From Solibacillus silvestris (lineage in GTDB: Bacteria; Bacillota; Bacilli; Bacillales_A; Planococcaceae), in NCBI GenBank assembly GCA_001586195.1, contig CP014609.1, positions 2,942,501-3,006,500 of the forward strand: a stretch of DNA of 64,000 bases. The letters run 5' to 3'. Below are positions 1 through 64,000 of this stretch, piece after piece; positions within the stretch are counted from its first letter, which is position 1, and every line of letters begins with the position of its first letter. Both the position numbers and the translations under genes were made by a program. The notes under the pieces are model-generated. The model did not search any database and was not told where the DNA came from. It was given only the letters and a program-made list of their open reading frames with translations.

Positions 1-564
1 AAACCCACCAATGATACATTGAAGTGCTACCATCCAATACGCATCTACTTCTTTGCTTATTTTCTTCACGTAAATTACTCCGAACGCCCAGCTTACAGCA
101 GTTAGTAACCCGAGCGTAACGCCGATTGCTGAAACATGGACTGTCAGACCATCCACACTAACGACCGCTACCCCTACAAATCCTAGAAACAAACCGAGGA
201 TTTTGACTGGTGATAAAGATTCACCGAGTAATAGCCAAGCGAAAAGACCAAGTAATATCGGTTGAAAATAGACAAGAACGGAAAACAAGCCACTCGGTAA
301 ATAAAGCAATCCGGCCGTCTGAAGTCCGAAAAACAGAATTGTATTAAAGAAAGCCCCAATACAGTACTTTTGCCAGTTTTCCCGCCAATTTACTTTTTCC
401 CTAGTTTTCCAAATGATAACAGTCAGTAGGATGCCTCCTAAAAGCGCACGTTGTCCAGCATAAAGCAATGGCGGTGAGTAGGGTACCGCTAATTTATTAA
501 TTGGCCAGCTCGCACCCCAAATTAAGATAAGGGCGATAAGCGCAACAGTCGATTTTTTAAACAC
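1..564 (-). CDS. EamA/DMT-family permease, C-terminal part outside window
   Basis: The reverse strand gives 188 codons starting FKKSTVALIALILIWGASWP and running off the left edge. Regularly spaced hydrophobic helices and the N-terminal IWGASWPINK motif are typical of the EamA (drug/metabolite transporter) family, inner-membrane exporters or importers with ten helices; roughly the first six are visible. The start is taken as GTG because GGGG lies nine bases upstream. The substrate cannot be read from the sequence. The family call is secure; the other end of the gene is not visible. Confidence 0.85.
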   Translation of the reverse strand, partial: MFKKSTVALIALILIWGASWPINKLAVPYSPPLLYAGQRALLGGILLTVIIWKTREKVNWRENWQKYCIGAFFNTILFFGLQTAGLLYLPSGLFSVLVYFQPILLGLFAWLLLGESLSPVKILGLFLGFVGVAVVSVDGLTVHVSAIGVTLGLLTAVSWAFGVIYVKKISKEVDAYWMVALQCIIGGF

Positions 565-627
565 AATCTAAATCCCCTTTCATCGGCATAAAGCATGTCC
601 CTATAATCACTGCAAAGTTCAAAGAGA

Positions 628-646
628 CGATGCACGGTTGCATCGC
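628..646 (-). terminator. Possible terminator of the 5-oxoproline unit
   Basis: A CGATGCA/TGCATCG stem with a CGGT loop lies after the DUF1445 gene in its direction of transcription. The T-run after it is poor, so this is only a weak intrinsic terminator candidate. Confidence 0.35.
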
Positions 647-721
647 CTCACATTAGTAAGAGTATTTCCACACCCTACCTTTACAATCTATCTTACTATG
701 AAAGTATGATTCCACATACAT

Positions 722-1513
722 CTATAACACACTGAATGCTTCATCCTTTATATCACTGATGAACATATGTCCTGGTGCATGAGTAATCATAATCGAAGGC
801 TTACTTTCCATCGCAACAGCTTGAGGCGTCACACCACAAGCCCAAAATACCGGAACCTCCCCTGATTTGAATGGGACAGCATCACCAAAATCAGGTTTTG
901 TAATATCCTTGATGCCAATTTGACCAGGATCCCCAATATGTATTGGCGCACCGTGTACTGCCGGGAAACGTGACGTAATCTGGACTGCACGGATGGCATC
1001 CTCTGGCGTCATTGGTCGCATACTAACGACTGTCGGCCCCTCGAACATACCTGCTTTGTTACTCATAATGTTCGTTTTGTACATCGGAACATTACAGTTT
1101 TCCTCGATATGTCTAATCGGAATACCGCTCTCAAGAAGTGGGGTTTCAAATGTAAAGCTACAACCGATCAAGAAGCCAACCATATCGTCTTCCCAGTACT
1201 CCGTAATATCTGCCACTTCTTCTGTAAATACACCATTTCGGTAAATACGATATTTCGGGATGTCTTTACGGATATCTGCATTTTCGGCAATCATAGCAGG
1301 AATATATGAACCAGGCTCCGTCACGTCCAGTAAAGGGCATGACTTCGGATTCCGCTGACAGAAAAGCAAAAAGTCAAAGGCATGTTCCTTTTTTAAAATA
1401 ACCAAGTTCGCTTGTGTATTACCTTTTGACATTCCTGCAGTCGGTCCAGTAATTTCTTGATTTCTTATCAACTCTCTTATTTCTTTCGGCTCTAACATTC
1501 CATAGTTCACCAT
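722..1513 (-). CDS. ycsI: DUF1445 putative hydro-lyase (YcsI family)
   Basis: The 263-residue protein carries the DUF1445 signature: a CSFTFE block near residue 118, the IRHIEENCNVPMYKT stretch, and the HIGDPGQIGI..PDFGD block near 192-210. Mitochondrial and bacterial relatives include D-glutamate cyclase, which interconverts D-glutamate and 5-oxo-D-proline, so a place beside 5-oxoprolinase genes makes sense. It is the last gene of the unit pxpA-ycsG-ycsI, the same set seen in the Bacillus subtilis ycs/kip region. The ATG is chosen for GGGAGGGG eight bases upstream. Family certain; the cyclase role is inference. Confidence 0.85.
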   Translation of the reverse strand: MVNYGMLEPKEIRELIRNQEITGPTAGMSKGNTQANLVILKKEHAFDFLLFCQRNPKSCPLLDVTEPGSYIPAMIAENADIRKDIPKYRIYRNGVFTEEVADITEYWEDDMVGFLIGCSFTFETPLLESGIPIRHIEENCNVPMYKTNIMSNKAGMFEGPTVVSMRPMTPEDAIRAVQITSRFPAVHGAPIHIGDPGQIGIKDITKPDFGDAVPFKSGEVPVFWACGVTPQAVAMESKPSIMITHAPGHMFISDIKDEAFSVL

Positions 1514-1545
1514 AAAACCCCTCCCGAATTTGTCTTCTTATTCCT

Positions 1546-2784
1546 TTATTTAAAAACCAATGGTACTTGTTCAATCAAAGTCACGACACTTAAAACACCC
1601 ATGATTACCACGACAAAAGCGCCCGTAACCGTCAACCATATCGGATGTTTATATGTACCAACAATATTTTTCTTATGTGCAGCAATTAATAACGTACCTA
1701 AACCGATTGGCAAAATAAAGGCATTCAACGCTCCTACAATAAGCAAGATTGTTACCGGCTTTCCAACAAAAGCAAACGTTACTGTTGAAATAACGATAAA
1801 CGCAATGATAACCCAATTTTGAAACTTCTCAATGAGAGGGTGAAACGTTCGGATAAATGAAACCGACGTATATGCAGCACCTACAACAGATGTTACTGCC
1901 GCAGCCCACATAATTACACCAAACATACGATAACCAATGTCACCTGCAGCTAGCTGGAATACTGAAGCTGGCGGATTCGCTGGATCGATCGCTAGTCCTT
2001 TTGATACTACTCCAAGTACGGCCAAGAATAATGCCACACGCATAACACCGGTAACAAGTATCCCTGTAACAGAGCTTTTTGTAACTTCCGGCAATGATTC
2101 AACACCTTTAATACCTGCGTCTAATAGACGGTGTCCGCCTGCAAACGTAATATATCCTCCTACCGTTCCACCAACAAGCGTAACAATAGCGAATATACTG
2201 ATTTGCTCCGGTTTAAACGTATTCACAATCGCCTCTCCAACCGGCGGCGATGTAGTAAATGCCACGTACAGCATGAGGAGAATCATTACAACCCCTGCAA
2301 TTTGTGCGAATTTATCCATCGCTTTACCTGCTTCTTTCACAACAAATATAAAAATTGCTAAAATCGCACTGACAACAGCACCTGTAATCGGATCCCAGCC
2401 AAGCATGGCATTCAGACCCAAGCCTGCACCTGCTACGTTTCCGATATTAAATGCCAAACCGCCAATTACGATCAGTATTGCCAAAACAACGCCCAGCCCA
2501 GGTAACACCTTGTTGGCAATTTCTTGTCCACGCAATCCGGAAACGGCAATGATTCTCCAAATATTCATTTGAGAAAAGATGTCTAGTAATAATGAAATTA
2601 AAATAACAAAGGCAAAGCTAGCAGCCAATTGCTGTGTAAATACAGTAGTCTGTGTCAAAAAGCCCGGTCCAATCGATGATGTGGCCATTAAAAAGGCTGC
2701 TCCAAGTAAAACACTTCTACTTACCTTCTTTTTCCCGGTAACGTTGACATCTTTTAGTGTCGAGTCAGTTTTAGGATTTTTCAT
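1546..2784 (-). CDS. ycsG: NRAMP-like membrane transporter (YcsG family)
   Basis: About 412 residues with some eleven hydrophobic helices. The first helix region reads ASSIGPGFLTQTTVFTQQ, an NRAMP-like start in which the metal-binding DPGN motif of true manganese/iron transporters is not present, so a metal substrate is unlikely. The gene follows pxpA by one base and precedes the DUF1445 gene. Context suggests import of 5-oxoproline or a related compound (inference). A longer frame begins upstream at 2811, but the ATG at 2784 has GGAGG seven bases before it and avoids overlap with pxpA. Confidence 0.8.
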   Translation of the reverse strand: MKNPKTDSTLKDVNVTGKKKVSRSVLLGAAFLMATSSIGPGFLTQTTVFTQQLAASFAFVILISLLLDIFSQMNIWRIIAVSGLRGQEIANKVLPGLGVVLAILIVIGGLAFNIGNVAGAGLGLNAMLGWDPITGAVVSAILAIFIFVVKEAGKAMDKFAQIAGVVMILLMLYVAFTTSPPVGEAIVNTFKPEQISIFAIVTLVGGTVGGYITFAGGHRLLDAGIKGVESLPEVTKSSVTGILVTGVMRVALFLAVLGVVSKGLAIDPANPPASVFQLAAGDIGYRMFGVIMWAAAVTSVVGAAYTSVSFIRTFHPLIEKFQNWVIIAFIVISTVTFAFVGKPVTILLIVGALNAFILPIGLGTLLIAAHKKNIVGTYKHPIWLTVTGAFVVVIMGVLSVVTLIEQVPLVFK

Positions 2785-2785
2785 A

Positions 2786-3556
2786 TTAAACCTCCAAATT
2801 ACAGATTGCATCTACAGTAATATTGTTCTTAGTCAATGTTTCGTTTATATATTTTGCAAAGGCTAGTGCATGTGCACCATCACCGTGAATACAAATGGTA
2901 TCTGCTCGCAGCGGAACTTCTGTTTTTTGCTCAGAAACTACGATTCCTTTTGTCACCATTTTCACTATTTGCGCAACAGATTGCTCTTGATCTGTAATCA
3001 TCGCATTCTTTTGTGATCGAGAAGTCAATGACCCGTCTGCTTGATACGTGCGATCTGCAAATACTTCGTGTGCCGTTCGTAAACCAATCTTCTCTCCGGC
3101 CTTCGTCAATTCACTGCCGGAAAGTCCAAATAATATCAAGGATGGGGATACATCATATACTGCTTGTGCAATCGCTTCGGCAAGTTTTGGATCCTTTGCC
3201 GCCATATTGTACAGCGCACCATGGGGTTTTACATGCTGCATTTTTTCATTAAATGTCATTAAAAATCCTTGCAATGCACCAATTTGATAGACGACCATGT
3301 CATATCCTTCTTGGGGAGTAATCGCCATTTCTCTTCGCCCGAATCCGTTCAAATCCGGCAAACCAGGATGCGCACCAATTTTGACACCATTGGAAATGGC
3401 CATCTTCACTGTTTCTCTCATCACACTCGGATCTCCGCCATGAAAACCGCAGGCAATATTTGCAGATGTAACGTATTTCAAAATTTCTTCCTGCTCCCCC
3501 AGTTTATAGCGACCAAAACTCTCCCCTAAATCACAATTCAAATCTACTTGAAACAT
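2786..3556 (-). CDS. pxpA: 5-oxoprolinase subunit A
   Basis: LamB/YcsF family protein of 256 residues. The N-terminus [12 protein letters not shown] and the internal [17 protein letters not shown] and KPHGALYN motifs are hallmarks of the family. With PxpB and PxpC it forms the prokaryotic ATP-dependent 5-oxoprolinase that opens 5-oxoproline to glutamate in the cytoplasm. The start was moved to the second Met because GGAGGGG lies six bases before it. It is first in the leftward unit with ycsG and ycsI and is divergent from pxpB-pxpC across a 271-base regulatory gap. Confidence 0.95.
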
Positions 3557-3606
3557 ATTTCTCCCCTCCATTGATAATCGTTTAATAATTATTAAGCATT
3601 CTCGCA

Positions 3607-3624
3607 GTTCCCGAAATTCGGAAC
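3607..3624. promoter_or_regulatory. Candidate KipR (IclR-type) operator
   Basis: GTTCCCGAAATTCGGAAC is an inverted repeat with a perfect 11-base core, CCGAAATTCGG, and arms offset by one base. It lies in the gap between the divergent pxpA and pxpB units, the expected position for the product of the nearby IclR-type gene. A half-site-like TTTCCGAAC lies upstream of that regulator as well. Binding is inferred, not shown. Confidence 0.5.
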
Positions 3625-3827
3625 AATAGTTTTAAAACTAAAACAAATTCTAGCATAAATATTTTCGCTTGAATATATTATTTGCAAAATTATTCGAAAA
3701 TTGTAAATAACGCAATATTCTTAACATACATACTTGATTTTAAAATTGAAAACAAATTATAATGTTAGAAATATCCGTTTTGAAAAACATAAATACCGAA
3801 ATTCGAAACCTTGAGGAGCTGTTTATA

Positions 3828-4562
3828 ATGGCCTATCAGAAAATTAATGCACACATAAGGCCCTTAGGGGATTCTGCGCTCGTCATTCAGTTAGGTGACG
3901 GAATCAGCCTTGCCATCCATGAGAAAGTTAAAAATATTTCCAATCTATTAGAAAAAGAACCGTTTACAGGATTGATTGAATCTGTGCCGTCTTATAATAG
4001 CTTGACCATTTATTACAATCCGGTTGCCGTCTTTTTGTCCAACACGGATAAAGCATCCGCAAGTCCCTATAAGAAAGTAAGTGCAATTATTTTATCGCTG
4101 CTAGATCAATTAGAAACAAGTGAAACATCCGAACAACGGCTAATAACACTCCCAGTCGTGTACGGAGGAGAGTTTGGTCCGGATTTGGAATATGTAGCAA
4201 GTTATCACGGACTTTCTGTTGAAGATGTGATTGAAATTCATTCGTCAAACGAGTACTTAGTTTATATGATTGGCTTTGCTCCTGGGTTTCCGTTTATGGG
4301 CGGGATGGATGAAAGAATTGCAACACCACGTAAGGATTCACCACGTCTAGCCATCACACCGGGTTCAGTAGGAATTGCTGGTAAACAAACAGGCATCTAC
4401 CCATTAGAAACTCCCGGAGGATGGCAAATTATCGGCAGGACTCCGCTCGATTTGTTTCTTCCGGAACTTTCACCGCCAACTCTGTTACAGGCCGGAGATA
4501 GAATCCGCTATGTACCGATAACGCTTGAAGAGTATGCTGTCTATAAGGAGATGAAACAATGA
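3828..4562 (+). CDS. pxpB: 5-oxoprolinase subunit B (KipI-like)
   Basis: A 244-residue protein with the KipI/allophanate hydrolase subunit 1 signature: PLGDSALVIQLG near the N-terminus, PVVYGGEFGPDLEYVA in the middle, and GFAPGFPFMGG followed by PRLAITPGSVGIAGKQTGIYP. It is a PxpABC 5-oxoprolinase subunit; in B. subtilis the homologue KipI also inhibits the sporulation kinase KinA. A longer frame starts at 3762, but the ATG at 3828 has GAGGAG upstream and matches the family length. It overlaps pxpC by four bases (ATGA), implying translational coupling. Confidence 0.93.
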   Translation: MAYQKINAHIRPLGDSALVIQLGDGISLAIHEKVKNISNLLEKEPFTGLIESVPSYNSLTIYYNPVAVFLSNTDKASASPYKKVSAIILSLLDQLETSETSEQRLITLPVVYGGEFGPDLEYVASYHGLSVEDVIEIHSSNEYLVYMIGFAPGFPFMGGMDERIATPRKDSPRLAITPGSVGIAGKQTGIYPLETPGGWQIIGRTPLDLFLPELSPPTLLQAGDRIRYVPITLEEYAVYKEMKQ

Positions 4563-5554
4563 GCATTAAAGTAATTCATCCTGGATTATTGACTACGATT
4601 CAAGATTTAGGGAGATTCGGTTCACAAAAATTTGGCGTCATCGTAAGTGGCGCAATGGATCCGATTTCTCTCAGGATTGCCAATTTACTTGTCGGAAATA
4701 ACGAAGGCGAAGGAGCACTCGAAATCACACTTTTAGGGACAACGCTCCAATTTGACACGGATGAGTTAGTTGCCATTACAGGTGGAGACCTGCAGCCTAC
4801 AATTGATGGAGAAAAAGCGCCAATGTGGAGACCTGTCCTCATTCGTAAAGGATCTGTTTTACAATTCAAGTCAGCAATTAATGGGTGTAGGGCCTACGTG
4901 GCATTCGCTGGCGGAATCGTCGTGCCTGAAGTTATGGGAAGTAAAAGCACTTATTTGCGCGCAGCTATTGGAGGGCTTCAAGGTAGAGCATTACAAAAAG
5001 GAGATGAATTGGACAGCGGAGACTCCAATCCACTCAGTCAGGCATTTGTTCAACAGCTCGAAAAAATGACTGCTCACTTTAATTGGTCTGTCGACTATAC
5101 AGAGTTTATATCATTTGATAAAACACAAACGATCAGGGTATTACATGGTGCTGAGTTCGAGCGTTTTGATATCGAAAGTCAACAAGCGTTCTACTCAAAG
5201 CCCTATAAATTAACGACTCAAGCGGATCGAATGGGCTATCGGTTGGATGGCGAGCCACTCAGCCTTTCAGAGAAATTTGAATTGCTATCAGAAGGAGTCA
5301 CGTACGGTACGATTCAAGTGCCTTCAAACGGCCAGCCTATTATTCTGATGGTTGATCGACAAACGACAGGAGGATATCCAAAAATCGGTCAAGTCATTTC
5401 TGTTGACCTCCCTTGTTTAGCACAAATGCAACCAAACACGAACATTCAGTTCAAGAAGTTTTCCCTTGAACAAGCAGAAGTAGAATTAATCAAACAAGAG
5501 CAGCTGCTGCGCAAATTAGCAATGGGCATCCATTTTAAAGCACTTCATAAATGA
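4559..5554 (+). CDS. pxpC: 5-oxoprolinase subunit C (KipA-like)
   Basis: A 331-residue biotin-dependent carboxyltransferase-fold protein of the KipA/allophanate hydrolase subunit 2 family. It begins IKVIHPGLLTTIQDLGRFG, has GVIVSGAMDPISLRIANLLVGN next, and DRQTTGGYPKIGQVISVDLP near the C-terminus, all conserved in the family. It pairs with PxpB as the partner subunit. The start overlaps the pxpB stop by four bases. The gene ends ahead of a strong hairpin at 5634-5671 shared with the convergent regulator gene. Confidence 0.93.
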   Translation: MSIKVIHPGLLTTIQDLGRFGSQKFGVIVSGAMDPISLRIANLLVGNNEGEGALEITLLGTTLQFDTDELVAITGGDLQPTIDGEKAPMWRPVLIRKGSVLQFKSAINGCRAYVAFAGGIVVPEVMGSKSTYLRAAIGGLQGRALQKGDELDSGDSNPLSQAFVQQLEKMTAHFNWSVDYTEFISFDKTQTIRVLHGAEFERFDIESQQAFYSKPYKLTTQADRMGYRLDGEPLSLSEKFELLSEGVTYGTIQVPSNGQPIILMVDRQTTGGYPKIGQVISVDLPCLAQMQPNTNIQFKKFSLEQAEVELIKQEQLLRKLAMGIHFKALHK

Positions 5555-5633
5555 GAGCATATGAAAACCGAAAAGTTGATAGCAGTTACGGAAATGATTG
5601 AAATTGATACATAACCGTATATAGATGCAAAAC

Positions 5634-5671
5634 GAGGCGATCTCGCATCCAATTGATGCAGAGACCGCCTC
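5634..5671. terminator. Bidirectional hairpin between pxpC and kipR
   Basis: GAGGCGATCTCGCATC pairs with GATGCAGAGACCGCCTC across a four-base loop, leaving single mismatches. It stands between convergent pxpC and the IclR-type gene and is followed by a T-rich stretch on the plus strand. Confidence 0.8.
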
Positions 5672-5674
5672 CTG

Positions 5675-6430
5675 TTATTTTCTATAGCCTAATTGCATTG
5701 AAATATTCTCAGCAACTTTTTTTACCTTCTTTGCATAGATCTCAATGTTTTCATCCTGATAATTCGCTTCGATCCCTGCGATACTGATTCCCGCAATAAC
5801 TTCTCCGTTGTGATTAAAAATCGGGGCTGCAATGGCCGCTGTATGGTTTTCCAATTCCGAATGACTGATTGTATAGCCATCGATTCTCGCTTGTTTGATC
5901 GTTTCATAAATTTTATCTTTTTCAGTAATTGTCCCGTTTGCAAACGATTTTGGATTGATTGACTCAAGATACGTCTCCACTTCTGAATCAGGTAAAAAGG
6001 ACAAGATTGCACGTGAACAGGCACCGGCATATAGCGGACTTTTCCTGCCGATCGAAGTATACAAACGCACCTTTTGTTTTGTGTCTATTTTCTCAATATA
6101 GATGGCTTCATCTCCCTCTTTAACAATTAAGTTAATGGCTTCCTTCACATCATTATGTAATTCATGCATATACGGATAAGCAACCTTACGTAAATCAATC
6201 CTGCCTAAAACCAGCTGACCGAATTTGAGAAACAAAAGTCCAAGTCGATATTTCGAATCGCTTCCTTTTTCCAAGAACTCCATTTCCTCTAATGACCTGA
6301 GCATTCGATACACCGAAGATTTCGGAATCCCCGATAGATCAATAATTTCTTGAAAGGTTAATTCATTATGCTCTATAAATAAATTTAATATATCCATCGA
6401 ACGGACAACCGTTTTATTTTTGTTGTTCAT
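5675..6430 (-). CDS. kipR: IclR-family transcriptional regulator
   Basis: A 251-residue IclR-type regulator. The N-terminal winged helix spans about residues 5-65 (VRSMDILNLF...LTFQEIIDLSGIPKSSVYRMLRSLEE) and the effector-binding IclR domain fills the rest, with GVSIAGIEANY-like closing sequence typical of the family. Placement next to pxpBC matches kipR, the repressor of the kip operon in B. subtilis. The ATG at 6430 is preferred over an upstream GTG because GGAAAGGAG precedes it, although spacing (12 bases) is long. Ligand unknown; 5-oxoproline is a guess. Confidence 0.88.
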   Translation of the reverse strand: MNNKNKTVVRSMDILNLFIEHNELTFQEIIDLSGIPKSSVYRMLRSLEEMEFLEKGSDSKYRLGLLFLKFGQLVLGRIDLRKVAYPYMHELHNDVKEAINLIVKEGDEAIYIEKIDTKQKVRLYTSIGRKSPLYAGACSRAILSFLPDSEVETYLESINPKSFANGTITEKDKIYETIKQARIDGYTISHSELENHTAAIAAPIFNHNGEVIAGISIAGIEANYQDENIEIYAKKVKKVAENISMQLGYRK

Positions 6431-6467
6431 TAATTGTAGTCGCTCCTTTCCATTCACCACTTTACAT

Positions 6468-6611
6468 TTAGATATTCCTACCGTTTGTATTTCCGAACCC
6501 TACTGCTTCACTCGTTAAGGTATTCATAAGTTCCTTCTTTTTAGCTTCCATCCAACTTTTAAATTTAACATACTTAGACTCTCCCGTATGGATTACTTCA
6601 TTAAAATCCAT
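6468..6611 (-). CDS. Small unrecognised ORF (47 residues)
   Basis: MDFNEVIHTGESKYVKFKSW begins a 47-residue frame with GGAAG nine bases before its ATG and a lysine-rich middle. The translation looks protein-like, but no family is recognised, and it may be the leftover N-terminus of a larger lost gene. It sits upstream of kipR in the same direction. Confidence 0.3.
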   Translation of the reverse strand: MDFNEVIHTGESKYVKFKSWMEAKKKELMNTLTSEAVGFGNTNGRNI

Positions 6612-6964
6612 TGAATACACTTCCTGACTTAATATAAGTATTATACCCAGATTAGAAGGTAAAACGGAAACTATAGTAGGTGCACATTTAATAAAAACCT
6701 CATTTACTTATGGGAACGGTTCTCTGCGACTATTTGCTGGATCTCCATACATTTAAATAAAACAGGTACGTGTAGTAGGTATAATAAAGCAGTAGAGAAT
6801 ACAATTCCATTACTATTCTATTACTAGTTTTGTAAAAAATCGTAAGGAAAAAGAGCGAATTTCGTTAACATAATCTTTATTAAGCTATACATAGATCTAT
6901 ATATTCTCTTAACATTCCTTTTCTAAAATAAATTTGAATCATATTTTAGATAGGAGATGGAGAA
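6612..6964. other. Gene-free stretch with possible PhoP-type boxes
   Basis: No convincing gene is seen here. Before the glycerophosphodiesterase, TTAACA hexamers occur at 6865 and 6909, each followed five bases later by an imperfect T-rich hexamer. This resembles the direct-repeat layout of Bacillus PhoP boxes, and glpQ is phosphate-regulated in B. subtilis, but the match is weak. Confidence 0.25.
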
Positions 6965-7795
6965 TTGAGAAAAAAATTATTAGTGGGAACAGGTATGGCC
7001 TTATCGTTATTATTAAGCCCGTTCAGTCAATCATTTGCAGAACAACCAACAGTAGGTGAAAGAAAACAAGTGAGTAATGTAGCACACCGTGGCGCAACAG
7101 CTTATACACCTGAAAATACGATTGCCGCTTTTGATCTAGCAGTTGATATGAAAGCCGATTATATTGAAATCGATGTTCAAAGAAGTAAAGATGGTGAATT
7201 AGTATTGATTCATGATACCACGGTAGATCGTACAACAGATGGAACGGGAAAAGTTGGAGATTTAACATTGGAACAGCTTAGAAGTCTTGATGCAGGTAGT
7301 TGGAAAGGAGAACAATTTGCAGGAGAACCAATCCCAACATTTCAAGAAATTCTAGATCATTACCATGGGAAAATTGGAATTTTAATAGAATTAAAGGCTC
7401 CAGAGCTTTACCCTGGTATTGAAGAACAAGTAGCAGCAGCATTAATAGAACGAAATCTCCATAAACCACAAAATGAAAAAATCATTATTCAATCTTTTAA
7501 CTTTGAATCAATAAAAAAAATGGATCAGCTTCTTCCTAAAGTTCCAATCGGTGTATTAACTTCTAACCGAGCAGATACAACATTAGAAGCTTTACAGGAA
7601 TTTTCAACTTATGCGGATTGGTTTAACCCAAGTTATGGAATTGTGACGGAAGAATTAGTGAATCAAGTTCACTCTCTTGGAATGCAAATTGGTTCGTGGA
7701 CGGTTCGTAGTCAAGAAGCAGCAGACTTCCTATTCGAAATGGGCGTTGACGCAATTATTTCTGATTATCCGGATTATGTAGATCCTAGAAACTAA
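6965..7795 (+). CDS. Secreted glycerophosphodiester phosphodiesterase
   Basis: A 276-residue GDPD-family enzyme hydrolysing glycerophosphodiesters (lipid or teichoic-acid breakdown products) to glycerol phosphate plus alcohol. A signal peptide with charged MRKK start, a leucine-rich core and likely cleavage after SFA (residue 25) points to secretion. Catalytic and metal residues are visible: H41-R42 in AHRG, E68 and D70 in IEIDV, and H83-D84. The start is TTG, fixed by AGGAG upstream; the next in-frame ATG would lose the signal's charged region. It stands alone, followed by its own terminator. GlpQ-like role is likely; the substrate is not proven. Confidence 0.92.
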   Translation: MRKKLLVGTGMALSLLLSPFSQSFAEQPTVGERKQVSNVAHRGATAYTPENTIAAFDLAVDMKADYIEIDVQRSKDGELVLIHDTTVDRTTDGTGKVGDLTLEQLRSLDAGSWKGEQFAGEPIPTFQEILDHYHGKIGILIELKAPELYPGIEEQVAAALIERNLHKPQNEKIIIQSFNFESIKKMDQLLPKVPIGVLTSNRADTTLEALQEFSTYADWFNPSYGIVTEELVNQVHSLGMQIGSWTVRSQEAADFLFEMGVDAIISDYPDYVDPRN

Positions 7796-7820
7796 TATTC
7801 CTGTAAAATAGTTTAAGAAA

Positions 7821-7848
7821 AGGAGTAGTTGCTACTCCTTTTTTGTTT
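7821..7848 (+). terminator. Terminator of the glycerophosphodiesterase gene
   Basis: AGGAGTAG pairs with CTACTCCT around a three-base loop, followed by a run of T, a strong intrinsic terminator. Confidence 0.9.
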
Positions 7849-7979
7849 GGATTTTTTGTTGGTTTTTAGATTAAATTTTATACAAATAAGACCGATTCCG
7901 CCCAATCTGCTACACTAATTTGGATACATACTATAAGGGCTAGTAGACTTAAAAATTTCAGAGGGCGCTTTAGATGATT

Positions 7980-8972
7980 TTATATGAATTCGTATGTAAT
8001 TTCCGCCTTCTTGTACTTCTCCAGAAAGCGGTGAAGCTCTTCCTCGTCATAGAAAAATGCAATTTCACGGTGATTGTAGATGGCTTTTGCCACTTTCTCA
8101 AACGGCTCTTGATTCCCTTCAAAATACGTCGGCATTATAGTTGATACACGCTCGTAGCAAACCTTCCCTAACTCCAGCGTTCGCTTCTGATTCACTTTGT
8201 ACCACCCTTTAAATACATATTCAAACCCACCAAATTCACTTCGGACATGAGCAAATAACGCAATTTCTTGTCTTAGCTCATACAGTCGTTTCTTCATATA
8301 AGCTGTATTAAATTCTGAGTCGGTATGATACTCTGTGAAGAATTGTTCGTCCGCGTTTAGTTCATTATCCCAACTGGCATTCGGATAAAATTTTAACGCT
8401 TTAATATCGATGGCCTCCTGAAACTTATGTTTGGCCCCACTTCCTTGCAATCCTTTATACCCCGCCCCAAAACAGTTACAGCAATCTTTTACCGTTTTGA
8501 AGGCAATGTGCTCCGTTGCATCCAAGTATCCTCTATGTACGTAAGTCATTGGATTATACTCCTGTTCAACATCCCATACCTTATAATCCATTGTTTCAAA
8601 CCGTTGACGAATATGTAAAACTACTGAGTCGATTCTTTCATTCATTTCCTGCAAATCATTGATCACTTTTATACGAATAACCTCACATTCAATCGCTTGT
8701 ACGATATCGTGTTGACGCATAGAATCACTCAGTACCATTTCTTCTGTTAAATGATAGGGCTCATCAATTTCAATAATCATATTGATTTGTGGAAAGTAGA
8801 TATCTGCCAGCGCGTATGTTTTTGTTTCTACATCGCGGACGATATATTGCTGAGTAATCATTTTCACATCCGGGTTATTCAGCAAATGCCATATCCGTGA
8901 TACTACATAGTTTTCGTCATTCTTCTTATTTGTTTTGGATAATTGTTTTTTAATAAAGTTGTATTTTTTCAT
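7980..8972 (-). CDS. Probable AbaSI/PvuRts1I-like modification-dependent endonuclease
   Basis: A 330-residue protein with two apparent halves. The first (about 20-130) looks like a PD-(D/E)XK/Vsr-type nuclease: YVVSRIWHLLNN, then Asp in ALADIYFPQ and, fourteen residues later, acidic residues in IIEIDEPYH. The second half ends with FAHVRSEFGGFEYVFKGWYK, resembling the SRA-like DNA-reading domain of enzymes that cut 5-hydroxymethylcytosine DNA. Size also fits that family. The ATG is chosen for GGAG seven bases upstream. It is a lone gene outside the main defence island. The family assignment is by motif layout only and needs a profile search; substrate is inferred. Confidence 0.55.
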   Translation of the reverse strand: MKKYNFIKKQLSKTNKKNDENYVVSRIWHLLNNPDVKMITQQYIVRDVETKTYALADIYFPQINMIIEIDEPYHLTEEMVLSDSMRQHDIVQAIECEVIRIKVINDLQEMNERIDSVVLHIRQRFETMDYKVWDVEQEYNPMTYVHRGYLDATEHIAFKTVKDCCNCFGAGYKGLQGSGAKHKFQEAIDIKALKFYPNASWDNELNADEQFFTEYHTDSEFNTAYMKKRLYELRQEIALFAHVRSEFGGFEYVFKGWYKVNQKRTLELGKVCYERVSTIMPTYFEGNQEPFEKVAKAIYNHREIAFFYDEEELHRFLEKYKKAEITYEFI

Positions 8973-9114
8973 TGATAACTCCATTTTTCACGTCATTATA
9001 AGAAATATACACGATTTGTTACAATATGGGAAACTGCCTCTATAAGCTAAAATACTGTTGCATCACTGGTGTAACTTCTCTGTATAAATTACTGCATAAA
9101 TATTATTCAATCAG

Positions 9115-9156
9115 AAAAGCTCTAAACGCTGATATCACAGCCAATTAGAGCTTTTT
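9115..9156 (-). terminator. Terminator after the YkvI-like gene
   Basis: AAAAGCTCTAA pairs with TTAGAGCTTTT about 20 bases away, downstream of the leftward gene ending at 9206; T-runs occur on both sides. Confidence 0.75.
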
Positions 9157-9205
9157 GTAATGTGTATATATTAATCTAAGAAATTTCGTTATAACTAACT
9201 AAAGT

Positions 9206-10306
9206 CTAGGACACTTCCCTATTCGAAAGTTGTTTAAAAGGAGGTATAGTTTCCGTTTGTTTCAACTTTTTTCGTCGAATCCATGCAACAATCACGACAA
9301 GAATTAAAGCAAACCCTAAATAGCCCATCGTTGAGTAAACTTTCCCTACTAAACTTGTGAAGCCAACTAGGCTTGCAGCAAATCCTGCCAAACCAACGAC
9401 GATGACAGCTGGCTTGAATGACTTTGATTCCGGTGCAAAGAAGCGCACGGTAAAGGCATAGAACATACCGACTGCCGTATTGTACATCATTCCTAAGAGT
9501 GCGATTGACATAAGAACACCTACCGCTGGATGAATTTGATTGGCCAGCTCTAATGTTGGCATATCTACCCCTGCCACCACGTCGATTTTTACGAACATCG
9601 CGACATTAATCAGAATAATTAATAGACCTAGCATAATCCCGCCAAAAATACCGCCGCGCCCTGCTACTTTACTATCTTTCTCTGTACCACCCATGACGAT
9701 TAACAGCGCAGCACCCGCAGCGATGTTATAAGAAACATACAATAATGCGCCAATAAACCAATTCCCTGCCGCTGCCGGCTGCTCCTTCGCTAAGTTATCT
9801 GCTTGTGACCATGAAAGATCCATCGTAAAGATTGAATAGATTAATATAACAAAGATAACCCCCATTAAATACGGAGTCACACTCGCAATTATATTAATGA
9901 TATTTTTCACATTTAATAATAATGTCGCAATCGTTAAACCAACCATGATAATGCTGCCAACCATCGGATCAATGCCAAACATTTGATTGAATGTAGAGCC
10001 AGAACCGGCAAACATCACGACCGCTACTCCAAATAAGAAGAACGTAATTAGGAAGTCTAAAATGAAGCCTAAATAACGACCACTAATTTGATAAATAACC
10101 TCTTTATGGGAATTAACCTGCATTTCCGATCCTAGCTGTGCTAACGTCATCCCTAAAAAGGCAAAGGCTAATGAAGCGAGAATTCCCCCAACTAGCCCCA
10201 GCGTACCGAAACTTGTAAAATACTGCATAATTTCTTGACCAGAGGCAAAGCCCGCGCCGATTATTAAACCGACGAAAGCACCTCCTATTTGTAAACTTCT
10301 TTTCAT
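9206..10306 (-). CDS. YkvI-family membrane protein
   Basis: A 366-residue polytopic membrane protein with about ten helices. It starts MKRSLQIGGAFVGLIIGAGF, including the small-residue motif GAGFASGQE in helix 1 that is typical of YkvI proteins, which resemble amino acid/sodium symporters of the LeuT-like fold. Transport function is inferred; no substrate is known to me. The ATG at 10306 is chosen over an upstream frame because GAAGGTG precedes it. It is leftward like the downstream amino-acid gene cluster but separated by a hairpin. Confidence 0.75.
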   Translation of the reverse strand: MKRSLQIGGAFVGLIIGAGFASGQEIMQYFTSFGTLGLVGGILASLAFAFLGMTLAQLGSEMQVNSHKEVIYQISGRYLGFILDFLITFFLFGVAVVMFAGSGSTFNQMFGIDPMVGSIIMVGLTIATLLLNVKNIINIIASVTPYLMGVIFVILIYSIFTMDLSWSQADNLAKEQPAAAGNWFIGALLYVSYNIAAGAALLIVMGGTEKDSKVAGRGGIFGGIMLGLLIILINVAMFVKIDVVAGVDMPTLELANQIHPAVGVLMSIALLGMMYNTAVGMFYAFTVRFFAPESKSFKPAVIVVGLAGFAASLVGFTSLVGKVYSTMGYLGFALILVVIVAWIRRKKLKQTETIPPFKQLSNREVS

Positions 10307-10356
10307 AATGCACCTTCTTATTGTTTGAATTTTCTGATAAAATAGTCCATAAATTT

Positions 10357-10384
10357 CCTTAAGCACAAACATTCATGCTTAAGG
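10357..10384. terminator. Hairpin after the racemase gene
   Basis: CCTTAAGCA pairs with TGCTTAAGG around a ten-base loop between the racemase stop and the YkvI-like gene. A T-run follows only on the plus side, so terminator activity for the leftward operon is uncertain. Confidence 0.5.
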
Positions 10385-10395
10385 AGTTGTTTTTA

Positions 10396-11502
10396 TTAGT
10401 TATATGTTTTCTTTTCGACCGTATAAGATTCCACTGTTTCACGATTGATCGCATAGCCGATGCCAGCTGTTTGCGGAACCTGGATATAACCATTTTCCGC
10501 CACTACCTCAGGCTCGATAATGTCCTTTTCCCAGTAGCGATTCGAGCTTGCTGTATCCCCTGGCAGAATAAAGTTCGATAAAGTTGTCAGTGCTACATTA
10601 TGTGCACGTCCCACACCCGACTCCAGCATGCCGCCACACCATACCGGGATACCCATTGATTCGCAATAGTCATGAATTTTCTTCGCTTCTGTTAAGCCAC
10701 CGACACGACCAATTTTAATATTAATAATTTTTGTTGCACCGATTTCGATTGCTTTACGTGCATCCTCTAATGAGTGAATGCTTTCATCCAAGCAAATCGG
10801 TGTTGTCATTTGTTTTTGCAGTGTTGCATGATCGATAATATCATCCGAAGCTAACGGCTGTTCCACCATTGTTAAGTTAAATTCATCAAGCTGCTTTAAT
10901 AGTGGCGCATCTTCTAGACGGTAAGCAGAGTTGGCATCTGCCATAATCGCCACATCCGGGAATTTTTCACGTAGTGTACGCATCACTTCTACATCCCAGC
11001 CTGGCTTGATTTTTACTTTGATCCGCTTATAACCGTCACGCACATATTCATCTACTAAAGCGACTAATTCATCGATCGAATTTTGGATCCCAATACTAAT
11101 TCCTACCTCGATTTGATCCTTTGTACCGCCTAGTGCAGCTGCTAATGTTTGATTCGTTTGCTGGGCATAAATATCCCAAATTGCGCCTTCAATTGTTGAT
11201 TTCGCCATATTATTTTTACGGATTGGCTCAAAAATAGCACTTACTTCATCTGGATGATTAATCTCTTTATTTAAGATTAACGGAATCAAATAATCCTCCA
11301 GCATATGCCAGTTTGTTTTTAACGTTTCTTCGTTATACCATGGTGAGTGGAAAGCTACAGATTCACCCCAGCCGATTGTACCTTGTTCATCTTTTGCTTC
11401 AAGTAATAAAAAATCTCTATTTGTGAAGGTACCAAAGCTTGTTGTGAAAGGTGCCTTTAGTTTCATTTGTAAATGCCTAATTGTAATTTCGGTAATTTTC
11501 AT
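10396..11502 (-). CDS. N-succinylamino acid racemase / o-succinylbenzoate synthase-type enolase
   Basis: A 368-residue enolase-superfamily enzyme of the OSBS/NSAR type. The paired lysines of the active site (KVKIKPG and, later, NIKIGRVGG) and the metal ligands in [14 protein letters not shown] and CLDESI are present. Family members make o-succinylbenzoate for menaquinone or racemise N-succinylamino acids. Here no other menaquinone genes are near; instead a GNAT and an M20 gene precede it, matching the Geobacillus D-to-L amino acid route. The start overlaps the GNAT gene by 26 bases and has GGAGG eight bases upstream. Racemase role is inferred from context. Confidence 0.85.
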
Positions 11503-12310
11503 GTTTGCTGCCTCCAAGTGCTAATGTGTCTTTTCGTACAAAAATATATTCATTCCTCGTTTCCTGCTGCTGCAAGCGAACAGCTGCGTAGCCGGCAGCA
11601 AATAATGCCTGGCAAGTTTCTCGCACAGCTAATCGCCAGTGCATCGCATGCAGCTGACTCGACGCCTTTAATTGTTGGAAATCTTTTGGAACAGGTAATG
11701 TATAAACAGGCTTCGTGAAATCTACCTTATGAAACTTGATCCTGCATAAATTGTCCTGCTCCCAAACCATTTCCCCAAGCGGTTCCGGATTTTCGATATC
11801 GGGTTGGATAGACTGTGCTACATAATCAGACGTTAAATGCCAGTGCACCTCAAAACGATCTGATGGTAACCCTTTATTAAAACCATCCTGCATTTCGCCG
11901 TAGCAGTTTTCCAGGTACGTATAACAAATGCCGTTCAGCTTCGTTAAGTTTAAGTACCCATTGCGTGTTTCCAGTGGATCAAATGTCCATACCATCAGGT
12001 CATAGCCTTTTTGAATGGCGATTTCTCGCTGCGCATCTTTCAACTTTTCGCCAACTTTTTGAGAACGATAGGCTTCATCAATGCCAAGCATATGCGAGCA
12101 TAAATAGGTTTTGCCATTGTTGAGTGCCGCAAAGCCGTAGCTAAAGCCGATTAGTTTTTCGCCTTCATAGGCCCCAACCATAATGCCACCATGCTTGACC
12201 GCTGTTAATGTTTGATGTGTCGGCAGAGGGGATGTTTGCCATATTTGCTGCTCCAGCACTTGCACCTGTTGCATTTCCTCTAGTGTCGTTAGTTCTTTTA
12301 TTAAAATCAT
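11477..12310 (-). CDS. GNAT-family N-acyl(succinyl)transferase
   Basis: A 277-residue GNAT-fold protein with acyl-CoA-binding sequence [20 protein letters not shown] around residue 80 and YLCSHMLGI before it. Its length and the C-terminal extension fit the large predicted GNAT family found beside N-succinylamino acid racemases, where the enzyme succinylates D-amino acids. It overlaps the M20 gene by four bases and the racemase by 26, so the three are co-translated. The succinyl donor and D-amino acid specificity are inference from the gene set. Confidence 0.8.
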
Positions 12311-13422
12311 ATCTGATCGCTTCTTTCTAAATGCTGTAACGCGCCAAGTAATGCCCGTTTAATTATTTCTACTCCTGTCTCAAGCTGATTTTGATTAAAG
12401 GTCATTTGCGGATGATGTAAACCCGGTGTGACGCCACAGCCTAAGCCGAGCATCGTCGTTTTTAAATGGGGCTTCGTATACGCATAAAAATGAAAATCCT
12501 CGCCTCCCGGTGTCACGATATCCGGTGCGCAATACGCGGTTCCTACCGTTTCAATAATCGCCTGTCGCATAATAGCTTTTGCTTCTTCATCGACCTGTGC
12601 TGCCGCAATATGAGCACCAATCGTTGTCGTAATAGCTGCTCCGTACAATGCACTGACAGCATCAATGGCCTTTTGTAAGCCCCTTGTGAGCGCATCCATT
12701 GTGTCATTCGTCTGTGCACGCACATCTAAACTGAATGTCGCGGTGCCTGGAATGATATTTGTCGATACACCGCCTGCTTGAATTTGGGTCATTTTTATTG
12801 AGGCGCTTTCCTCAGGTTTAATCCATATACGTTTTAGCGCATCGACTAGTGCGGCTGCTACTTCAATTACGTTTATTCCCTGCTCTGGTCTTGCGCCATG
12901 TGCTTCGATCCCAGTAATGGTGCCGTTAATGAGTTTTGCTGCCCCATGATAGAGCGCTGGTGCATGATAACCTTCTGCCAGTTCCACAAGCGGACGTACA
13001 TGGGTGCCAAATAAAAACTGCAACGGATCGACGACGCCGCGCTCCGCAATCGCCTTCGCACCAGCTGCCTTTTCCTCTGCTGGTTGGAATATAATCCGTA
13101 CCGCACTTGGTAGATGCATTTTTTGCAAGGCAAAGGCCACACCGAGTGCCATCGTCATATGTCCATCATGCCCACAGGAGTGATTGGCCTTAAAGACTCC
13201 ATCTACTTCCTGCCATAAGGCGTCGATATCTGTGCGGAAGCCGACTTTCGGAATACCTGGACCAATATCTACATACAAGCCCGTCATTCCTTCGAATAAT
13301 ACGGGTGTCAGTCCTGCTTGTGTGAGCTGCTCTACAATAAATTGTGTCGTTTCTACCTCCTGCCAACTTACTTCAGGATGATGATGTAAATGCTCAAATA
13401 TTTCGTTTAAACTTTTCTCCAT
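12307..13422 (-). CDS. M20-family amidohydrolase (likely N-succinyl-L-amino acid hydrolase)
   Basis: A 371-residue M20D metallopeptidase-type amidohydrolase. It begins HLHHHPEVSWQEVETT, then GFRTDIDAL and NHSCGHDGHM with the metal-binding Cys/His set, FQPAEEKAAGAKA with the catalytic Glu, and a C-terminal PGGEDFHFY block. It should hydrolyse an N-acyl amino acid; in this operon the expected substrate is an N-succinyl-L-amino acid. The start was moved to the second Met, with GGAGTTGAG upstream. The gene follows the RpiR regulator by five bases. Confidence 0.85.
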   Translation of the reverse strand: MEKSLNEIFEHLHHHPEVSWQEVETTQFIVEQLTQAGLTPVLFEGMTGLYVDIGPGIPKVGFRTDIDALWQEVDGVFKANHSCGHDGHMTMALGVAFALQKMHLPSAVRIIFQPAEEKAAGAKAIAERGVVDPLQFLFGTHVRPLVELAEGYHAPALYHGAAKLINGTITGIEAHGARPEQGINVIEVAAALVDALKRIWIKPEESASIKMTQIQAGGVSTNIIPGTATFSLDVRAQTNDTMDALTRGLQKAIDAVSALYGAAITTTIGAHIAAAQVDEEAKAIMRQAIIETVGTAYCAPDIVTPGGEDFHFYAYTKPHLKTTMLGLGCGVTPGLHHPQMTFNQNQLETGVEIIKRALLGALQHLERSDQI

Positions 13423-13427
13423 ACAAC

Positions 13428-14300
13428 TCAACTCCATCGATCTGCTAAAAAACTATTTTGAAAATCATCAAACTTTTCGCGTTGTTGCTCATAATACGCC
13501 TGATCATGCGACACCATGCCCACGACGAGTGTATTCATAAAAGCAATCAATGCCGGCATCATATCAATCGTCGAAAGCTCCGTTTGCTGTAACACAAAGG
13601 TAGTATCTGCATGAGGGATAATCGGTGCCACATTGGAATCCGTCATCGCCACCGTATAGGCCCCCTGCTCATGAAACATTTTCGCTAATGCAATCGATTC
13701 CTTATAATAACGATGCAACGATACGACGATGACCAATGCATCTTCATCCATCTCCTGCAATGTGCGGATCAGCGCACCTGTATGTGACTCAACGGCTTGT
13801 ACATTCGGACGTAAAATATTTAATGTGAACTTCAGCCACTGTCCTGCAAATTGGGAAGCACCCGCACCGATTAAATAGATCGTCGATGCTTGATGCATAC
13901 GTCTTGTGACATCTTGGAATTGGTCTGGGTCGATTTGTTGGGCAATATTAATAATTTGATTACTTACCTGTCCCATGACCTTTTCTGCAAGCTGCGGCTC
14001 ATGAAATAATGCTTCCTTTGATGCCACATAATTGCCTAACGTACTATTCGTATTCTTGCCAAAAACGAACATCGTGACTTCCTTTTGGAGCTGTGCATAA
14101 CCCGCCAAGCCAATCGCGTAGCAAAATCGGATTACCGTTGTTTCACTTGTGCCTGCACTAATACCTACTTCACTAGCCGAGTGCACCCCAACATAAGTTG
14201 GGTTTTTCAATACAAATTGCGCTACCTTTTTCTGCGCTTTCGAAAGCTGATCAAAATGCGCCTCAATCCGCTCGGTAATCGTGCTTGCTTTAACACCCAA
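13428..14300 (-). CDS. RpiR-family transcriptional regulator
   Basis: About 290 residues: an N-terminal RpiR helix-turn-helix (LSKAQKKVAQFVLKNP...SETTVIRFCYAIGLAGYAQLQKEV) and a C-terminal SIS phosphosugar-type domain with IYLIGAGASQFAGQWLKF. It is first in the leftward unit with the M20, GNAT and racemase genes and probably controls them. The start is uncertain: the frame opens with GTG at 14318, but AAGGAG there better serves a TTG at 14300, nine bases on. The ligand is unknown. Confidence 0.85.
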   Translation of the reverse strand: MGVKASTITERIEAHFDQLSKAQKKVAQFVLKNPTYVGVHSASEVGISAGTSETTVIRFCYAIGLAGYAQLQKEVTMFVFGKNTNSTLGNYVASKEALFHEPQLAEKVMGQVSNQIINIAQQIDPDQFQDVTRRMHQASTIYLIGAGASQFAGQWLKFTLNILRPNVQAVESHTGALIRTLQEMDEDALVIVVSLHRYYKESIALAKMFHEQGAYTVAMTDSNVAPIIPHADTTFVLQQTELSTIDMMPALIAFMNTLVVGMVSHDQAYYEQQREKFDDFQNSFLADRWS

Positions 14301-14503
14301 AAGAAGCCACTCCTTCACGATTCATTTTTTGAAGTTTATACTTCAAACGTTGAATAGTAATTTAACATACTCATTGGTAAAATGCAATAAGTTTTCTGAA
14401 AGTTCTAACTAATAAATCTATTCATTTGTCGATTCAATGAAAATGATTAGCTTGAGCATCTAAAATAAAAGCATATAATGAAGACATAAAGGGGGTATCT
14501 TTG

Positions 14504-16099
14504 ATGAGGTTTAATCGAATCTTTCAACAATTTGCAGCAATAACCGAGGCAATCAAAGCATTTCCACTAGCTACTGTGCTCTTAGTCGTCTTATTCTTCG
14601 TGAATGTAGCAGAAATTAGCGGTACTGTGGCAAATTACGAAAAATGGCTGGCAACGCTTGTTGTTGCTGTATTTGCTGCATCTGTAGCTGACTTATTTGC
14701 CAAACATGTCATAACGTATAGCATCGCAATTTTTTTTACAGGGCTTTTCTTCTGGATTAGCAGCTCCAATGATCTTGTATTAGCGATCCAAACAGGCGTT
14801 GTTGTCAGTGCGCTCATGATGGGCTTTATATGGTACGGAAAGGAAAACTTCAGTGCTCGTTTTTTCCATATTTTCAAAAGCATACTCATCACAGCCTTCT
14901 TCTCCATTATCATCTTTGTTGGATTAATGCTCATCTATGCAGCGATCAATTATTTACTGTTTTCGATTAATTCAAATATCATCGAGTATATCGCGGCTAT
15001 TGTATTTGGTTTGTTTACGCCATTATTCTTCCTGTCCTTGACAATGAAGAAAGAGGAACCTGCCCATATTCTTGAGGTGTTGCTTTCGTACGTAATTGTA
15101 CCGCTGACAATGGTGTATGCTGTGATTTTAGTAATTTATATCGCACTGCATTTCACAGATTGGTCAGAAAATTTACTCGAACCATTATTAGTGTATTTCG
15201 CGTCAACTGTACTCATCGTCTACTTTTTAAGCTGCCGACTTAATAATGGGTTAACGAAATGGTTCCGACTTATTTTCCCGAAAGTATTACTTATCATTGT
15301 GCTTTATCAGCTCGTTGTCTCCATCATGAAAATCGGAGAGACTGGCATTACACATGGCCGATATTTTGTTATTTTATTCGGTTTATTTGCCATCATCATC
15401 GCACTGATCCTGACATTTATTCCAAAAAAGCAATGGCTTGTTGCACCGATTTTTATCGGGTTTAGTTTACTTTCTGTCATCCCGCCTGTTGATGCTTTTA
15501 CGATTAGTAAAAACAATCAGGAAAATCTACTACAGGAGCGTTTACAATCGCTCAATATGTACGATGGAGAAGTTCAGCCGAATCCGGAAATTTCTAATGA
15601 GGATAAACAATTCATTACGGAGAAATTTGATTATTTACAGCGCATGGATTATGACATTGCGTGGCTGCCGGATCAACGTTTCGAAAAAATCTTTGGTTTC
15701 TCGCCACAGTATAAAGATTATATGAATGAAGTCTATTATACGGTTAACTTAAATGGGGATGAACCGATTATCACCGAGATTGATCAGTACGATTATTTTG
15801 TTCAAGTATCCGCTTCACAAAACTCAATGCACCGACGCTTTGAGTTGGCAAACAATATGCAGCTCCGTTTACAAAAAGATAAGCTCGTGTTAGTGAAAGA
15901 CGAGCAAGAGCTTTTAGCATGGCCGTTGGAGGAACTAGACACCCTCTTTACAAGTAATTACAGCGAATTATCTGTAGAGGAAGCTACTTTAATCGCAGAA
16001 AATGACCGCGCGAAGCTGCAAATCATCGTACAATATGCTCAATCCCATCGCAATCAACGCTATGCGGAGTTATTTGTTTTTGTGCAGGTGAAGGAATAA
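14504..16099 (+). CDS. DUF4153 membrane protein
   Basis: A 531-residue protein with an N-terminal two thirds made of about ten hydrophobic helices and a hydrophilic C-terminal domain from roughly residue 350. The pattern, including the AISGTVANYEKW-type first loop and repeated YFLSC/LIFP segments, matches DUF4153 proteins of Bacillales. Function is not known. The ATG has AAAGGGGG upstream. It is transcribed alone, divergent from the RpiR unit, and followed by a hairpin. Confidence 0.75.
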   Translation: MRFNRIFQQFAAITEAIKAFPLATVLLVVLFFVNVAEISGTVANYEKWLATLVVAVFAASVADLFAKHVITYSIAIFFTGLFFWISSSNDLVLAIQTGVVVSALMMGFIWYGKENFSARFFHIFKSILITAFFSIIIFVGLMLIYAAINYLLFSINSNIIEYIAAIVFGLFTPLFFLSLTMKKEEPAHILEVLLSYVIVPLTMVYAVILVIYIALHFTDWSENLLEPLLVYFASTVLIVYFLSCRLNNGLTKWFRLIFPKVLLIIVLYQLVVSIMKIGETGITHGRYFVILFGLFAIIIALILTFIPKKQWLVAPIFIGFSLLSVIPPVDAFTISKNNQENLLQERLQSLNMYDGEVQPNPEISNEDKQFITEKFDYLQRMDYDIAWLPDQRFEKIFGFSPQYKDYMNEVYYTVNLNGDEPIITEIDQYDYFVQVSASQNSMHRRFELANNMQLRLQKDKLVLVKDEQELLAWPLEELDTLFTSNYSELSVEEATLIAENDRAKLQIIVQYAQSHRNQRYAELFVFVQVKE

Positions 16100-16110
16100 G
16101 GAATGAATGG

Positions 16111-16150
16111 AACAGCCCTTGACATGTGGATTGTCGGGGGTTGTTTTTGG
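16111..16150 (+). terminator. Terminator of the DUF4153 gene
   Basis: AACAGCCCTTGACA pairs imperfectly with TGTCGGGGGTTGTT and is followed by a T-run. Confidence 0.75.
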
Positions 16151-16175
16151 TAAGAGGTGAAAAAATTAAAGCATA

Positions 16176-16222
16176 AAGAACGCACAATTCCTATTTCAAG
16201 AATTGCGACCGATTGTGGAATA
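16176..16222. repeat. Palindromic intergenic repeat, copy 1 (diverged)
   Basis: AACGCACAATTCCTATTTCA begins a diverged member of the family described at 25159: an AATTC/GAATT arm pair and the tail GCGACCGATTGTGGAA. Confidence 0.55.
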
Positions 16223-16249
16223 TCGTTTTTCAACAAAAGACTCCTTTAG

Positions 16250-16726
16250 TTAATAAGAATGAATAGAATTAAACCTTCTTCCAATAAAGTTAGCAGGTAC
16301 GGGGTTGAGTTCTAATTCTCTTGACCAAATAGAGAGTTGACCAATGTGGTGAATTTCATGGGCAATTATATGGTGTAATATTTCCTCAACGGTATATTTA
16401 TTTTCATCCCAAGGTACATATACAACTTTATTTTTAAATTCATCTATATCTTTACTTAGAAATTCTGCTATTTCATTTCGCAATCTATCAGAAAGAGCCT
16501 TAACCTTTTCAGGCGTATCATAATCAGCAAATTCGACTACTATGTCTTCTTTGCCTTGAATACCACGAAACCAACTGTATTCAACATCAATAATGTGAAA
16601 AAGAGTATATAATATACTCCCTACTCCACCAGTTCTTTCTTTCTTCAATTCCTCAATCGATAGCTGGTAACACCAATCAAACCATTCGTCTCTTACCTGC
16701 CAGTTATATTCAAAAAAATTTAACAA
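16250..16726 (-). CDS. DinB-family protein
   Basis: About 158 residues with the DinB/YfiT four-helix pattern. Three metal-ligand histidines are evident: one in LFHIIDVEYSWF near residue 45 and two in the EILHHIIAHEIHHIGQLSIW helix near 115-130. Family members are metal-dependent and include thiol (bacillithiol) transferases and DNA-damage-induced proteins; the actual reaction is unknown. A GTG start at 16735 is possible, but GGAG lies eight bases before the TTG at 16726, which is preferred. Confidence 0.85.
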   Translation of the reverse strand: MLNFFEYNWQVRDEWFDWCYQLSIEELKKERTGGVGSILYTLFHIIDVEYSWFRGIQGKEDIVVEFADYDTPEKVKALSDRLRNEIAEFLSKDIDEFKNKVVYVPWDENKYTVEEILHHIIAHEIHHIGQLSIWSRELELNPVPANFIGRRFNSIHSY

Positions 16727-16879
16727 TGTGATCACTCCAATATAATTGTTTTAACTATAAGAGTTAGCTTCTTGTCACTAAAATTCCTCTATATTTTTTT
16801 AGTAATTTGCTAAACGTTTCTTATCAAAGAAACTAATTGACACCGTTACAATGTGTAAATAAAGAAGACCATCTAATCA

Positions 16880-16911
16880 TTATTCAACTAAAGCGCCCGA
16901 TTGTTGAAGAG
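16880..16911. repeat. Palindromic intergenic repeat, short copy 2
   Basis: TTATTCAACTAAAGCGCCCG followed by ATTGTTGAAGA is the tail half of the repeat family described at 25159. Confidence 0.55.
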
Positions 16912-17021
16912 AGTGTCAACACTTTAATGCCATTATAATTTTTTAGCTATAAATCAGAATTAATTGCTGTTAAATTAATCCTCTAATTTTTATTTGTGCC
17001 CTAGCTTCTAAAATTTAACGA

Positions 17022-17501
17022 TTATTGATTAAGAGATTCTTTTGTTATTGTTTCTAAAAGCTCAAATAAACCACTATCATTTGAGATTTTATAATACTTA
17101 TGATCGCTATCATTGTCATCTTCATAGACAAATATTAAATTTTTTTGAGTTGGATTAAGTTCTAACTCATAACGCTTATTCAATGCAATATTGATAAAAT
17201 AATTTCCATCCACATATGAATCTGAACTAGATAATATTTCAAACTTAGAATTCTTAAAAGCTTCTAGAATTGCTGTTTTATCATCCTCCGACAGCTTAAG
17301 TTCTACAAAAATCTCTTCTGTCTCACGATCCAATTTATAACCGTCAACAGTAACGTGTTCTGATTCAAAGTCTATATCATTAAAAACTTCATCGCTGGCT
17401 AATGTATTGCTGTTAAAAATAAAGAAAGCCACAAATAGGGCAACAATAAACAAAACAAATATACTTGCTATCATTTTTTTACTCTTAACTTTAGCATTCA
17501 T
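17022..17501 (-). CDS. Membrane-anchored hypothetical protein
   Basis: A 159-residue protein with a basic start, one N-terminal membrane segment (about residues 10-30, IASIFVLFIVALFVAFFIF) and an acidic outer domain. No family is recognised. GGAGG seven bases upstream fixes the ATG. It is a single gene in the run of small envelope-type genes between 16 and 26 kb. Confidence 0.65.
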   Translation of the reverse strand: MNAKVKSKKMIASIFVLFIVALFVAFFIFNSNTLASDEVFNDIDFESEHVTVDGYKLDRETEEIFVELKLSEDDKTAILEAFKNSKFEILSSSDSYVDGNYFINIALNKRYELELNPTQKNLIFVYEDDNDSDHKYYKISNDSGLFELLETITKESLNQ

Positions 17502-17694
17502 ACGCAACCTCCATTTCCTTTGTTTTATAAATTATAATATAGTTAAGTTTACTAAGTAGTGGAAAATATCATTAAAGACTTTAGATTGATAAAAATAGTG
17601 TATCTTAGTTTTATAACAAAAATATATATAATTTTACAATTTTTTAGAAATATTATATTTTTTGAAATTTATTAAAAAAATGGTAGGTGTGAGT

Positions 17695-17898
17695 ATGCGT
17701 TTATTAAAATCTATAAACAACTTTTTAGAAAGTAAGTATATGTTTCTTATACTAGGAACATTATTAGCTATAGTAGCAATAGCGCTTTATGTTAGGGGTT
17801 TAGGTGGTCTTTCTATCTTTATAGCTTCTCTTTTCTCTATTTCAAATTTGATATTGTTTTTTTATGTAAATAAATATGGGTTTAAAAATAAAAAATAA
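17695..17898 (+). CDS. Small two-helix membrane protein
   Basis: A 67-residue protein with two hydrophobic segments and a basic tail (YGFKNKK). AGGTG lies six bases before the ATG; a longer frame opens at a TTG at 17662 without a ribosome site. No family is recognised. Confidence 0.5.
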   Translation: MRLLKSINNFLESKYMFLILGTLLAIVAIALYVRGLGGLSIFIASLFSISNLILFFYVNKYGFKNKK

Positions 17899-18211
17899 AG
17901 AAGTCAGTCTTCGTAGAGGACTAAACCCTTGCTTGGTAACATTTCATAAAAAAAGGCATCCATTGTATTCAGCATTGGATGCCGATTTCATATTCCGATA
18001 ATTTTTAAAAGCACTGTTTGTTACATTCTATTGGTCCTTTAACGAAAAAGAGCATTTCCTTTATTCAAGGAACGCACCCTTTAGCGGAAAAATGCGATCT
18101 TCTTATTGAAGAATCGCGCCCGATTGTTGAAGATTGATTGTGTATCCTCCAAACTTTTATTTGGAAACGTTATTGAGATAAAATTTATATAGTATTCATA
18201 AAAATGAGTTG
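17899..18211. other. Gene-free stretch holding a tandem pair of intergenic repeats
   Basis: A short hairpin-like AAAAAGGCATCC...GGATGCC at about 17949-17982 follows the small membrane gene and could end its transcript. The rest is occupied by the two repeat copies listed at 18035 and 18080. No gene is seen. Confidence 0.6.
18035..18134. repeat. Palindromic intergenic repeat, copies 3a and 3b in tandem
   Basis: A diverged copy (AGCATTTCCTTTATTCAAGG with AACGCACC) at 18035-18078 is followed directly by a good copy at 18080-18134 with TGCGATCTTCTTATTGAAGA and the CGCGCCCGATTGTTGAAGA tail. Confidence 0.75.
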
Positions 18212-18643
18212 TTATTCTTCAGATTCACTAAACGGGTATACATACATATCAATATCAATAAATGCATTGATATCGGAAGCAAATTTACTAAATTCAGGGT
18301 AGATTACTAAACCAGGTGTAAAACCATCTATCATTGTTATCACTAATGCAACTTTTACATTCAATTTCAATTCTTTTTTTATACGGTTAATTGAATCTGT
18401 TTTTTCCTGGAAAACATTTAAAATAGGAAGTAAAACATCATCTACATCAAGTGTTTCTAATGTTTCAGATTCATATTGCCACGATGTAAATGAACGTGTA
18501 CGTACATCATTTATTCTTTCACCCATTCGCAATATTCTTGTTGGCTTTACACCTAACATCGCTGTTACTACTTCTACAGGAAAATCATCAACATCATCCT
18601 TACCAGTAAAACTAATGTATGCATATAAACTTGTTTTATCCAT
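18212..18643 (-). CDS. DUF4279 domain protein
   Basis: A 143-residue protein whose layout fits DUF4279: an N-terminal beta-strand (YAYISFTG), the V..MLGVKPTRILRMGE block near 30-48, a TSWQYESETLETLD stretch, and a C-terminal VALVITMIDG/PGLVIYPE block. Proteins of this family are small cytosolic ones of unknown function, sometimes beside toxin genes. GGAGGG lies seven bases before the chosen ATG. Confidence 0.75.
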   Translation of the reverse strand: MDKTSLYAYISFTGKDDVDDFPVEVVTAMLGVKPTRILRMGERINDVRTRSFTSWQYESETLETLDVDDVLLPILNVFQEKTDSINRIKKELKLNVKVALVITMIDGFTPGLVIYPEFSKFASDINAFIDIDMYVYPFSESEE

Positions 18644-18710
18644 ACAGCCCTCCAAAGATCTTTATATTTATACAAGCGATTATAACGTTAAAATTTACTG
18701 GATAAAAGTA

Positions 18711-18770
18711 ACCTTTAACTGAAAAGGACCCCCTTCCTTATTCAAGGAAAGCGCCCGATTGTTGAATAAG
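18711..18770. repeat. Palindromic intergenic repeat, copy 4
   Basis: CTTTAACTGAAAAGGACC followed by CCTTCCTTATTCAAGGAAAG and the GCGCCCGATTGTTGAA tail; the inner palindrome arms differ from the commoner CGCGAT type, but the layout is the same. Confidence 0.65.
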
Positions 18771-18810
18771 GGATCGTCATTCGTAATGTTTACTACCTTA
18801 CATACAAAGA

Positions 18811-18840
18811 AGTTCCCAAATACGATTTTGGGAAGGTTAT
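18811..18840. repeat. TTCCCAAA-type hairpin repeat
   Basis: GTTCCCAAA pairs with TTTTGGGAA around a short loop. Related hairpins lie at 19251-19278, 25119-25146 and 25846-25872, and a decayed one near 19606, always in gaps between small genes. Confidence 0.6.
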
Positions 18841-18889
18841 ACTTTAATTAACGAATGATTTGCAGAATTGATAAGTTGGGGGATGAGAA

Positions 18890-19240
18890 ATGATGCAGAT
18901 TTTATTAGTTATTTTAATATGGGTTTTACCGATTATCCTTCTTAGAAATGCATACTTTAAAATGGATAAGGAAGAACAACAGAAAGTTAAAAGTGTGTTT
19001 AAACAACCTTTAGCACTTTTTTGTGTAGGATTACTAGTTATAGGTTATTTATTGTCTTTTTCGGGGATTTTTTTAGCTATTGCATTGGTGTTGCATATCG
19101 GTGTAACGATGGTATTTATCGGCTGGTTTACGTCAATTATCGTAGGCTGGAAAATAGGGAAATTGAATCTTATGAAAAGTGCTGTATTTATTTTGTTAGG
19201 GGTTTTAGGAATAGTCGTTTATGTGGTTATCATTACATAA
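18890..19240 (+). CDS. Small membrane protein, three to four helices
   Basis: A 116-residue hydrophobic protein with segments at about 2-19, 42-60, 65-88 and 95-115 and a basic loop DKEEQQKVKSVFKQP after the first. GGGGGATGAGAA precedes the ATG. No family recognised. It lies between members of both intergenic repeat families. Confidence 0.6.
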   Translation: MMQILLVILIWVLPIILLRNAYFKMDKEEQQKVKSVFKQPLALFCVGLLVIGYLLSFSGIFLAIALVLHIGVTMVFIGWFTSIIVGWKIGKLNLMKSAVFILLGVLGIVVYVVIIT

Positions 19241-19250
19241 ATTTCAAAAA

Positions 19251-19278
19251 ACATTCCCAAACATCGCTTTGGTAACTT
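19251..19278. repeat. TTCCCAAA-type hairpin repeat, second copy
   Basis: ATTCCCAAACATCGCTTTGG is a partly decayed member of the hairpin family seen at 18811. Confidence 0.5.
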
Positions 19279-19333
19279 TATTACTTATGTTATATTTTCA
19301 TATAGAATATTTTAAGTCTGGTGTGAAACTGTT

Positions 19334-19573
19334 ATGAAAAAATTATTATTATTAATCCTAGTATCTCTATTAATAGCAGCTATTGAATTCGGCAAAAGTT
19401 TTGACGCGATTGTTTTACCTATTTCGGCGAGTCTAATTTTATTAATTGGGAGTATTACTGTTTGGAGAATTGCTTTTGGGACTTATGTGGAAAAGAAATA
19501 TACAGTATTGTTTTTAGGCGTTGTCTCACTTTATACCATTGGAACAATTTTTAATGTTTTAATGTACAACTAA
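19334..19573 (+). CDS. Small membrane protein, three helices
   Basis: A 79-residue hydrophobic protein starting MKKLLLLILVSLLIAAIEFG with two further membrane segments. GGTGTGAA upstream is a weak ribosome site. No family recognised; a small-membrane-protein role is all that can be said. Confidence 0.5.
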   Translation: MKKLLLLILVSLLIAAIEFGKSFDAIVLPISASLILLIGSITVWRIAFGTYVEKKYTVLFLGVVSLYTIGTIFNVLMYN

Positions 19574-19630
19574 TACTTTTCAATTTATATACGACTATAT
19601 AAAACAACGTTCCCAAATGACTCTTTAAAG

Positions 19631-19690
19631 CTGGCCCTATAACGGAAAAACGCGATTTTCTTATTGAAGAATCGCGCCAGATTGTTTAAT
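19631..19690. repeat. Palindromic intergenic repeat, copy 5
   Basis: GGCCCTATAACGGAAAAA begins a copy with CGCGATTTTC...GAAGAATCGCG arms and the tail CGCCAGATTGTTTAA, close to the copies at 25159 and 26083. Confidence 0.8.
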
Positions 19691-19716
19691 AGCTATATCA
19701 TAACAACATATGTAAT

Positions 19717-20280
19717 TTAGCCTTTGTATTTGTTGCTACCCGGTAGTTTTTTTATTTCATACCAAGCTTTAATTGCATCTTCTCGATGATTCCCTTTGTT
19801 TTTGGGATCTGCGAAATAGTCTCGGATAAACTGATTGTATTCAAATTGTGAGCCTATTTGTTTCTTAAACAACAGGTCTTTTTTTCTTTCCTGCTCTTCA
19901 TACCATGCATTTACAACATCACGATATGTCTTTCCTACATTTTCTCTAAAATAATTTTGAATATAAGTAGAAAAATGAAATTTGGGGATTTCTGACTTGA
20001 AGAAGGCCCTTACAGTTTGACTACAACGGTGATTTTCCGTTATTACTGTATCTAAATTTAAATCTGTTAATATTGCTTCATTTGTAGGAGACTTTCTTTT
20101 TTTCAGTGGCTTTTGTATTTCTCCTGTTTGAAGAAATGCTGCTATTCTATCCGTAATTTCAATTTTAGAACCAGAGGCACTCATCCCGTTCTTTCTACAA
20201 AAAGTTTGTAATTCCTCTTTTAACCAATAAAAACTTTGAAATTCTTGTACATCCAATTTCCTTTTTAGTTCAGGCCTCAA
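19717..20280 (-). CDS. SAP-like / DUF6434-type protein
   Basis: A 187-residue basic protein. Residues about 1-55 (LDVQEFQSFYWLKEELQTFC...GSKIEITDRIAAFLQTG) have a SAP-like helix-extension-helix pattern found in nucleic-acid-binding proteins. The rest contains two copies of an alpha-helical unit ending YRDVVNAWYEEQ and REDAIKAWYEIKK. Start is TTG with GGAGGTG upstream. Role unknown; DNA or RNA binding is inference. Confidence 0.65.
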   Translation of the reverse strand: MRPELKRKLDVQEFQSFYWLKEELQTFCRKNGMSASGSKIEITDRIAAFLQTGEIQKPLKKRKSPTNEAILTDLNLDTVITENHRCSQTVRAFFKSEIPKFHFSTYIQNYFRENVGKTYRDVVNAWYEEQERKKDLLFKKQIGSQFEYNQFIRDYFADPKNKGNHREDAIKAWYEIKKLPGSNKYKG

Positions 20281-20390
20281 ATATTACACCTCCAGTGGTA
20301 GTTAGTACTATTATAAAACTTACGTTCTTCTTTTTGTCGTTCTTTTTGATAATATTGACATTCTTCTTATTCGATTAATGTAACATACAA

Positions 20391-20432
20391 AAAGACGCGT
20401 TTCTCGATAAACGCGCCCGATTGTGGAAGATT
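20391..20432. repeat. Palindromic intergenic repeat, copy 6 (short)
   Basis: GACGCGTTTCTCGATAAACG with the CGCCCGATTGTGGAAGATTG tail, a shorter member of the family described at 25159. Confidence 0.6.
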
Positions 20433-20578
20433 GTTTTCGAACTAAAGCTACCTTTAAGCTTAATAGACAATATTATATTACGAAACAACTTATATAATTT
20501 TACTTACATCTAATCATTTTGTTTGGCTATGGTTCTTAGATTGCCTTTCTTTAAAGCAAAGTAATCTCTTCCTTACTA

Positions 20579-21577
20579 TTATTCTACAATAGTTAATACT
20601 ACTTTCCCTTTCGCTTTTCCAGTTTCCACATAATTTATTGCTTTTGTAGCTTCTTCAAACCTAAAAATTCGATCAATTGTTGGTTTAATCTTCCCTGACT
20701 CCAAAAGTTCTGATAATACTTGTAACTGTTGTCCGCTATGTTTCATAAAAAGAAAAGTGTATTCCACATCGTGCTTTTTTTCTAAACTAGTTAACTTAGT
20801 ACTTGCTAATGAGAATAACATTTTTTTAAAATACCCCAGCCCCATTTTTTTTGCAAAACGACCATTTGGGGTACCTGCAATTGAAACAATCTTCCCACCT
20901 TTTTTTACTGTCAGAAATGACTTCTCTAATGTTGCTCCCCCAATACTATCAATTACTGCATCATAATTCTTTATAACTTCTTCAAACTTTTCTATTTTAT
21001 AATTAATAACTTCATCCGCACCAAGTGATTTTGCTAAATTGCTTCCCTCACTAGCTGTAGTTGCAACATAGGCTCCCATTTCTTTTGCAAGTTGTATAGC
21101 GAAAGTTCCTACACCACCAGAGCCAGCATGAATTAAGATTTTTTGATTATTTTTAACCTTTAATATGTCATAGAGCGCCTGGTAAGCAGTTAATCCAACC
21201 AAAGGGATAGATGCAGCTTCTTCAAAGCTAAGATTTTTAGGTTTTATAGCAATATCATGTTCATGAACTGATAGGTACTCTGCAAATGTGCCAATTTTGT
21301 TAGAACGGGGACGACCATAAACTTCATCGCCTACATTGAATTTTGTTACATCTTTTCCCACTTCTATAATCGTCCCCGCAAAATCGTTTCCTAATGTCAA
21401 TGGCATATCATAATGCAGCAGTAGCTTCAATTCGCCCTTACGTATTTTTGTATCAAGTGGGTTTATACTCGCTGCATGTATCCTAACTAATACTTCATTA
21501 CTGCCTACATTAGGTACTGGTCGATCAATAAAAGCTGGCTCTTTCTTGTATGCTTCTATTACAAATGCTCTCATCAT
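20579..21577 (-). CDS. Zinc-independent alcohol dehydrogenase / quinone oxidoreductase-like (MDR family)
   Basis: A 332-residue medium-chain dehydrogenase/reductase. The N-terminal GroES-like half has ASINPLDTKIRKGE and TLGNDFAGTIIEVG; the Rossmann half has the NADP-binding ILIHAGSGGVGTFAIQLAKE near 145-165. Catalytic-zinc ligands of true alcohol dehydrogenases are absent, as in quinone oxidoreductases. AAGGAG precedes the ATG. The substrate is unknown; it lies near an ene-reductase but not in its operon. Confidence 0.88.
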   Translation of the reverse strand: MMRAFVIEAYKKEPAFIDRPVPNVGSNEVLVRIHAASINPLDTKIRKGELKLLLHYDMPLTLGNDFAGTIIEVGKDVTKFNVGDEVYGRPRSNKIGTFAEYLSVHEHDIAIKPKNLSFEEAASIPLVGLTAYQALYDILKVKNNQKILIHAGSGGVGTFAIQLAKEMGAYVATTASEGSNLAKSLGADEVINYKIEKFEEVIKNYDAVIDSIGGATLEKSFLTVKKGGKIVSIAGTPNGRFAKKMGLGYFKKMLFSLASTKLTSLEKKHDVEYTFLFMKHSGQQLQVLSELLESGKIKPTIDRIFRFEEATKAINYVETGKAKGKVVLTIVE

Positions 21578-21729
21578 AAAACTCCTTTTCAGCTGAATAA
21601 AATTAACGCTAACTTACTTCTTTATTCCTTAGGTTTTAGCGATTCTCTCATTCCTTTTCATCTTTTAAGGAATAATAACTTCCACTAAACATGTTTAGGG
21701 GAAGTTTAATTTAATATTATTGCTGATTT

Positions 21730-22800
21730 TTAATTATGTTCTTCAATCAAAAACGGGTAATCTGTATATCCTTGCGCACCACCTGCATACATTGTATTTC
21801 GGTCAGGTTCGTTTAATTGCGCATTGACTTTTAAACGCTCCACAAAATCTGGGTTTGCGATTAACCAAGTCCCTACAGTAACAACGTCAGCCACTTCATT
21901 ATCCAAGTCTACTGTTAATTTATCTAAAGGGCGTCCTGCTCGGTTAATGAGAAGTGCTTGTGACCAAAGCTTTCGAATTTCTTGTAGCAATGGTTCATTT
22001 CCAAAGTGCATGATGTGAAGATAGGCGAGCTTGAGCTTATTCAACTCCGCGATTAGATAATGATACATTTCGATACTAGTTTCTCCCTCTTCTATACCGT
22101 TTAATGTACCTTGAGGTGAAAAACGAATACCCACGCGTTCGGCTCCGATTTCTTCAACAACCGCTTTAGCTACTTCAATAGCAAATCGAGATCTATTTTC
22201 TATTGAACCACCATACGCATCTTGGCGATGATTAGAGTTTTCACTTATGAATTGTTGAATAAGGTAACCGTTAGCCCCGTGAATTTCGACACCATCGGCA
22301 CCAGCTTCAATGGCTGCTCTTGCTGCCAATCGAAAATCATTAATTACATCTTTAATTTCTTCTTCTGTTAACTCTCTAGGAGTAGGAATTTGCTTCATGC
22401 CTTGTGCAGTGAAAATTTCCACATTAGGAGCAATGGCTGAAGGAGCAACGGCCTGACGATGATGTGGTGTGTTATCTGGATGTGATACACGCCCTACATG
22501 CATCAGTTGAATGAATATTTTCCCATCTTTGCTATGAACTTTAGATGTTACTTTTTTCCACCCTTCGATATGTGCTTTCGTATAAATGCCTGGTGTATTT
22601 GTATACCCTTGTCCATCATCAGAAGGTTGAGTACCTTCACTTATAATTAAGCCAACAGACGCACGTTGACCATAATATTCAACTGCTAAATTACTAGGTG
22701 TACCATCTTCTAATGCACGACTTCTTGTCATAGGTGCCATACCAATACGATTCTTTATATTAATATTTCCAATACGCACTTCTTCAAATAGTTTACTCAT
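21730..22800 (-). CDS. Old yellow enzyme-type NADH:flavin oxidoreductase (ene-reductase)
   Basis: A 356-residue FMN barrel enzyme of the alkene-reductase group. Seen: IGNINIKNRIGMAPMTRSRA at the start, LMHVGRVSHP near 100, DGVEIHGANGYLIQQFISENSN near 170, and YGGSIENRSRF. Members reduce activated C=C bonds or nitro compounds. AGGAG lies seven bases before the ATG. It follows the alpha/beta hydrolase by 31 bases and is probably under the TetR regulator upstream. Confidence 0.92.
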   Translation of the reverse strand: MSKLFEEVRIGNINIKNRIGMAPMTRSRALEDGTPSNLAVEYYGQRASVGLIISEGTQPSDDGQGYTNTPGIYTKAHIEGWKKVTSKVHSKDGKIFIQLMHVGRVSHPDNTPHHRQAVAPSAIAPNVEIFTAQGMKQIPTPRELTEEEIKDVINDFRLAARAAIEAGADGVEIHGANGYLIQQFISENSNHRQDAYGGSIENRSRFAIEVAKAVVEEIGAERVGIRFSPQGTLNGIEEGETSIEMYHYLIAELNKLKLAYLHIMHFGNEPLLQEIRKLWSQALLINRAGRPLDKLTVDLDNEVADVVTVGTWLIANPDFVERLKVNAQLNEPDRNTMYAGGAQGYTDYPFLIEEHN

Positions 22801-22831
22801 AATCAATCTCCTTTTTTGTTTGTTATAACCC

Positions 22832-23680
22832 TTATAACAATGTATTATCTAAAAATGAATTAACATTCTCAGCAAATAATTCTGGGAACTGAAACAGGTG
22901 ACCGTGACCAGAATCTGGATAAATAATCAACTGAGTATTTGGTAAATGTTCAGCTAGAATATAACTATTTTTTGTTGGTACCATTATATCTTCAATCCCG
23001 TTGGTCACAAGTACAGGATGAGGAATGTTTTTCAACCAATCGTAATTATGATCCGTCTTAGGTTGGGCCCATTTTGCTATGGCTTTTAGTTGTGCTGCTT
23101 GTACTTGAGCAGAGCTATCAAACTGTTTCTGGTTCATAATTCGTTGGAGAGACGCCATTCCAGCAGCTTTACTTGTTTCAGTTGAACGATAGAAGAAGAA
23201 CATGAAATCATTTAAATTATCGTTTTCAGTGCCACCGTGATTAGTCATTCTCTCAAATATTACCGAATCTGGATTTACTCCAGCTTCTGGAGACGATCCA
23301 GCTATAATAATACGGCGAATGAGATGCCCTTCCTGTAAGGCTAATTCTTGCGCTACCATTCCTCCAATTGAGAAACCTAGAATGTCTACTTGGTTAAGAC
23401 CCAGTGCTTTAATAAATGAAGCAGCGTCTTGTGCCATTTCAGTTATCGATTCTGGTGTTTGACCGTTAGTCTCTCCAACCCCTTTATTATCAAAAAGAAT
23501 CACTGGTCTTTTTTGTGCAATTGGAGCGAGCATGTTAGGATCCCAATTCTCCATTGTCCCTCTAAAATGAACAAGGAAAACGACAGGTATACCTGATGCT
23601 GCACCAAATTTTCTATATGCAAAACGTGTTTCATTCGCCTCAATAAACGTTGATTCTGTTGGAATTTTAAATGTTGTCAT
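22832..23680 (-). CDS. Alpha/beta hydrolase
   Basis: A 282-residue alpha/beta-hydrolase-fold protein. The nucleophile Ser is in LGFSIGGMVAQE (about residue 104), the acid likely Asp in NGIEDIMVPT, and the His in DSGHGHLFQ near 262. VVFLVHFRGTMENWDP replaces the usual HG oxyanion motif with HFRG. It leads the unit with the ene-reductase and has a TetR-like operator just upstream. Substrate unknown. Confidence 0.85.
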   Translation of the reverse strand: MTTFKIPTESTFIEANETRFAYRKFGAASGIPVVFLVHFRGTMENWDPNMLAPIAQKRPVILFDNKGVGETNGQTPESITEMAQDAASFIKALGLNQVDILGFSIGGMVAQELALQEGHLIRRIIIAGSSPEAGVNPDSVIFERMTNHGGTENDNLNDFMFFFYRSTETSKAAGMASLQRIMNQKQFDSSAQVQAAQLKAIAKWAQPKTDHNYDWLKNIPHPVLVTNGIEDIMVPTKNSYILAEHLPNTQLIIYPDSGHGHLFQFPELFAENVNSFLDNTLL

Positions 23681-23710
23681 ATAAATTCTCCTTTAATTAA
23701 TCTTTTTTAG

Positions 23711-23724
23711 AATGAACGTTCTCG
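23711..23724. promoter_or_regulatory. TetR-type operator before the hydrolase gene
   Basis: GAACGTTC is a perfect palindrome inside TAGAATGAACGTTCTCGAAT. The same TAGAnnGAACGTTCT context recurs at 24375-24388 ahead of the TetR gene, so both are likely sites of that regulator. Confidence 0.65.
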
Positions 23725-23746
23725 AATAGGAAAAGAAAAAAGAAAG

Positions 23747-24328
23747 CTATTCTAACACTTTCAAAATTAAATCAATAATGCTTTCTAATTCCTTTTTTGT
23801 ATAATTGGTTTTAACTAATACTCTTAAACCAATAAGGTTATTATGCAGAAATTGAGCGGTAACTAGAGTATTTAAATCATTTTTAATTTCGCCTTTGTTT
23901 TGCCCCTCTTTTAAAAGTTTATTGAGCAACTCTTCTGTATCGTTAAACATTTTAGTAGTTAAATGTTGTATATCTTTATCTAATAAAGACAACTCTACAG
24001 CCGTATTAACTGCAAAACAACCTGCTGGATAGATTTCAAATTCAGCTAAATTGACTACATACTCAAAAATATTTCTAATAGCTATCTTCACTGTTGAAGA
24101 ATTGCTTATAATTTTAGTTAATTCTTCTGCAACAAACACTTCATAAAATTTTAAAGAAGCTAAGAATAACGAGTACTTGTCACCAAATGTATCATAGATA
24201 CTTCTTCGATGGATCCCCATGTGGTTAACTAAATCTTGCATAGATGTTTTTTCATATCCTTGCTTCCAAAAAAGTTCCATCGCTTTTTTTAGAACTACCT
24301 GCTCATCAAATTCTTTATTTCTGGCCAA
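23747..24328 (-). CDS. TetR-family transcriptional regulator
   Basis: A 193-residue TetR protein. The N-terminal helix-turn-helix is clear (VVLKKAMELFWKQGYEKTSM and QDLVNHMGIHRRSIYDTFGDK), followed by a ligand-binding helical domain. It sits directly before the hydrolase/ene-reductase unit and both promoters carry the same palindrome, so it likely represses itself and that unit. Inducer unknown; electrophiles would suit an ene-reductase target (inference). Confidence 0.9.
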   Translation of the reverse strand: MARNKEFDEQVVLKKAMELFWKQGYEKTSMQDLVNHMGIHRRSIYDTFGDKYSLFLASLKFYEVFVAEELTKIISNSSTVKIAIRNIFEYVVNLAEFEIYPAGCFAVNTAVELSLLDKDIQHLTTKMFNDTEELLNKLLKEGQNKGEIKNDLNTLVTAQFLHNNLIGLRVLVKTNYTKKELESIIDLILKVLE

Positions 24329-24374
24329 TTTAATTCCTTCTCCCTAACGAATAAAAATCTCTAAAAGCCTTTTT

Positions 24375-24388
24375 AGACCGAACGTTCT
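24375..24388. promoter_or_regulatory. TetR-type operator before the regulator gene
   Basis: TAGACCGAACGTTCTACA contains the same GAACGTTC palindrome as the site at 23711, 50 bases upstream of the TetR start. Confidence 0.65.
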
Positions 24389-24559
24389 ACAAAGCACATT
24401 ACACTATTTAGAATGATTAGTAAAGTATTGAGTTTTGGTTATTATCTTATGGCATATACTAATTATCTCTTTTAAACTAATCTGCCCCGTTAGCTTAAAT
24501 ACATTGTTTCACAAACTCACAACAACATTAACATAAAACACCATTTTTAGTTTAGAAGT

Positions 24560-24592
24560 GTTATTCAATTAAAAGGCCCGATTGTGGAAGAT
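24560..24592. repeat. Palindromic intergenic repeat, copy 7 (short)
   Basis: TTATTCAATTAAAAGGCCCG followed by ATTGTGGAAGAT, the tail half of the family described at 25159. Confidence 0.55.
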
Positions 24593-24646
24593 CTTAATTA
24601 GTATGTCTCGTTAAACTAAAGCAATGGGCTTCAAAATAAACAGTAA

Positions 24647-25069
24647 TTATTCTTCATGTAATAGATCACTTTGTGATCTAGATGAATACCACCCTTGTTG
24701 GATAACATCACCATTATTACGAGCGAAATATTTATATTCCACATGTGGTTCAGTATCAAATATTACACCTATATAATATGGATTCGAAGATTCATAGCCA
24801 TCCTCACGATGAGGTGCTATCTGATATTTCCACGTTTCCCCAGGGTACTGTTCTTCCAAATGTATCTGTATATAACCAACTTTTTTTTCGATTTGCATAT
24901 CAATCCAATATGGACGTACGTAATAAAAGATGCCGAAAGACACCAAAAATAAAATAGCCAATCCCTGAATAATTTTTCTCCATTTCCCTTTTAAAATAAA
25001 AGAAACTAATAGGATAACAAGTAAAATTCCACCGACTATCATTAATTCAATTATTTCTATTGGATGCAA
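24647..25069 (-). CDS. DUF3139-like membrane protein
   Basis: A 140-residue protein with two N-terminal membrane segments (about 8-27 and 33-50) and an outer domain with YIQIHLEEQYPGETWKYQ and NPYYIGVIFDTEPHVEYKYF, the pattern of DUF3139 in Bacillales. Start is TTG, supported by GGGGG eight bases upstream. Function unknown. Confidence 0.65.
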   Translation of the reverse strand: MHPIEIIELMIVGGILLVILLVSFILKGKWRKIIQGLAILFLVSFGIFYYVRPYWIDMQIEKKVGYIQIHLEEQYPGETWKYQIAPHREDGYESSNPYYIGVIFDTEPHVEYKYFARNNGDVIQQGWYSSRSQSDLLHEE

Positions 25070-25118
25070 TGAATTTCCCCCATTTTTTGTTTCAGTTAGT
25101 TCGTTAATTGAAGTATAA

Positions 25119-25146
25119 CCTTCCCAAACCGTCTTTTGGTAACCTT
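25119..25146. repeat. TTCCCAAA-type hairpin repeat, third copy
   Basis: CCTTCCCAAACCGTCTTTTG and GTAACC form the same hairpin type as at 18811. Confidence 0.5.
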
Positions 25147-25158
25147 TTATAAAAGATT

Positions 25159-25234
25159 GTTATTCCACAATATGGCCCTATAACAGAAAAACGCGATCTT
25201 CTTATTGAAGAATCGCGCCCGTTTGTGGAATAAC
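25159..25234. repeat. Palindromic intergenic repeat, reference copy 8
   Basis: Layout: TATTCCACAATATGGCCCTA, then TAACAGAAAA, a palindrome CGCGATCTTC...GAAGAATCGCG, and the tail CGCCCGTTTGTGGAATA, which pairs with the opening TATTCCACAA. It would fold as nested hairpins. The copy at 26083 is nearly identical; eight further copies or parts occur from 16.1 to 31.8 kb, all between genes. Confidence 0.85.
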
Positions 25235-25337
25235 GAATGCCATTATAAGGTTATGATCAGCTTACAATAACAGCCCAAAGCGATATGTGTAACATTAGGG
25301 GAATTCTACACGTCTATGTTTACGAGGGGGGAAATGT

Positions 25338-25778
25338 ATGAAAAAGATATTAATTTCTTTATTAGCTGTAGTTGTGCTAGTAGGTGGTATTTATTTTGGA
25401 TCTAACCTTAAACCACCTAAACCAACCATAACTATTGAAAATAATACTGTAAAAGTGGCACAAGGTTCTTATTGTTGGCGTGGGCTTATTAATGCACAAT
25501 GTGTTGATATGATTTCGCCACCAGATATTATTAAACATCACGAACTTAAACCTGTTATTGTATCACCTGAAGCTAAATTAAAAATAGAATTTAATCGTAA
25601 ACCTCTAGAAAATACGTTGAATGCATCTTTATGGCTTAGTAACGGGGAAACGGAAAATGCCCCATTAAATGACAATGTACTAGTAGTGCCAAAAGAAAAG
25701 GGTGTTTATATTTATAGTGTTTCTGCAAATTGGGAAAAGGGAAGTTCGGGTTATGTCTTTGTAATTGAAGTTAAATAA
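25338..25778 (+). CDS. Secreted or membrane-anchored hypothetical protein
   Basis: A 146-residue protein with MKKILISLLAVVVLVGGIYF as signal or anchor and a beta-rich outer part containing YCWRGLINAQCVD with two cysteines that could form a disulphide. GAGGGGGG precedes the ATG. Similar short proteins occur in Bacillus genomes without known role; no family named. Confidence 0.65.
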   Translation: MKKILISLLAVVVLVGGIYFGSNLKPPKPTITIENNTVKVAQGSYCWRGLINAQCVDMISPPDIIKHHELKPVIVSPEAKLKIEFNRKPLENTLNASLWLSNGETENAPLNDNVLVVPKEKGVYIYSVSANWEKGSSGYVFVIEVK

Positions 25779-25845
25779 ATCTTCTTTTCTTTCATGAGTA
25801 TTTTAGTAACAAGTTTTTATAACGTACACATAACTAAACCTAATA

Positions 25846-25872
25846 ACGGTCCCAAATCAAAGTTTGGGCAGT
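25846..25872. repeat. TTCCCAAA-type hairpin repeat, fourth copy
   Basis: ACGGTCCCAAATCAAAGTTT and GGGC form the hairpin type seen at 18811. Confidence 0.5.
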
Positions 25873-25879
25873 TTACAAA

Positions 25880-25917
25880 AGTCGAAAACGTTAATTTAAC
25901 AGCGTTCTCGACTTTTT
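25880..25917 (+). terminator. Intrinsic terminator
   Basis: GTCGAAAACG pairs with CGTTCTCGAC (one mismatch) and is followed by six T. It lies about 100 bases after the preceding small gene. Confidence 0.75.
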
Positions 25918-26082
25918 TGTATCACATTATTTATACGATATTTTATACAGTCAGCTGAAACTCTTGATATAAAGGATTTTATACTAGTTGGGTATAATCT
26001 TTAATTTGCATAAAAACTTGTATTGCCATTCTTTTATCGTTATAAATCTAAATATTTTCTAACACTCCCCAAGAAAAAAATG

Positions 26083-26158
26083 TTGCTCCACAATATGGCC
26101 CTATAACGGAAAAACGCGATCTTCTTATTGAAGAATCGCGCCTGATTGTTGAAGATTG
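26083..26158. repeat. Palindromic intergenic repeat, copy 9
   Basis: Nearly identical to the copy at 25159: CTCCACAATATGGCCCTATA, CGCGATCTTC/GAAGAATCGCG arms and the CGCCTGATTGTTGAAGA tail. Confidence 0.85.
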
Positions 26159-26224
26159 ATTTTCTGCGTCCACAACTTAACTTGGGAAAGATATTTGTAT
26201 ATAGATTTATGCTTCATACTGCCT

Positions 26225-26521
26225 CTAAAATGAATAATGATCTTTGAAGTTTAGAAACCATCCTTGTACTTTACCGATGTCTTTTTGGTCTACAAAATCT
26301 ACTAAAATGGCAGGACCCAAACCAAGTGTCAGACATCCTAAACTAAGTGCTAGCGATAGAAACACAATGGCAAGTACATCTGATGACATCAATGTTCCAA
26401 CAAAATAGAAAATACCACTTAGTGCTAATACTGGATCTAAGATGAAAATACGGCTTTTAAAAATGTTTTTCGTTTTCGCATATAATTTATCAGATACCGT
26501 TGAAAAGAATAGTGGCTCCAC
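26225..26521 (-). pseudogene. Fragment of an MFS transporter
   Basis: A 98-residue frame with no ribosome site, starting directly against the nucleoside hydrolase stop. It contains STVSDKLYAKTKN followed by two hydrophobic helices and LGPAILVDFVDQKDIGKVQG, which look like an internal loop plus helices of a major-facilitator transporter. Both the N-terminal half and the last helices are missing, so it is a remnant. Assignment rests on pattern alone. Confidence 0.5.
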
Positions 26522-27481
26522 TTATGATAGTCGATCTGAAATTGTCCGGACTGCACCCATAAATACTTTAACAAATGCTTCGCGGTCAACATCATGCAAT
26601 ACATGCACATTTGGTTTATTGCCTGTTGAATTGTATAAATCTACGACGGTAGCACCAGCTGTAATACCCTCTGTCGACATTTCTACATAGTAGTCAGTTC
26701 CTTTGAAAAACTCAGGATGCAGTAAATACATGATGGCAGAAACGTCATGGAAGCGGAGCACATCGGCGTAATGCGGCTCACTGAAAGGTGTTGGTTTCGC
26801 TACGTCCAAATAGTATGTCACAAGATCATAAGCCTTTTGCGCAAATTCTGTACCGATGTCTAGAATTTTTTTCGCTTCAGTTTGCGTGACGAATGCTTTG
26901 TGCGTCACATCTAACCCGCACATGCTCATCGGTACGCCTGATTGCATCACAATTTGAGCGGCATGCGGATCTACAAAGGCGTTAAATTCGGCAACGGCTG
27001 TTTTATTGCCACCTTGAGCTGCGCCACCCATCCATGAAATCGTTTCAATGTGATCCTTTACTTCAGGGTGAGCTAGTAATAATGCTCCGACATTTGTTAA
27101 GGGACCTGTCGCAACAATCGTTACCTTCTCCTCACTCGCTAAAATCGTTTCACGCATAGCTGCAACTGCTGGACGGACATTTTCCGGTACTTCCACTTTC
27201 GGAAACTCTACTTTTCCAAAACCAAATGCACCATGTATCTCCTCTGCTACTTCAAGCTTACGGAACATCGGCTGCTCCAGCCCTCGTGCAATCGTCACGT
27301 CTTCTTTAATGTAATTCAAAAATGCATGTGCATTGTAATTCGCCTTACTTTGCGAAATATTTCCCGATGCAGTCGTTACTAAACGAATATCAAAAATATC
27401 CTTATTGGCAAACGCTACGGTTAGCATCATTGCATCATCAATGCCTGGATCTGTGTCAATAATTAACGGTCGTCTTATCAT
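26522..27481 (-). CDS. Inosine/uridine-preferring nucleoside hydrolase
   Basis: A 319-residue nucleoside hydrolase cutting ribonucleosides to base and ribose. The calcium-binding motif DTDPGIDDAMML is at the N-terminus, with ATGPLTNVGALL near 120 and EFNAFVDPHAAQ near 165, all family hallmarks. The start is the second Met (27481), with AGGTG nine bases upstream. It is the last chromosomal gene before the defence island. Confidence 0.93.
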   Translation of the reverse strand: MIRRPLIIDTDPGIDDAMMLTVAFANKDIFDIRLVTTASGNISQSKANYNAHAFLNYIKEDVTIARGLEQPMFRKLEVAEEIHGAFGFGKVEFPKVEVPENVRPAVAAMRETILASEEKVTIVATGPLTNVGALLLAHPEVKDHIETISWMGGAAQGGNKTAVAEFNAFVDPHAAQIVMQSGVPMSMCGLDVTHKAFVTQTEAKKILDIGTEFAQKAYDLVTYYLDVAKPTPFSEPHYADVLRFHDVSAIMYLLHPEFFKGTDYYVEMSTEGITAGATVVDLYNSTGNKPNVHVLHDVDREAFVKVFMGAVRTISDRLS

Positions 27482-27658
27482 GCTGTATTCACCTATTTCT
27501 TTCATTTATAGTCTCAGTATCATTATAGACAAAAATAAAATGAAAAGCTTCCCGATAGATGTTTGCTCAGAAACCGATAATGGCTGGAATTCTTCTAATA
27601 TCGCTATGGCCTTAAATACCTGGGACAGACTAGATTTGATTTTGAAAAATTATTAAAG

Positions 27659-27699
27659 AAGGTGTTATTCAAAGGTAATACACATTCAGATAACACCTT
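27659..27699. terminator. Hairpin left of the island
   Basis: AAGGTGTTAT pairs perfectly with ATAACACCTT across about 20 bases. T-runs are weak, so it may be a terminator or just a palindrome. Confidence 0.5.
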
Positions 27700-27745
27700 A
27701 TCATAAATAAACGTTGATATAATGCCATTTCTGATTACTATAAAA

Positions 27746-27760
27746 ATATGGAGACGGCGG
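27746..27760. repeat. Distal attachment site of the ssrA island
   Basis: ATATGGAGACGGCGG matches ATATGGAGACGGTGG at 53737-53751, the 3' end of the tmRNA gene, in 14 of 15 positions and the same orientation. This is the expected duplicate left when an element integrates into the end of ssrA. An integrase remnant lies 50 bases inside. Confidence 0.6.
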
Positions 27761-27810
27761 TGGCTCATCAAAACTTATTTGATACTTCTCTGCTACTAAA
27801 CTCCAATCTA

Positions 27811-27991
27811 TTTCAACTCATGGATTTAGACATATGCTTGTTCTTTACTATTTGAGGCTGGAGCCAAGATTAAAAAGGTACAGGATCGTTTAGGGCATTC
27901 GGATATGAAAACTACGATGGATATTTATGCTCATGTTTCTTTGAGTGCAAAAGAAGATACTATTCAAAAGTTAGAAGCTTATCTTCAATAA
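27811..27991 (+). pseudogene. Tyrosine recombinase (integrase) C-terminal remnant, frameshifted
   Basis: Translation gives HGFRH, then, after a one-frame shift, SLLFEAGAKIKKVQDRLGHS, and then TTMDIYAHV before a normal stop. HGFRH supplies the Arg-His of box II, LGHS the later His, and the Tyr in DIYAHV is the nucleophile, all of phage-type integrases. The N-terminal and core parts are gone. It lies just inside the distal att site and is likely the remains of the gene that inserted the island. Confidence 0.8.
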
Positions 27992-28010
27992 GTTCTTGTT
28001 AAATAAAAAT

Positions 28011-28046
28011 AAAATGCCAAAACATGATAAATGTACTTGGCATTTT
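28011..28046. terminator. Hairpin after the integrase remnant
   Basis: AAAATGCCAA pairs perfectly with TTGGCATTTT around 16 bases. Confidence 0.65.
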
Positions 28047-28172
28047 AGACATTTTGTTTTCAAACACAATTAAGAACTATACTACAAGAGAAAATTGAAT
28101 TTCTTTCTTAATAGCTTTTTAGTGAATCTTAGTCACGTAATTCAATTCATTTCCATTAATTTTACTCAAATC

Positions 28173-30983
28173 TCAAAAGTCAGGCCTTGTTAACTCTATA
28201 TAGTTGGTTTCAATTTTAATCTTAGAAAACTTCTCTTTTAAAGTTTTATACATTTGCTCACTAGCCGTTGTAAAAAAGATTTGTTCTCCTTTAGAAGCAA
28301 ATTCCCCAAGTAAATCTAAAAAACATGCTACCTGTCCTTCATCCATATTCGCTACTGGCTCATCAAACATTAATAGCTTTGGAACATTTGTTGCAGAAAA
28401 ATGAAGGGCTAACAATATAGATAACGCAATTGCTGTTCTTTGTCCTGTACTAAGCTCATGGGGTTTTGATAGTTGATCATAGTGTTTCCTCTTTAGCAAA
28501 ATACCCTCTGGTACAACAACAATTTCTTCGAATTCGTTTGAAGCATGCAATGACTTGAAATATTTATTTATTTTTCCAATATTTTGATTTACAATTTCCT
28601 CTGCATAAGAAGATAATGCTCTTAGACCATTAATTCCGTCTACAGCTTCTTTTACATGGTTCAAAGAGACTTTTAATTTCTCAATTTCTTTTTCTGTTTC
28701 CTTCATTCTTCTTTGATAATATTCAGGGGAATCAAATTCATTAATTAAGTTCTTACATTTGATATGTGCCTCTTTGAACAAATTTAGCCAGGTTACTATT
28801 TTCATATCTTCAGGTATTGTAAAATATGCTGAACCTGCTTTTATCAATTGTACAACATTGTTTATTTCTTTTAAGATTTTACTCTTCTCTTCAAATATTT
28901 CCTGCTTTTCAATTTTATTCCCAAAAATTCTTTCTTTGTCAAGTAAATATTTATGAGTTGTATCCTCTAACTCTTTCAACTTAGCTTCAAGATTCGCTTT
29001 CTGTCGTAATTTTTCATCTCTTGACTCTTTTAAATAACTAATAAATTGTTTTAAATCTAAATATGCATTTAAAAATAATGTATTTGTATTCAAAATATGT
29101 TCTGCTTCATTAATTTTTTCTAATGTAAACCCTTCATTTGCTAATAAGGAGAGCTGTTCTTCCGTTTTTTGAAGTTCGTTTTCAGTCTCGTCGTAGTTAC
29201 CAATTACTGCTTTCATTTGCTGTAAATCTATGGTGAAATCTTTTCTCGTCAACCCTTTTATCTTGCAAGCTTCTTCATATAATGCCAAAACATTCTGACT
29301 GTCCTCATGTCTAGAGAGCTTCAACCTAATAGTTGATATATCATGTTCAAGCTCTCTCTTTTCTTTTAATATAGAAGCAATCCCTTTTTCTTTTTTTGTA
29401 CTTACAGTCATTTGTATTTGCTCAATTAATTTACTCTTAGATATTGAGCTTGTTCCACATAATGGGCAATTTTGATGAGAGGAATCAGCATATTCTAAAT
29501 ATTCAATGCCCAAATCTACAAGTTGTAATTGGATTGTTTCCATCTTATTAAATAAATTTTTCATTTCTGATTCATTTTGCGCTAAAGTCTGGTACTGATT
29601 TTCGTAATCTTTAAGCGCTTCTTTAAGATGCTTGATTTCCTCAGTTTCCAATAAAAAAATTACATCCAGTTCATGCACCTTTTGATAAGACTTTTTATTA
29701 ACCTGGATAAAGTAAAGATATTGTCTTATTTGTTGTTCATAGGCACTTAATTCTTTTACCCTAGATACAATCTTTTCATTTAAAAGTATAGGGGATAGCA
29801 GTTTGCAACTTTCCAATGTCTCTTCAATATATTTAATCTCTTTGTTTTTTTCTTTTATTTCCCTTTCAGTTTGAAAAGTTTTCTCTTTTATTTCTAAGTT
29901 AGAATCGTTTAACTTTAGAAAAGCTTGCCTGTCTTCTTCTATTTCATCCGAAATACTACTTATACTGCTTAATAGAGACTGCCTTTTCTGCATAATTTCT
30001 AAGTATGTTTTATTATTCTCAACATAAATATTTTGATCTACAGTTTCAATGTGCTGTAATAAAATTTCGAAAAATTCTAAAATCTCTTCTTTATTTGTTT
30101 TCAATCTCTCTATATATCGAACATTTATGTTCATCTTTTGTAAAAGTGATAAAGTGTTAGACAACTTAACATTATACTGAGATGAGTTTTCTTCAGATGC
30201 CCATTGTTTGTACATACTATAGCTCGAAAGCCTATCTTCATACTTTTTAGTTAATTCATTCAATTGATTTTCAAAAGCATCTTTATATCGTAGCCAGTTT
30301 TTCTCCATGACAATAACTTGGTCACTAAATAGAAGTCTAGAAAACTTATCTATGTAGTTGGAATCTTTTCTCTTCGCAGGGTCGACTGATTCCTCAAGAG
30401 CAAATTTGTAAGCAGAATAAGTATCAAAGAAATTGAACCGAAAAAATTGGTCATTTAACATTGCCTTCCCAGTTCCAGAGGAAGTTCCGTACCAAAAAGC
30501 TTCTAATTTCTTAAGCATGTCCGTTTTTTTACTTGATGAAAGTATCGTTTGTCCATTCTGAGTAGTACAAATTACTTCAGTACTCATATTTTTATATGTT
30601 TTATCTTTATAATCCGTAACACTTCTAATTTCATTTGTTATAGCAAATTCAATTGCTTCTAATAAGGATGATTTACCAGTTCCATTCTTACCATAAATAA
30701 TATTTACTTGTTTAAATTCCACAGAGTTATAGTTTATCGACGAACTAGGCCTAAATTCATGTAAATAAACCCCATCTATTTTATGAATAATCGGTAGATC
30801 CTCACCACCATTTGCAACCTTCAGACCTTTTTTTATTGCTAATGAATTAATACTACTAGATAAAAATGATTCACCTTCTATATAATTATTAACTTTTGTA
30901 TTAGAAAATTTCTCAGTTAGGATACCCGTAAGCTTAACATTTTCTAGTTGTAATAACCAATCATGTATAGGATTTAATAACAT
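28173..30983 (-). CDS. SMC/Rad50-like ATPase with a CXXC hook
   Basis: A 936-residue AAA-type ATPase. Walker A GKNGTGKSS is near residue 98; long coiled coils run from about 240 to 480 and 520 to 780 with a CPLCG zinc-hook-like motif near 506 at the turn; the ABC signature LSTGQRTAIALS is near 844 and Walker B LLMFDEP near 870. This is the head-coil-hook layout of Rad50/SbcC. No nuclease partner gene is adjacent. AGAGGAG precedes the ATG. It opens the left side of the defence island, so a DNA-sensing defence role is inferred; it belongs to no system I can name. Confidence 0.75.
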   Translation of the reverse strand: MLLNPIHDWLLQLENVKLTGILTEKFSNTKVNNYIEGESFLSSSINSLAIKKGLKVANGGEDLPIIHKIDGVYLHEFRPSSSINYNSVEFKQVNIIYGKNGTGKSSLLEAIEFAITNEIRSVTDYKDKTYKNMSTEVICTTQNGQTILSSSKKTDMLKKLEAFWYGTSSGTGKAMLNDQFFRFNFFDTYSAYKFALEESVDPAKRKDSNYIDKFSRLLFSDQVIVMEKNWLRYKDAFENQLNELTKKYEDRLSSYSMYKQWASEENSSQYNVKLSNTLSLLQKMNINVRYIERLKTNKEEILEFFEILLQHIETVDQNIYVENNKTYLEIMQKRQSLLSSISSISDEIEEDRQAFLKLNDSNLEIKEKTFQTEREIKEKNKEIKYIEETLESCKLLSPILLNEKIVSRVKELSAYEQQIRQYLYFIQVNKKSYQKVHELDVIFLLETEEIKHLKEALKDYENQYQTLAQNESEMKNLFNKMETIQLQLVDLGIEYLEYADSSHQNCPLCGTSSISKSKLIEQIQMTVSTKKEKGIASILKEKRELEHDISTIRLKLSRHEDSQNVLALYEEACKIKGLTRKDFTIDLQQMKAVIGNYDETENELQKTEEQLSLLANEGFTLEKINEAEHILNTNTLFLNAYLDLKQFISYLKESRDEKLRQKANLEAKLKELEDTTHKYLLDKERIFGNKIEKQEIFEEKSKILKEINNVVQLIKAGSAYFTIPEDMKIVTWLNLFKEAHIKCKNLINEFDSPEYYQRRMKETEKEIEKLKVSLNHVKEAVDGINGLRALSSYAEEIVNQNIGKINKYFKSLHASNEFEEIVVVPEGILLKRKHYDQLSKPHELSTGQRTAIALSILLALHFSATNVPKLLMFDEPVANMDEGQVACFLDLLGEFASKGEQIFFTTASEQMYKTLKEKFSKIKIETNYIELTRPDF

Positions 30984-31258
30984 TATGATAGCTCCTCTTT
31001 GTTGTATGTTTCATTCATTGTATTTAAATTTTATCTGAACTGTCCTGTAAATGTTAGACACCAAACTATTATTTAGAGGGCAATTTATACATAAATGAAC
31101 AATTTGTATATTTAAAAGACTTGTCCTGAATCCTTATAATAATATATCGGCTTTATTTATTAAAAATTATATTGGTATTTAACAATTATTAAATTTAGTT
31201 GCAGTTGCTGTATTTAAAACTTAAATAATCAAAATGTCAACAGATCCATACTTGGACC
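30984..31258. other. AT-rich stretch without genes
   Basis: Upstream region of the SMC-like ATPase gene; no coding frame or clear site is seen. Confidence 0.5.
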
Positions 31259-31386
31259 TCAATATGCCCAGAATTCACCCGGTTTATATTCACTTATAAG
31301 TTTATTAACATCACAAATTTTTAGCCCATGTGCGTGAGTTAATAAGTGACGAATGGTTACCCCTTCATTCATGAACAGATGTGAAT
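31259..31386 (-). pseudogene. Serine hydrolase (beta-lactamase class C-like) remnant
   Basis: The reverse strand reads EGVTIRHLLTHAHGLK and then KPGEFWAY before a stop. This matches the conserved ITIRHLLTHTSGL and PG..W.Y segments of PF00144 serine hydrolases, with everything else missing and the two segments closer than usual. A decayed fragment. Confidence 0.55.
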
Positions 31387-31583
31387 CCTCTATACTTTTT
31401 TGGGATTTCTATGATTTCTATAAACAGAATGAGGAAGAATATATTATTAAGGAACAACAATTGATTACTGAATGGTTTATTGAATGCTGGAATAAAGCAG
31501 GTGGAAAAGAATTTAATTTACCAGTTTATTTTGGTTTCCATGATGAAACATTACATTACCTAAGTAATGCAAAAATTGGATAA
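31386..31583 (+). pseudogene. Truncated ORF of unknown family
   Basis: The end of a frame, FWDFYDFYKQNEEEYIIKEQ to WFIECWNKAGGKEFNLPVYF and a normal stop, looks protein-like, but no start with a ribosome site is found and the upstream part overlaps the serine hydrolase remnant. Likely the C-terminus of a lost gene. Confidence 0.3.
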
Positions 31584-31648
31584 TATGAATCCCTTCAAGT
31601 TTGAACTTGAATTGTATATTACAATCACAAACGTATTAAAGGGAAATA

Positions 31649-31686
31649 AAAGGATTGTGTCCGGTACAATACCGAATTCAATCCTC
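31649..31686. repeat. 38-bp hairpin, left copy
   Basis: AAAGGATTGTGTCCGG...CCGAATTCAATCCTC folds as a hairpin and aligns over 38 bases (about 30 identical) with 50067-50104 on the far side of the phosphorothioation genes. Confidence 0.6.
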
Positions 31687-31727
31687 CGAACCTGCTTAAA
31701 TTAACAATATCTAACTTTTTGGAATTA

Positions 31728-31761
31728 CTTCAATTAAAGGAAAGCACCCGATTGCTGAATT
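31728..31761. repeat. Palindromic intergenic repeat, copy 10
   Basis: TTCAATTAAAGGAAAGCACC followed by CGATTGCTGAATT, a short member of the family at 25159 and the only one inside the island. Confidence 0.5.
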
Positions 31762-31948
31762 CCCTCTATTCCCCCTTCTATTAACACCTAATACAATCTA
31801 ACTATATAATTTTAAATATATACCTTTCTAATAACCAAGATGTATTATTTTTAGTTTTTTGATAAGATGAAATATAAGAATAATTATTAACATAATTTTA
31901 TTGCATATTGCAGTCAATAATCTATATGTTACAGAAAGGATATTTTAT

Positions 31949-32131
31949 ATGAATAAGTTTCAAGAACAATTAATAGCTTCTATCGCTGAAGATCATAATC
32001 TCTCTACTAAAACATTATCTGATATCTTAAAAACAGCTAATGCTTTTGCATATAAAAAAACTACATCGGGTCAAAGAATTAACGAATACTACGGTTTAAT
32101 AAAATTTGCAGTAAATAACGAAACAAAATAG
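31949..32131 (+). CDS. Small protein of the second DndD/DndE operon
   Basis: A 60-residue protein starting MNKFQEQLIASIAEDHNLST, alpha-helical in appearance, with a basic middle. GAAAGGA lies eight bases before the ATG; the longer frame from 31901 has none. It ends ten bases before the second dndD and is clearly first in that operon. Small proteins of this kind accompany DNA-modification systems, but no function is known to me. Confidence 0.65.
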   Translation: MNKFQEQLIASIAEDHNLSTKTLSDILKTANAFAYKKTTSGQRINEYYGLIKFAVNNETK

Positions 32132-32141
32132 GAGACCTAAA

Positions 32142-34196
32142 ATGCAATTTAAAAAATTAATATTCAAAAATTATAAAACTTATTATGGAACTCAAGAAGT
32201 AGATTTAAGCATTCCTAAGAATAGTAATGATGAAATTGATAAAAATATCATTTTATTTGGTGGATTGAATGGAGCAGGGAAAACTACCTTTCTAAAAGCA
32301 ATCCTTTATATTTTGTTTGGGAAGCGTGGCATCACAAATAGTACAGATCCGAAAGAAATTGAAAAAGAATATGTAAAAGTCTTCTCAAATGTAATCAATA
32401 ATACTTTTTTTGATGAAGGTGGTAACGAATGTTCTGTATCATTAGTCCTTGAAACGGATGCAGGTGCTGAATGGAAAATTTCAGTGAAATGGTATATTGA
32501 TGCATACAAAAAATCAGGGCATGAAGTACGTGAAATTACAATAAAAGAAACAAGTAAATCTTTACCTAAAAAAGTTAGGATTGATAACCTTGATAGTTAC
32601 TATCAATTTATTGATCGTTTAATTCCATTTTATGCAGCACCTTTCTTTATTTTTGATGGCGAAGAAATTCGTACATTAATTGAAAAACAGAATACGGAAG
32701 AAATGAAAAATGCGATTCAAAAAATTTCCGGTATGAAATCAAATACTCAATTAATTAATGATTTATCGACTTTAAAAAACAATCTTACCAAAGAGATAAC
32801 AAAAGCAAGTGGATCTAAGGATATCCAAAGTATTCAAGATAAGTTTGATGAAATTTCAGGTAAGTTAGAAGAAATGAAAAAACGTGCTGATGTAGGGTCA
32901 TCAAAACTTCAAGAACTAAAAGCCGAACAAAAACAACTTCAATCTACTAGACATGAAAAATTATTAATTAATTCCAAGTCCCGGGAATCTATTTCTAAAA
33001 AAATCGGACAAATTGAACAGCACATTTCTTTAAAACAACAAGAAATCATTAGTTTTTTCAAGGACAATATGATTCAAATTTTAATTTCAAGTAAAATACC
33101 AGCACTAAAAAAACGTATTTTAAATGAGAAGAAACACCGTGAACAACAATCGATGAATAATATGATCTTACAACCATATGAAAATTTTATAAAGAAATTA
33201 TTAACTGTGACTACTACCCCTTCGTTAACTGAAGAACAAATTAAACAGTTAAAAGTAGCAGGTGAAAGTATTTGGTTTGAAAATAGTAATCGAAAGGTTG
33301 AAGAACTTCCAGACTTAGAAGAATTACATGATTTAAATAATAGCGACTTAAATTTCCTATTAAATCTTTCTACAAATACAATAAAACCATTAGTATCTCT
33401 AATTAATGATATTGACCGCCTCAACACTGAACATGAAGAAATTATATTACAATTAAAAAATGCACCTGAAGCAACGGACACATCTAAAGAAGAAAAACAA
33501 ATTGAAAAATTGACTGAAGCAATTGGAAAAGAACAATTGCGTCAAACGGCTCGAATTAATAATATGAGTAAACTTGCTGAAGAAAAGCGCGCTTTAGAGA
33601 CAAAATTAACTAAAAATAAAGTTGTTGGTGGTAACGTTGATGCGCTCTATGCAGAATTACAGTATTTAGAACGTGTTATTGCTGCTATTGTTAAATACGA
33701 AGATGAATACACATATAAGAAAGCGATGATTATCAAAAATGAATTCGAATTAATGCTTAAGAAACTTTTCCGAAAGCAAGATGAATTCGGGAAAATTGAA
33801 TTCGATATTGATACATTTACTATTCGTCTTTATAACGATAAAATGCAAGAAATTAGTATCCAAGAGCGTTCTGCTGGTGAAATGCAAATGATTTCTTCAT
33901 CACTTATTTGGGCATTAACTCGTGCCTCAAATTTAAATCTGCCAGTTGTTATAGATACTCCACTTGGCCGATTAGATAGTCACCACCGTACTCACTTAAT
34001 AGAACATTATTATCGCCATTTAAGTGAACAAGTTATTATTTTATCTACTGACACAGAAATTACTTCTGAATATATTAATATTATGAAAGAATGTTCTGCT
34101 AAACAATATTTATTACATTACGATGAACAGAAAAAATATACTGTTATCCGGGATGGGTATTTTAACTTTATTAAGGACGTGAAAGAAATTGGGTAA
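32142..34196 (+). CDS. Second DndD-family ATPase
   Basis: A 684-residue SMC-like ATPase with all DndD landmarks: Walker A GGLNGAGKTTFL near 40-50, FIFDGEEIRTL near 170, coiled coils through the middle, signature RSAGEMQMI near 577 and Walker B VVIDTPLGRLD near 602. The other dndD at 46535 has the same landmarks but is clearly divergent, so this is an old paralogue rather than a recent duplication. DndD is the ATPase partner of DndC/DndE in phosphorothioation. AGGAG precedes the ATG. It overlaps the DndE-like gene by eight bases. Intact motifs argue for a working protein; a role distinct from the first DndD is inferred. Confidence 0.85.
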   Translation: MQFKKLIFKNYKTYYGTQEVDLSIPKNSNDEIDKNIILFGGLNGAGKTTFLKAILYILFGKRGITNSTDPKEIEKEYVKVFSNVINNTFFDEGGNECSVSLVLETDAGAEWKISVKWYIDAYKKSGHEVREITIKETSKSLPKKVRIDNLDSYYQFIDRLIPFYAAPFFIFDGEEIRTLIEKQNTEEMKNAIQKISGMKSNTQLINDLSTLKNNLTKEITKASGSKDIQSIQDKFDEISGKLEEMKKRADVGSSKLQELKAEQKQLQSTRHEKLLINSKSRESISKKIGQIEQHISLKQQEIISFFKDNMIQILISSKIPALKKRILNEKKHREQQSMNNMILQPYENFIKKLLTVTTTPSLTEEQIKQLKVAGESIWFENSNRKVEELPDLEELHDLNNSDLNFLLNLSTNTIKPLVSLINDIDRLNTEHEEIILQLKNAPEATDTSKEEKQIEKLTEAIGKEQLRQTARINNMSKLAEEKRALETKLTKNKVVGGNVDALYAELQYLERVIAAIVKYEDEYTYKKAMIIKNEFELMLKKLFRKQDEFGKIEFDIDTFTIRLYNDKMQEISIQERSAGEMQMISSSLIWALTRASNLNLPVVIDTPLGRLDSHHRTHLIEHYYRHLSEQVIILSTDTEITSEYINIMKECSAKQYLLHYDEQKKYTVIRDGYFNFIKDVKEIG

Positions 34197-34563
34197 TACA
34201 AAATTTAACATTTCCAAAGAAGCTAAGGACATTGTCGACTCATTAAAAATATCTTTAGATATTAATGATACTCCTATTATTATTAAATTAGGTTTAGCTA
34301 AAGGAATTTCACTCTTGAATCCATCTGAAGAAATTCAAAAGTTTGAAGGCTCAGGCAATTGGTTAGTCCCTGAAAATATTATTAAAGAACGTGACTACTT
34401 ACTTTTCAAACATTTAATAATCAATGAGTTGAACCAAGTGATTTCAGATATTGACATCAATAAATATTTTGCATTCTATATTGAAAAAGGTCTTCGCGAG
34501 ATTCAAAATCAAATTGAGAACAAAACTTCAATTGAGGATATTCGAGTATTAATACTAAGTTAA
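34189..34563 (+). CDS. Second DndE-like protein
   Basis: A 124-residue protein, the same length as DndE at 48520. Both open with a short F.(I/L)..S....D/EI..SL segment, have a ribbon-helix-like hydrophobic stretch (PIIIKLGLAKGISLLNP here, NILSRIAVAMSLNDP there) and close with a FYIEKGLREI / RHIERGIRML helix. DndE binds nicked DNA and is required for sulphur insertion. Start is TTG, overlapping the dndD2 stop by eight bases. Homology is by layout and pair position; alignment should confirm it. Confidence 0.65.
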   Translation: MGNTKFNISKEAKDIVDSLKISLDINDTPIIIKLGLAKGISLLNPSEEIQKFEGSGNWLVPENIIKERDYLLFKHLIINELNQVISDIDINKYFAFYIEKGLREIQNQIENKTSIEDIRVLILS

Positions 34564-34567
34564 AAAA

Positions 34568-34604
34568 GACAGTATATGTAGCTAATTTAGCTACGTATAC
34601 TGTC
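34568..34604. terminator. Terminator of the dpt operon, shared gap with dndE2
   Basis: GACAGTATATGTAGCTA pairs with TAGCTACGTATACTGTC in 16 of 17 positions around a three-base loop. On the minus strand six T follow, so it ends the dptFGH transcript; it also lies directly after dndE2. Confidence 0.9.
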
Positions 34605-34611
34605 TCTCACA

Positions 34612-37600
34612 TTATAATCGATCATTTAAAGATGTAATATTAACAATTTCGGTTTGAGGCTTTGTTAAATTACCATTTCGGTCTAATTGTGGGCCTTGTA
34701 CAATACACTGACCTTTTTTTAAATTCAATAACTTCGTTTCCCAATACTTTCGATCCCCTTGCTCATTATTTGCTAAAGTTTGGGCGATATAACTTACATC
34801 TTCATCTGACTGTGCAAAGTATACTTTTTGAGTTGCATTTTGTAGTCTAGCTAACTCGTCAGAATCCATTTGAGATTTTAAAAATTGGGTTGCAAACCAT
34901 GCTGACCAACCAAACTTACGACCTTCCGTTAAAACGCGCGCAGATGGTGCTTCATCATTGTGGTCTAAATTTTGGGCCTCATCAAGGATAACTGGCATAG
35001 GTGTATTTTTATTTCCACTGCGAATTGAGAAGTTCCATAAATCCCATAGTAAAAACTCTGTAATAATTAATTGAACATCTCGATTAAAGCCAGTTAGCTG
35101 GATAATAAATACGTCACCCTGTGAATCCAGGTGTTCTTTCCAATTCATTGTTTGTTCATTAGTAAATGGATTACGATCAATTAAAGGTCGAATTTGAGAC
35201 AATGTTTTTGTAGCTGTATTTGAACCCTCTTCTTCCAATAACTGTTTAAGATGCAATAATGACATCTGTTTATCGTATCGCTCTAATCCAATAATTACTT
35301 GCTCATAAATAAGATTTAATTGTTGAATCCCTAAAGTACTATAAACCGCTGAAAACACACTCTTTATTCTTTCTGCAATATCTATATTAGATTCTTGCAT
35401 CGTCATATTTGCAATTTGTCTAACAGTTCTAGAAAACGGATTGATTGGAAGCTGCTCTGTATAAACAAATCTTTGTTTAAACTTATCACCTAAAGCCATT
35501 ACAAATTCATCTTCTAACTGATCTGGTAAGAAACCGTCTGTATAGTCAACAATAATACTTGGTACTCCTTGTCGTGATTTCTCCAATAATAAACATTGCA
35601 TGAAATACGTTTTCCCTTGTCCCGATTTCCCGGAAATCAACAAGTGCCTGTTAGCTAATTCTTTATGTCCGTATTCCCAATAAACTTCTTTGGTGGTATT
35701 TTCAACTTTCCCTAATAAAACTCGAACTTCTTCAAGTGGTTTTTTGGACGGAACAAGCTCTTTCTCTTCAATCGGTATATCGGGAGTAACGGGTACCTGA
35801 GTATCATTATCTTCTGCCCCATCTTTTAAACCTTCTTCAAAATTAGAATTAATATCTGTATCTGTATTTATATTTATATTTATATTTATATTTGTATCCT
35901 CGATTAAATCCCCTATTACATCTTGGTTAGATGGCTTAAACTCCTTAGAAGTTTCTTTACTTTTAAAAACAGGCTCTACCACTTTTTCCTTTTCTGCATT
36001 TAACTCAGGATTCTCATTAGTTGCAACAGAATCTCCAGAAACTTCTTTACTTGCAATACGCTCTTTTATTTGTTCTTTCACTTGAATGGTATATAAATTT
36101 TTTAAAAATCTCGCTTTAATTAAGTCATTGTCTCCTTCATGGATCCAGTCAATTGTAGATTCCATATTCTTAACAATGCCGTTAAAACCATCTTCTTGTG
36201 AAAAATCAATCATTTGAATCTGTTCATCTAAATAAACTGCTCTTGTAGATCTACCTTCTTTAAAAGATACAACTGCGCCTTTACCAATATAATCTGTAAG
36301 ATGATCTGTAATCGTAAATTCAAGTTTTAATAATTTCTCAACCACTTGTTGTGATAGTTTATACTCTTTTTCTGGCCAAATATCGCCTTGGACTAATTTA
36401 TTGATATTAGATAAGAATAACTGAACAAAAAAGTTTTTATAGAATTTCTCTTTAAACGTATTTGGATAATCATTGATTAATGCATCCAAAATAATTTTTT
36501 TCGTTTGAAGTACTTGTTCTTTTGCTTTTGAAATCACATCCGGACCATTTAGTCCAAATTTAACTTCAATTGGGTAAAAGTGCAGGACAATTTCACCGTC
36601 TAATTCTTCTAAGCCAATTAACAGCAAATCGTCACTAGTTGGTCCCTTCACTCCTAAGTTTTTTGCAGAGAAAATACCACCAACTTTTGATAAATTAAAA
36701 ACACCTGCAACTCGTAAAATTTCCTCTAATGAAATTGGTACCCACTTAATTGTTGAGTGGTCTAACAAGGCTAAAGTATATTTGATTGCAGAAATAATAC
36801 TTAGTTTTTCGCGATCTGAATAACCTTTTGTTCCAATTATACGTAGTAACCATTCTCCATTGAATGTATTAAAGGCTTGAATTGTATTTATAATATTAGC
36901 TTTTGTGCCTTCAATCTCTCGCTTCGCTAGAAATTCCTCTATTACTTTGTAATATTGTCCTGATTTATTGGTAACTGTAATAGCGTCAAATTTACTTGAA
37001 GACGTGTATTGATCACTATAGTGAATAATTACTAAATCATTACTAAATGTGTTAAAGAATCCTAAATCAACAGTAGGATCAATAAAAGTCACCCAATGTG
37101 AGCGTTCAAAAATTTCTAATAAGGTCGATTCATCTTCAGTATTTACACGAGACAAAACTGTATTCCCTTTAATATATGAATCATTACCATCATTACGAGA
37201 GTTACCAACTAGTTCATTTGTATAATAAGCAGTCTTTATTAAATAATCATTTTCATCCATATTATATCCCTTAATACCAAAACCAGATTTATAAGTTTCC
37301 GCATCACGCATTGCGGGCACACTAGAATATAAACCTTGTAAAGCTAAATCTGATTTCATTTCATGCATTGATTGAATTGCTGAGCTTTCTTGTGCATGCA
37401 TTTTATAGAATGTAATATGAGCATAACGTAGTCCACCATCTTCATTAATAGGCCTACTACGATAGAAATAAAGGTTTTCACGAATTACTCGTAAAATAGA
37501 TTCTCCATCAAGATCTTTTGTGCCTTTAATTTTTATACCTATATACGTTTCAACTTGTTCTAAGGTTTTTAACTGAGCAAATCTTTCAAAAGCACTCTTT

Positions 37601-39987
37601 ACTAGGGTATTTGTATAAAGAGTTACTTCCATTGGCTTAATATAACTTAAACCTTTACTGCTAATCTCTTTGATCATAAAGTTTAAAATACCGTTTAGAA
37701 CTTCTTGATCGTCAGGCAAGTTCATCACATTAATTAATATAGGCGCCTTCGAATTTTCAGTAAATAAATAACCGAAATGTTCTTTAAACTGTTTTAACTT
37801 ATCAGCAATGACATTTGATAAATACTGAACAGAATCTGCTGCTGTTACTTGATTAACAGATTTTAAAACTAACCACTCTGGTGCATCACCTTGATGTTGT
37901 GGTCTATATAAACTGCCACGTTCAACAAATGGTAATAATGCTTCAGGAGATAATCGGTTTAAAATTACATTATCGATTTCTTCATTTCCTAAAAGTTCAT
38001 AAATCTTTAACTTATAGGCAACCATCAAAGGATGGAAAGGTGTAATATAAAGCGTATCTTCAGCCTCAATCATACCTAGTCGATATAAACTCAAACCTTT
38101 TTTACCTGCTGGCTTTCCTTCTGTAAAATTTGAAATCTCATTAATATAAGTTTTAATATATTCTTTTCCACGTTCTTCATATTCTTCCGAAACATAGGAA
38201 ATACTCGGGATCTTTGTAGCTGTTTTAAAAACAGACATAAAACGGCTATATGCTTCTCGCATATTCTCACTTAAATCAATATCTATTGGTTCTAAAATAC
38301 CTGATTTAATTACTCCTGAACGGTAACCTTGGTCAATCCATTTAGACTCCCACTCGAAATAATCTAAATAATTCTCCTGTAGATAATATTCTCGATGATT
38401 ATGCATTAGTCGATTTAACTCTTTAACCCAAACCATATCACTCATTGACTCACGCACTAGTTTCCAAATACGAGAACCTAAAATTGGCGTTGAATCAGTT
38501 AGCTCACTATTAATTAAAAATGGAATTATTTTATTCTCTACATTAAAGTTAAAAACAATATCCTCATCATCATCAAATAAAGGACCATCAACAGAAATTT
38601 CGTATGATGTCAGTTCATCTACCTCAAATGTTTGATCATTTTGTTTTAAATTAACCTGATTTGGGAAACTAGTACCAAAGCTAATTTTATTTCCTGTAAG
38701 TGATAAAGAAATCCGCTGCTTCTTCGCTTCTAATAAATATTGAGAGCCGATCCCTTCAATTAATTCCTTCTGTATTGGCAGCACACAAATAATTAAATCG
38801 GCCCCTAAAGCAGCACGCTTTTCATGCTTATATGTTACATGTGCAAATACTGTTCCATTATTATTTGTAGGTATGGTCATATGAATATTAGATTTTTTCA
38901 CGTCCACTTCTACATTCTTAACACCTTTAGGCTGTGAAACATATTCTTTACTTAAAGATTTGATGGGGCCACCTAGACTAAATTTAGCAACTAATGTAAT
39001 CTGTTCTGCTTGATCTGGATTGAAAACAATAATGTGTCGTTTTCGTTTTTTTGATGAGTTATCACCGCTTGCCCGATCCCATACAAGTTCCCCATTTTCC
39101 GCTTTAATTTCTAAGTAACTAACCATTGCTGATTTATTTTCAGTCAAATATTTCTGATGATCTTTGTTCACTTCCGTAAATGGAACCTCTTGCCAATCAT
39201 CTTTTTTCATCATCGATGCACCATCAACAGTAAAGTACTTTTGTAATTGTTCTTCCGTATTGCTATATTCATTGGCTTCACGAACGATTTCGTAAAGTTC
39301 ACGGTTTTCAGCAATACGATTTTTTAAACCTTTACCTGTAAATGTTTCAAGATCCGGGTCATTAAACATACCTAACTTTTTATAATCTTCAGATTCGATA
39401 TTCCCTTTGTACAATGTTGCAAGAATTTCTTCAAACTCAAATATAGATAACTTAATTAATTTATGATCATTTACAATTCGCTCTAAGTAATCACTTAATA
39501 TTAACTTTTCTGCTTTCGATAAATTACTATTCAAAAGTTTATCGTGTAAATTTTGAGATAATGATGTTATATGTAAAGGCATCCCTTCGCTCTGTACATC
39601 TAAACTACCTCCAGGTATTGTATCTAGTTGCTCTGATACAATACTAATTAAGGCTGTATTTTCCCAACCGGGTTGTTGGTCACTTACTAAGTTTCGAATT
39701 AAAGCTAAATAATCTGTTAATACACCTTCCTTTGTATAAGCTACAACAAGACGAATTTCGCCAAACTTTAATGCAAAAGTCTTGTAAGGTTCTCCGAATT
39801 CGTGCACGTACTCAAATTGTTCGACAAGATTTGGTTCAACAGATTTTAAAGCATCAGCCATAGATAATACTTCTGCCGCTTCATCAAGTCGTAGAAAATA
39901 TCGATTACCTTTTGTTAATTTATTTTCTTCGTCCTTCCAATAACGAATTAACTCTTCTGCTAAATAGTTATAAAATTGGTTTGACAT
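34612..39987 (-). CDS. dptH: Phosphorothioation-dependent restriction protein DptH
   Basis: A very large 1791-residue protein. The C-terminus is a HerA/FtsK-like translocase with Walker A GKSGQGKTYF near 1455 and Walker B PVILDEAQNLD near 1650. Near 1120-1145, DDLLLIGLEELDGE followed by FYPIEVKFG reads like the D...ExK site of a PD-(D/E)XK nuclease. A low-complexity NINININ linker near 1370 joins the two. DptH with DptF and DptG cuts DNA that lacks the sulphur mark. The ATG at 39987 overlaps dptG by 20 bases. Family certain; the nuclease site is my reading. Confidence 0.9.
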   Translation of the reverse strand: MSNQFYNYLAEELIRYWKDEENKLTKGNRYFLRLDEAAEVLSMADALKSVEPNLVEQFEYVHEFGEPYKTFALKFGEIRLVVAYTKEGVLTDYLALIRNLVSDQQPGWENTALISIVSEQLDTIPGGSLDVQSEGMPLHITSLSQNLHDKLLNSNLSKAEKLILSDYLERIVNDHKLIKLSIFEFEEILATLYKGNIESEDYKKLGMFNDPDLETFTGKGLKNRIAENRELYEIVREANEYSNTEEQLQKYFTVDGASMMKKDDWQEVPFTEVNKDHQKYLTENKSAMVSYLEIKAENGELVWDRASGDNSSKKRKRHIIVFNPDQAEQITLVAKFSLGGPIKSLSKEYVSQPKGVKNVEVDVKKSNIHMTIPTNNNGTVFAHVTYKHEKRAALGADLIICVLPIQKELIEGIGSQYLLEAKKQRISLSLTGNKISFGTSFPNQVNLKQNDQTFEVDELTSYEISVDGPLFDDDEDIVFNFNVENKIIPFLINSELTDSTPILGSRIWKLVRESMSDMVWVKELNRLMHNHREYYLQENYLDYFEWESKWIDQGYRSGVIKSGILEPIDIDLSENMREAYSRFMSVFKTATKIPSISYVSEEYEERGKEYIKTYINEISNFTEGKPAGKKGLSLYRLGMIEAEDTLYITPFHPLMVAYKLKIYELLGNEEIDNVILNRLSPEALLPFVERGSLYRPQHQGDAPEWLVLKSVNQVTAADSVQYLSNVIADKLKQFKEHFGYLFTENSKAPILINVMNLPDDQEVLNGILNFMIKEISSKGLSYIKPMEVTLYTNTLVKSAFERFAQLKTLEQVETYIGIKIKGTKDLDGESILRVIRENLYFYRSRPINEDGGLRYAHITFYKMHAQESSAIQSMHEMKSDLALQGLYSSVPAMRDAETYKSGFGIKGYNMDENDYLIKTAYYTNELVGNSRNDGNDSYIKGNTVLSRVNTEDESTLLEIFERSHWVTFIDPTVDLGFFNTFSNDLVIIHYSDQYTSSSKFDAITVTNKSGQYYKVIEEFLAKREIEGTKANIINTIQAFNTFNGEWLLRIIGTKGYSDREKLSIISAIKYTLALLDHSTIKWVPISLEEILRVAGVFNLSKVGGIFSAKNLGVKGPTSDDLLLIGLEELDGEIVLHFYPIEVKFGLNGPDVISKAKEQVLQTKKIILDALINDYPNTFKEKFYKNFFVQLFLSNINKLVQGDIWPEKEYKLSQQVVEKLLKLEFTITDHLTDYIGKGAVVSFKEGRSTRAVYLDEQIQMIDFSQEDGFNGIVKNMESTIDWIHEGDNDLIKARFLKNLYTIQVKEQIKERIASKEVSGDSVATNENPELNAEKEKVVEPVFKSKETSKEFKPSNQDVIGDLIEDTNININININTDTDINSNFEEGLKDGAEDNDTQVPVTPDIPIEEKELVPSKKPLEEVRVLLGKVENTTKEVYWEYGHKELANRHLLISGKSGQGKTYFMQCLLLEKSRQGVPSIIVDYTDGFLPDQLEDEFVMALGDKFKQRFVYTEQLPINPFSRTVRQIANMTMQESNIDIAERIKSVFSAVYSTLGIQQLNLIYEQVIIGLERYDKQMSLLHLKQLLEEEGSNTATKTLSQIRPLIDRNPFTNEQTMNWKEHLDSQGDVFIIQLTGFNRDVQLIITEFLLWDLWNFSIRSGNKNTPMPVILDEAQNLDHNDEAPSARVLTEGRKFGWSAWFATQFLKSQMDSDELARLQNATQKVYFAQSDEDVSYIAQTLANNEQGDRKYWETKLLNLKKGQCIVQGPQLDRNGNLTKPQTEIVNITSLNDRL
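35853..35900. repeat. Eight hexanucleotide units inside dptH
   Basis: TATCTG, TATCTG, four TATTTA, TATTTG and TATCCT lie in tandem, encoding alternating Ile/Asn/Thr/Asp. Unit gain or loss would change linker length without shifting frame. Confidence 0.8.
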
Positions 39988-41398
39988 ATTGAACATCACC
40001 ACTATCACTTTTTTTGTCTAAAATATTATGATTATTAAATAAGTCGACTATTTCTTCTATAGAATAACGGTCAAATACAATGCCTCGTTTCTCAAACTCT
40101 AATAATAAAGTTTTGAACGGCATTCGTTCATCTTTAACAATGACACTAGTCATTAAAATCAAGAAATCATGTGATACGTTTAACAAATTCCCTAAGTTTC
40201 CTCGCGACTTTAAGAAAACGCCTTTCCCTAAAAAATCGATTGATTGGCCATACTTAGTCTTTGCATCATTATGCATCTTACTTTTCACTAGATTAAATAA
40301 TTGGTTCAATAAGCCATCTACTGTATCTTCATCTGCAGATATTAAATCAGACAATTCTTCATCTATTTTAACTATCTTTTGCCAAGCGCAATAAGTTTGA
40401 ATTAAATTTTTTAAATCAACTTTAAATTGGTTAATATACTGTTCCCCATGAGATTCAACATGTTTATAAAGGGTAGAATAATCAACAATCTCTTTTTCTT
40501 TTGTCTTTGGATTAAATTTATTATAACTTAACAATCTCAAAGTATATTCATGAGGGAATAAGTCAGCAGCCTGATCTTTTACTAACTTATAACCATGTAA
40601 GCTACTAGCGACTGGTCTTTTTTTCGTTACTGCTTCCCACTCAAGTGCAAAATACAACGGTTCAATTTCATCAAAATTACCATTTGTAAACTTCCCAAAC
40701 TTTCGTAGGCATTGAATTGCATACATGAAAGTGTAATAGTTTATAATCATTTCAAAATTAGCAATAAAATAATCTTTATATTTCATTAAGAACTTCAAAT
40801 CATTTCTAAACATTTGAGTAAATGAAGGTAACAAATCTGAATAGCCTTGGTCTTGGTTTAAAGGCTTTGATGAAATTAATTGGTCAACTTCACCTATAAT
40901 TAATTGCGTTAAAATATCATCGGTCTCTTTATTTTTAAAGATTTCTTCAATCTCTGAATCTTGAGCGATTAACACATCATTAATAAACTCTGCTAAATTG
41001 CGTAAAATACTTTGGTTAACTTCACTTCCCCCAATAAAGTTATACAAATAAGTATGGACTATATTAATATTTTCATCATTGAATAAATAATTATCAATGA
41101 ATCTTATAAAATCCACTTTTGCTTCATCAGAACCGAATTGTAATTGTTTACTATTCGCGATAAATTCACTTAGTTTATTTGAACCTTCAAAGTGATGAAA
41201 AGACAATTCATCTAATTTTTTGTTATTTAATTTGTAACCTGTTATTAATCTTGCTAAATCGCTAATAACTATATTGAAATTGTCTTTAATTTGAGCTGTA
41301 TTTTTAGTTCTGAATGGAAATATTTTTTTCGAATTCATTAAAATATGCGCACTTGTTTTTGGAAAGTCAATTTCATTTATTAAAAGTATTTGTTCCAT
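39968..41398 (-). CDS. dptG: Phosphorothioation-dependent restriction protein DptG
   Basis: A 476-residue protein of the DptG family, known only from its place between dptF and dptH; no catalytic motif is visible. It is mostly helical and acidic, with LLSYNKFNPKTKEKEIVDYS near 290-310. The ATG at 41398 is chosen for AGGTGGA upstream; it begins four bases after the dptF stop and its end overlaps dptH. Identity rests on gene order and size plus overall pattern. Confidence 0.85.
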   Translation of the reverse strand: MEQILLINEIDFPKTSAHILMNSKKIFPFRTKNTAQIKDNFNIVISDLARLITGYKLNNKKLDELSFHHFEGSNKLSEFIANSKQLQFGSDEAKVDFIRFIDNYLFNDENINIVHTYLYNFIGGSEVNQSILRNLAEFINDVLIAQDSEIEEIFKNKETDDILTQLIIGEVDQLISSKPLNQDQGYSDLLPSFTQMFRNDLKFLMKYKDYFIANFEMIINYYTFMYAIQCLRKFGKFTNGNFDEIEPLYFALEWEAVTKKRPVASSLHGYKLVKDQAADLFPHEYTLRLLSYNKFNPKTKEKEIVDYSTLYKHVESHGEQYINQFKVDLKNLIQTYCAWQKIVKIDEELSDLISADEDTVDGLLNQLFNLVKSKMHNDAKTKYGQSIDFLGKGVFLKSRGNLGNLLNVSHDFLILMTSVIVKDERMPFKTLLLEFEKRGIVFDRYSIEEIVDLFNNHNILDKKSDSGDVQYVKPIL

Positions 41399-41402
41399 GT
41401 TG

Positions 41403-43688
41403 TTAGTCCACCTTTTCAAATATGAATCCTTGATCTTCAAATTCATCATTTAAAAGTCGATATTTTTTATTTTCAGCAATAAAATCAATGATTACTTCAT
41501 CTTTTTTATTTCCATAGTTCATTAGCTTCTCTAAGAACTCAATAAATGTTGTTGCATCTTCCTCATCTTTTTTATTTGGTCTGTATCCTTGCTCAACCTT
41601 TACTAGGAGCTGAAAGAGTGCAAAATCAATATCTAAAGAAACGAAATTCTTTTTGTCTGAATCCGAAAATACTACTGAAATATTTTGTTTGAATGTTTGT
41701 AACTTACTTTCATGTCGTTCATCTACATTTTCCAGTCTAGGGTTCAGCTTCAGCTTTTGAGCAACAGCAAAATCATTTTCTGATATATCTAAATAAATAT
41801 ATTCACTGATTGGTGATCCCTTCCAATTGAAAAGTGTAGTCTTAAAATTTTTATAGAACTCTCTAATTTTTGGCTTTGCATTTTTATTAAAGTTGTAAAG
41901 GTAATCTAGGTATTGTTGATAGACTATATCCGAACATTGTTTTGCAAAACCTTCACTTGTTAAATAAAGCGTATTCACTACTTGATTAATTAAAAATTCA
42001 AGAATTTCTTCACCATCTGCATAATCTGTAAATGGTCGTAGCCAGTCTTTTGCAATTTCATTTCCAATTCGCTCTTCAATTAATACTTCCCAATCTGTTA
42101 AAGTATTTAATGTTACAAGAAGTTCATCAATAACTTGCACACGAGAATGTAATGGATTAACTAATCTTGCATAATCTAATAATTGTGAGCGATCAATTGA
42201 ATTAAACAATAAATGTGGTAATGTTTGAGCTAGTCGATCTGATTCTTTCAATACAATTGAATCTTTAAAGTCATGTGGAATCAAAATATCTGCCACAAAG
42301 TTTAAAAAATGACGTGAAGATACGGAATGTTTAAATTGAAGTATTACTTTTATGATAATTTGTACGACTTGTTTTTGTACAAATTCATTTGATAAGAATT
42401 CATAGTTTTCATGAATAATCGTTTTTTTTCCATTTTCTAAATCTTTTTTATACGCTAAATAGAATGGATTTTCTTCTCTTCTAGCGCAAATCTTCTGTAA
42501 TAGTGTTTCAAAGTAATTCGACTCTGCCCCATTTGGTGTTAATTCAAACATTTGATAATCCGCGAAAGACACTAAATCAAAAGGTCCATCCTCAGCATGC
42601 GTTAATATTTTAGATGAAAATAATTCACTTTTTTCTATAAACATTTTTAAATGATTATACGTATACTCATTGTGTTCACGATTAACAAAGTTATTTAATA
42701 CACCTAGATTAATTGCAATAATTACTTTTTCGTTGCTTTCATGAATATGTTGATCAGAGAAACCTTTTAAAATTTCTTCTAACGTTTCTAAAGCGGTTTT
42801 TGATGGGGAGAAACTTTCAGTAGCATCATTAAATACTTTATATTGCCCCATCATATTATTAAGATGCTGATTTAAATAAGCCAATAAATGCGACTTCCCG
42901 TCCCCTACACTCCCACTAAGCAAAATAAGATTGCTGTCTTGTTTAAAACGACTTTGTAAAATCTCTTCCACTTTTTCTTGAATTGGACGATTTACGTGTA
43001 AGTAATTTTTAAATGCACTAAATGAGCTAGCATTTTCAACTGCTTCTGCAGCAGAAATTCTTAGCTTCCCAATTTCGCGTACTAAATAATTGTCAGAGTG
43101 TTCTTCAAAGGTATGCTTAAGTTCGTTTTCAGCTTGTTCTCTAGCCTCTTCTTTTATTTCATCCGTAAGAGTAGTAGCTGCTGTTTCTTTCCCGATCATC
43201 GTTTTAAGTAGTTCTTCCATCTTTTCTTTTATTAAATCCTCTGGAATCTCTTGAACTCTCGGTAATTGTGGTTGTTCGTATGGAGGTATTATAATTTCCT
43301 CTGTTGTGTAAAACTCTATATACCATTTTGCAATATTGTACATTTCCTTATGAGCTGCATACGCTTGTTGCATATTGCCGTTTGCGTCAGAAACATGGAC
43401 AGCATCATTCCCCACTTTCCTAATAAAGTGGAAAGCGTTATTAATAGTCGATTCGAAGCATTCTTGTCTATATAAATAGTTAATTCGATCAGATAAATTT
43501 CTATAATCATGACTTTCTAAGTCTAATTTTTCTAACACCCAGATGGATTTAATAATCTCTTCAATAAATAATCGAGCTTTCGCCAATGCGCTACTAGAAT
43601 CTGTAAAAAACAGATTTTCCATTTGTTTCGCATTTATTGCCGCTTTTGGTGCTGAATTATGAAGAAAGTTTAAAAAGTATCTCTCCAT
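41403..43688 (-). CDS. dptF: Phosphorothioation-dependent restriction protein DptF
   Basis: A 761-residue P-loop ATPase. The N-terminal 130 residues resemble a DUF4145-like helical domain (FFTDSSSALAKARLFIEEII); Walker A LSGSVGDGKSHLL is near 260. It is the first gene of the leftward dptFGH restriction operon, 160 bases from and divergent to dndB. AGGAG lies nine bases before the ATG. Family call from motif and gene order. Confidence 0.88.
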   Translation of the reverse strand: MERYFLNFLHNSAPKAAINAKQMENLFFTDSSSALAKARLFIEEIIKSIWVLEKLDLESHDYRNLSDRINYLYRQECFESTINNAFHFIRKVGNDAVHVSDANGNMQQAYAAHKEMYNIAKWYIEFYTTEEIIIPPYEQPQLPRVQEIPEDLIKEKMEELLKTMIGKETAATTLTDEIKEEAREQAENELKHTFEEHSDNYLVREIGKLRISAAEAVENASSFSAFKNYLHVNRPIQEKVEEILQSRFKQDSNLILLSGSVGDGKSHLLAYLNQHLNNMMGQYKVFNDATESFSPSKTALETLEEILKGFSDQHIHESNEKVIIAINLGVLNNFVNREHNEYTYNHLKMFIEKSELFSSKILTHAEDGPFDLVSFADYQMFELTPNGAESNYFETLLQKICARREENPFYLAYKKDLENGKKTIIHENYEFLSNEFVQKQVVQIIIKVILQFKHSVSSRHFLNFVADILIPHDFKDSIVLKESDRLAQTLPHLLFNSIDRSQLLDYARLVNPLHSRVQVIDELLVTLNTLTDWEVLIEERIGNEIAKDWLRPFTDYADGEEILEFLINQVVNTLYLTSEGFAKQCSDIVYQQYLDYLYNFNKNAKPKIREFYKNFKTTLFNWKGSPISEYIYLDISENDFAVAQKLKLNPRLENVDERHESKLQTFKQNISVVFSDSDKKNFVSLDIDFALFQLLVKVEQGYRPNKKDEEDATTFIEFLEKLMNYGNKKDEVIIDFIAENKKYRLLNDEFEDQGFIFEKVD

Positions 43689-43821
43689 TTAAAATCACTC
43701 CTAAAGATATATGAATATATATATACTATTCTCACATATTTTCTGTAATTTATCATCTAATTTAGTAAATTAGATATATTTGCTCCTATAATTATCAAAT
43801 CAATGATATACTTATTAAATA

Positions 43822-43833
43822 TTACGTACGTAA
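43822..43833. promoter_or_regulatory. Perfect palindrome before dndB, candidate DndB operator
   Basis: TTACGTACGTAA lies directly before the dndB ribosome site in the 160-base gap shared by the dnd and dpt operons. TACG/CGTA half-sites have been reported for the DndB repressor of Salmonella, there with a longer spacer, as I recall. Autoregulation is inferred. Confidence 0.5.
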
Positions 43834-43848
43834 AAAGGAGTTTATCGA

Positions 43849-44895
43849 ATGGATTTATCTTTCACATATAATTTTCCAGCATTAAGAGGCTATCAAGCCT
43901 GTAAAGAATATTATGTGGTAATGTGTCCCTTAAGGTTAATCCCTAAAATTTTTCTATTTGATGAGGAAGAAATTCCTGTCGAATACCGAGCACAACGGAT
44001 CTTAAATAAATCTCGCATACCTGATATGACTAATTATATTTTAGAAAATACTACAAACTATGTTTTCTCTTCGATTACAGCATCAGTTGATGGCGAATTA
44101 ATTTTTGAACCATTGAATAAAGATATGCCTAATCAAGATTTAGGCCTACTTCGAGTTTCAATGGATGCACGATTCTTGATAAATGATGGTCAGCATAGAA
44201 GAGCTGCGATCGAAGAAGCTTTGAAGATTGCCCCAGATCTTGGAAACGAGACAATTTCAGTTGTCTTCTTTCATGATACTGGATTGAATCGATCACAGCA
44301 GATTTTTTCTGATTTAAATCTCCATGCAATTAATACTACTTCTTCAATAGGAATTTTATACGATTACCGTGATCCATTATCTATAATTACTAAAGACTTG
44401 GTCTCTGAAAATCATTTTCTATCAAGGTATACTGATAAAGAAAGAGTTTCTCTTTCTAAAAATTCGCCAAAAGTTCTTGCTTTAAATTTTATTCACAACA
44501 CGAACAAACGATTACTTTGCAAATCAAAGGGCTCAGAAATTTCTAATGAGGAAACAACGTTCTTAATCCAGTTTTGGGATATTATTTGCGAGTCAATACT
44601 TGAATGGCAAGCAGTATTAAATAAGGAACTCTCCCCTAGAGATTTGCGAATAAATTATATTGTAGGACACAGCGTGCTAGTAGAAGCTCTAGGTGAAGTT
44701 GGTAAACAGTTGAAGGAAGAATATCCAGATAGTTGGCAAGATAATTTAAAATTATTAAGACATATAGATTGGAGCCGCTCTAATACAAATGATTGGCTTG
44801 GGCGCTGTTTTAATGATAATGGAAGGATCCAAAAAACAAATCATAACATTACAGCAACAGCAAATAGAATAAGAGAATTGATTGAACAGTTATAA
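43849..44895 (+). CDS. dndB: DndB, DGQHR-domain regulator of phosphorothioation
   Basis: A 348-residue DGQHR-domain protein. The signature FLINDGQHRRAAI is near residue 110, with an N-terminal YNFPALRGYQACKEYYVVMC strand region typical of DndB. DndB represses dnd transcription in Salmonella and tunes modification. It is first in the rightward dndBCDEA operon, with AGGAG eight bases upstream. The palindrome at 43822 would let it control itself and perhaps dptF. Confidence 0.93.
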   Translation: MDLSFTYNFPALRGYQACKEYYVVMCPLRLIPKIFLFDEEEIPVEYRAQRILNKSRIPDMTNYILENTTNYVFSSITASVDGELIFEPLNKDMPNQDLGLLRVSMDARFLINDGQHRRAAIEEALKIAPDLGNETISVVFFHDTGLNRSQQIFSDLNLHAINTTSSIGILYDYRDPLSIITKDLVSENHFLSRYTDKERVSLSKNSPKVLALNFIHNTNKRLLCKSKGSEISNEETTFLIQFWDIICESILEWQAVLNKELSPRDLRINYIVGHSVLVEALGEVGKQLKEEYPDSWQDNLKLLRHIDWSRSNTNDWLGRCFNDNGRIQKTNHNITATANRIRELIEQL

Positions 44896-44922
44896 CTTTT
44901 TAATTAATAGGAGTTGAACATT

Positions 44923-46521
44923 ATGAATGAAAATATCATTTCAAATTTATTTACAAATGAAAAATCAATAGTTGATTTAGCGAAAGAGCAAATAAAACAG
45001 GCCTATAAAGAAGACGATCGCCCTTGGGTTGTAGGCTATAGTGGTGGTAAAGATTCCACAGTAGTGGTTCAACTTGTTTTTGAAGCATTGTCTGAACTGA
45101 ATCCTGTTGATCTAAAAAAGAAAGTTTACGTCATTTCATCAGATACATTAATTGAAACACCATTAATTATAAATTCAATTAATAAAACGTTATCAAATAT
45201 TCAAGATGCTGCATTTAAAAAGGGGTTACCAATTGAAACTCATAAAGTTAAGCCGGAACCTACAAATTCTTTTTGGGTTAACTTAATTGGACGTGGTTAC
45301 CCTTCACCTAACCAGACATTTCGTTGGTGTACAGACCGTTTAAAAATCGAACCTGCTAACTCTTTTGTCATGAATAAAGTTTCTTCTTTTGGAGAAGTAA
45401 TTATGGTGCTTGGTGTACGAGAAGATGAAAGTGTGTCTCGTGGTAATAGTATCCGTGAACATACAATTGAAGGGCAATTATTTATGCGCCATTCAACATT
45501 ACCTAATGCATTTGTTTACGCACCGATCAGAAACTTTAACTTAGACGATGTGTGGAATTATTTATTAAATACCCCTTCTCCATGGGGAGATGATAATTAC
45601 GAATTACATCGCCTATATCAAGATTCAAGTAGTGGCGAATGTCCTCTTGTTATCGATAAAAATATTAAAGAAAGTGCTGGTTCATGCGGCAATAGTAGAT
45701 TTGGATGTTGGGTATGTACAGTTGTTACAGAAGATAAAGCACTAACTGGTTTTATCCAGAGTGGACATGATTGGATGAAGCCATTATTAGACTTCCGTAA
45801 CTGGTTAACATCTATTCGTGATGACCGCACAAAACGAATGAAATATCGTATGAATGGTCAAATCTATTTCCGAGATGTTAAAGTTGATGAAGTAAATGGC
45901 ATCCCATGTGTCATGATCCCTAAAAAGTCAGGTAGAAATGCTGTTAATATTCCTTATAAAGATTATAGAGTTATTGAGAAACATGAAATCCAACAATACA
46001 TTGATCAAAATAATATCGATTTAGGTGCAGCAGAAGATCAAATGATATTGATTCGTTATGAAGAAGAAACATTAGATGGGGAAATTGTTGAGAAACATGC
46101 ACAACTCGGTCTAGGACCATACACAATGGAAACTCGTCGTGAAATTTTGACAAGACTTTTAGCGCTTCAAGTTACGGTTAAACATCCTGAAGATCCTCAT
46201 TACGAATTGATTTCTGAAGAAGAACTTAAAGAAATTCGTCGCACTTGGCTTAAACAAGGTGATTGGGAAGACTGGGTACCGATGCTGTACGCTAAAGTTT
46301 ATGGAAAGGATACACAAATCACTTGGGAAAAAGATGACCGTCCTTTATTGGATAATGAACAAATTTCTCAGCTTGATATGTTATGTAAAGAATTCAATGT
46401 AGATATGAAAGTAATGCGCAAATTAATTAACCTTGAAAAAAACTTTGCCGGTTATAAAATTCGCCGTGGCATTGGTGATGAAATCGGTAAGATTTTAAAA
46501 CAAGACTATCTACATCTATAG
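44923..46521 (+). CDS. dndC: DndC, PAPS-reductase-like sulphurtransferase
   Basis: A 532-residue ATP-pyrophosphatase-fold protein. The PP-loop SGGKDST is near residue 41; cysteines in WCTDRLK (136), SGECPL (238) and AGSCGNSRFGCWVC (255-267) can hold the iron-sulphur cluster known for DndC. It activates the DNA backbone for sulphur insertion. The ATG at 44923 is chosen for AGGAG upstream; it follows dndB by 27 bases. Confidence 0.95.
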   Translation: MNENIISNLFTNEKSIVDLAKEQIKQAYKEDDRPWVVGYSGGKDSTVVVQLVFEALSELNPVDLKKKVYVISSDTLIETPLIINSINKTLSNIQDAAFKKGLPIETHKVKPEPTNSFWVNLIGRGYPSPNQTFRWCTDRLKIEPANSFVMNKVSSFGEVIMVLGVREDESVSRGNSIREHTIEGQLFMRHSTLPNAFVYAPIRNFNLDDVWNYLLNTPSPWGDDNYELHRLYQDSSSGECPLVIDKNIKESAGSCGNSRFGCWVCTVVTEDKALTGFIQSGHDWMKPLLDFRNWLTSIRDDRTKRMKYRMNGQIYFRDVKVDEVNGIPCVMIPKKSGRNAVNIPYKDYRVIEKHEIQQYIDQNNIDLGAAEDQMILIRYEEETLDGEIVEKHAQLGLGPYTMETRREILTRLLALQVTVKHPEDPHYELISEEELKEIRRTWLKQGDWEDWVPMLYAKVYGKDTQITWEKDDRPLLDNEQISQLDMLCKEFNVDMKVMRKLINLEKNFAGYKIRRGIGDEIGKILKQDYLHL

Positions 46522-46534
46522 AAGAGGTATTATT

Positions 46535-48505
46535 ATGTATATAAAAAAAATTGCCCTAGTTAATATAGGAGCATACAAAGGTTATAACAATTTTAATTTT
46601 GAAACTGAAAACGGTCGTAACGTTCTCCTCATTGGTGGGGAGAATGGTGCTGGTAAAACGACTCTCTTAAATGCCATTAAATTAGGTTTATTTGGCTCCT
46701 ATGGTTTTGGATATAAAACCGAAAACAATGAGTATTTTAAACATGTAGATAGTATCTTAAATAATAATGCAAAACGTGATCCAAGTAGCGATTACAGTAT
46801 TACTATTCAATTTTCTATTGTTGATAATTATAAAAACTTCGATTATGAATTAAAGCGTGAGTGGAAAATAACAGCAAACTCTCTTAAGGAACAGGTTTAT
46901 TTAACTGAAAATAAATCATTCTTAAATGAGCAAGAAATTGAACTATTTAATTCTAAGTTAAGAGAAATCATGCCTCCTCAGTTATTAGAGTTTTGCTTAT
47001 TTGATGGTGAAGAAATTGCTCGTATAGTAACACAAAATACACTATCACAATATATAAAGAAACTATCAAAAGTTGTTTTTAATTTGGATTTGTTTGAAAC
47101 ATTAGAGTTAGATTTAGATGGGTACTCAAAGCAACATATACTTCAAAATAAAATCGACTCAATAGAAAAAGACCTATTTGACGCCAATAACCTTGAAAAA
47201 GATTTAAGATCACAAATTGCCACTACAAATCGCGCTATAGAATATAAAGCAACTGAATTAAAAAATGTTAATGACACATATTTAGAAATCAAAAATACTT
47301 TTGAAAAATACGGTGGGCTTGTAAAACAAGAACGTGAAGAAATTTTAAAACAAATTGCAAATATTGAATCTGAACGAAAACATCGTTCTGAGAAAATTAA
47401 GCAATTTGTTTCAACTTTATTACCATTCTTTTTAATGCCTAAATTAATTATAAATACTCGTGAGCAAATCAAAAAAGAAGAATCAATGCAATTATCTCAA
47501 CAATTAGATGAAAAGCTCTCTAAAGATGTACTTTTCGACCTTTTAGCTAAAATGGAAATCGAAAGTTCTGAAGAAAAAGCTGAAACTATTAAATCAAGCT
47601 TAATTGCATTAATTAAACCCCATGATAGTAACGAAATGGTTCATGGTTCTTCATTTGCAGAATCTGTAAAAGTTGAACAAATTTATAACATTATAAAAAA
47701 AGATATGCCCCAAGAATATTTAGCTTTGTTAAAACAAAATCAAGATGACTTAAAGATTTTAAGACAATTACGTGACAAAGTAAATGTTCATGATAGTACA
47801 GATGAATTTAGTATAATAATTCAACAAATGGATGAACATAATGTCCAAATAATTAAACTTGAACAAGAGTTAGAAGCAGAAGAAAATATATTAAATTCGT
47901 TAAAAGGCGAACTTTCTATACTTCTTCAAAAAATTGATAAAATTAAATCTCAATTACATGGTTTTAATAAAGCTTCCGGCTCTTTACTTGAAGCCCAAAA
48001 GATTATTACTTTAAGTAGACGCTATAGGAAAATTCAAATTCAACTTAAATTAAGAGACGTCCAGATTGAAGCTACTAAGAATTTAAAAATGATGTTACGT
48101 AAACATGATTATATTTCTCTAATTCAGATTGATCCTGAAACATATGATGTTATTTTATTAGATGCACATCAAAATCCATTAGAAAAACGTACGCTTTCTG
48201 CAGGGGAAAAACAAATTTTATTACTTTCCATTATATGGGCTATTTTCAAATGTTCTGGTCGACAAGTGCCATTTATTTTTGATACACTTCTTGGCCGCTT
48301 AGATAAAACTCACAAAGCTAGTGTTTTAAAAACATTTATACCGAATTTCGGTAGACAGGCAATTATCCTAGCAACAGATAGTGAAATTGATGAAGAACAC
48401 TATAATATCCTATCTCCTGCTATTGTTCGTGAATACACATTGAACTTTGACCCAATTAGACAACAAACAAATATAAAAAAGGATTATTTTACTTTTACAA
48501 AATAA
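46535..48505 (+). CDS. dndD: DndD, SMC-like ATPase of phosphorothioation
   Basis: A 656-residue ATPase with Walker A GGENGAGKTTLL near 34-45, CLFDGEEIARI near 155, coiled coils, signature LSAGEKQIL near 554 and Walker B FIFDTLLGRLD near 580. It works with DndC and DndE in the modification complex. AGAGG precedes the ATG. A second DndD lies at 32142; this one is in the canonical operon, between dndC and dndE. Confidence 0.95.
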   Translation: MYIKKIALVNIGAYKGYNNFNFETENGRNVLLIGGENGAGKTTLLNAIKLGLFGSYGFGYKTENNEYFKHVDSILNNNAKRDPSSDYSITIQFSIVDNYKNFDYELKREWKITANSLKEQVYLTENKSFLNEQEIELFNSKLREIMPPQLLEFCLFDGEEIARIVTQNTLSQYIKKLSKVVFNLDLFETLELDLDGYSKQHILQNKIDSIEKDLFDANNLEKDLRSQIATTNRAIEYKATELKNVNDTYLEIKNTFEKYGGLVKQEREEILKQIANIESERKHRSEKIKQFVSTLLPFFLMPKLIINTREQIKKEESMQLSQQLDEKLSKDVLFDLLAKMEIESSEEKAETIKSSLIALIKPHDSNEMVHGSSFAESVKVEQIYNIIKKDMPQEYLALLKQNQDDLKILRQLRDKVNVHDSTDEFSIIIQQMDEHNVQIIKLEQELEAEENILNSLKGELSILLQKIDKIKSQLHGFNKASGSLLEAQKIITLSRRYRKIQIQLKLRDVQIEATKNLKMMLRKHDYISLIQIDPETYDVILLDAHQNPLEKRTLSAGEKQILLLSIIWAIFKCSGRQVPFIFDTLLGRLDKTHKASVLKTFIPNFGRQAIILATDSEIDEEHYNILSPAIVREYTLNFDPIRQQTNIKKDYFTFTK

Positions 48506-48519
48506 ACGGAGATTAAAAT

Positions 48520-48891
48520 ATGAACTTTAGATTAAAAACTTCAAAAGGAACTGAAGAAATATTAAAATCACTTCAAAACTCTACTGGTCTTACATGGAAC
48601 ATTCTTTCTCGAATTGCAGTTGCTATGTCCCTAAATGATCCAACTATACCAGCAGAAGTTCCAGATACTTCTGGAATAGAAATTCATCGAAACACAATGA
48701 CAGGTGAACATGATTATGTATATAAAGCAATCATTAGGCAACATGCAGGATACCATGTACCAGAAGAAGAATACTTTCCTGATTTATTCAACCGGCATAT
48801 CGAAAGAGGTATTCGAATGTTGGAAGGTGAATATAAATTATTTGGTAATTATGATAAATTACTTACGAACCTATTAAAAACCGGAAACTAG
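48520..48891 (+). CDS. dndE: DndE, DNA-binding subunit of phosphorothioation
   Basis: A 123-residue DndE protein: FRLKTSKGTEEILKSLQNST at the start, WNILSRIAVAMSLNDP next, and FNRHIERGIRMLEGEY near the end. DndE forms a tetramer that binds nicked double-stranded DNA. CGGAG lies nine bases before the ATG. It is followed directly by dndA. Confidence 0.93.
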   Translation: MNFRLKTSKGTEEILKSLQNSTGLTWNILSRIAVAMSLNDPTIPAEVPDTSGIEIHRNTMTGEHDYVYKAIIRQHAGYHVPEEEYFPDLFNRHIERGIRMLEGEYKLFGNYDKLLTNLLKTGN

Positions 48892-48900
48892 GTGATCTCT

Positions 48901-50019
48901 TTGTTATATTTAGATAACTCAGCTACTACCCCAATCCATCCAGAAGTAAAAGATGCAATGCTACCTTTCTTATTAGAAGAGTTCGGCAATCCTTCTAGTA
49001 AATATTATGATCTAGCAGCTTACGCAAAAGATGCTGTTAAAATTGCACGACAAAATGTAGCAAAACTTATTGATTGTCGACCTGATGAAATTATTTTTAC
49101 AAGTGGATCAACTGAAAGTAATAACTTTATTATTAAGGGCATTACAGATCAGCGTAAAAATAAAGGTAAGCATATTATCACAACGAATATTGAACATCCT
49201 TCTGTTCTTGAAGTATGTAAATACTTAGAAAGCATTGGATTCAATTTGACTGTTTTAGAAGCTAATCAAAATGGAGTAATTACAATAGAACAATTTTCTA
49301 ATGCTGTAACTCCTGAAACGATCTTTGCATCTATTCAATGGGGTAATAATGAAATTGGTTCATTAAATCCAATTATAGAAATTTCAAAAATTTGTATTGA
49401 ACATGATATTTTTCTACATTCAGATGCAACACAGGTTATAGGAAAACGATTAATTTCTTTAGATAATTTACCTGGTTTAAGTGCTATATCAATTTCCGCG
49501 CATAAGTTTTTTGGACCAAAAGGTGTTGGTGCAACATTCTTAAGGAAAGATCAATATAATCTCTTCCCTCCTATTACACCTCTACTTCATGGGGGCGGTC
49601 AGGAAGAAGGTTTACGAAGCGGTACTTTAGCAGTTCATAATATTGTAGGTTTAGGTAAAGCCAGTGAAATAGCTTCACAGCGACAAAATAAAAACATAAA
49701 AAAATTAAATGAATTAGAGCAACATTTAATTGAGATTTTAAATTCTAAGTTTGGAACCAATATTAAATATAATCATTCAAGTGAGAATAAAATTCCTGGT
49801 ATCATTAATGTTCAATTCATCGGGATAAATAATGAAATCTTAGTCAAAAAGTTAGCTCCAGTGATCGCTGTATCTACAGGATCGGCATGTAGTTCTTCTA
49901 AACCATCACATGTATTAGCAGCAATTGGTTTATCACTTAATGAAATCAGACAGACAATCCGAATCTCTTTATCGCCGTATATAGAAAAAGAAGATTTGAA
50001 TATTTTCAATAATTTGTAA
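48901..50019 (+). CDS. dndA: DndA, cysteine desulphurase
   Basis: A 372-residue NifS/IscS-like PLP enzyme supplying sulphur to DndC. LYLDNSATTPIHPEV opens it, the PLP lysine is in SAHKFFGPKG near 202, and the catalytic Cys in STGSACSSSKP near 330. Starts at GTG 48892 and TTG 48901 are both possible; AGGTG fits the TTG better. Unlike Streptomyces, dndA is last in the operon here. Confidence 0.93.
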   Translation: MLYLDNSATTPIHPEVKDAMLPFLLEEFGNPSSKYYDLAAYAKDAVKIARQNVAKLIDCRPDEIIFTSGSTESNNFIIKGITDQRKNKGKHIITTNIEHPSVLEVCKYLESIGFNLTVLEANQNGVITIEQFSNAVTPETIFASIQWGNNEIGSLNPIIEISKICIEHDIFLHSDATQVIGKRLISLDNLPGLSAISISAHKFFGPKGVGATFLRKDQYNLFPPITPLLHGGGQEEGLRSGTLAVHNIVGLGKASEIASQRQNKNIKKLNELEQHLIEILNSKFGTNIKYNHSSENKIPGIINVQFIGINNEILVKKLAPVIAVSTGSACSSSKPSHVLAAIGLSLNEIRQTIRISLSPYIEKEDLNIFNNL

Positions 50020-50066
50020 CTGAACGAATGTAAATAATTAAATACCACTCAGACTGCTAAAAGCTA

Positions 50067-50104
50067 AAAGGATTGATTCTGGTTTAATACCAAAATCAAT
50101 CCTC
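50067..50104. repeat. 38-bp hairpin, right copy (possible dndA terminator)
   Basis: AAAGGATTGATTCTGG...CCAAAATCAATCCTC folds as a stem of about nine pairs after dndA. No T-run follows, so termination is uncertain. It matches the hairpin at 31649. Confidence 0.6.
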
Positions 50105-50200
50105 TATGCTGCTTATGCTTATAATATAAGTATAATTTTTGGGGTTACTTCATTTTTAGGGGTACTATTTCTAAAATTTCCACCTGGAATTTTTATTATA

Positions 50201-52279
50201 TTATTTTTTACTTCCAACAATTTCTGTTAATAACAATTCTCTGACCTTATTTTCTACTTTTTTGTATACATCACGTATATATTGATCTTTTTTAAAACTA
50301 TTAATTTGCCATATATCTATTTTGTCAACACCTTTATTTTCTAAAGCCAACTGCCATTCTCCACTAATTTCGTCAATCAGAGCTATATAATTACTAAAAT
50401 TCAGCATTTGCTCTACGTCTGAACTTGTATATTTCCAATTAGTAAAATCCTTTTTCAAAGAATTAGAATTAAGAAGAGAGTTTATTATTATATATATAAA
50501 TAAATATTTATTATAAAGATTGAACTTTTTCTTTGAAGTACCTGTTGATTTTTGATTAAACTCATATCTAAGTTGCTGTTTACCAATCTGTTCGTAAAGT
50601 TTCATAGCAAAATTTACAAATTTGTACTTTTGCTCAAATATTTTTTTATCAATTAGTATATTATAATCAGAGAATTGTTCCTCATCATTATCAAATAAAG
50701 ATATATCTTTTGAATTTGGGAACAAATTCTCATTTTTAAAATTATCTCCGGCTTTATTTAACTGTAGTAAAGTTTTTATTCCAGAAGACATTGCTTTTCC
50801 TGGTTCATCATCTAATATAGCAAGCATAATTCTAGGTAATATATCTAAAGTATAACGGTAATTATTAATTGATGAGGCGTCCCCTTTTCTAACAATACTA
50901 AAAACAAATTCTCTCAAATCCATTGAATCATTTTTCTCATTACCTCTTAATTCATATACTTCATTTCTAAACATGTTAATTCCTGATATAACAGGTAAAG
51001 TGTATGCTAAATCAACTGGGCCAACTGGTTTTTGTCTGTTAAGAGATACTGTTATTGAATTGATTTTCTTCTCAACATCTTTACTCTCACTGTTTATTTC
51101 CACAACTTTTAACATTACATAAGCTTCATTTATAGCTCTTTCAAAGTCATCTTCACGTTCCTTATATTTCTTTTCAAACTCCGATAAGATTTCTTTATTA
51201 TTTTTTTCAACATACTTTTTTAAGGCATTATTAAAATCTCTTCTTATAAAGAATTTAGCTGCTGAATTAATTGTTTGTGCCCCATTAATAACCGTAACTC
51301 CAATTTTCTTTTCATTTTCAGGATCTATTATCTCAATATAATTATTGTAATTAGAGGTTACAGTATCTTCTGAAACTAACATTGTTACTCCATTATTTAA
51401 ATACCAAAATTCTTTAGGATTTGTAAGTAAAGTTTCCATAATGGCAGTATCCACACCCATTAAATTTTCAATTCCTAACCTAATATTTTTCAAAAATAAT
51501 TTTTTGCCTTTACTATTATATAATTCAAATAAGTCGTATAACCTTGCTGAGTATACAAAGCCCATCATTTTTGGATTTTCAATTTTTTTAGCTGGAGTAG
51601 CGAAGGATCTACTTAATACGTTAATACTGTTAATACTATTAGAATCATTAATTGTATAAAAATCATAGATTATTTCTATTTTTGATATTCTTAACATGTT
51701 TACTTTTTTTTCTATATTTTGTTTTCCTAATAAATTCTCCAAAAAATTATCTAAAGAATTAATAATTTTTTTTATCTCTTTTAATATAGACTTTTTTAAA
51801 CTTTCTATTTTAAATTTTTTATCAGTATACTCTAATATTTCTTCAGCTAACAAACTTTTACTCATAGAATCGGAAATTATGATAAATTTGAAATTACTAT
51901 TTGTTAATTTATTATGTAAACTTTGAACTAGATATTGAGCATCATAATCACTGTCTTCAATTTCTGTTTGAATATAGGTCAGAATATTTTCTTCAAACTT
52001 TTTTATTAATAAATTTATTAGTATCTCTTTATCATAAAAATCTTTGACTTGATTATTTATTTTTATAAAATATAAAATATCATGTCCATTTTCTTCGAAA
52101 TTTTCTAATTCAAACAAATCAAATTTCAAATCATAATTCGACAAAATAGTAAAATCATCCGAATCATTTCTAACAATTCTACTAGCTAACTCTTCATTAA
52201 TAGCTAATGATTCATAACCTATATCTTGGACATGATAGTTCACTGTTTCTAAAACTGTTCGCAAGTATTCATTTATCAT
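50201..52279 (-). CDS. AIPR-family (abortive infection) protein
   Basis: A 692-residue protein. The AIPR core is clear: FWYLNNGVTMLVSEDT near 290, followed by the acidic spacer and VTVINGAQTINSAAKFF near 328-345, then a long helical C-terminus. AIPR proteins were linked to abortive phage infection. It starts one base after the FRG gene stop, with GGGGAT overlapping that gene's end, so the two are co-translated. It converges with the dnd operon across a 180-base gap. Mechanism unknown. Confidence 0.85.
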   Translation of the reverse strand: MINEYLRTVLETVNYHVQDIGYESLAINEELASRIVRNDSDDFTILSNYDLKFDLFELENFEENGHDILYFIKINNQVKDFYDKEILINLLIKKFEENILTYIQTEIEDSDYDAQYLVQSLHNKLTNSNFKFIIISDSMSKSLLAEEILEYTDKKFKIESLKKSILKEIKKIINSLDNFLENLLGKQNIEKKVNMLRISKIEIIYDFYTINDSNSINSINVLSRSFATPAKKIENPKMMGFVYSARLYDLFELYNSKGKKLFLKNIRLGIENLMGVDTAIMETLLTNPKEFWYLNNGVTMLVSEDTVTSNYNNYIEIIDPENEKKIGVTVINGAQTINSAAKFFIRRDFNNALKKYVEKNNKEILSEFEKKYKEREDDFERAINEAYVMLKVVEINSESKDVEKKINSITVSLNRQKPVGPVDLAYTLPVISGINMFRNEVYELRGNEKNDSMDLREFVFSIVRKGDASSINNYRYTLDILPRIMLAILDDEPGKAMSSGIKTLLQLNKAGDNFKNENLFPNSKDISLFDNDEEQFSDYNILIDKKIFEQKYKFVNFAMKLYEQIGKQQLRYEFNQKSTGTSKKKFNLYNKYLFIYIIINSLLNSNSLKKDFTNWKYTSSDVEQMLNFSNYIALIDEISGEWQLALENKGVDKIDIWQINSFKKDQYIRDVYKKVENKVRELLLTEIVGSKK

Positions 52280-52280
52280 C

Positions 52281-53396
52281 TTAATAATCCCCTTTAATTT
52301 GCTTAAGTAAGCTAAAACTTATATTTGAAGAAATTAGGATATAATTTAGTAATTCTATTTCAGAACTAATATACTCATCCAATCTGCTTTCAAATTCAAT
52401 AATTAATTCTCTCTCTTCTTTAGTAAACATCCCTAACGACCTTTTTGACATTTCTAAATCTAAATATATATTTTTCAAATATCCTTCAATGGTTTTAATA
52501 TATTCTATTATTTCTATATTACAAAATTTATCTACTTTATTAACTAACTCATTCTTCAAAAAAAGGTATTGTTTTTTAAATTTCAGAAACATTTCTTCAA
52601 GTTCACTTTTTAAATTTATCTGTGAACTTTGTGAGTATATACTTGTAGAGTTTATAAATGGTTCTACTAAATTATTTGATTCAGGGTAAACATATGCATT
52701 TGAAATATTAAATAACTCCAATAGTTCTTTTCTGATTCGTTCTTTAGCATCACCCGCAATAATAATATTATTCATTATATAATTGGGTAAAGATCTAAAT
52801 TCATTACCACAAAATAATATAAATCCACCTTGTTGTGCTCTTATACGATCATTTTTGCTGTAGAAGTCTAACATTTTAAAATGATTAGAGAATATTGGCA
52901 GCTTATTATAAATTGAATCGGGGTTCAGTAATTCTTTATAATAAAATGTCTCAAGTTGTTCAGAAGATGGTAAATACATATTCTCTACTTCTAATAGTAT
53001 TACTACCCCATTTTTATCATCATATTTCTTTCTATCTTCATTATAAAATGGAGTGACAGCAAAGTGTAATGCTATTAAGCAATTATATGTAATATCTAAT
53101 AATCTACTTGGAAAACCCCCATGTTGAGCCTCAATTGCAGTTAACAGATACTCATTTTTATTATCCAACCCCTCTGACCTAACCTTTTCTAAAACATTTA
53201 TTTCAAAATTAGAATGTGAGTATTTAAGTGGATTTCTATAAATATTAGGCATACAGGTAGTAGAATAATGTCTTGGTTCACCTCTAAAAACATACTTTTT
53301 TCCCGATTGGGTTATTTTTTTTACTTCTTTTAAATACCCTTCAATGGAATAAACAGTAGTTCCGCTTTTTTCTTTTAACATATCGCTCTGGATCAT
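52281..53396 (-). CDS. FRG-domain protein
   Basis: A 371-residue protein with the FRG domain at about 35-130: YVFRGEPRHYSTTCMPNIYR and then AIEAQHGGFPSRLLDITYNC with LIALHFAV. The remainder is helical. FRG proteins are common in phage-defence neighbourhoods; their activity is unsettled. AAGGAG lies about ten bases before the ATG; a TTG three bases earlier is also possible. First gene of the pair with AIPR. Confidence 0.85.
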   Translation of the reverse strand: MIQSDMLKEKSGTTVYSIEGYLKEVKKITQSGKKYVFRGEPRHYSTTCMPNIYRNPLKYSHSNFEINVLEKVRSEGLDNKNEYLLTAIEAQHGGFPSRLLDITYNCLIALHFAVTPFYNEDRKKYDDKNGVVILLEVENMYLPSSEQLETFYYKELLNPDSIYNKLPIFSNHFKMLDFYSKNDRIRAQQGGFILFCGNEFRSLPNYIMNNIIIAGDAKERIRKELLELFNISNAYVYPESNNLVEPFINSTSIYSQSSQINLKSELEEMFLKFKKQYLFLKNELVNKVDKFCNIEIIEYIKTIEGYLKNIYLDLEMSKRSLGMFTKEERELIIEFESRLDEYISSEIELLNYILISSNISFSLLKQIKGDY

Positions 53397-53675
53397 CAAT
53401 CTTTATCTCCTTTGGAATCAATAATAACTACATAAAAAAATACGTATTATTATCTATGTGTAAACAATATATCTTCCTTTCAAATTAGATACATACTTAT
53501 TTTAGAAATCTATTAAATGATTCTTTTAACCTTTATTTTGTTCTAACTTAAATATATTACTTTAACAGGAAATAAAAAACAAATTTTACATCTAAAATAG
53601 TTTGTCTTAATCAATTAATACCTAAAAATTATTATAGAAGTCATTATATTCATTGAAACTCAATGAAAAAGAAAA
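53397..53675. other. AT-rich gap between the FRG gene and ssrA
   Basis: Promoter region of the FRG/AIPR pair by position; no gene, repeat or clear site is seen. Confidence 0.5.
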
Positions 53676-53712
53676 AGTGCCAAAATCCTTGATAATAAAG
53701 GATTTTGACACT
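53676..53712 (-). terminator. Terminator of ssrA
   Basis: AGTGCCAAAATCCTT pairs with AAGGATTTTGACACT (one G-T type mismatch) and five T follow on the minus strand, 28 bases beyond the tmRNA end. Confidence 0.85.
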
Positions 53713-53736
53713 CATTGAATTCCTATGAAATTCATT

Positions 53737-53751
53737 ATATGGAGACGGTGG
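53737..53751. repeat. Attachment site at the tmRNA 3' end
   Basis: ATATGGAGACGGTGG overlaps the last bases of ssrA and matches the site at 27746 in 14 of 15 positions. Confidence 0.6.
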
Positions 53752-54093
53752 GAGTCGAACCCACGTCCAGAAGCTCCAATACGCCGGCTTCTACGCGTGT
53801 AGTTTGTCTACTTGCAATTCGCGAGTTCTTATGCCGACAAACAGGCGTCCGAATCGCTAACCTGGAAATCTCTTACCGTTGACTCAGGTGGTGCCAACGA
53901 TCGTATCCCACTTAAGTTGAACCCAGCGTAGTCTACATGGGCGATAGACAGGCTGAGTGCTACGCGCTATTAAGCTGCGAAAGCGAAGTTTTGTTGTTTG
54001 CCAGTTATTATATAACTTCCGTTGTTGACGAAGACGAGACCTCCGACGCGCGACCAGAGCTTGAACCACCCCTGTCGAATCCGTAACGTCCCC
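53740..54093 (-). ncRNA. ssrA: tmRNA (ssrA)
   Basis: On the minus strand the RNA starts GGGGACGTTACGGATTCGAC and ends GGTTCGACTCCCACCGTCTC plus CA; the ends pair as the tRNA-like acceptor (GGGGACG with CGTCTCC). The tag frame reads GKQQNFAFAA before two stops (TAATAG). The terminal CCA is not encoded: CATATAATG follows, which places the island junction at the discriminator. tmRNA with SmpB rescues stalled ribosomes. Confidence 0.97.
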
Positions 54094-54253
54094 GAGTAGT
54101 AGTAAACCCGAGTTAAGTTCGGAAAAGAGCTAAATGCTCTTTAAAAACGTGTATCGTATGAGTAGATACACACTGGCTAGTACAGTCAATTATATGACAA
54201 ACCGGCTGAGCTTGCAAGTAAATCTGCTTCTCTCGTACACTGCCAATATTTTC

Positions 54254-54631
54254 TTACCCTTGTTTATGCAGCTGGTTGCGGTAGTCTACCGGTGTGACAC
54301 CGTGAAATCGCTTGAACAGTTGCGTAAATTCAAAGTAACCGTTCATGCCAATCATTTTTGAAATTTCCTTGAAGTCCATTTCCGTATCTTCCAGTAACCC
54401 TTCCGCTTTGTGTAAACGAACTTTCGTAATATATTCATTTACCGGCATCCCGACTTGCTGCTGGAAAATCATATTATAATTCGGATACTCGTCGGCAATT
54501 ATTTCTTCGACTAATGCTAAACAATACCCATGTACACTATACTTTTCAACTAAAATCACAACTTTATCAACCAGTTCTGCGTTGCGTAATCCATTCACTT
54601 GTGGAAATCCCCCTACGTATGCTAATGCCAT
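54254..54631 (-). CDS. AraC-type DNA-binding protein without a sensor domain
   Basis: A 125-residue protein that is almost only an AraC helix-turn-helix pair: FQQQVGMPVNEYITKVRLHKAEGLL-type first unit (quoted in part) and MNGYFEFTQLFKRFHGVTP for the second. The first 35 residues are not a ligand domain. The ATG has a weak site (GGGGTGTTTT). It lies between ssrA and smpB, after the smpB terminator. Target unknown. Confidence 0.75.
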   Translation of the reverse strand: MALAYVGGFPQVNGLRNAELVDKVVILVEKYSVHGYCLALVEEIIADEYPNYNMIFQQQVGMPVNEYITKVRLHKAEGLLEDTEMDFKEISKMIGMNGYFEFTQLFKRFHGVTPVDYRNQLHKQG

Positions 54632-54734
54632 TGACTAAAACACCCCATCATTTGATATCCCATCCTCACTTTTACTCCATTTTAAATTTGTACCCCCTAT
54701 TTCTAGATTAAAAACCACTTTTTTTGCCCGAAAA

Positions 54735-54780
54735 AAAGAGATGTGTAAAATATAAACAAATTCGTTTCACACATCTCTTT
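54735..54780 (-). terminator. Terminator after smpB
   Basis: AAAGAGATGTGT pairs with ACACATCTCTTT across about 20 bases; seven T follow on the minus strand. Confidence 0.85.
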
Positions 54781-54822
54781 TGATCAATCTATAAATTCCG
54801 TTTAAAACAACGGATTTTTCAC

Positions 54823-55287
54823 TTACTGCTGGCGGTCCTTGAAAGCACGTTCCATATCACGCTTCGCTTCTTTTTTCTTCATATCATGACGTTTATCGTA
54901 ATCTTTCTTACCTTTTGCAAGACCGATTAGTAACTTCGCATAGCCGTCTTTAATATACATTTTCAGTGGAACAATCGTATAGCCGTCACGCTTTACGGCA
55001 CCAATTAATTCGCTGATTTGTTTTTTATGTAAGAGCAGCTTGCGTTCGCGTAATGGGTCATGATTGTAGCGGTTCCCTTGATCGAATGGCGAAATATGCA
55101 TATTTTTCACCCATGCTTCTCCGCCCATCACACTAATATACGCTTCCTTCAGCTGGACACGGGCACCACGTACGGATTTGATCTCCGTTCCTGTCAGTAC
55201 CAACCCGGCTTCAATTGTTTCTTCTATGAAGTAGTCATGGCTCGCTTTTTTGTTTTGAGCTAAAACTTTACCTGCGCCTTTTGCCAT
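54823..55287 (-). CDS. smpB: SsrA-binding protein SmpB
   Basis: A 154-residue SmpB that carries tmRNA to stalled ribosomes. Seen: [20 protein letters not shown] at the start, [20 protein letters not shown], and the basic C-terminal tail [26 protein letters not shown] precedes the ATG. It follows rnr by 70 bases and lies close to ssrA, the usual Bacillales order. Confidence 0.97.
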
Positions 55288-55357
55288 TCGCTTTACACCT
55301 CTATTTTAAAGGAAATGTAGCTATGATGCCGAAATTGCATCATAGCTTCACACCTTA

Positions 55358-57766
55358 CTATTTCTTTTTACTTTTTTTCTTTTTGCCTTTTGCGATGCCT
55401 TCGTAAAACTTCGGCTTATCGCCCGATTTACCTTCTTTACGGCGTCCGCGTGGATCACGGTCAGACGAGCCTGAACGTTTTGCTTTTTCAGGGCGTTCCT
55501 TGCTTCCACCACGTGATTTGCGGTCACGTTTTTCGCCTGTACGTTCATCATCTTTTTTGCGGCCTTCTCGGCGACCTGCATGAATCACTTTCGATGTTTG
55601 ACGACGAGCCGGACGTGGACTGCTTACCATATCGACGATTTCAAAATCGACCGAAGATTCCTCAATTACGACATTCGCCACACGGATTTTCACTTCATCC
55701 CCGATGCGGAACTGGCGGCCAGTACGCTCACCGATCATCATCATATGACGGTCTTCAAAGCGGTAGTAGTCGTCGGTCATATTCGAAATATGCACAAGAC
55801 CTTCCACCGTATTTTCAAGCTCTACGAAAATACCGAAGTTCGTAATCGATGACACGATCCCTTCGAACTCTTCCCCGATTTTATCGGACATAAACTGCGC
55901 TTTTTTCAGTGCATCTGTATCACGTTCTGCTTCAACGGCACGACGCTCACGGCCAGATGTATGGTCCGCGATTTCATCCATTACCGCGCTCCACTGTACA
56001 ACCGTTTCCTTCGATGTATCGCCATTCACTAAATACGTACGAATTAAACGATGGACGATTAAATCCGGGTAACGACGGATCGGTGATGTGAAGTGCGTAT
56101 AAAACTCTGTCGATAAACCGAAGTGGCCTAACGACTCAGCATAATATTTTGCCTGCTGCATCGAACGTAGCAGCATCGTTGAAATAACCGGCTCTTCAGG
56201 TAAGCCTTCGATCGAACGAATGACTTCCTGCAATGCTTTCGGATGTACCGAATTTCCAGTACCTTTGATCATAATACCAAAATTTGTAACAAATTCAAAG
56301 AAGCGTTGTAATTTTTCAGGCTTCGGATCTTCGTGGATACGGTAGATGAACGGCAGCTCCATCCAATGGAAATGCTCGGCAATCGTTTCGTTCGCTGCAA
56401 GCATGAACTCCTCAATCAGACGCTCTGCAACTGTACGTTCGCGTAACACGATGTCAGTCGGCCATCCGTCTTCATTCACTAATACTTTTGATTCCTTGAA
56501 ATCAAAGTCAATCGCACCGCGCGCCATACGTTTGTTTCGTAGAATTTGCGCTAAATCAGCCATATCTTTGAACATCGGCACTAAATTTTCATAGCGCTCC
56601 ATTAATTCCGGATTTTCGTCCGGATTTTCTAAAATGTTATAAACGTCCGAATACGTCATACGCTCCGTCGTTTTAATCACACTTTGGAAAATTTCATGCT
56701 TCACAACGTGCCCAGCCTGGTCAATCGTCATTTCACATGACAATGTTAAACGGTCAACTTGTGGATTCAATGAACAGATCCCGTTTGATAAACGATGCGG
56801 AATCATCGGAATTACGCGGTCCGTCAAATAAACAGAAGTTGCGCGTTCATACGCTTCCTGATCCAGTACAGAGCCTTGCGTCACATAATAGCTGACATCG
56901 GCAATGTGTACGCCTAACTTATATGTGCCATTGTCATTTTTTACAACGGTAACAGCATCATCCAAGTCTTTCGCATCGGCACCATCGATAGTCACGATAA
57001 CTTCATTGCGCAGATCACGACGACCGACTAAGTCCTGTTCAGTAATTTCATCCGGTACATCGATTGCCGCTTGGACAACCTCTTGCGGGAATTCTGGTGG
57101 AATATCATATTTATAAAGGATCGATAAAATGTCCACACCCGGATCATTTTTATGACCTAAAATTTTCGTGATCATCCCTGTCGCAGATTTCGTTGCATCC
57201 GGCCAGTGCGTTACTTCTACAACGACTTTATGTCCGTCGACCGCACCCAGTGCATCCTCTTTTGCGATAAAGATGTCCATATTCAATTTCTTATCATCTG
57301 TAACGACAAAACCAAAACCGCGATTCGCCTGGTATGTACCGACAAATGATGTTTTGCTGCGTTCGACGATTTTAACAACCGTCCCTTCACGGCGGTCACC
57401 TGATTGTTCCTTTAATACACGTACGAGCACGGTATCTTCATTGAGTGCACCATTGACTTCGTGTGCCGGGATGAAAATATCGTCCATGCCTTGTTCTTCC
57501 GGTGCGACGAAACCGAATCCTTTCGCGTTACCGATAAAGCGTCCGCGCAGTAAGTTCATGCGTTCCGGTAAACCGTAGCGATTTGATCGGGAGCGCACGA
57601 TTTGTCCCTGTGCTTCCATTTTTACGAGTGTTTTGACTAATTCACGGAAATCATCCGCTTCTTCTAATTCTAGTGCATCTTCAATTTCCGATACGGTCAT
57701 CGGTTTATAGCCATCGTCCTTCATCATATCAAGAACGCGCTGTTGTAATTCATTTTGTTGTGTCAT
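55358..57766 (-). CDS. rnr: Ribonuclease R
   Basis: An 802-residue 3'-5' exoribonuclease. Order: winged helix (to about 65), two cold-shock domains (75-230), the RNB catalytic domain with [14 protein letters not shown] near 260, S1 domain near 620-705, and a long Lys/Arg/Gly tail ending GKKKKSKKK. RNase R degrades structured RNA and acts with tmRNA-SmpB on faulty mRNA. GGAGGG precedes the ATG. Confidence 0.97.
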
Positions 57767-57845
57767 GTATTATTTCCCTCCTTTGAACAGAAAATAAAGT
57801 TTCTTACGATCTTGGCTCTTGGAATTAACTTTTCGTTTAGCACCC

Positions 57846-57949
57846 GTGGATTTCCGTTTCGGCGGACGCTTTCCACGGGCACGGCCTTACACGAACGTCT
57901 CAGGCGTCACGCTTATCCCCCAGGAGTCGCCGCCTACATTCCAATCCAC
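57846..57949. repeat. Long GC-rich intergenic repeat with inverted ends
   Basis: About 104 bases from GTGGATTTCCGTTTCGGCGG to CCTACATTCCAATCCAC, with the ends GTGGATT/AATCCAC inverted and a middle containing CCAGGAGTCGCCGCC. It resembles a dispersed repeat common in Bacillus-related genomes and is much richer in GC than its surroundings. Confidence 0.7.
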
Positions 57950-58004
57950 TAGAAATTAATCCAATTTACAATGTTTCGTAAAAAACAAAAATTTATTCAC
58001 ACCA

Positions 58005-58751
58005 TTAGACTATCCAATCTAACGAATTTAAAAACGTGAGAACTTCTTCATGAAGCTGGTCTTTTTCTTTATCGAGTGTGATGACATGGCCCGAATGCTC
58101 ATACCAGCTGATTTTTTTGTCGATCGATTCGACGGTATCATAAATAATATTGGCTGAATCGGGGTTGATGACTTTATCGTTGCGCGATTGGATTACCAAA
58201 ATCGGCGCATACAGCAGGTCGATTGTCTCTCGTACATCGTAAATTAATTGCTGCAGTTCTGGCAGTGATGCCATTCCCTGCTGCTTGATTGCTTCAATCT
58301 CTAATTCAATTTCCTGTTCATTTTTACCTTGTTGTTTTTTATATTGTTTTGCATATTCAAGTACGCCTTCAAACATAATGTCTGTCGTGCGCATCGTCAT
58401 CGGCGAGCACATTGTGACAACGCCTTTCACCGGATGACTTGTCGCAAGCTTCAATGAAAATACGCCACCGAGCGATAGTCCTGCAACGGCAATTTCTTCA
58501 TAGCCAGCCTCTTTTAATTGAGTATACCCGTTTTTTACATCTTGCCACCATTCTTCGGGATTTGAGACAATGAGTTCTTCTGGCGGAACACCATGTCCTT
58601 TATAATGTGGGGCAAGCGATGTGTAGCCGTGCTTTTCCAAAAAACGTCCAAGCATCCGCACATCTGCCGAACTCCCTGTAAAACCATGTAATAATAATAC
58701 CGCTCTCGGCCCTGCCTGAAAGAAGAACGGTGAAGACAAAGCTGATTTCAT
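58005..58751 (-). CDS. est: Carboxylesterase (Est30-like)
   Basis: A 248-residue alpha/beta hydrolase of the small thermophile carboxylesterase type. [18 protein letters not shown] carries the oxyanion motif, the nucleophile Ser is in [10 protein letters not shown] near 94, the Asp in [10 protein letters not shown] near 195 and the His in HSGHVITLD near 225. GGGAG precedes the ATG. It sits between secG and rnr, as in many Bacillales. Confidence 0.93.
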
Positions 58752-58874
58752 ACTGATTGCTCCCGTCTTGTTCCATAATATGAAAGATACGATTCAATCA
58801 CACCATTGAATCGTGGAAAACTTTTCATTTCTTTCTTCTATTATACTGTGTTTGGGCCCACACTAAAAGAAAAA

Positions 58875-58905
58875 GCCCAACCTAGCATTAAATGCTTGGT
58901 TAGGC
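58875..58905 (-). terminator. Terminator after secG
   Basis: GCCCAACCTAGCATT pairs with AATGCTTGGTTAGGC (one G-T pair and one mismatch); five T follow on the minus strand. Confidence 0.85.
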
Positions 58906-58933
58906 GTTTAATTTCAATCTAATTTTCAGTCGA

Positions 58934-59161
58934 TTAGAATTTCGTAATCGCTAAAGCTAATACGAAGAATGCAACAGAAAGAACGATTGTTGTGCGGTGA
59001 AGGACTAGATCCATTCCGCGAGCTTTCTGCTTACCGAATAGTTGCTCAGCTCCACCAGAGATGGCACCTGATAAACCAGCGCTTTTACCTGATTGTAATA
59101 ATACAACAACGATTAAGGCTATCGCTACGATAATAAGTAATACTGTAAATAACGTATGCAT
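58934..59161 (-). CDS. secG: Preprotein translocase subunit SecG
   Basis: A 75-residue SecG with two membrane helices and the connecting sequence [20 protein letters not shown] that is diagnostic. It is an accessory subunit of the SecYEG channel. AGGAGGTGGAG lies five bases before the chosen ATG. A terminator separates it from est. Confidence 0.96.
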
Positions 59162-59275
59162 TTGCTCCACCTCCTAAGTATGGACGTCACAATACAAATT
59201 AGTATATCAAAATGAGGGAGCCATTACAATATTTCTTGGAAATGAACATCATATTTTATCCAACATTCCCCACTC

Positions 59276-60121
59276 TTATTCAAAACTGTTAAAACGGCAT
59301 TCGCTGATGTCTCGTTTTGCTGCCAATGCAAGTGGTACCATCGTTTCAAATAGAAGATCCTCTTCTTCAAAGATCAATTTGCGCAGGTCAATATTGAAGT
59401 ATTCCTTCATCCGCGATTCGGTCATCACTTCATGAACCGCACCGATGACCGCCTTTTTCTCCTTCGCGATCATCAATACTTGATCCGCCAAATAAAATGC
59501 ATGATTCGGATAGTGCGTGTTGATTATACATGAAATCTTATGCTCTTTCGCCAGGCGTTTTAATGTTTCCAAAATAACAACCTGCTTTTGCACATCCAAA
59601 TGCGATTCCGGTTCATCCAGTATTAAAATTTCCGGATTCGATACAAGCGTTCTTGCGATTAGCGCCAGCTGCAGTTCCCCGCCGCTCACTTCATTGCACG
59701 ACTTTTTCGCCAAGTGCACAATGCCGACTTCATTTAATGCTTCATGCGCCTTTTCATAGTCTTCCTTGCGCGGCTTTGACAATGAACCGATATACGGAGC
59801 ACGTCCCATTACCACCAAGTCTTCAATCGAAAAGCCAAATACCATTTTATGCGCCTGCGGAACATAGCCGATTTTCTTCCAAAGCTCTTTTTGCGAAACT
59901 TTTGCAAGCGGTACATCATCGATTAATGATTCACCGACACGCCAGTCCTGCAAGCCGGTAATGCATTTTAACAGCGTTGTTTTTCCTGCGCCGTTTGGAC
60001 CGAGAATTGCCATAATCTTGCCTGGTTCCAGTGTAAAGCTAATATTCGATTCATAAATGAACGGCTTCACTTCCTTCTTTTTCGCATAGCAGAAGTTGCC
60101 TTCACGTACTTCTATTTTCAT
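59276..60121 (-). CDS. Iron/siderophore-type ABC transporter ATP-binding protein
   Basis: A 281-residue ABC ATPase of the FecE/BtuD class: Walker A GPNGAGKTT near 40, Q-loop in IGYVPQAHK, signature EVSGGELQLA near 145 and Walker B ILILDEPESH. It drives the permease encoded just upstream, with a four-base overlap. The C-terminal 50 residues after the ATPase core are longer than usual. Confidence 0.92.
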   Translation of the reverse strand: MKIEVREGNFCYAKKKEVKPFIYESNISFTLEPGKIMAILGPNGAGKTTLLKCITGLQDWRVGESLIDDVPLAKVSQKELWKKIGYVPQAHKMVFGFSIEDLVVMGRAPYIGSLSKPRKEDYEKAHEALNEVGIVHLAKKSCNEVSGGELQLALIARTLVSNPEILILDEPESHLDVQKQVVILETLKRLAKEHKISCIINTHYPNHAFYLADQVLMIAKEKKAVIGAVHEVMTESRMKEYFNIDLRKLIFEEEDLLFETMVPLALAAKRDISECRFNSFE

Positions 60122-61119
60122 GACCAGCTACCTCCTGTACGACGTAAAAGATAAGCAAAGAACGGTGCTCCGACAATTGCCGTCAAGATCGACAACGGGA
60201 TTTCCGCTGCTGTTACCGAACGGGCCAATGTATCGATGATGAGTAAATACGCGCCGCCCAGTGCAATCGACATCGGCAGTACGCGTTCATTATTGCTGCC
60301 GACAAACATCCTTGCGATATGCGGGATGATTAAGCCGACCCAGCCGACAATCCCCGCAACGGCAACTGCCGCCGCTGTACAAAGCGTCGCCCCTGCAATG
60401 ACAAGCCATTTCATGCGCACGACATTTATCCCTAAAGACTTCGCCTCATCATCCGGCAATGTCAGTAAATTAATACGCCAGCGCAGTGCCAGCAAAATGA
60501 GCATTCCGACTAGAATAATTGGTCCCGCTGTCCATAAGTCGCGGTAAGAGGCCGTTCCCAAACTTCCCATTAGCCAATACGTAATGGCAGGCAGTTTTTC
60601 TTCCGGGTCGGCCACAAATTTCGTTAACGAGATCAGCGCATTAAACAATGCACTCGTCACTACCCCTGCCAGTACAAGCATAAAGATCGGCATATTGCGT
60701 CCAGAACCGCCGATCATATATGTAAATGCGATGGCCGCTAAACCAAAGACCAGCGCAAAACCTTGTGTCACATAACCATTGCCAAACAGTAAAATTCCGA
60801 TAGAAGCACCAAAACCGGCACCCGCAGCGACTCCTAAAATATCCGCGCTCACTAAAGGATTGGCGAACATCCCCTGGAATGCAGCACCTGAAATGGAAAG
60901 CCCCGCACCGATCAATAGTGCGAGGATAATACGCGGCAGCCGAACGGTCATGACTACGTTATATTCCATTTGTGTCCACGTTTCTTCTATCGGAAAAATA
61001 TGCGAACCGAGGATTTTGACCACTGTTACAAAATCGACTTCAAACCGGCCGATGCCAAGCGAAGCGATCGCAAGTACAAGCGGCAATACCCACAGTAAAA
61101 TACTTTTCCACTTTTTCAT
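60118..61119 (-). CDS. FecCD-family ABC transporter permease
   Basis: A 333-residue inner-membrane permease with about ten helices. TVRLPRIILALLIGAGLSIS near 55, and LGINVVRMK...GWVGLIIPHIAR near 210-260, are FecCD hallmarks for siderophore or cobalamin import. It overlaps the ATPase gene and follows the binding-protein gene by 14 bases. Confidence 0.94.
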   Translation of the reverse strand: MKKWKSILLWVLPLVLAIASLGIGRFEVDFVTVVKILGSHIFPIEETWTQMEYNVVMTVRLPRIILALLIGAGLSISGAAFQGMFANPLVSADILGVAAGAGFGASIGILLFGNGYVTQGFALVFGLAAIAFTYMIGGSGRNMPIFMLVLAGVVTSALFNALISLTKFVADPEEKLPAITYWLMGSLGTASYRDLWTAGPIILVGMLILLALRWRINLLTLPDDEAKSLGINVVRMKWLVIAGATLCTAAAVAVAGIVGWVGLIIPHIARMFVGSNNERVLPMSIALGGAYLLIIDTLARSVTAAEIPLSILTAIVGAPFFAYLLRRTGGSWS

Positions 61120-61133
61120 GAGCGTCCCTCGTT

Positions 61134-62264
61134 CTAATACTTCGCAGCGTCAGAAGATGGGTGTAGAATTTGCTCTACTTCTTCGTCCGTTACGTCATAT
61201 CCGTAAAAGTCTTTATAGTAACTCTTAATTTCAGCATTCATATCATAGTCGAATAGCTTAGGCTGGTTGTTGCTTGCCAGCCATTTCAGCATTAGCGGTG
61301 CATCGCCACTTGGCGGGAACCAGCGATAAATCCCCAGTGGAATTTTGTACACTTGCTTATTTTTCACCGCTTCCACTTCACTCCAGTCCTGACCTGGAAT
61401 CGTGTTGTTATATAAATCTTCCGGCTGGATTTCCGTGAAGTTCGTTAAATAGATGATTTCCGGATTCCAATTGTAGATTTGCTCCATGTTGACATCTTTG
61501 CGTCCAGTTACATCGTTTTCCGCAACGTCATTGGCACCTGTTGCGTTCAGCCATTGGTTCCCGAAGAAGTTTTTGCCGCCTACCGTAATCGCCTGCTCGG
61601 ATAACTGATACATCATTAATGCATTCGGCTTTTGTTCTTTCGTTAAGCCATCGATTTTTTCGTAAATTTCGTTTTGCACAACTGTACCGATTTCAATGAA
61701 TTTGTCCGCACGCTCTGTTGTGCTCGCAATTTCACCCGTCAGCTTAAGCCAGCTGTTGAATGTCGCAAGTGGCTCTGCTGCCGCAGCATCAATAGCTTTA
61801 ATCGCGACTGTGTTGATCCCCGCATTACGTGCCTGCTCAATTGATTTTTCATCTGTTGCAATTTCGAAGAACACATCCGGGTTGATTTTCATTAATTCCT
61901 CGACGTTCATTTCCCCATTTTGGACGAATGACGTATCCGCCTTCAAAATGTCCGGTGCCATTTTCGATAAAATCGAGTTTTCCGCAGCATTGTAAGAGTT
62001 CGGATGCATGCCCACGATTTCTTTTGCTGAATTTGTTGCGACATACCATGTATGGAAGTACGGTAAAATCCCGCCCGATACAATCGAGTTCACTTCAACG
62101 GGAATCGTTACTTCTGTACCTGCCTGATCGATGACAATTTTCTCTTCTGCAGTCGTTTGTACTTCTCCGTCTGAAGTTGAAGTTGTTGCCTCTTTATCTG
62201 AACATGCTGCTAGCGCCATTGCTGCTAGTGCCAGCGTTGTCAAAATTGCCTTACGTCCTGCCAT
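61134..62264 (-). CDS. ABC transporter substrate-binding lipoprotein
   Basis: A 376-residue lipoprotein with signal MAGRKAILTTLALAAMALAA then Cys21 in the lipobox LAAC. The body is a periplasmic-binding protein of the iron/cobalamin group (IDQAGTEVTIPVEVNSIVSG; PDVFFEIATDE). AAGGAG precedes the ATG. A Fur-like box lies 90 bases upstream, so an iron chelate is the likely ligand (inference). Confidence 0.9.
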   Translation of the reverse strand: MAGRKAILTTLALAAMALAACSDKEATTSTSDGEVQTTAEEKIVIDQAGTEVTIPVEVNSIVSGGILPYFHTWYVATNSAKEIVGMHPNSYNAAENSILSKMAPDILKADTSFVQNGEMNVEELMKINPDVFFEIATDEKSIEQARNAGINTVAIKAIDAAAAEPLATFNSWLKLTGEIASTTERADKFIEIGTVVQNEIYEKIDGLTKEQKPNALMMYQLSEQAITVGGKNFFGNQWLNATGANDVAENDVTGRKDVNMEQIYNWNPEIIYLTNFTEIQPEDLYNNTIPGQDWSEVEAVKNKQVYKIPLGIYRWFPPSGDAPLMLKWLASNNQPKLFDYDMNAEIKSYYKDFYGYDVTDEEVEQILHPSSDAAKY

Positions 62265-62352
62265 TGTTTTCTCTCCTTAGATATCATCCGTTTTCACGAA
62301 ATTATTATTTTAATAAAATATTATTTGATTTCTTAACAAGATTGAGTATAAT

Positions 62353-62391
62353 TGATAATGATTTTCAATGTCAATGAGAATTCGGTTCTCA
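62353..62391. promoter_or_regulatory. Fur-like box and adjoining inverted repeat
   Basis: TGATAATGATTTTCA matches the 7-1-7 Fur motif TGATAATnATTATCA in 14 of 15 positions (counting n as a match). TGAGAATTCGGTTCTCA, a perfect 6-5-6 inverted repeat, follows at 62375. Both lie between the divergent transporter and amidotransferase-like units and could control both under iron limitation. Confidence 0.75.
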
Positions 62392-62442
62392 AATGAGAAT
62401 TTGTATCAATTAATTAAATTTACAGGATTAAAGGAGATTTTT

Positions 62443-63087
62443 ATGTCTGAATATAAAATTGTAAAACTGGACGGCGGACATGCATTCAGCCTAGAGGGAC
62501 GTGCTATGAATGTTTCCAATGAACCAATGGACCATGTAACATTCCTCGACCAGTATGAAATTTCGACTGCCGACCTTTCCGAGTACAATGTGATGGTCGT
62601 AACGGACTTTATCGATCAGGAACATCTTTATGAGCACAAACAAGTAATTGAAAACTTCTTGAATGAAGGGAAAATTATTATTGCCAACACACATATTTTC
62701 CGTCCTTGGCTGCCAGGTGCCGGTCTGTTTATGCCAAAGGAAATTAAGTCACATGCGGATTATGTAATGGAGCCTGCAGCGGAAGGTACATTTTATGACG
62801 GTGTTGATATGATGGAGCTCACATACCGTAAAGGCGTTTCCGGCTTCTATGCACGCGGGTCTCATCCGGTTGTCAACAAGGAATCGGAAATCGTGCTGCA
62901 ATATACGGACGGCACACCAATCGTCTTCATCGACCGCACTGCAACAAAAGGAACGGTTGTCGCAGCATCTTGCCGTGATTTCCTGACGTACGCAACAGGC
63001 GAAAACTCAACGCAGCTGATTGCACCGCAGTTTTCAGCTTGGCTTGATCAAGAATTACTACGTTTGAAAGAAGGATCTGAAAGATGA
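62443..63087 (+). CDS. Glutamine-amidotransferase-like protein, first of a paralogous pair
   Basis: A 214-residue protein resembling the class I amidotransferase-like fold: EYNVMVVTDFIDQEHLYEHK, then FLNEGKIIIANTHIFRPWLP near 80, and TKGTVVAASCRDFLTYATGE near the end. The usual catalytic Cys at the elbow is missing (NTHIF there). The next gene shares the pattern G-(K/G)-I-(I/V)-x-A...W-(L/I)-P-G, so the two are paralogues. AAGGAG precedes the ATG. It diverges from an iron-type ABC transporter behind a Fur-like box. Function unknown. Confidence 0.6.
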   Translation: MSEYKIVKLDGGHAFSLEGRAMNVSNEPMDHVTFLDQYEISTADLSEYNVMVVTDFIDQEHLYEHKQVIENFLNEGKIIIANTHIFRPWLPGAGLFMPKEIKSHADYVMEPAAEGTFYDGVDMMELTYRKGVSGFYARGSHPVVNKESEIVLQYTDGTPIVFIDRTATKGTVVAASCRDFLTYATGENSTQLIAPQFSAWLDQELLRLKEGSER

Positions 63088-63695
63088 GAAAAATAGCCGT
63101 TTTATATAGTGGTCACGCGCCTCATTACGTGACATTCAATACGCCGAAATTCAAACAGTACTTCGAGAAAATCATCTATTTACCGCGCTTTGTCGAAGAA
63201 GATTTGGAAGGTATGGACGTACTGATCGTGCCTTCTCAATTGCACAACAAATTATTGCTGGAAGCAGCACCGGCAATTCGACGCTTTACGGATAACGGTG
63301 GGATTGTCGTAGCATTCGGTCCTCAGCCATGGCAATGGATTCCGGGCCAAAACTGGGAAACACGCCCTACTAACTTCTGGTGGTGGCTCGAAAAAGATGC
63401 GGACAGCGGCTTACGCATGGTCGCACCGGAGTACCCGTTATTCCGTGATGGTTTCCTGGATGAAGCTAGCTGCACATGGCATCAGCACGGCGTCTTCCAC
63501 TTACAGGACGGTATGCAGTCTCTAATTGATATGAAGGACGGCGGTTCATTACTGTATGTCGACAAAGTCAGCTCAAAAGGTACATGGATCGTGACGACAC
63601 TTGATCCGGACTTCCATTTCGGCTCATACTTCATGCCGGCAACAGAGAAGTTCATGGACGGCTTCTTCCCGTGGTTAGCCTTCGGGGAAATTTAA
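63084..63695 (+). CDS. Glutamine-amidotransferase-like protein, second of the pair
   Basis: A 203-residue protein related to the previous one: EGMDVLIVPSQLHNKLLLEA, then FTDNGGIVVAFGPQPWQWIP and SKGTWIVTTLDPDFHFGSYF. It is rich in Trp (TNFWWWLEK) and His (CTWHQHGVFH), which could bind a cofactor or metal. No elbow Cys. It overlaps the first by four bases (ATGA), so they are coupled and may form a heterodimer. Role unknown, probably iron-linked. Confidence 0.6.
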   Translation: MRKIAVLYSGHAPHYVTFNTPKFKQYFEKIIYLPRFVEEDLEGMDVLIVPSQLHNKLLLEAAPAIRRFTDNGGIVVAFGPQPWQWIPGQNWETRPTNFWWWLEKDADSGLRMVAPEYPLFRDGFLDEASCTWHQHGVFHLQDGMQSLIDMKDGGSLLYVDKVSSKGTWIVTTLDPDFHFGSYFMPATEKFMDGFFPWLAFGEI

Positions 63696-63703
63696 GGAAT
63701 TAA

Positions 63704-63748
63704 AAAAAGCATGGTACCCGCAATTGAATGCGAGCACCATGCTTTTTT
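63704..63748. terminator. Bidirectional terminator
   Basis: AAAAAGCATGGTACCCGCA pairs with TGCGAGCACCATGCTTTTT, with T-runs on both strands, between the amidotransferase-like pair and the convergent lipoprotein gene. Confidence 0.85.
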
Positions 63749-63753
63749 ATTTA

Positions 63754-64000
63754 TTAGTCGTTGCTGTTGTCATCTTTGTTGTCGTCTGTATTGTCGTCAA
63801 CAGTGCCATCAGTGTTGTCGTCTGTATTGTCATCTAAGTTGTCATCAGTGTTGTTGTCGTCGCCGTCAACGTCTAACTCGACATTTGTGTCGTCATTGTT
63901 GTCTTCCATTAGACCGTCATCCGTACCATCGTCAACATTGTTGTCGATGTTCGTATCATCTTCATCATTACATGCTGCAAGCGATAATGATAGTAATAAC
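63754..64000 (-). CDS. Asp/Asn-repeat lipoprotein, N-terminus outside window
   Basis: The visible 81 codons read LLLSLSLAACNDEDD, a signal end with lipobox LAAC, followed by a tail made almost only of Asp, Asn and Thr (NTDDNLDDNTDDNTDG and so on) to the stop. It looks like a surface-anchored acidic repeat protein. No function is known; divalent-cation binding is conceivable. Confidence 0.75.
   Translation of the reverse strand, partial: LLLSLSLAACNDEDDTNIDNNVDDGTDDGLMEDNNDDTNVELDVDGDDNNTDDNLDDNTDDNTDGTVDDNTDDNKDDNSND

Follow-up and report, generated by a model that had tools for sequence, protein, structure and literature searches.

A three-gene operon beside the phosphorothioate (PT) modification genes of Solibacillus silvestris probably encodes an adaptor of the restriction side, one that would check the PT status of DNA and hand unmodified DNA to a linked nuclease; we put the probability of this reading at roughly 0.55. 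The operon encodes a small protein (SP), a second DndD-family ABC ATPase (D2) and a second DndE-fold protein (E2), and we refer to it as the trio. We favor a role in sensing and restriction because the trio retains the plan of the DndCDE modification complex without its enzyme and is inherited with a nuclease.

The window, a 64,000-nucleotide stretch of contig CP014609.1, contains three dnd-related units: dndB, C, D, E, A (43849-50019, + strand), dptF, G, H (43688-34612, - strand) and the trio (31949-34563, + strand), which adjoins the two others. A first-pass annotation, made from the sequence alone, had correctly placed the trio genes at 31949-32131 (SP, 60 aa), 32142-34196 (D2, 684 aa) and 34189-34563 (E2, 124 aa, with a TTG start and an 8-bp overlap with D2), all on the + strand. 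It had also considered dndBCDEA and dptFGH to be complete, and profile searches agreed. NCBIfam cut-offs were passed on the + strand by DndB (43849-44895; TIGR03233, 504 bits), DndC (44914-46521; TIGR03183, 589 bits), the canonical DndD, here D1 (46535-48505; TIGR03185, 503 bits), and the canonical DndE, here E1 (48520-48891; TIGR03184, 84.6 bits; Pfam DndE, 92 bits). On the - strand, the equivalog cut-offs were passed by DptF (41403-43688; TIGR03238 from residue 223, 366 bits), DptG (39968-41449; TIGR03236, 235.6 bits) and DptH, or DndH, of the trio-linked subtype (34612-40008; TIGR03237, 1007 bits). The exception was the DndA cysteine desulfurase (48892-50019, +), whose best hit, TIGR03235, scored 455 bits and did not reach its cut-off of 480.

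The trio and dptH lie tail to tail, 48 bp apart. The gap from E2 to dptH contains an 18-bp hairpin (34567-34605, assigned to no strand; -25.7 kcal/mol), a possible terminator according to sequence and RNA folding, which was absent from the output of a simple terminator scan. The window’s DptF is extended at its N terminus by about 200 aa (about 43074-43688) that contain a DUF4145 match (E 1.1e-5), and residues 7-215 resemble a type I restriction subunit (E 4.5e-19). The specificity loop of the window’s DndC, GYPSPNQTFRW (residues 128-138; 45295-45327), carries NQT and by the rule of PMC12193691 predicts a GpsATC modification motif; NQQ, NQK or RQK stands in its place elsewhere among the trio loci. 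Upstream of the trio lies a 936-aa SMC/Rad50-like ATPase with PADLOC LmuB hits (28173-30983, -). At the island edge, AIPR-family and FRG-domain proteins stand side by side (50201-53399, -) next to ssrA (tmRNA, 53740-54093), and such a pair is also close to the trio in G853 (joined L068+L069, 6558-9937).

We compared each trio protein with its canonical counterpart. D2 scored 299.5 bits against the DndD model TIGR03185 (cut-off 245.85) and retains its ATPase motifs intact (Walker A GLNGAGKTT, FFIFDGEEI, RSAGE and VVIDTPLGRLD), which upholds the earlier suggestion of an intact second DndD. Each of the 14 D2 proteins checked carries the Walker A and signature patterns, and six aligned ones share an identical Walker B region, DTPLGRLD. 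A tree of 42 proteins (14 D2, 22 canonical DndD including E. coli and archaeal sequences, and 6 PbeC-type) resolved three groups, with SH-aLRT values of 99 for D2 and 95 for the clade holding all sampled canonical DndD, although it does not fix the branching order of the three. D2 is therefore a single clade apart from the sampled canonical DndD and from the hook-bearing CxC/PbeC ATPases; it groups with the DndD family rather than with generic SMC-like ATPases, the alternative that the first-pass annotation had raised. Recent duplication of the local dndDE as the origin of the trio was rejected, since D1 and D2 part at the base of the sampled tree. A scan of viral contigs found no D2 relative, and one scan of genome contigs returned a single locus.

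The second DndE had also been proposed from sequence, and here curated models were of little help: E2 scored 20.1 bits against Pfam DndE, under the threshold of 25, and had no NCBIfam hit. Profile-profile comparison of the E2 and E1 families with hhalign, in contrast, gave a match at 97.4% (P 1.5e-11, 121 columns). For the AlphaFold2 model of E2 (pLDDT 79), the 15 best PDB matches were 15 chains of the DndE entries 4LRV, 5WTU and 7X4E, with Foldseek probabilities of 0.99-1.00 but E-values of 0.025-0.11. By profile comparison and predicted fold (the double RHH DndE fold), E2 is a DndE, although one missed by the curated models; the refuting outcome named in the first-pass annotation, no DndE profile match for this protein, did not hold.

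SP was modeled as three helices (pLDDT 74), in keeping with its earlier description as a small helical protein, and scored 27.1 bits (E 4.7e-6) against Pfam Sp-DndD (PF20306), whose cut-off is 27.2. When an HMM built from 14 SPs was run against 9,265 frames of the collected loci, the 14 SPs led the list and DndC accounted for 15 of the next 16 hits, aligned nearly always at the DndC C terminus. The hhalign comparison of SP with DndC gave P 2.1e-5, while eight other families gave P 0.18 or worse, and none of 200 column shuffles reached the SP-DndC score. The Pfam Sp-DndD model itself matched the C-terminal region of 9/10 further DndC proteins, exceeding its cut-off only on an archaeal DndC (38.4 versus 27.2 bits) and matching the others more weakly (E 8e-6 to 0.9). 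In the window’s DndC, the SP-like docking tail spans residues 479-530 (46348-46503, +), with the Pfam match at residues 490-529 (E 0.0015).

The SP-like segment corresponds to residues 433-482 of E. coli DndC, which an AlphaFold3 model and pull-downs identified as the part that binds the globular domain of DndD and in which L458, E462 and R471 are required (PMC12193691); an E. coli DndC that we checked has these residues at those positions. Most SPs linked to DptFGH have A or S in place of E462, which SPs at loci with an AddAB-like nuclease (described below) keep, so SP may dock differently in detail from DndC. In three genomes (G853, G885 and G909), an in-frame fusion joins SP to the N terminus of D2; in the remaining, unfused loci SP directly precedes D2. 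Profile evidence thus shows SP to be homologous to the C-terminal, DndD-docking tail of DndC. Given this homology and the SP-D2 fusions, the trio resembles a DndCDE complex that shares DndD, DndE and the DndC docking segment with the modification machinery but does without the PP-loop sulphurtransferase, and in its absence the trio itself cannot add sulphur. The first-pass annotation’s statement that there is no second DndC was borne out in that the genome searched has one DndC only, but it needs qualifying, as SP resembles the DndC tail and a remnant of a second DndC is thus present.

In composition, the trio is reminiscent of the PbeABCD and CxC ABC-ATPase-DndE-SP systems (Xiong 2019, PMC6459918; Rakesh 2024, PMC10853773). 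These systems likewise comprise a small protein, a DndD-like ABC ATPase and a DndE-like protein in the same order, and they too have dnd modification genes as neighbors and a helicase-nuclease as effector. Unlike PbeABCD, however, the trio lacks PbeA, and D2 lacks the CxC hook, which was found in none of 14 D2 proteins but in 5/6 PbeC-type proteins (the sixth has CxxC). No PbeA SF2 helicase-HKD protein is encoded in the locus, and only a distant homologue (22-27%) lies about 2.8 Mb away. SP showed no profile similarity to PbeB (P 0.35), and E2 matched DndE far better than PbeD. Priestia megaterium plasmid pBMG4 and G073 carry the trio plus a separate PbeA-PbeC-type pair. PADLOC labels the window’s D2 as PbeC through model PDLC02735 (829 bits), yet D2 proteins score 612-1006 bits with this model whereas no PbeC model gives a hook-bearing PbeC more than 67 bits. 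At least one PADLOC model bearing the PbeC name therefore appears to capture another ATPase clade, the hookless D2. Given the tree, the missing hook, the missing PbeA and these scores, we rejected the filing of the trio as PbeBCD.

We found 15 trio loci in genomes or plasmids, all in Bacilli, a recurrence that sets aside a chance arrangement. One question raised at the outset was whether the three-gene set always accompanies dptFGH or also stands alone: PT-modification genes (dndC, D and E) adjoin all 15 loci, so that none lacks them, whereas three lack dptFGH. At one of these three, G803, the contig stops after D2, placing E2 beyond its end, and no DndB was seen there. The other 12 loci carry one DptFGH subtype, with linkage spanning contig breaks in G090 and G227. 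At G932, G803 and G1119, DptFGH is replaced by an AddAB-like helicase-nuclease pair, apparently an undescribed PT-associated effector, whose AddA-like helicase lacks the nuclease part and whose second member, a large protein, matches PD-(D/E)XK weakly. No DndH was found in the whole genomes of G932 and G803 or, in a search covering the locus, at G1119, and we therefore rejected DptFGH as an obligate partner of the trio. The AddAB-like pairs linked to dnd lie in L072 (6829-11746, -), L070+L071 (18690-24363, -) and L093+L094 (17799-22807, +).

The association between trio and nuclease module is also visible in phylogenies. The D2 tree splits by effector into 12 DptFGH-linked sequences and 3 linked to the AddAB-like pair (SH-aLRT 100 each), and trio-linked DndH proteins form one clade (10/10; SH-aLRT 96-100) in a tree built without G124, whose match covers the HerA domain only. 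The DptF extension of about 200 aa occurs at 12/12 trio loci with DptFGH versus 0/7 trio-less dnd loci, with its DUF4145 match checked in three of the trio loci. It was found once in a DptFGH set without DndD (G252), and we therefore rejected it as strictly trio-specific. Within the window’s family, Planococcaceae, a DndH-like hit was obtained in 21 of 261 genomes; six of these carry the trio and dndD, among them the five with the top-scoring DndH, full-length or nearly so (in G090 it is divided between contigs); a DndD match is lacking in the remaining 15. Complete dptFGH sets without a DndD match occur in G252, G128, G142, G072, G077, G024, G258, G023, G232 and G148 (L129-L138) and show varied N-terminal extensions of DptF; stand-alone DptFGH has been proposed in PMC10853773.

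The DndH split and the D2 effector split each represent one event on a tree, and their counts are not independent. More telling for the linkage are two exchanges. The modification genes of G880 belong to a trio-less lineage, and yet they are accompanied by the trio-DptFGH package. In addition, the D1 proteins of G823 and G1119 are sisters, while G823 carries the DptFGH package and G1119 the AddAB-like package. The trio thus co-segregates with the nuclease module. We note as counterpoints that modification genes are present at 15/15 loci, which leaves some probability for a role in modification, and that the exchanges seen number two.

These exchanges bear directly on whether the trio could instead tune PT modification, with D2 and E2 forming mixed complexes with D1, E1 and DndC that alter the motif, strand symmetry or frequency. 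The constant presence of dndC, D and E, the partial agreement of the D1 and D2 trees, and the tendency of ABC ATPases to dimerize together with the retained D2 motifs would all fit such a role. However, D1 keeps to its lineage when the trio is exchanged along with nuclease modules, DndC is the predicted site of the motif-reading loop (PMC12193691), and both NQ-type and RQK loops occur among trio loci. We consider tuning unlikely. Of the three options offered by the first-pass annotation, sensing of DNA and action as a further effector are therefore favored, merged as a restriction-side sensing adaptor, while a change in the specificity of the DndC complex is disfavored, given that the trio is exchanged with the nuclease module independently of the modification module.

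For the sensing adaptor, we infer that SP docks on D2, that E2 reads DNA, and that the complex senses PT and contacts the nuclease. Reduced to the DndC docking tail, SP would occupy the DndC site on D2, while DNA binding would fall to E2 and the powering of scanning or clamping to D2. The complex would probably check DNA for phosphorothioate status and license or load the linked nuclease on unmodified DNA, this nuclease being DptFGH with the extended DptF in the window and the AddAB-like pair elsewhere. A sensing role is supported by the parallel with PbeABCD, in which the three corresponding genes, pbeB, pbeC and pbeD, are essential in archaea and depend on PT modification for their action (PMC6459918). 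DptFGH also occurs without the trio, in the trio-less dnd loci sampled here. The DptFGH of E. coli and Salmonella work without it, and so the trio is not a general DptFGH requirement.

The same parallel could be taken to mean that the trio blocks unmodified DNA by itself, through loop extrusion or clamping, with DptFGH as an independent second layer. Such mechanisms have been argued for PbeABCD, where replication stopped without visible cleavage and weak resistance persisted in a pbeA deletion (PMC6459918). Every locus found nevertheless ties the trio to a particular nuclease module, and we consider a stand-alone block slightly less probable still than tuning. Finally, the likeness of SP to the DndC tail might suggest a decoy or regulator that acts in trans, competing for D1 and limiting PT modification, but this is improbable given the three genomes with an SP-D2 fusion and the position of SP directly 5' of D2 in the others.

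Several elements of this picture were already catalogued. The Sp-DndD family is known from Pfam, whose description goes no further than a small protein found in some Dnd systems and to which we add the match to the DndC tail; PbeABCD was also known, and PMC10853773 lists CxC-DndE-SP systems and duplicated DndBDE/DndDE pairs. The latter likewise place a second DndD-DndE pair next to the dnd operon, but they are described as lying in opposite orientation, one pair usually coming with DndB, unlike the trio; in the sections consulted we found no reference to a partner resembling the DndC tail or to an exchange of nuclease modules. In the open-access literature, we found no earlier statement of the SP-DndC homology, the trio-nuclease exchange or the AddAB-like pairing. 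Nor did we find there an account of D2 as one clade without PbeA, of its split by effector, of PT-modification genes adjoining all 15 trio loci, or of similar modification genes carrying different trio-nuclease packages at two loci.

How DptFGH (DndFGH) recognizes missing phosphorothioates is not settled in the cited literature. For at least one DptFGH subtype, an enzyme-stripped modification complex inherited together with its nuclease offers a concrete candidate reader, which brings the recognition question within reach of binding and deletion assays. A likely docking role also emerges for a small protein of a kind earlier described as mostly disordered. More tentatively, and with somewhat less confidence than we hold in the adaptor itself, a catalytically empty copy of DndCDE may serve as an exchangeable PT-status reader that passes unmodified DNA to interchangeable nucleases, whether DptFGH or the AddAB-like pair. 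If true, this would help explain how PT restriction discriminates self from non-self.
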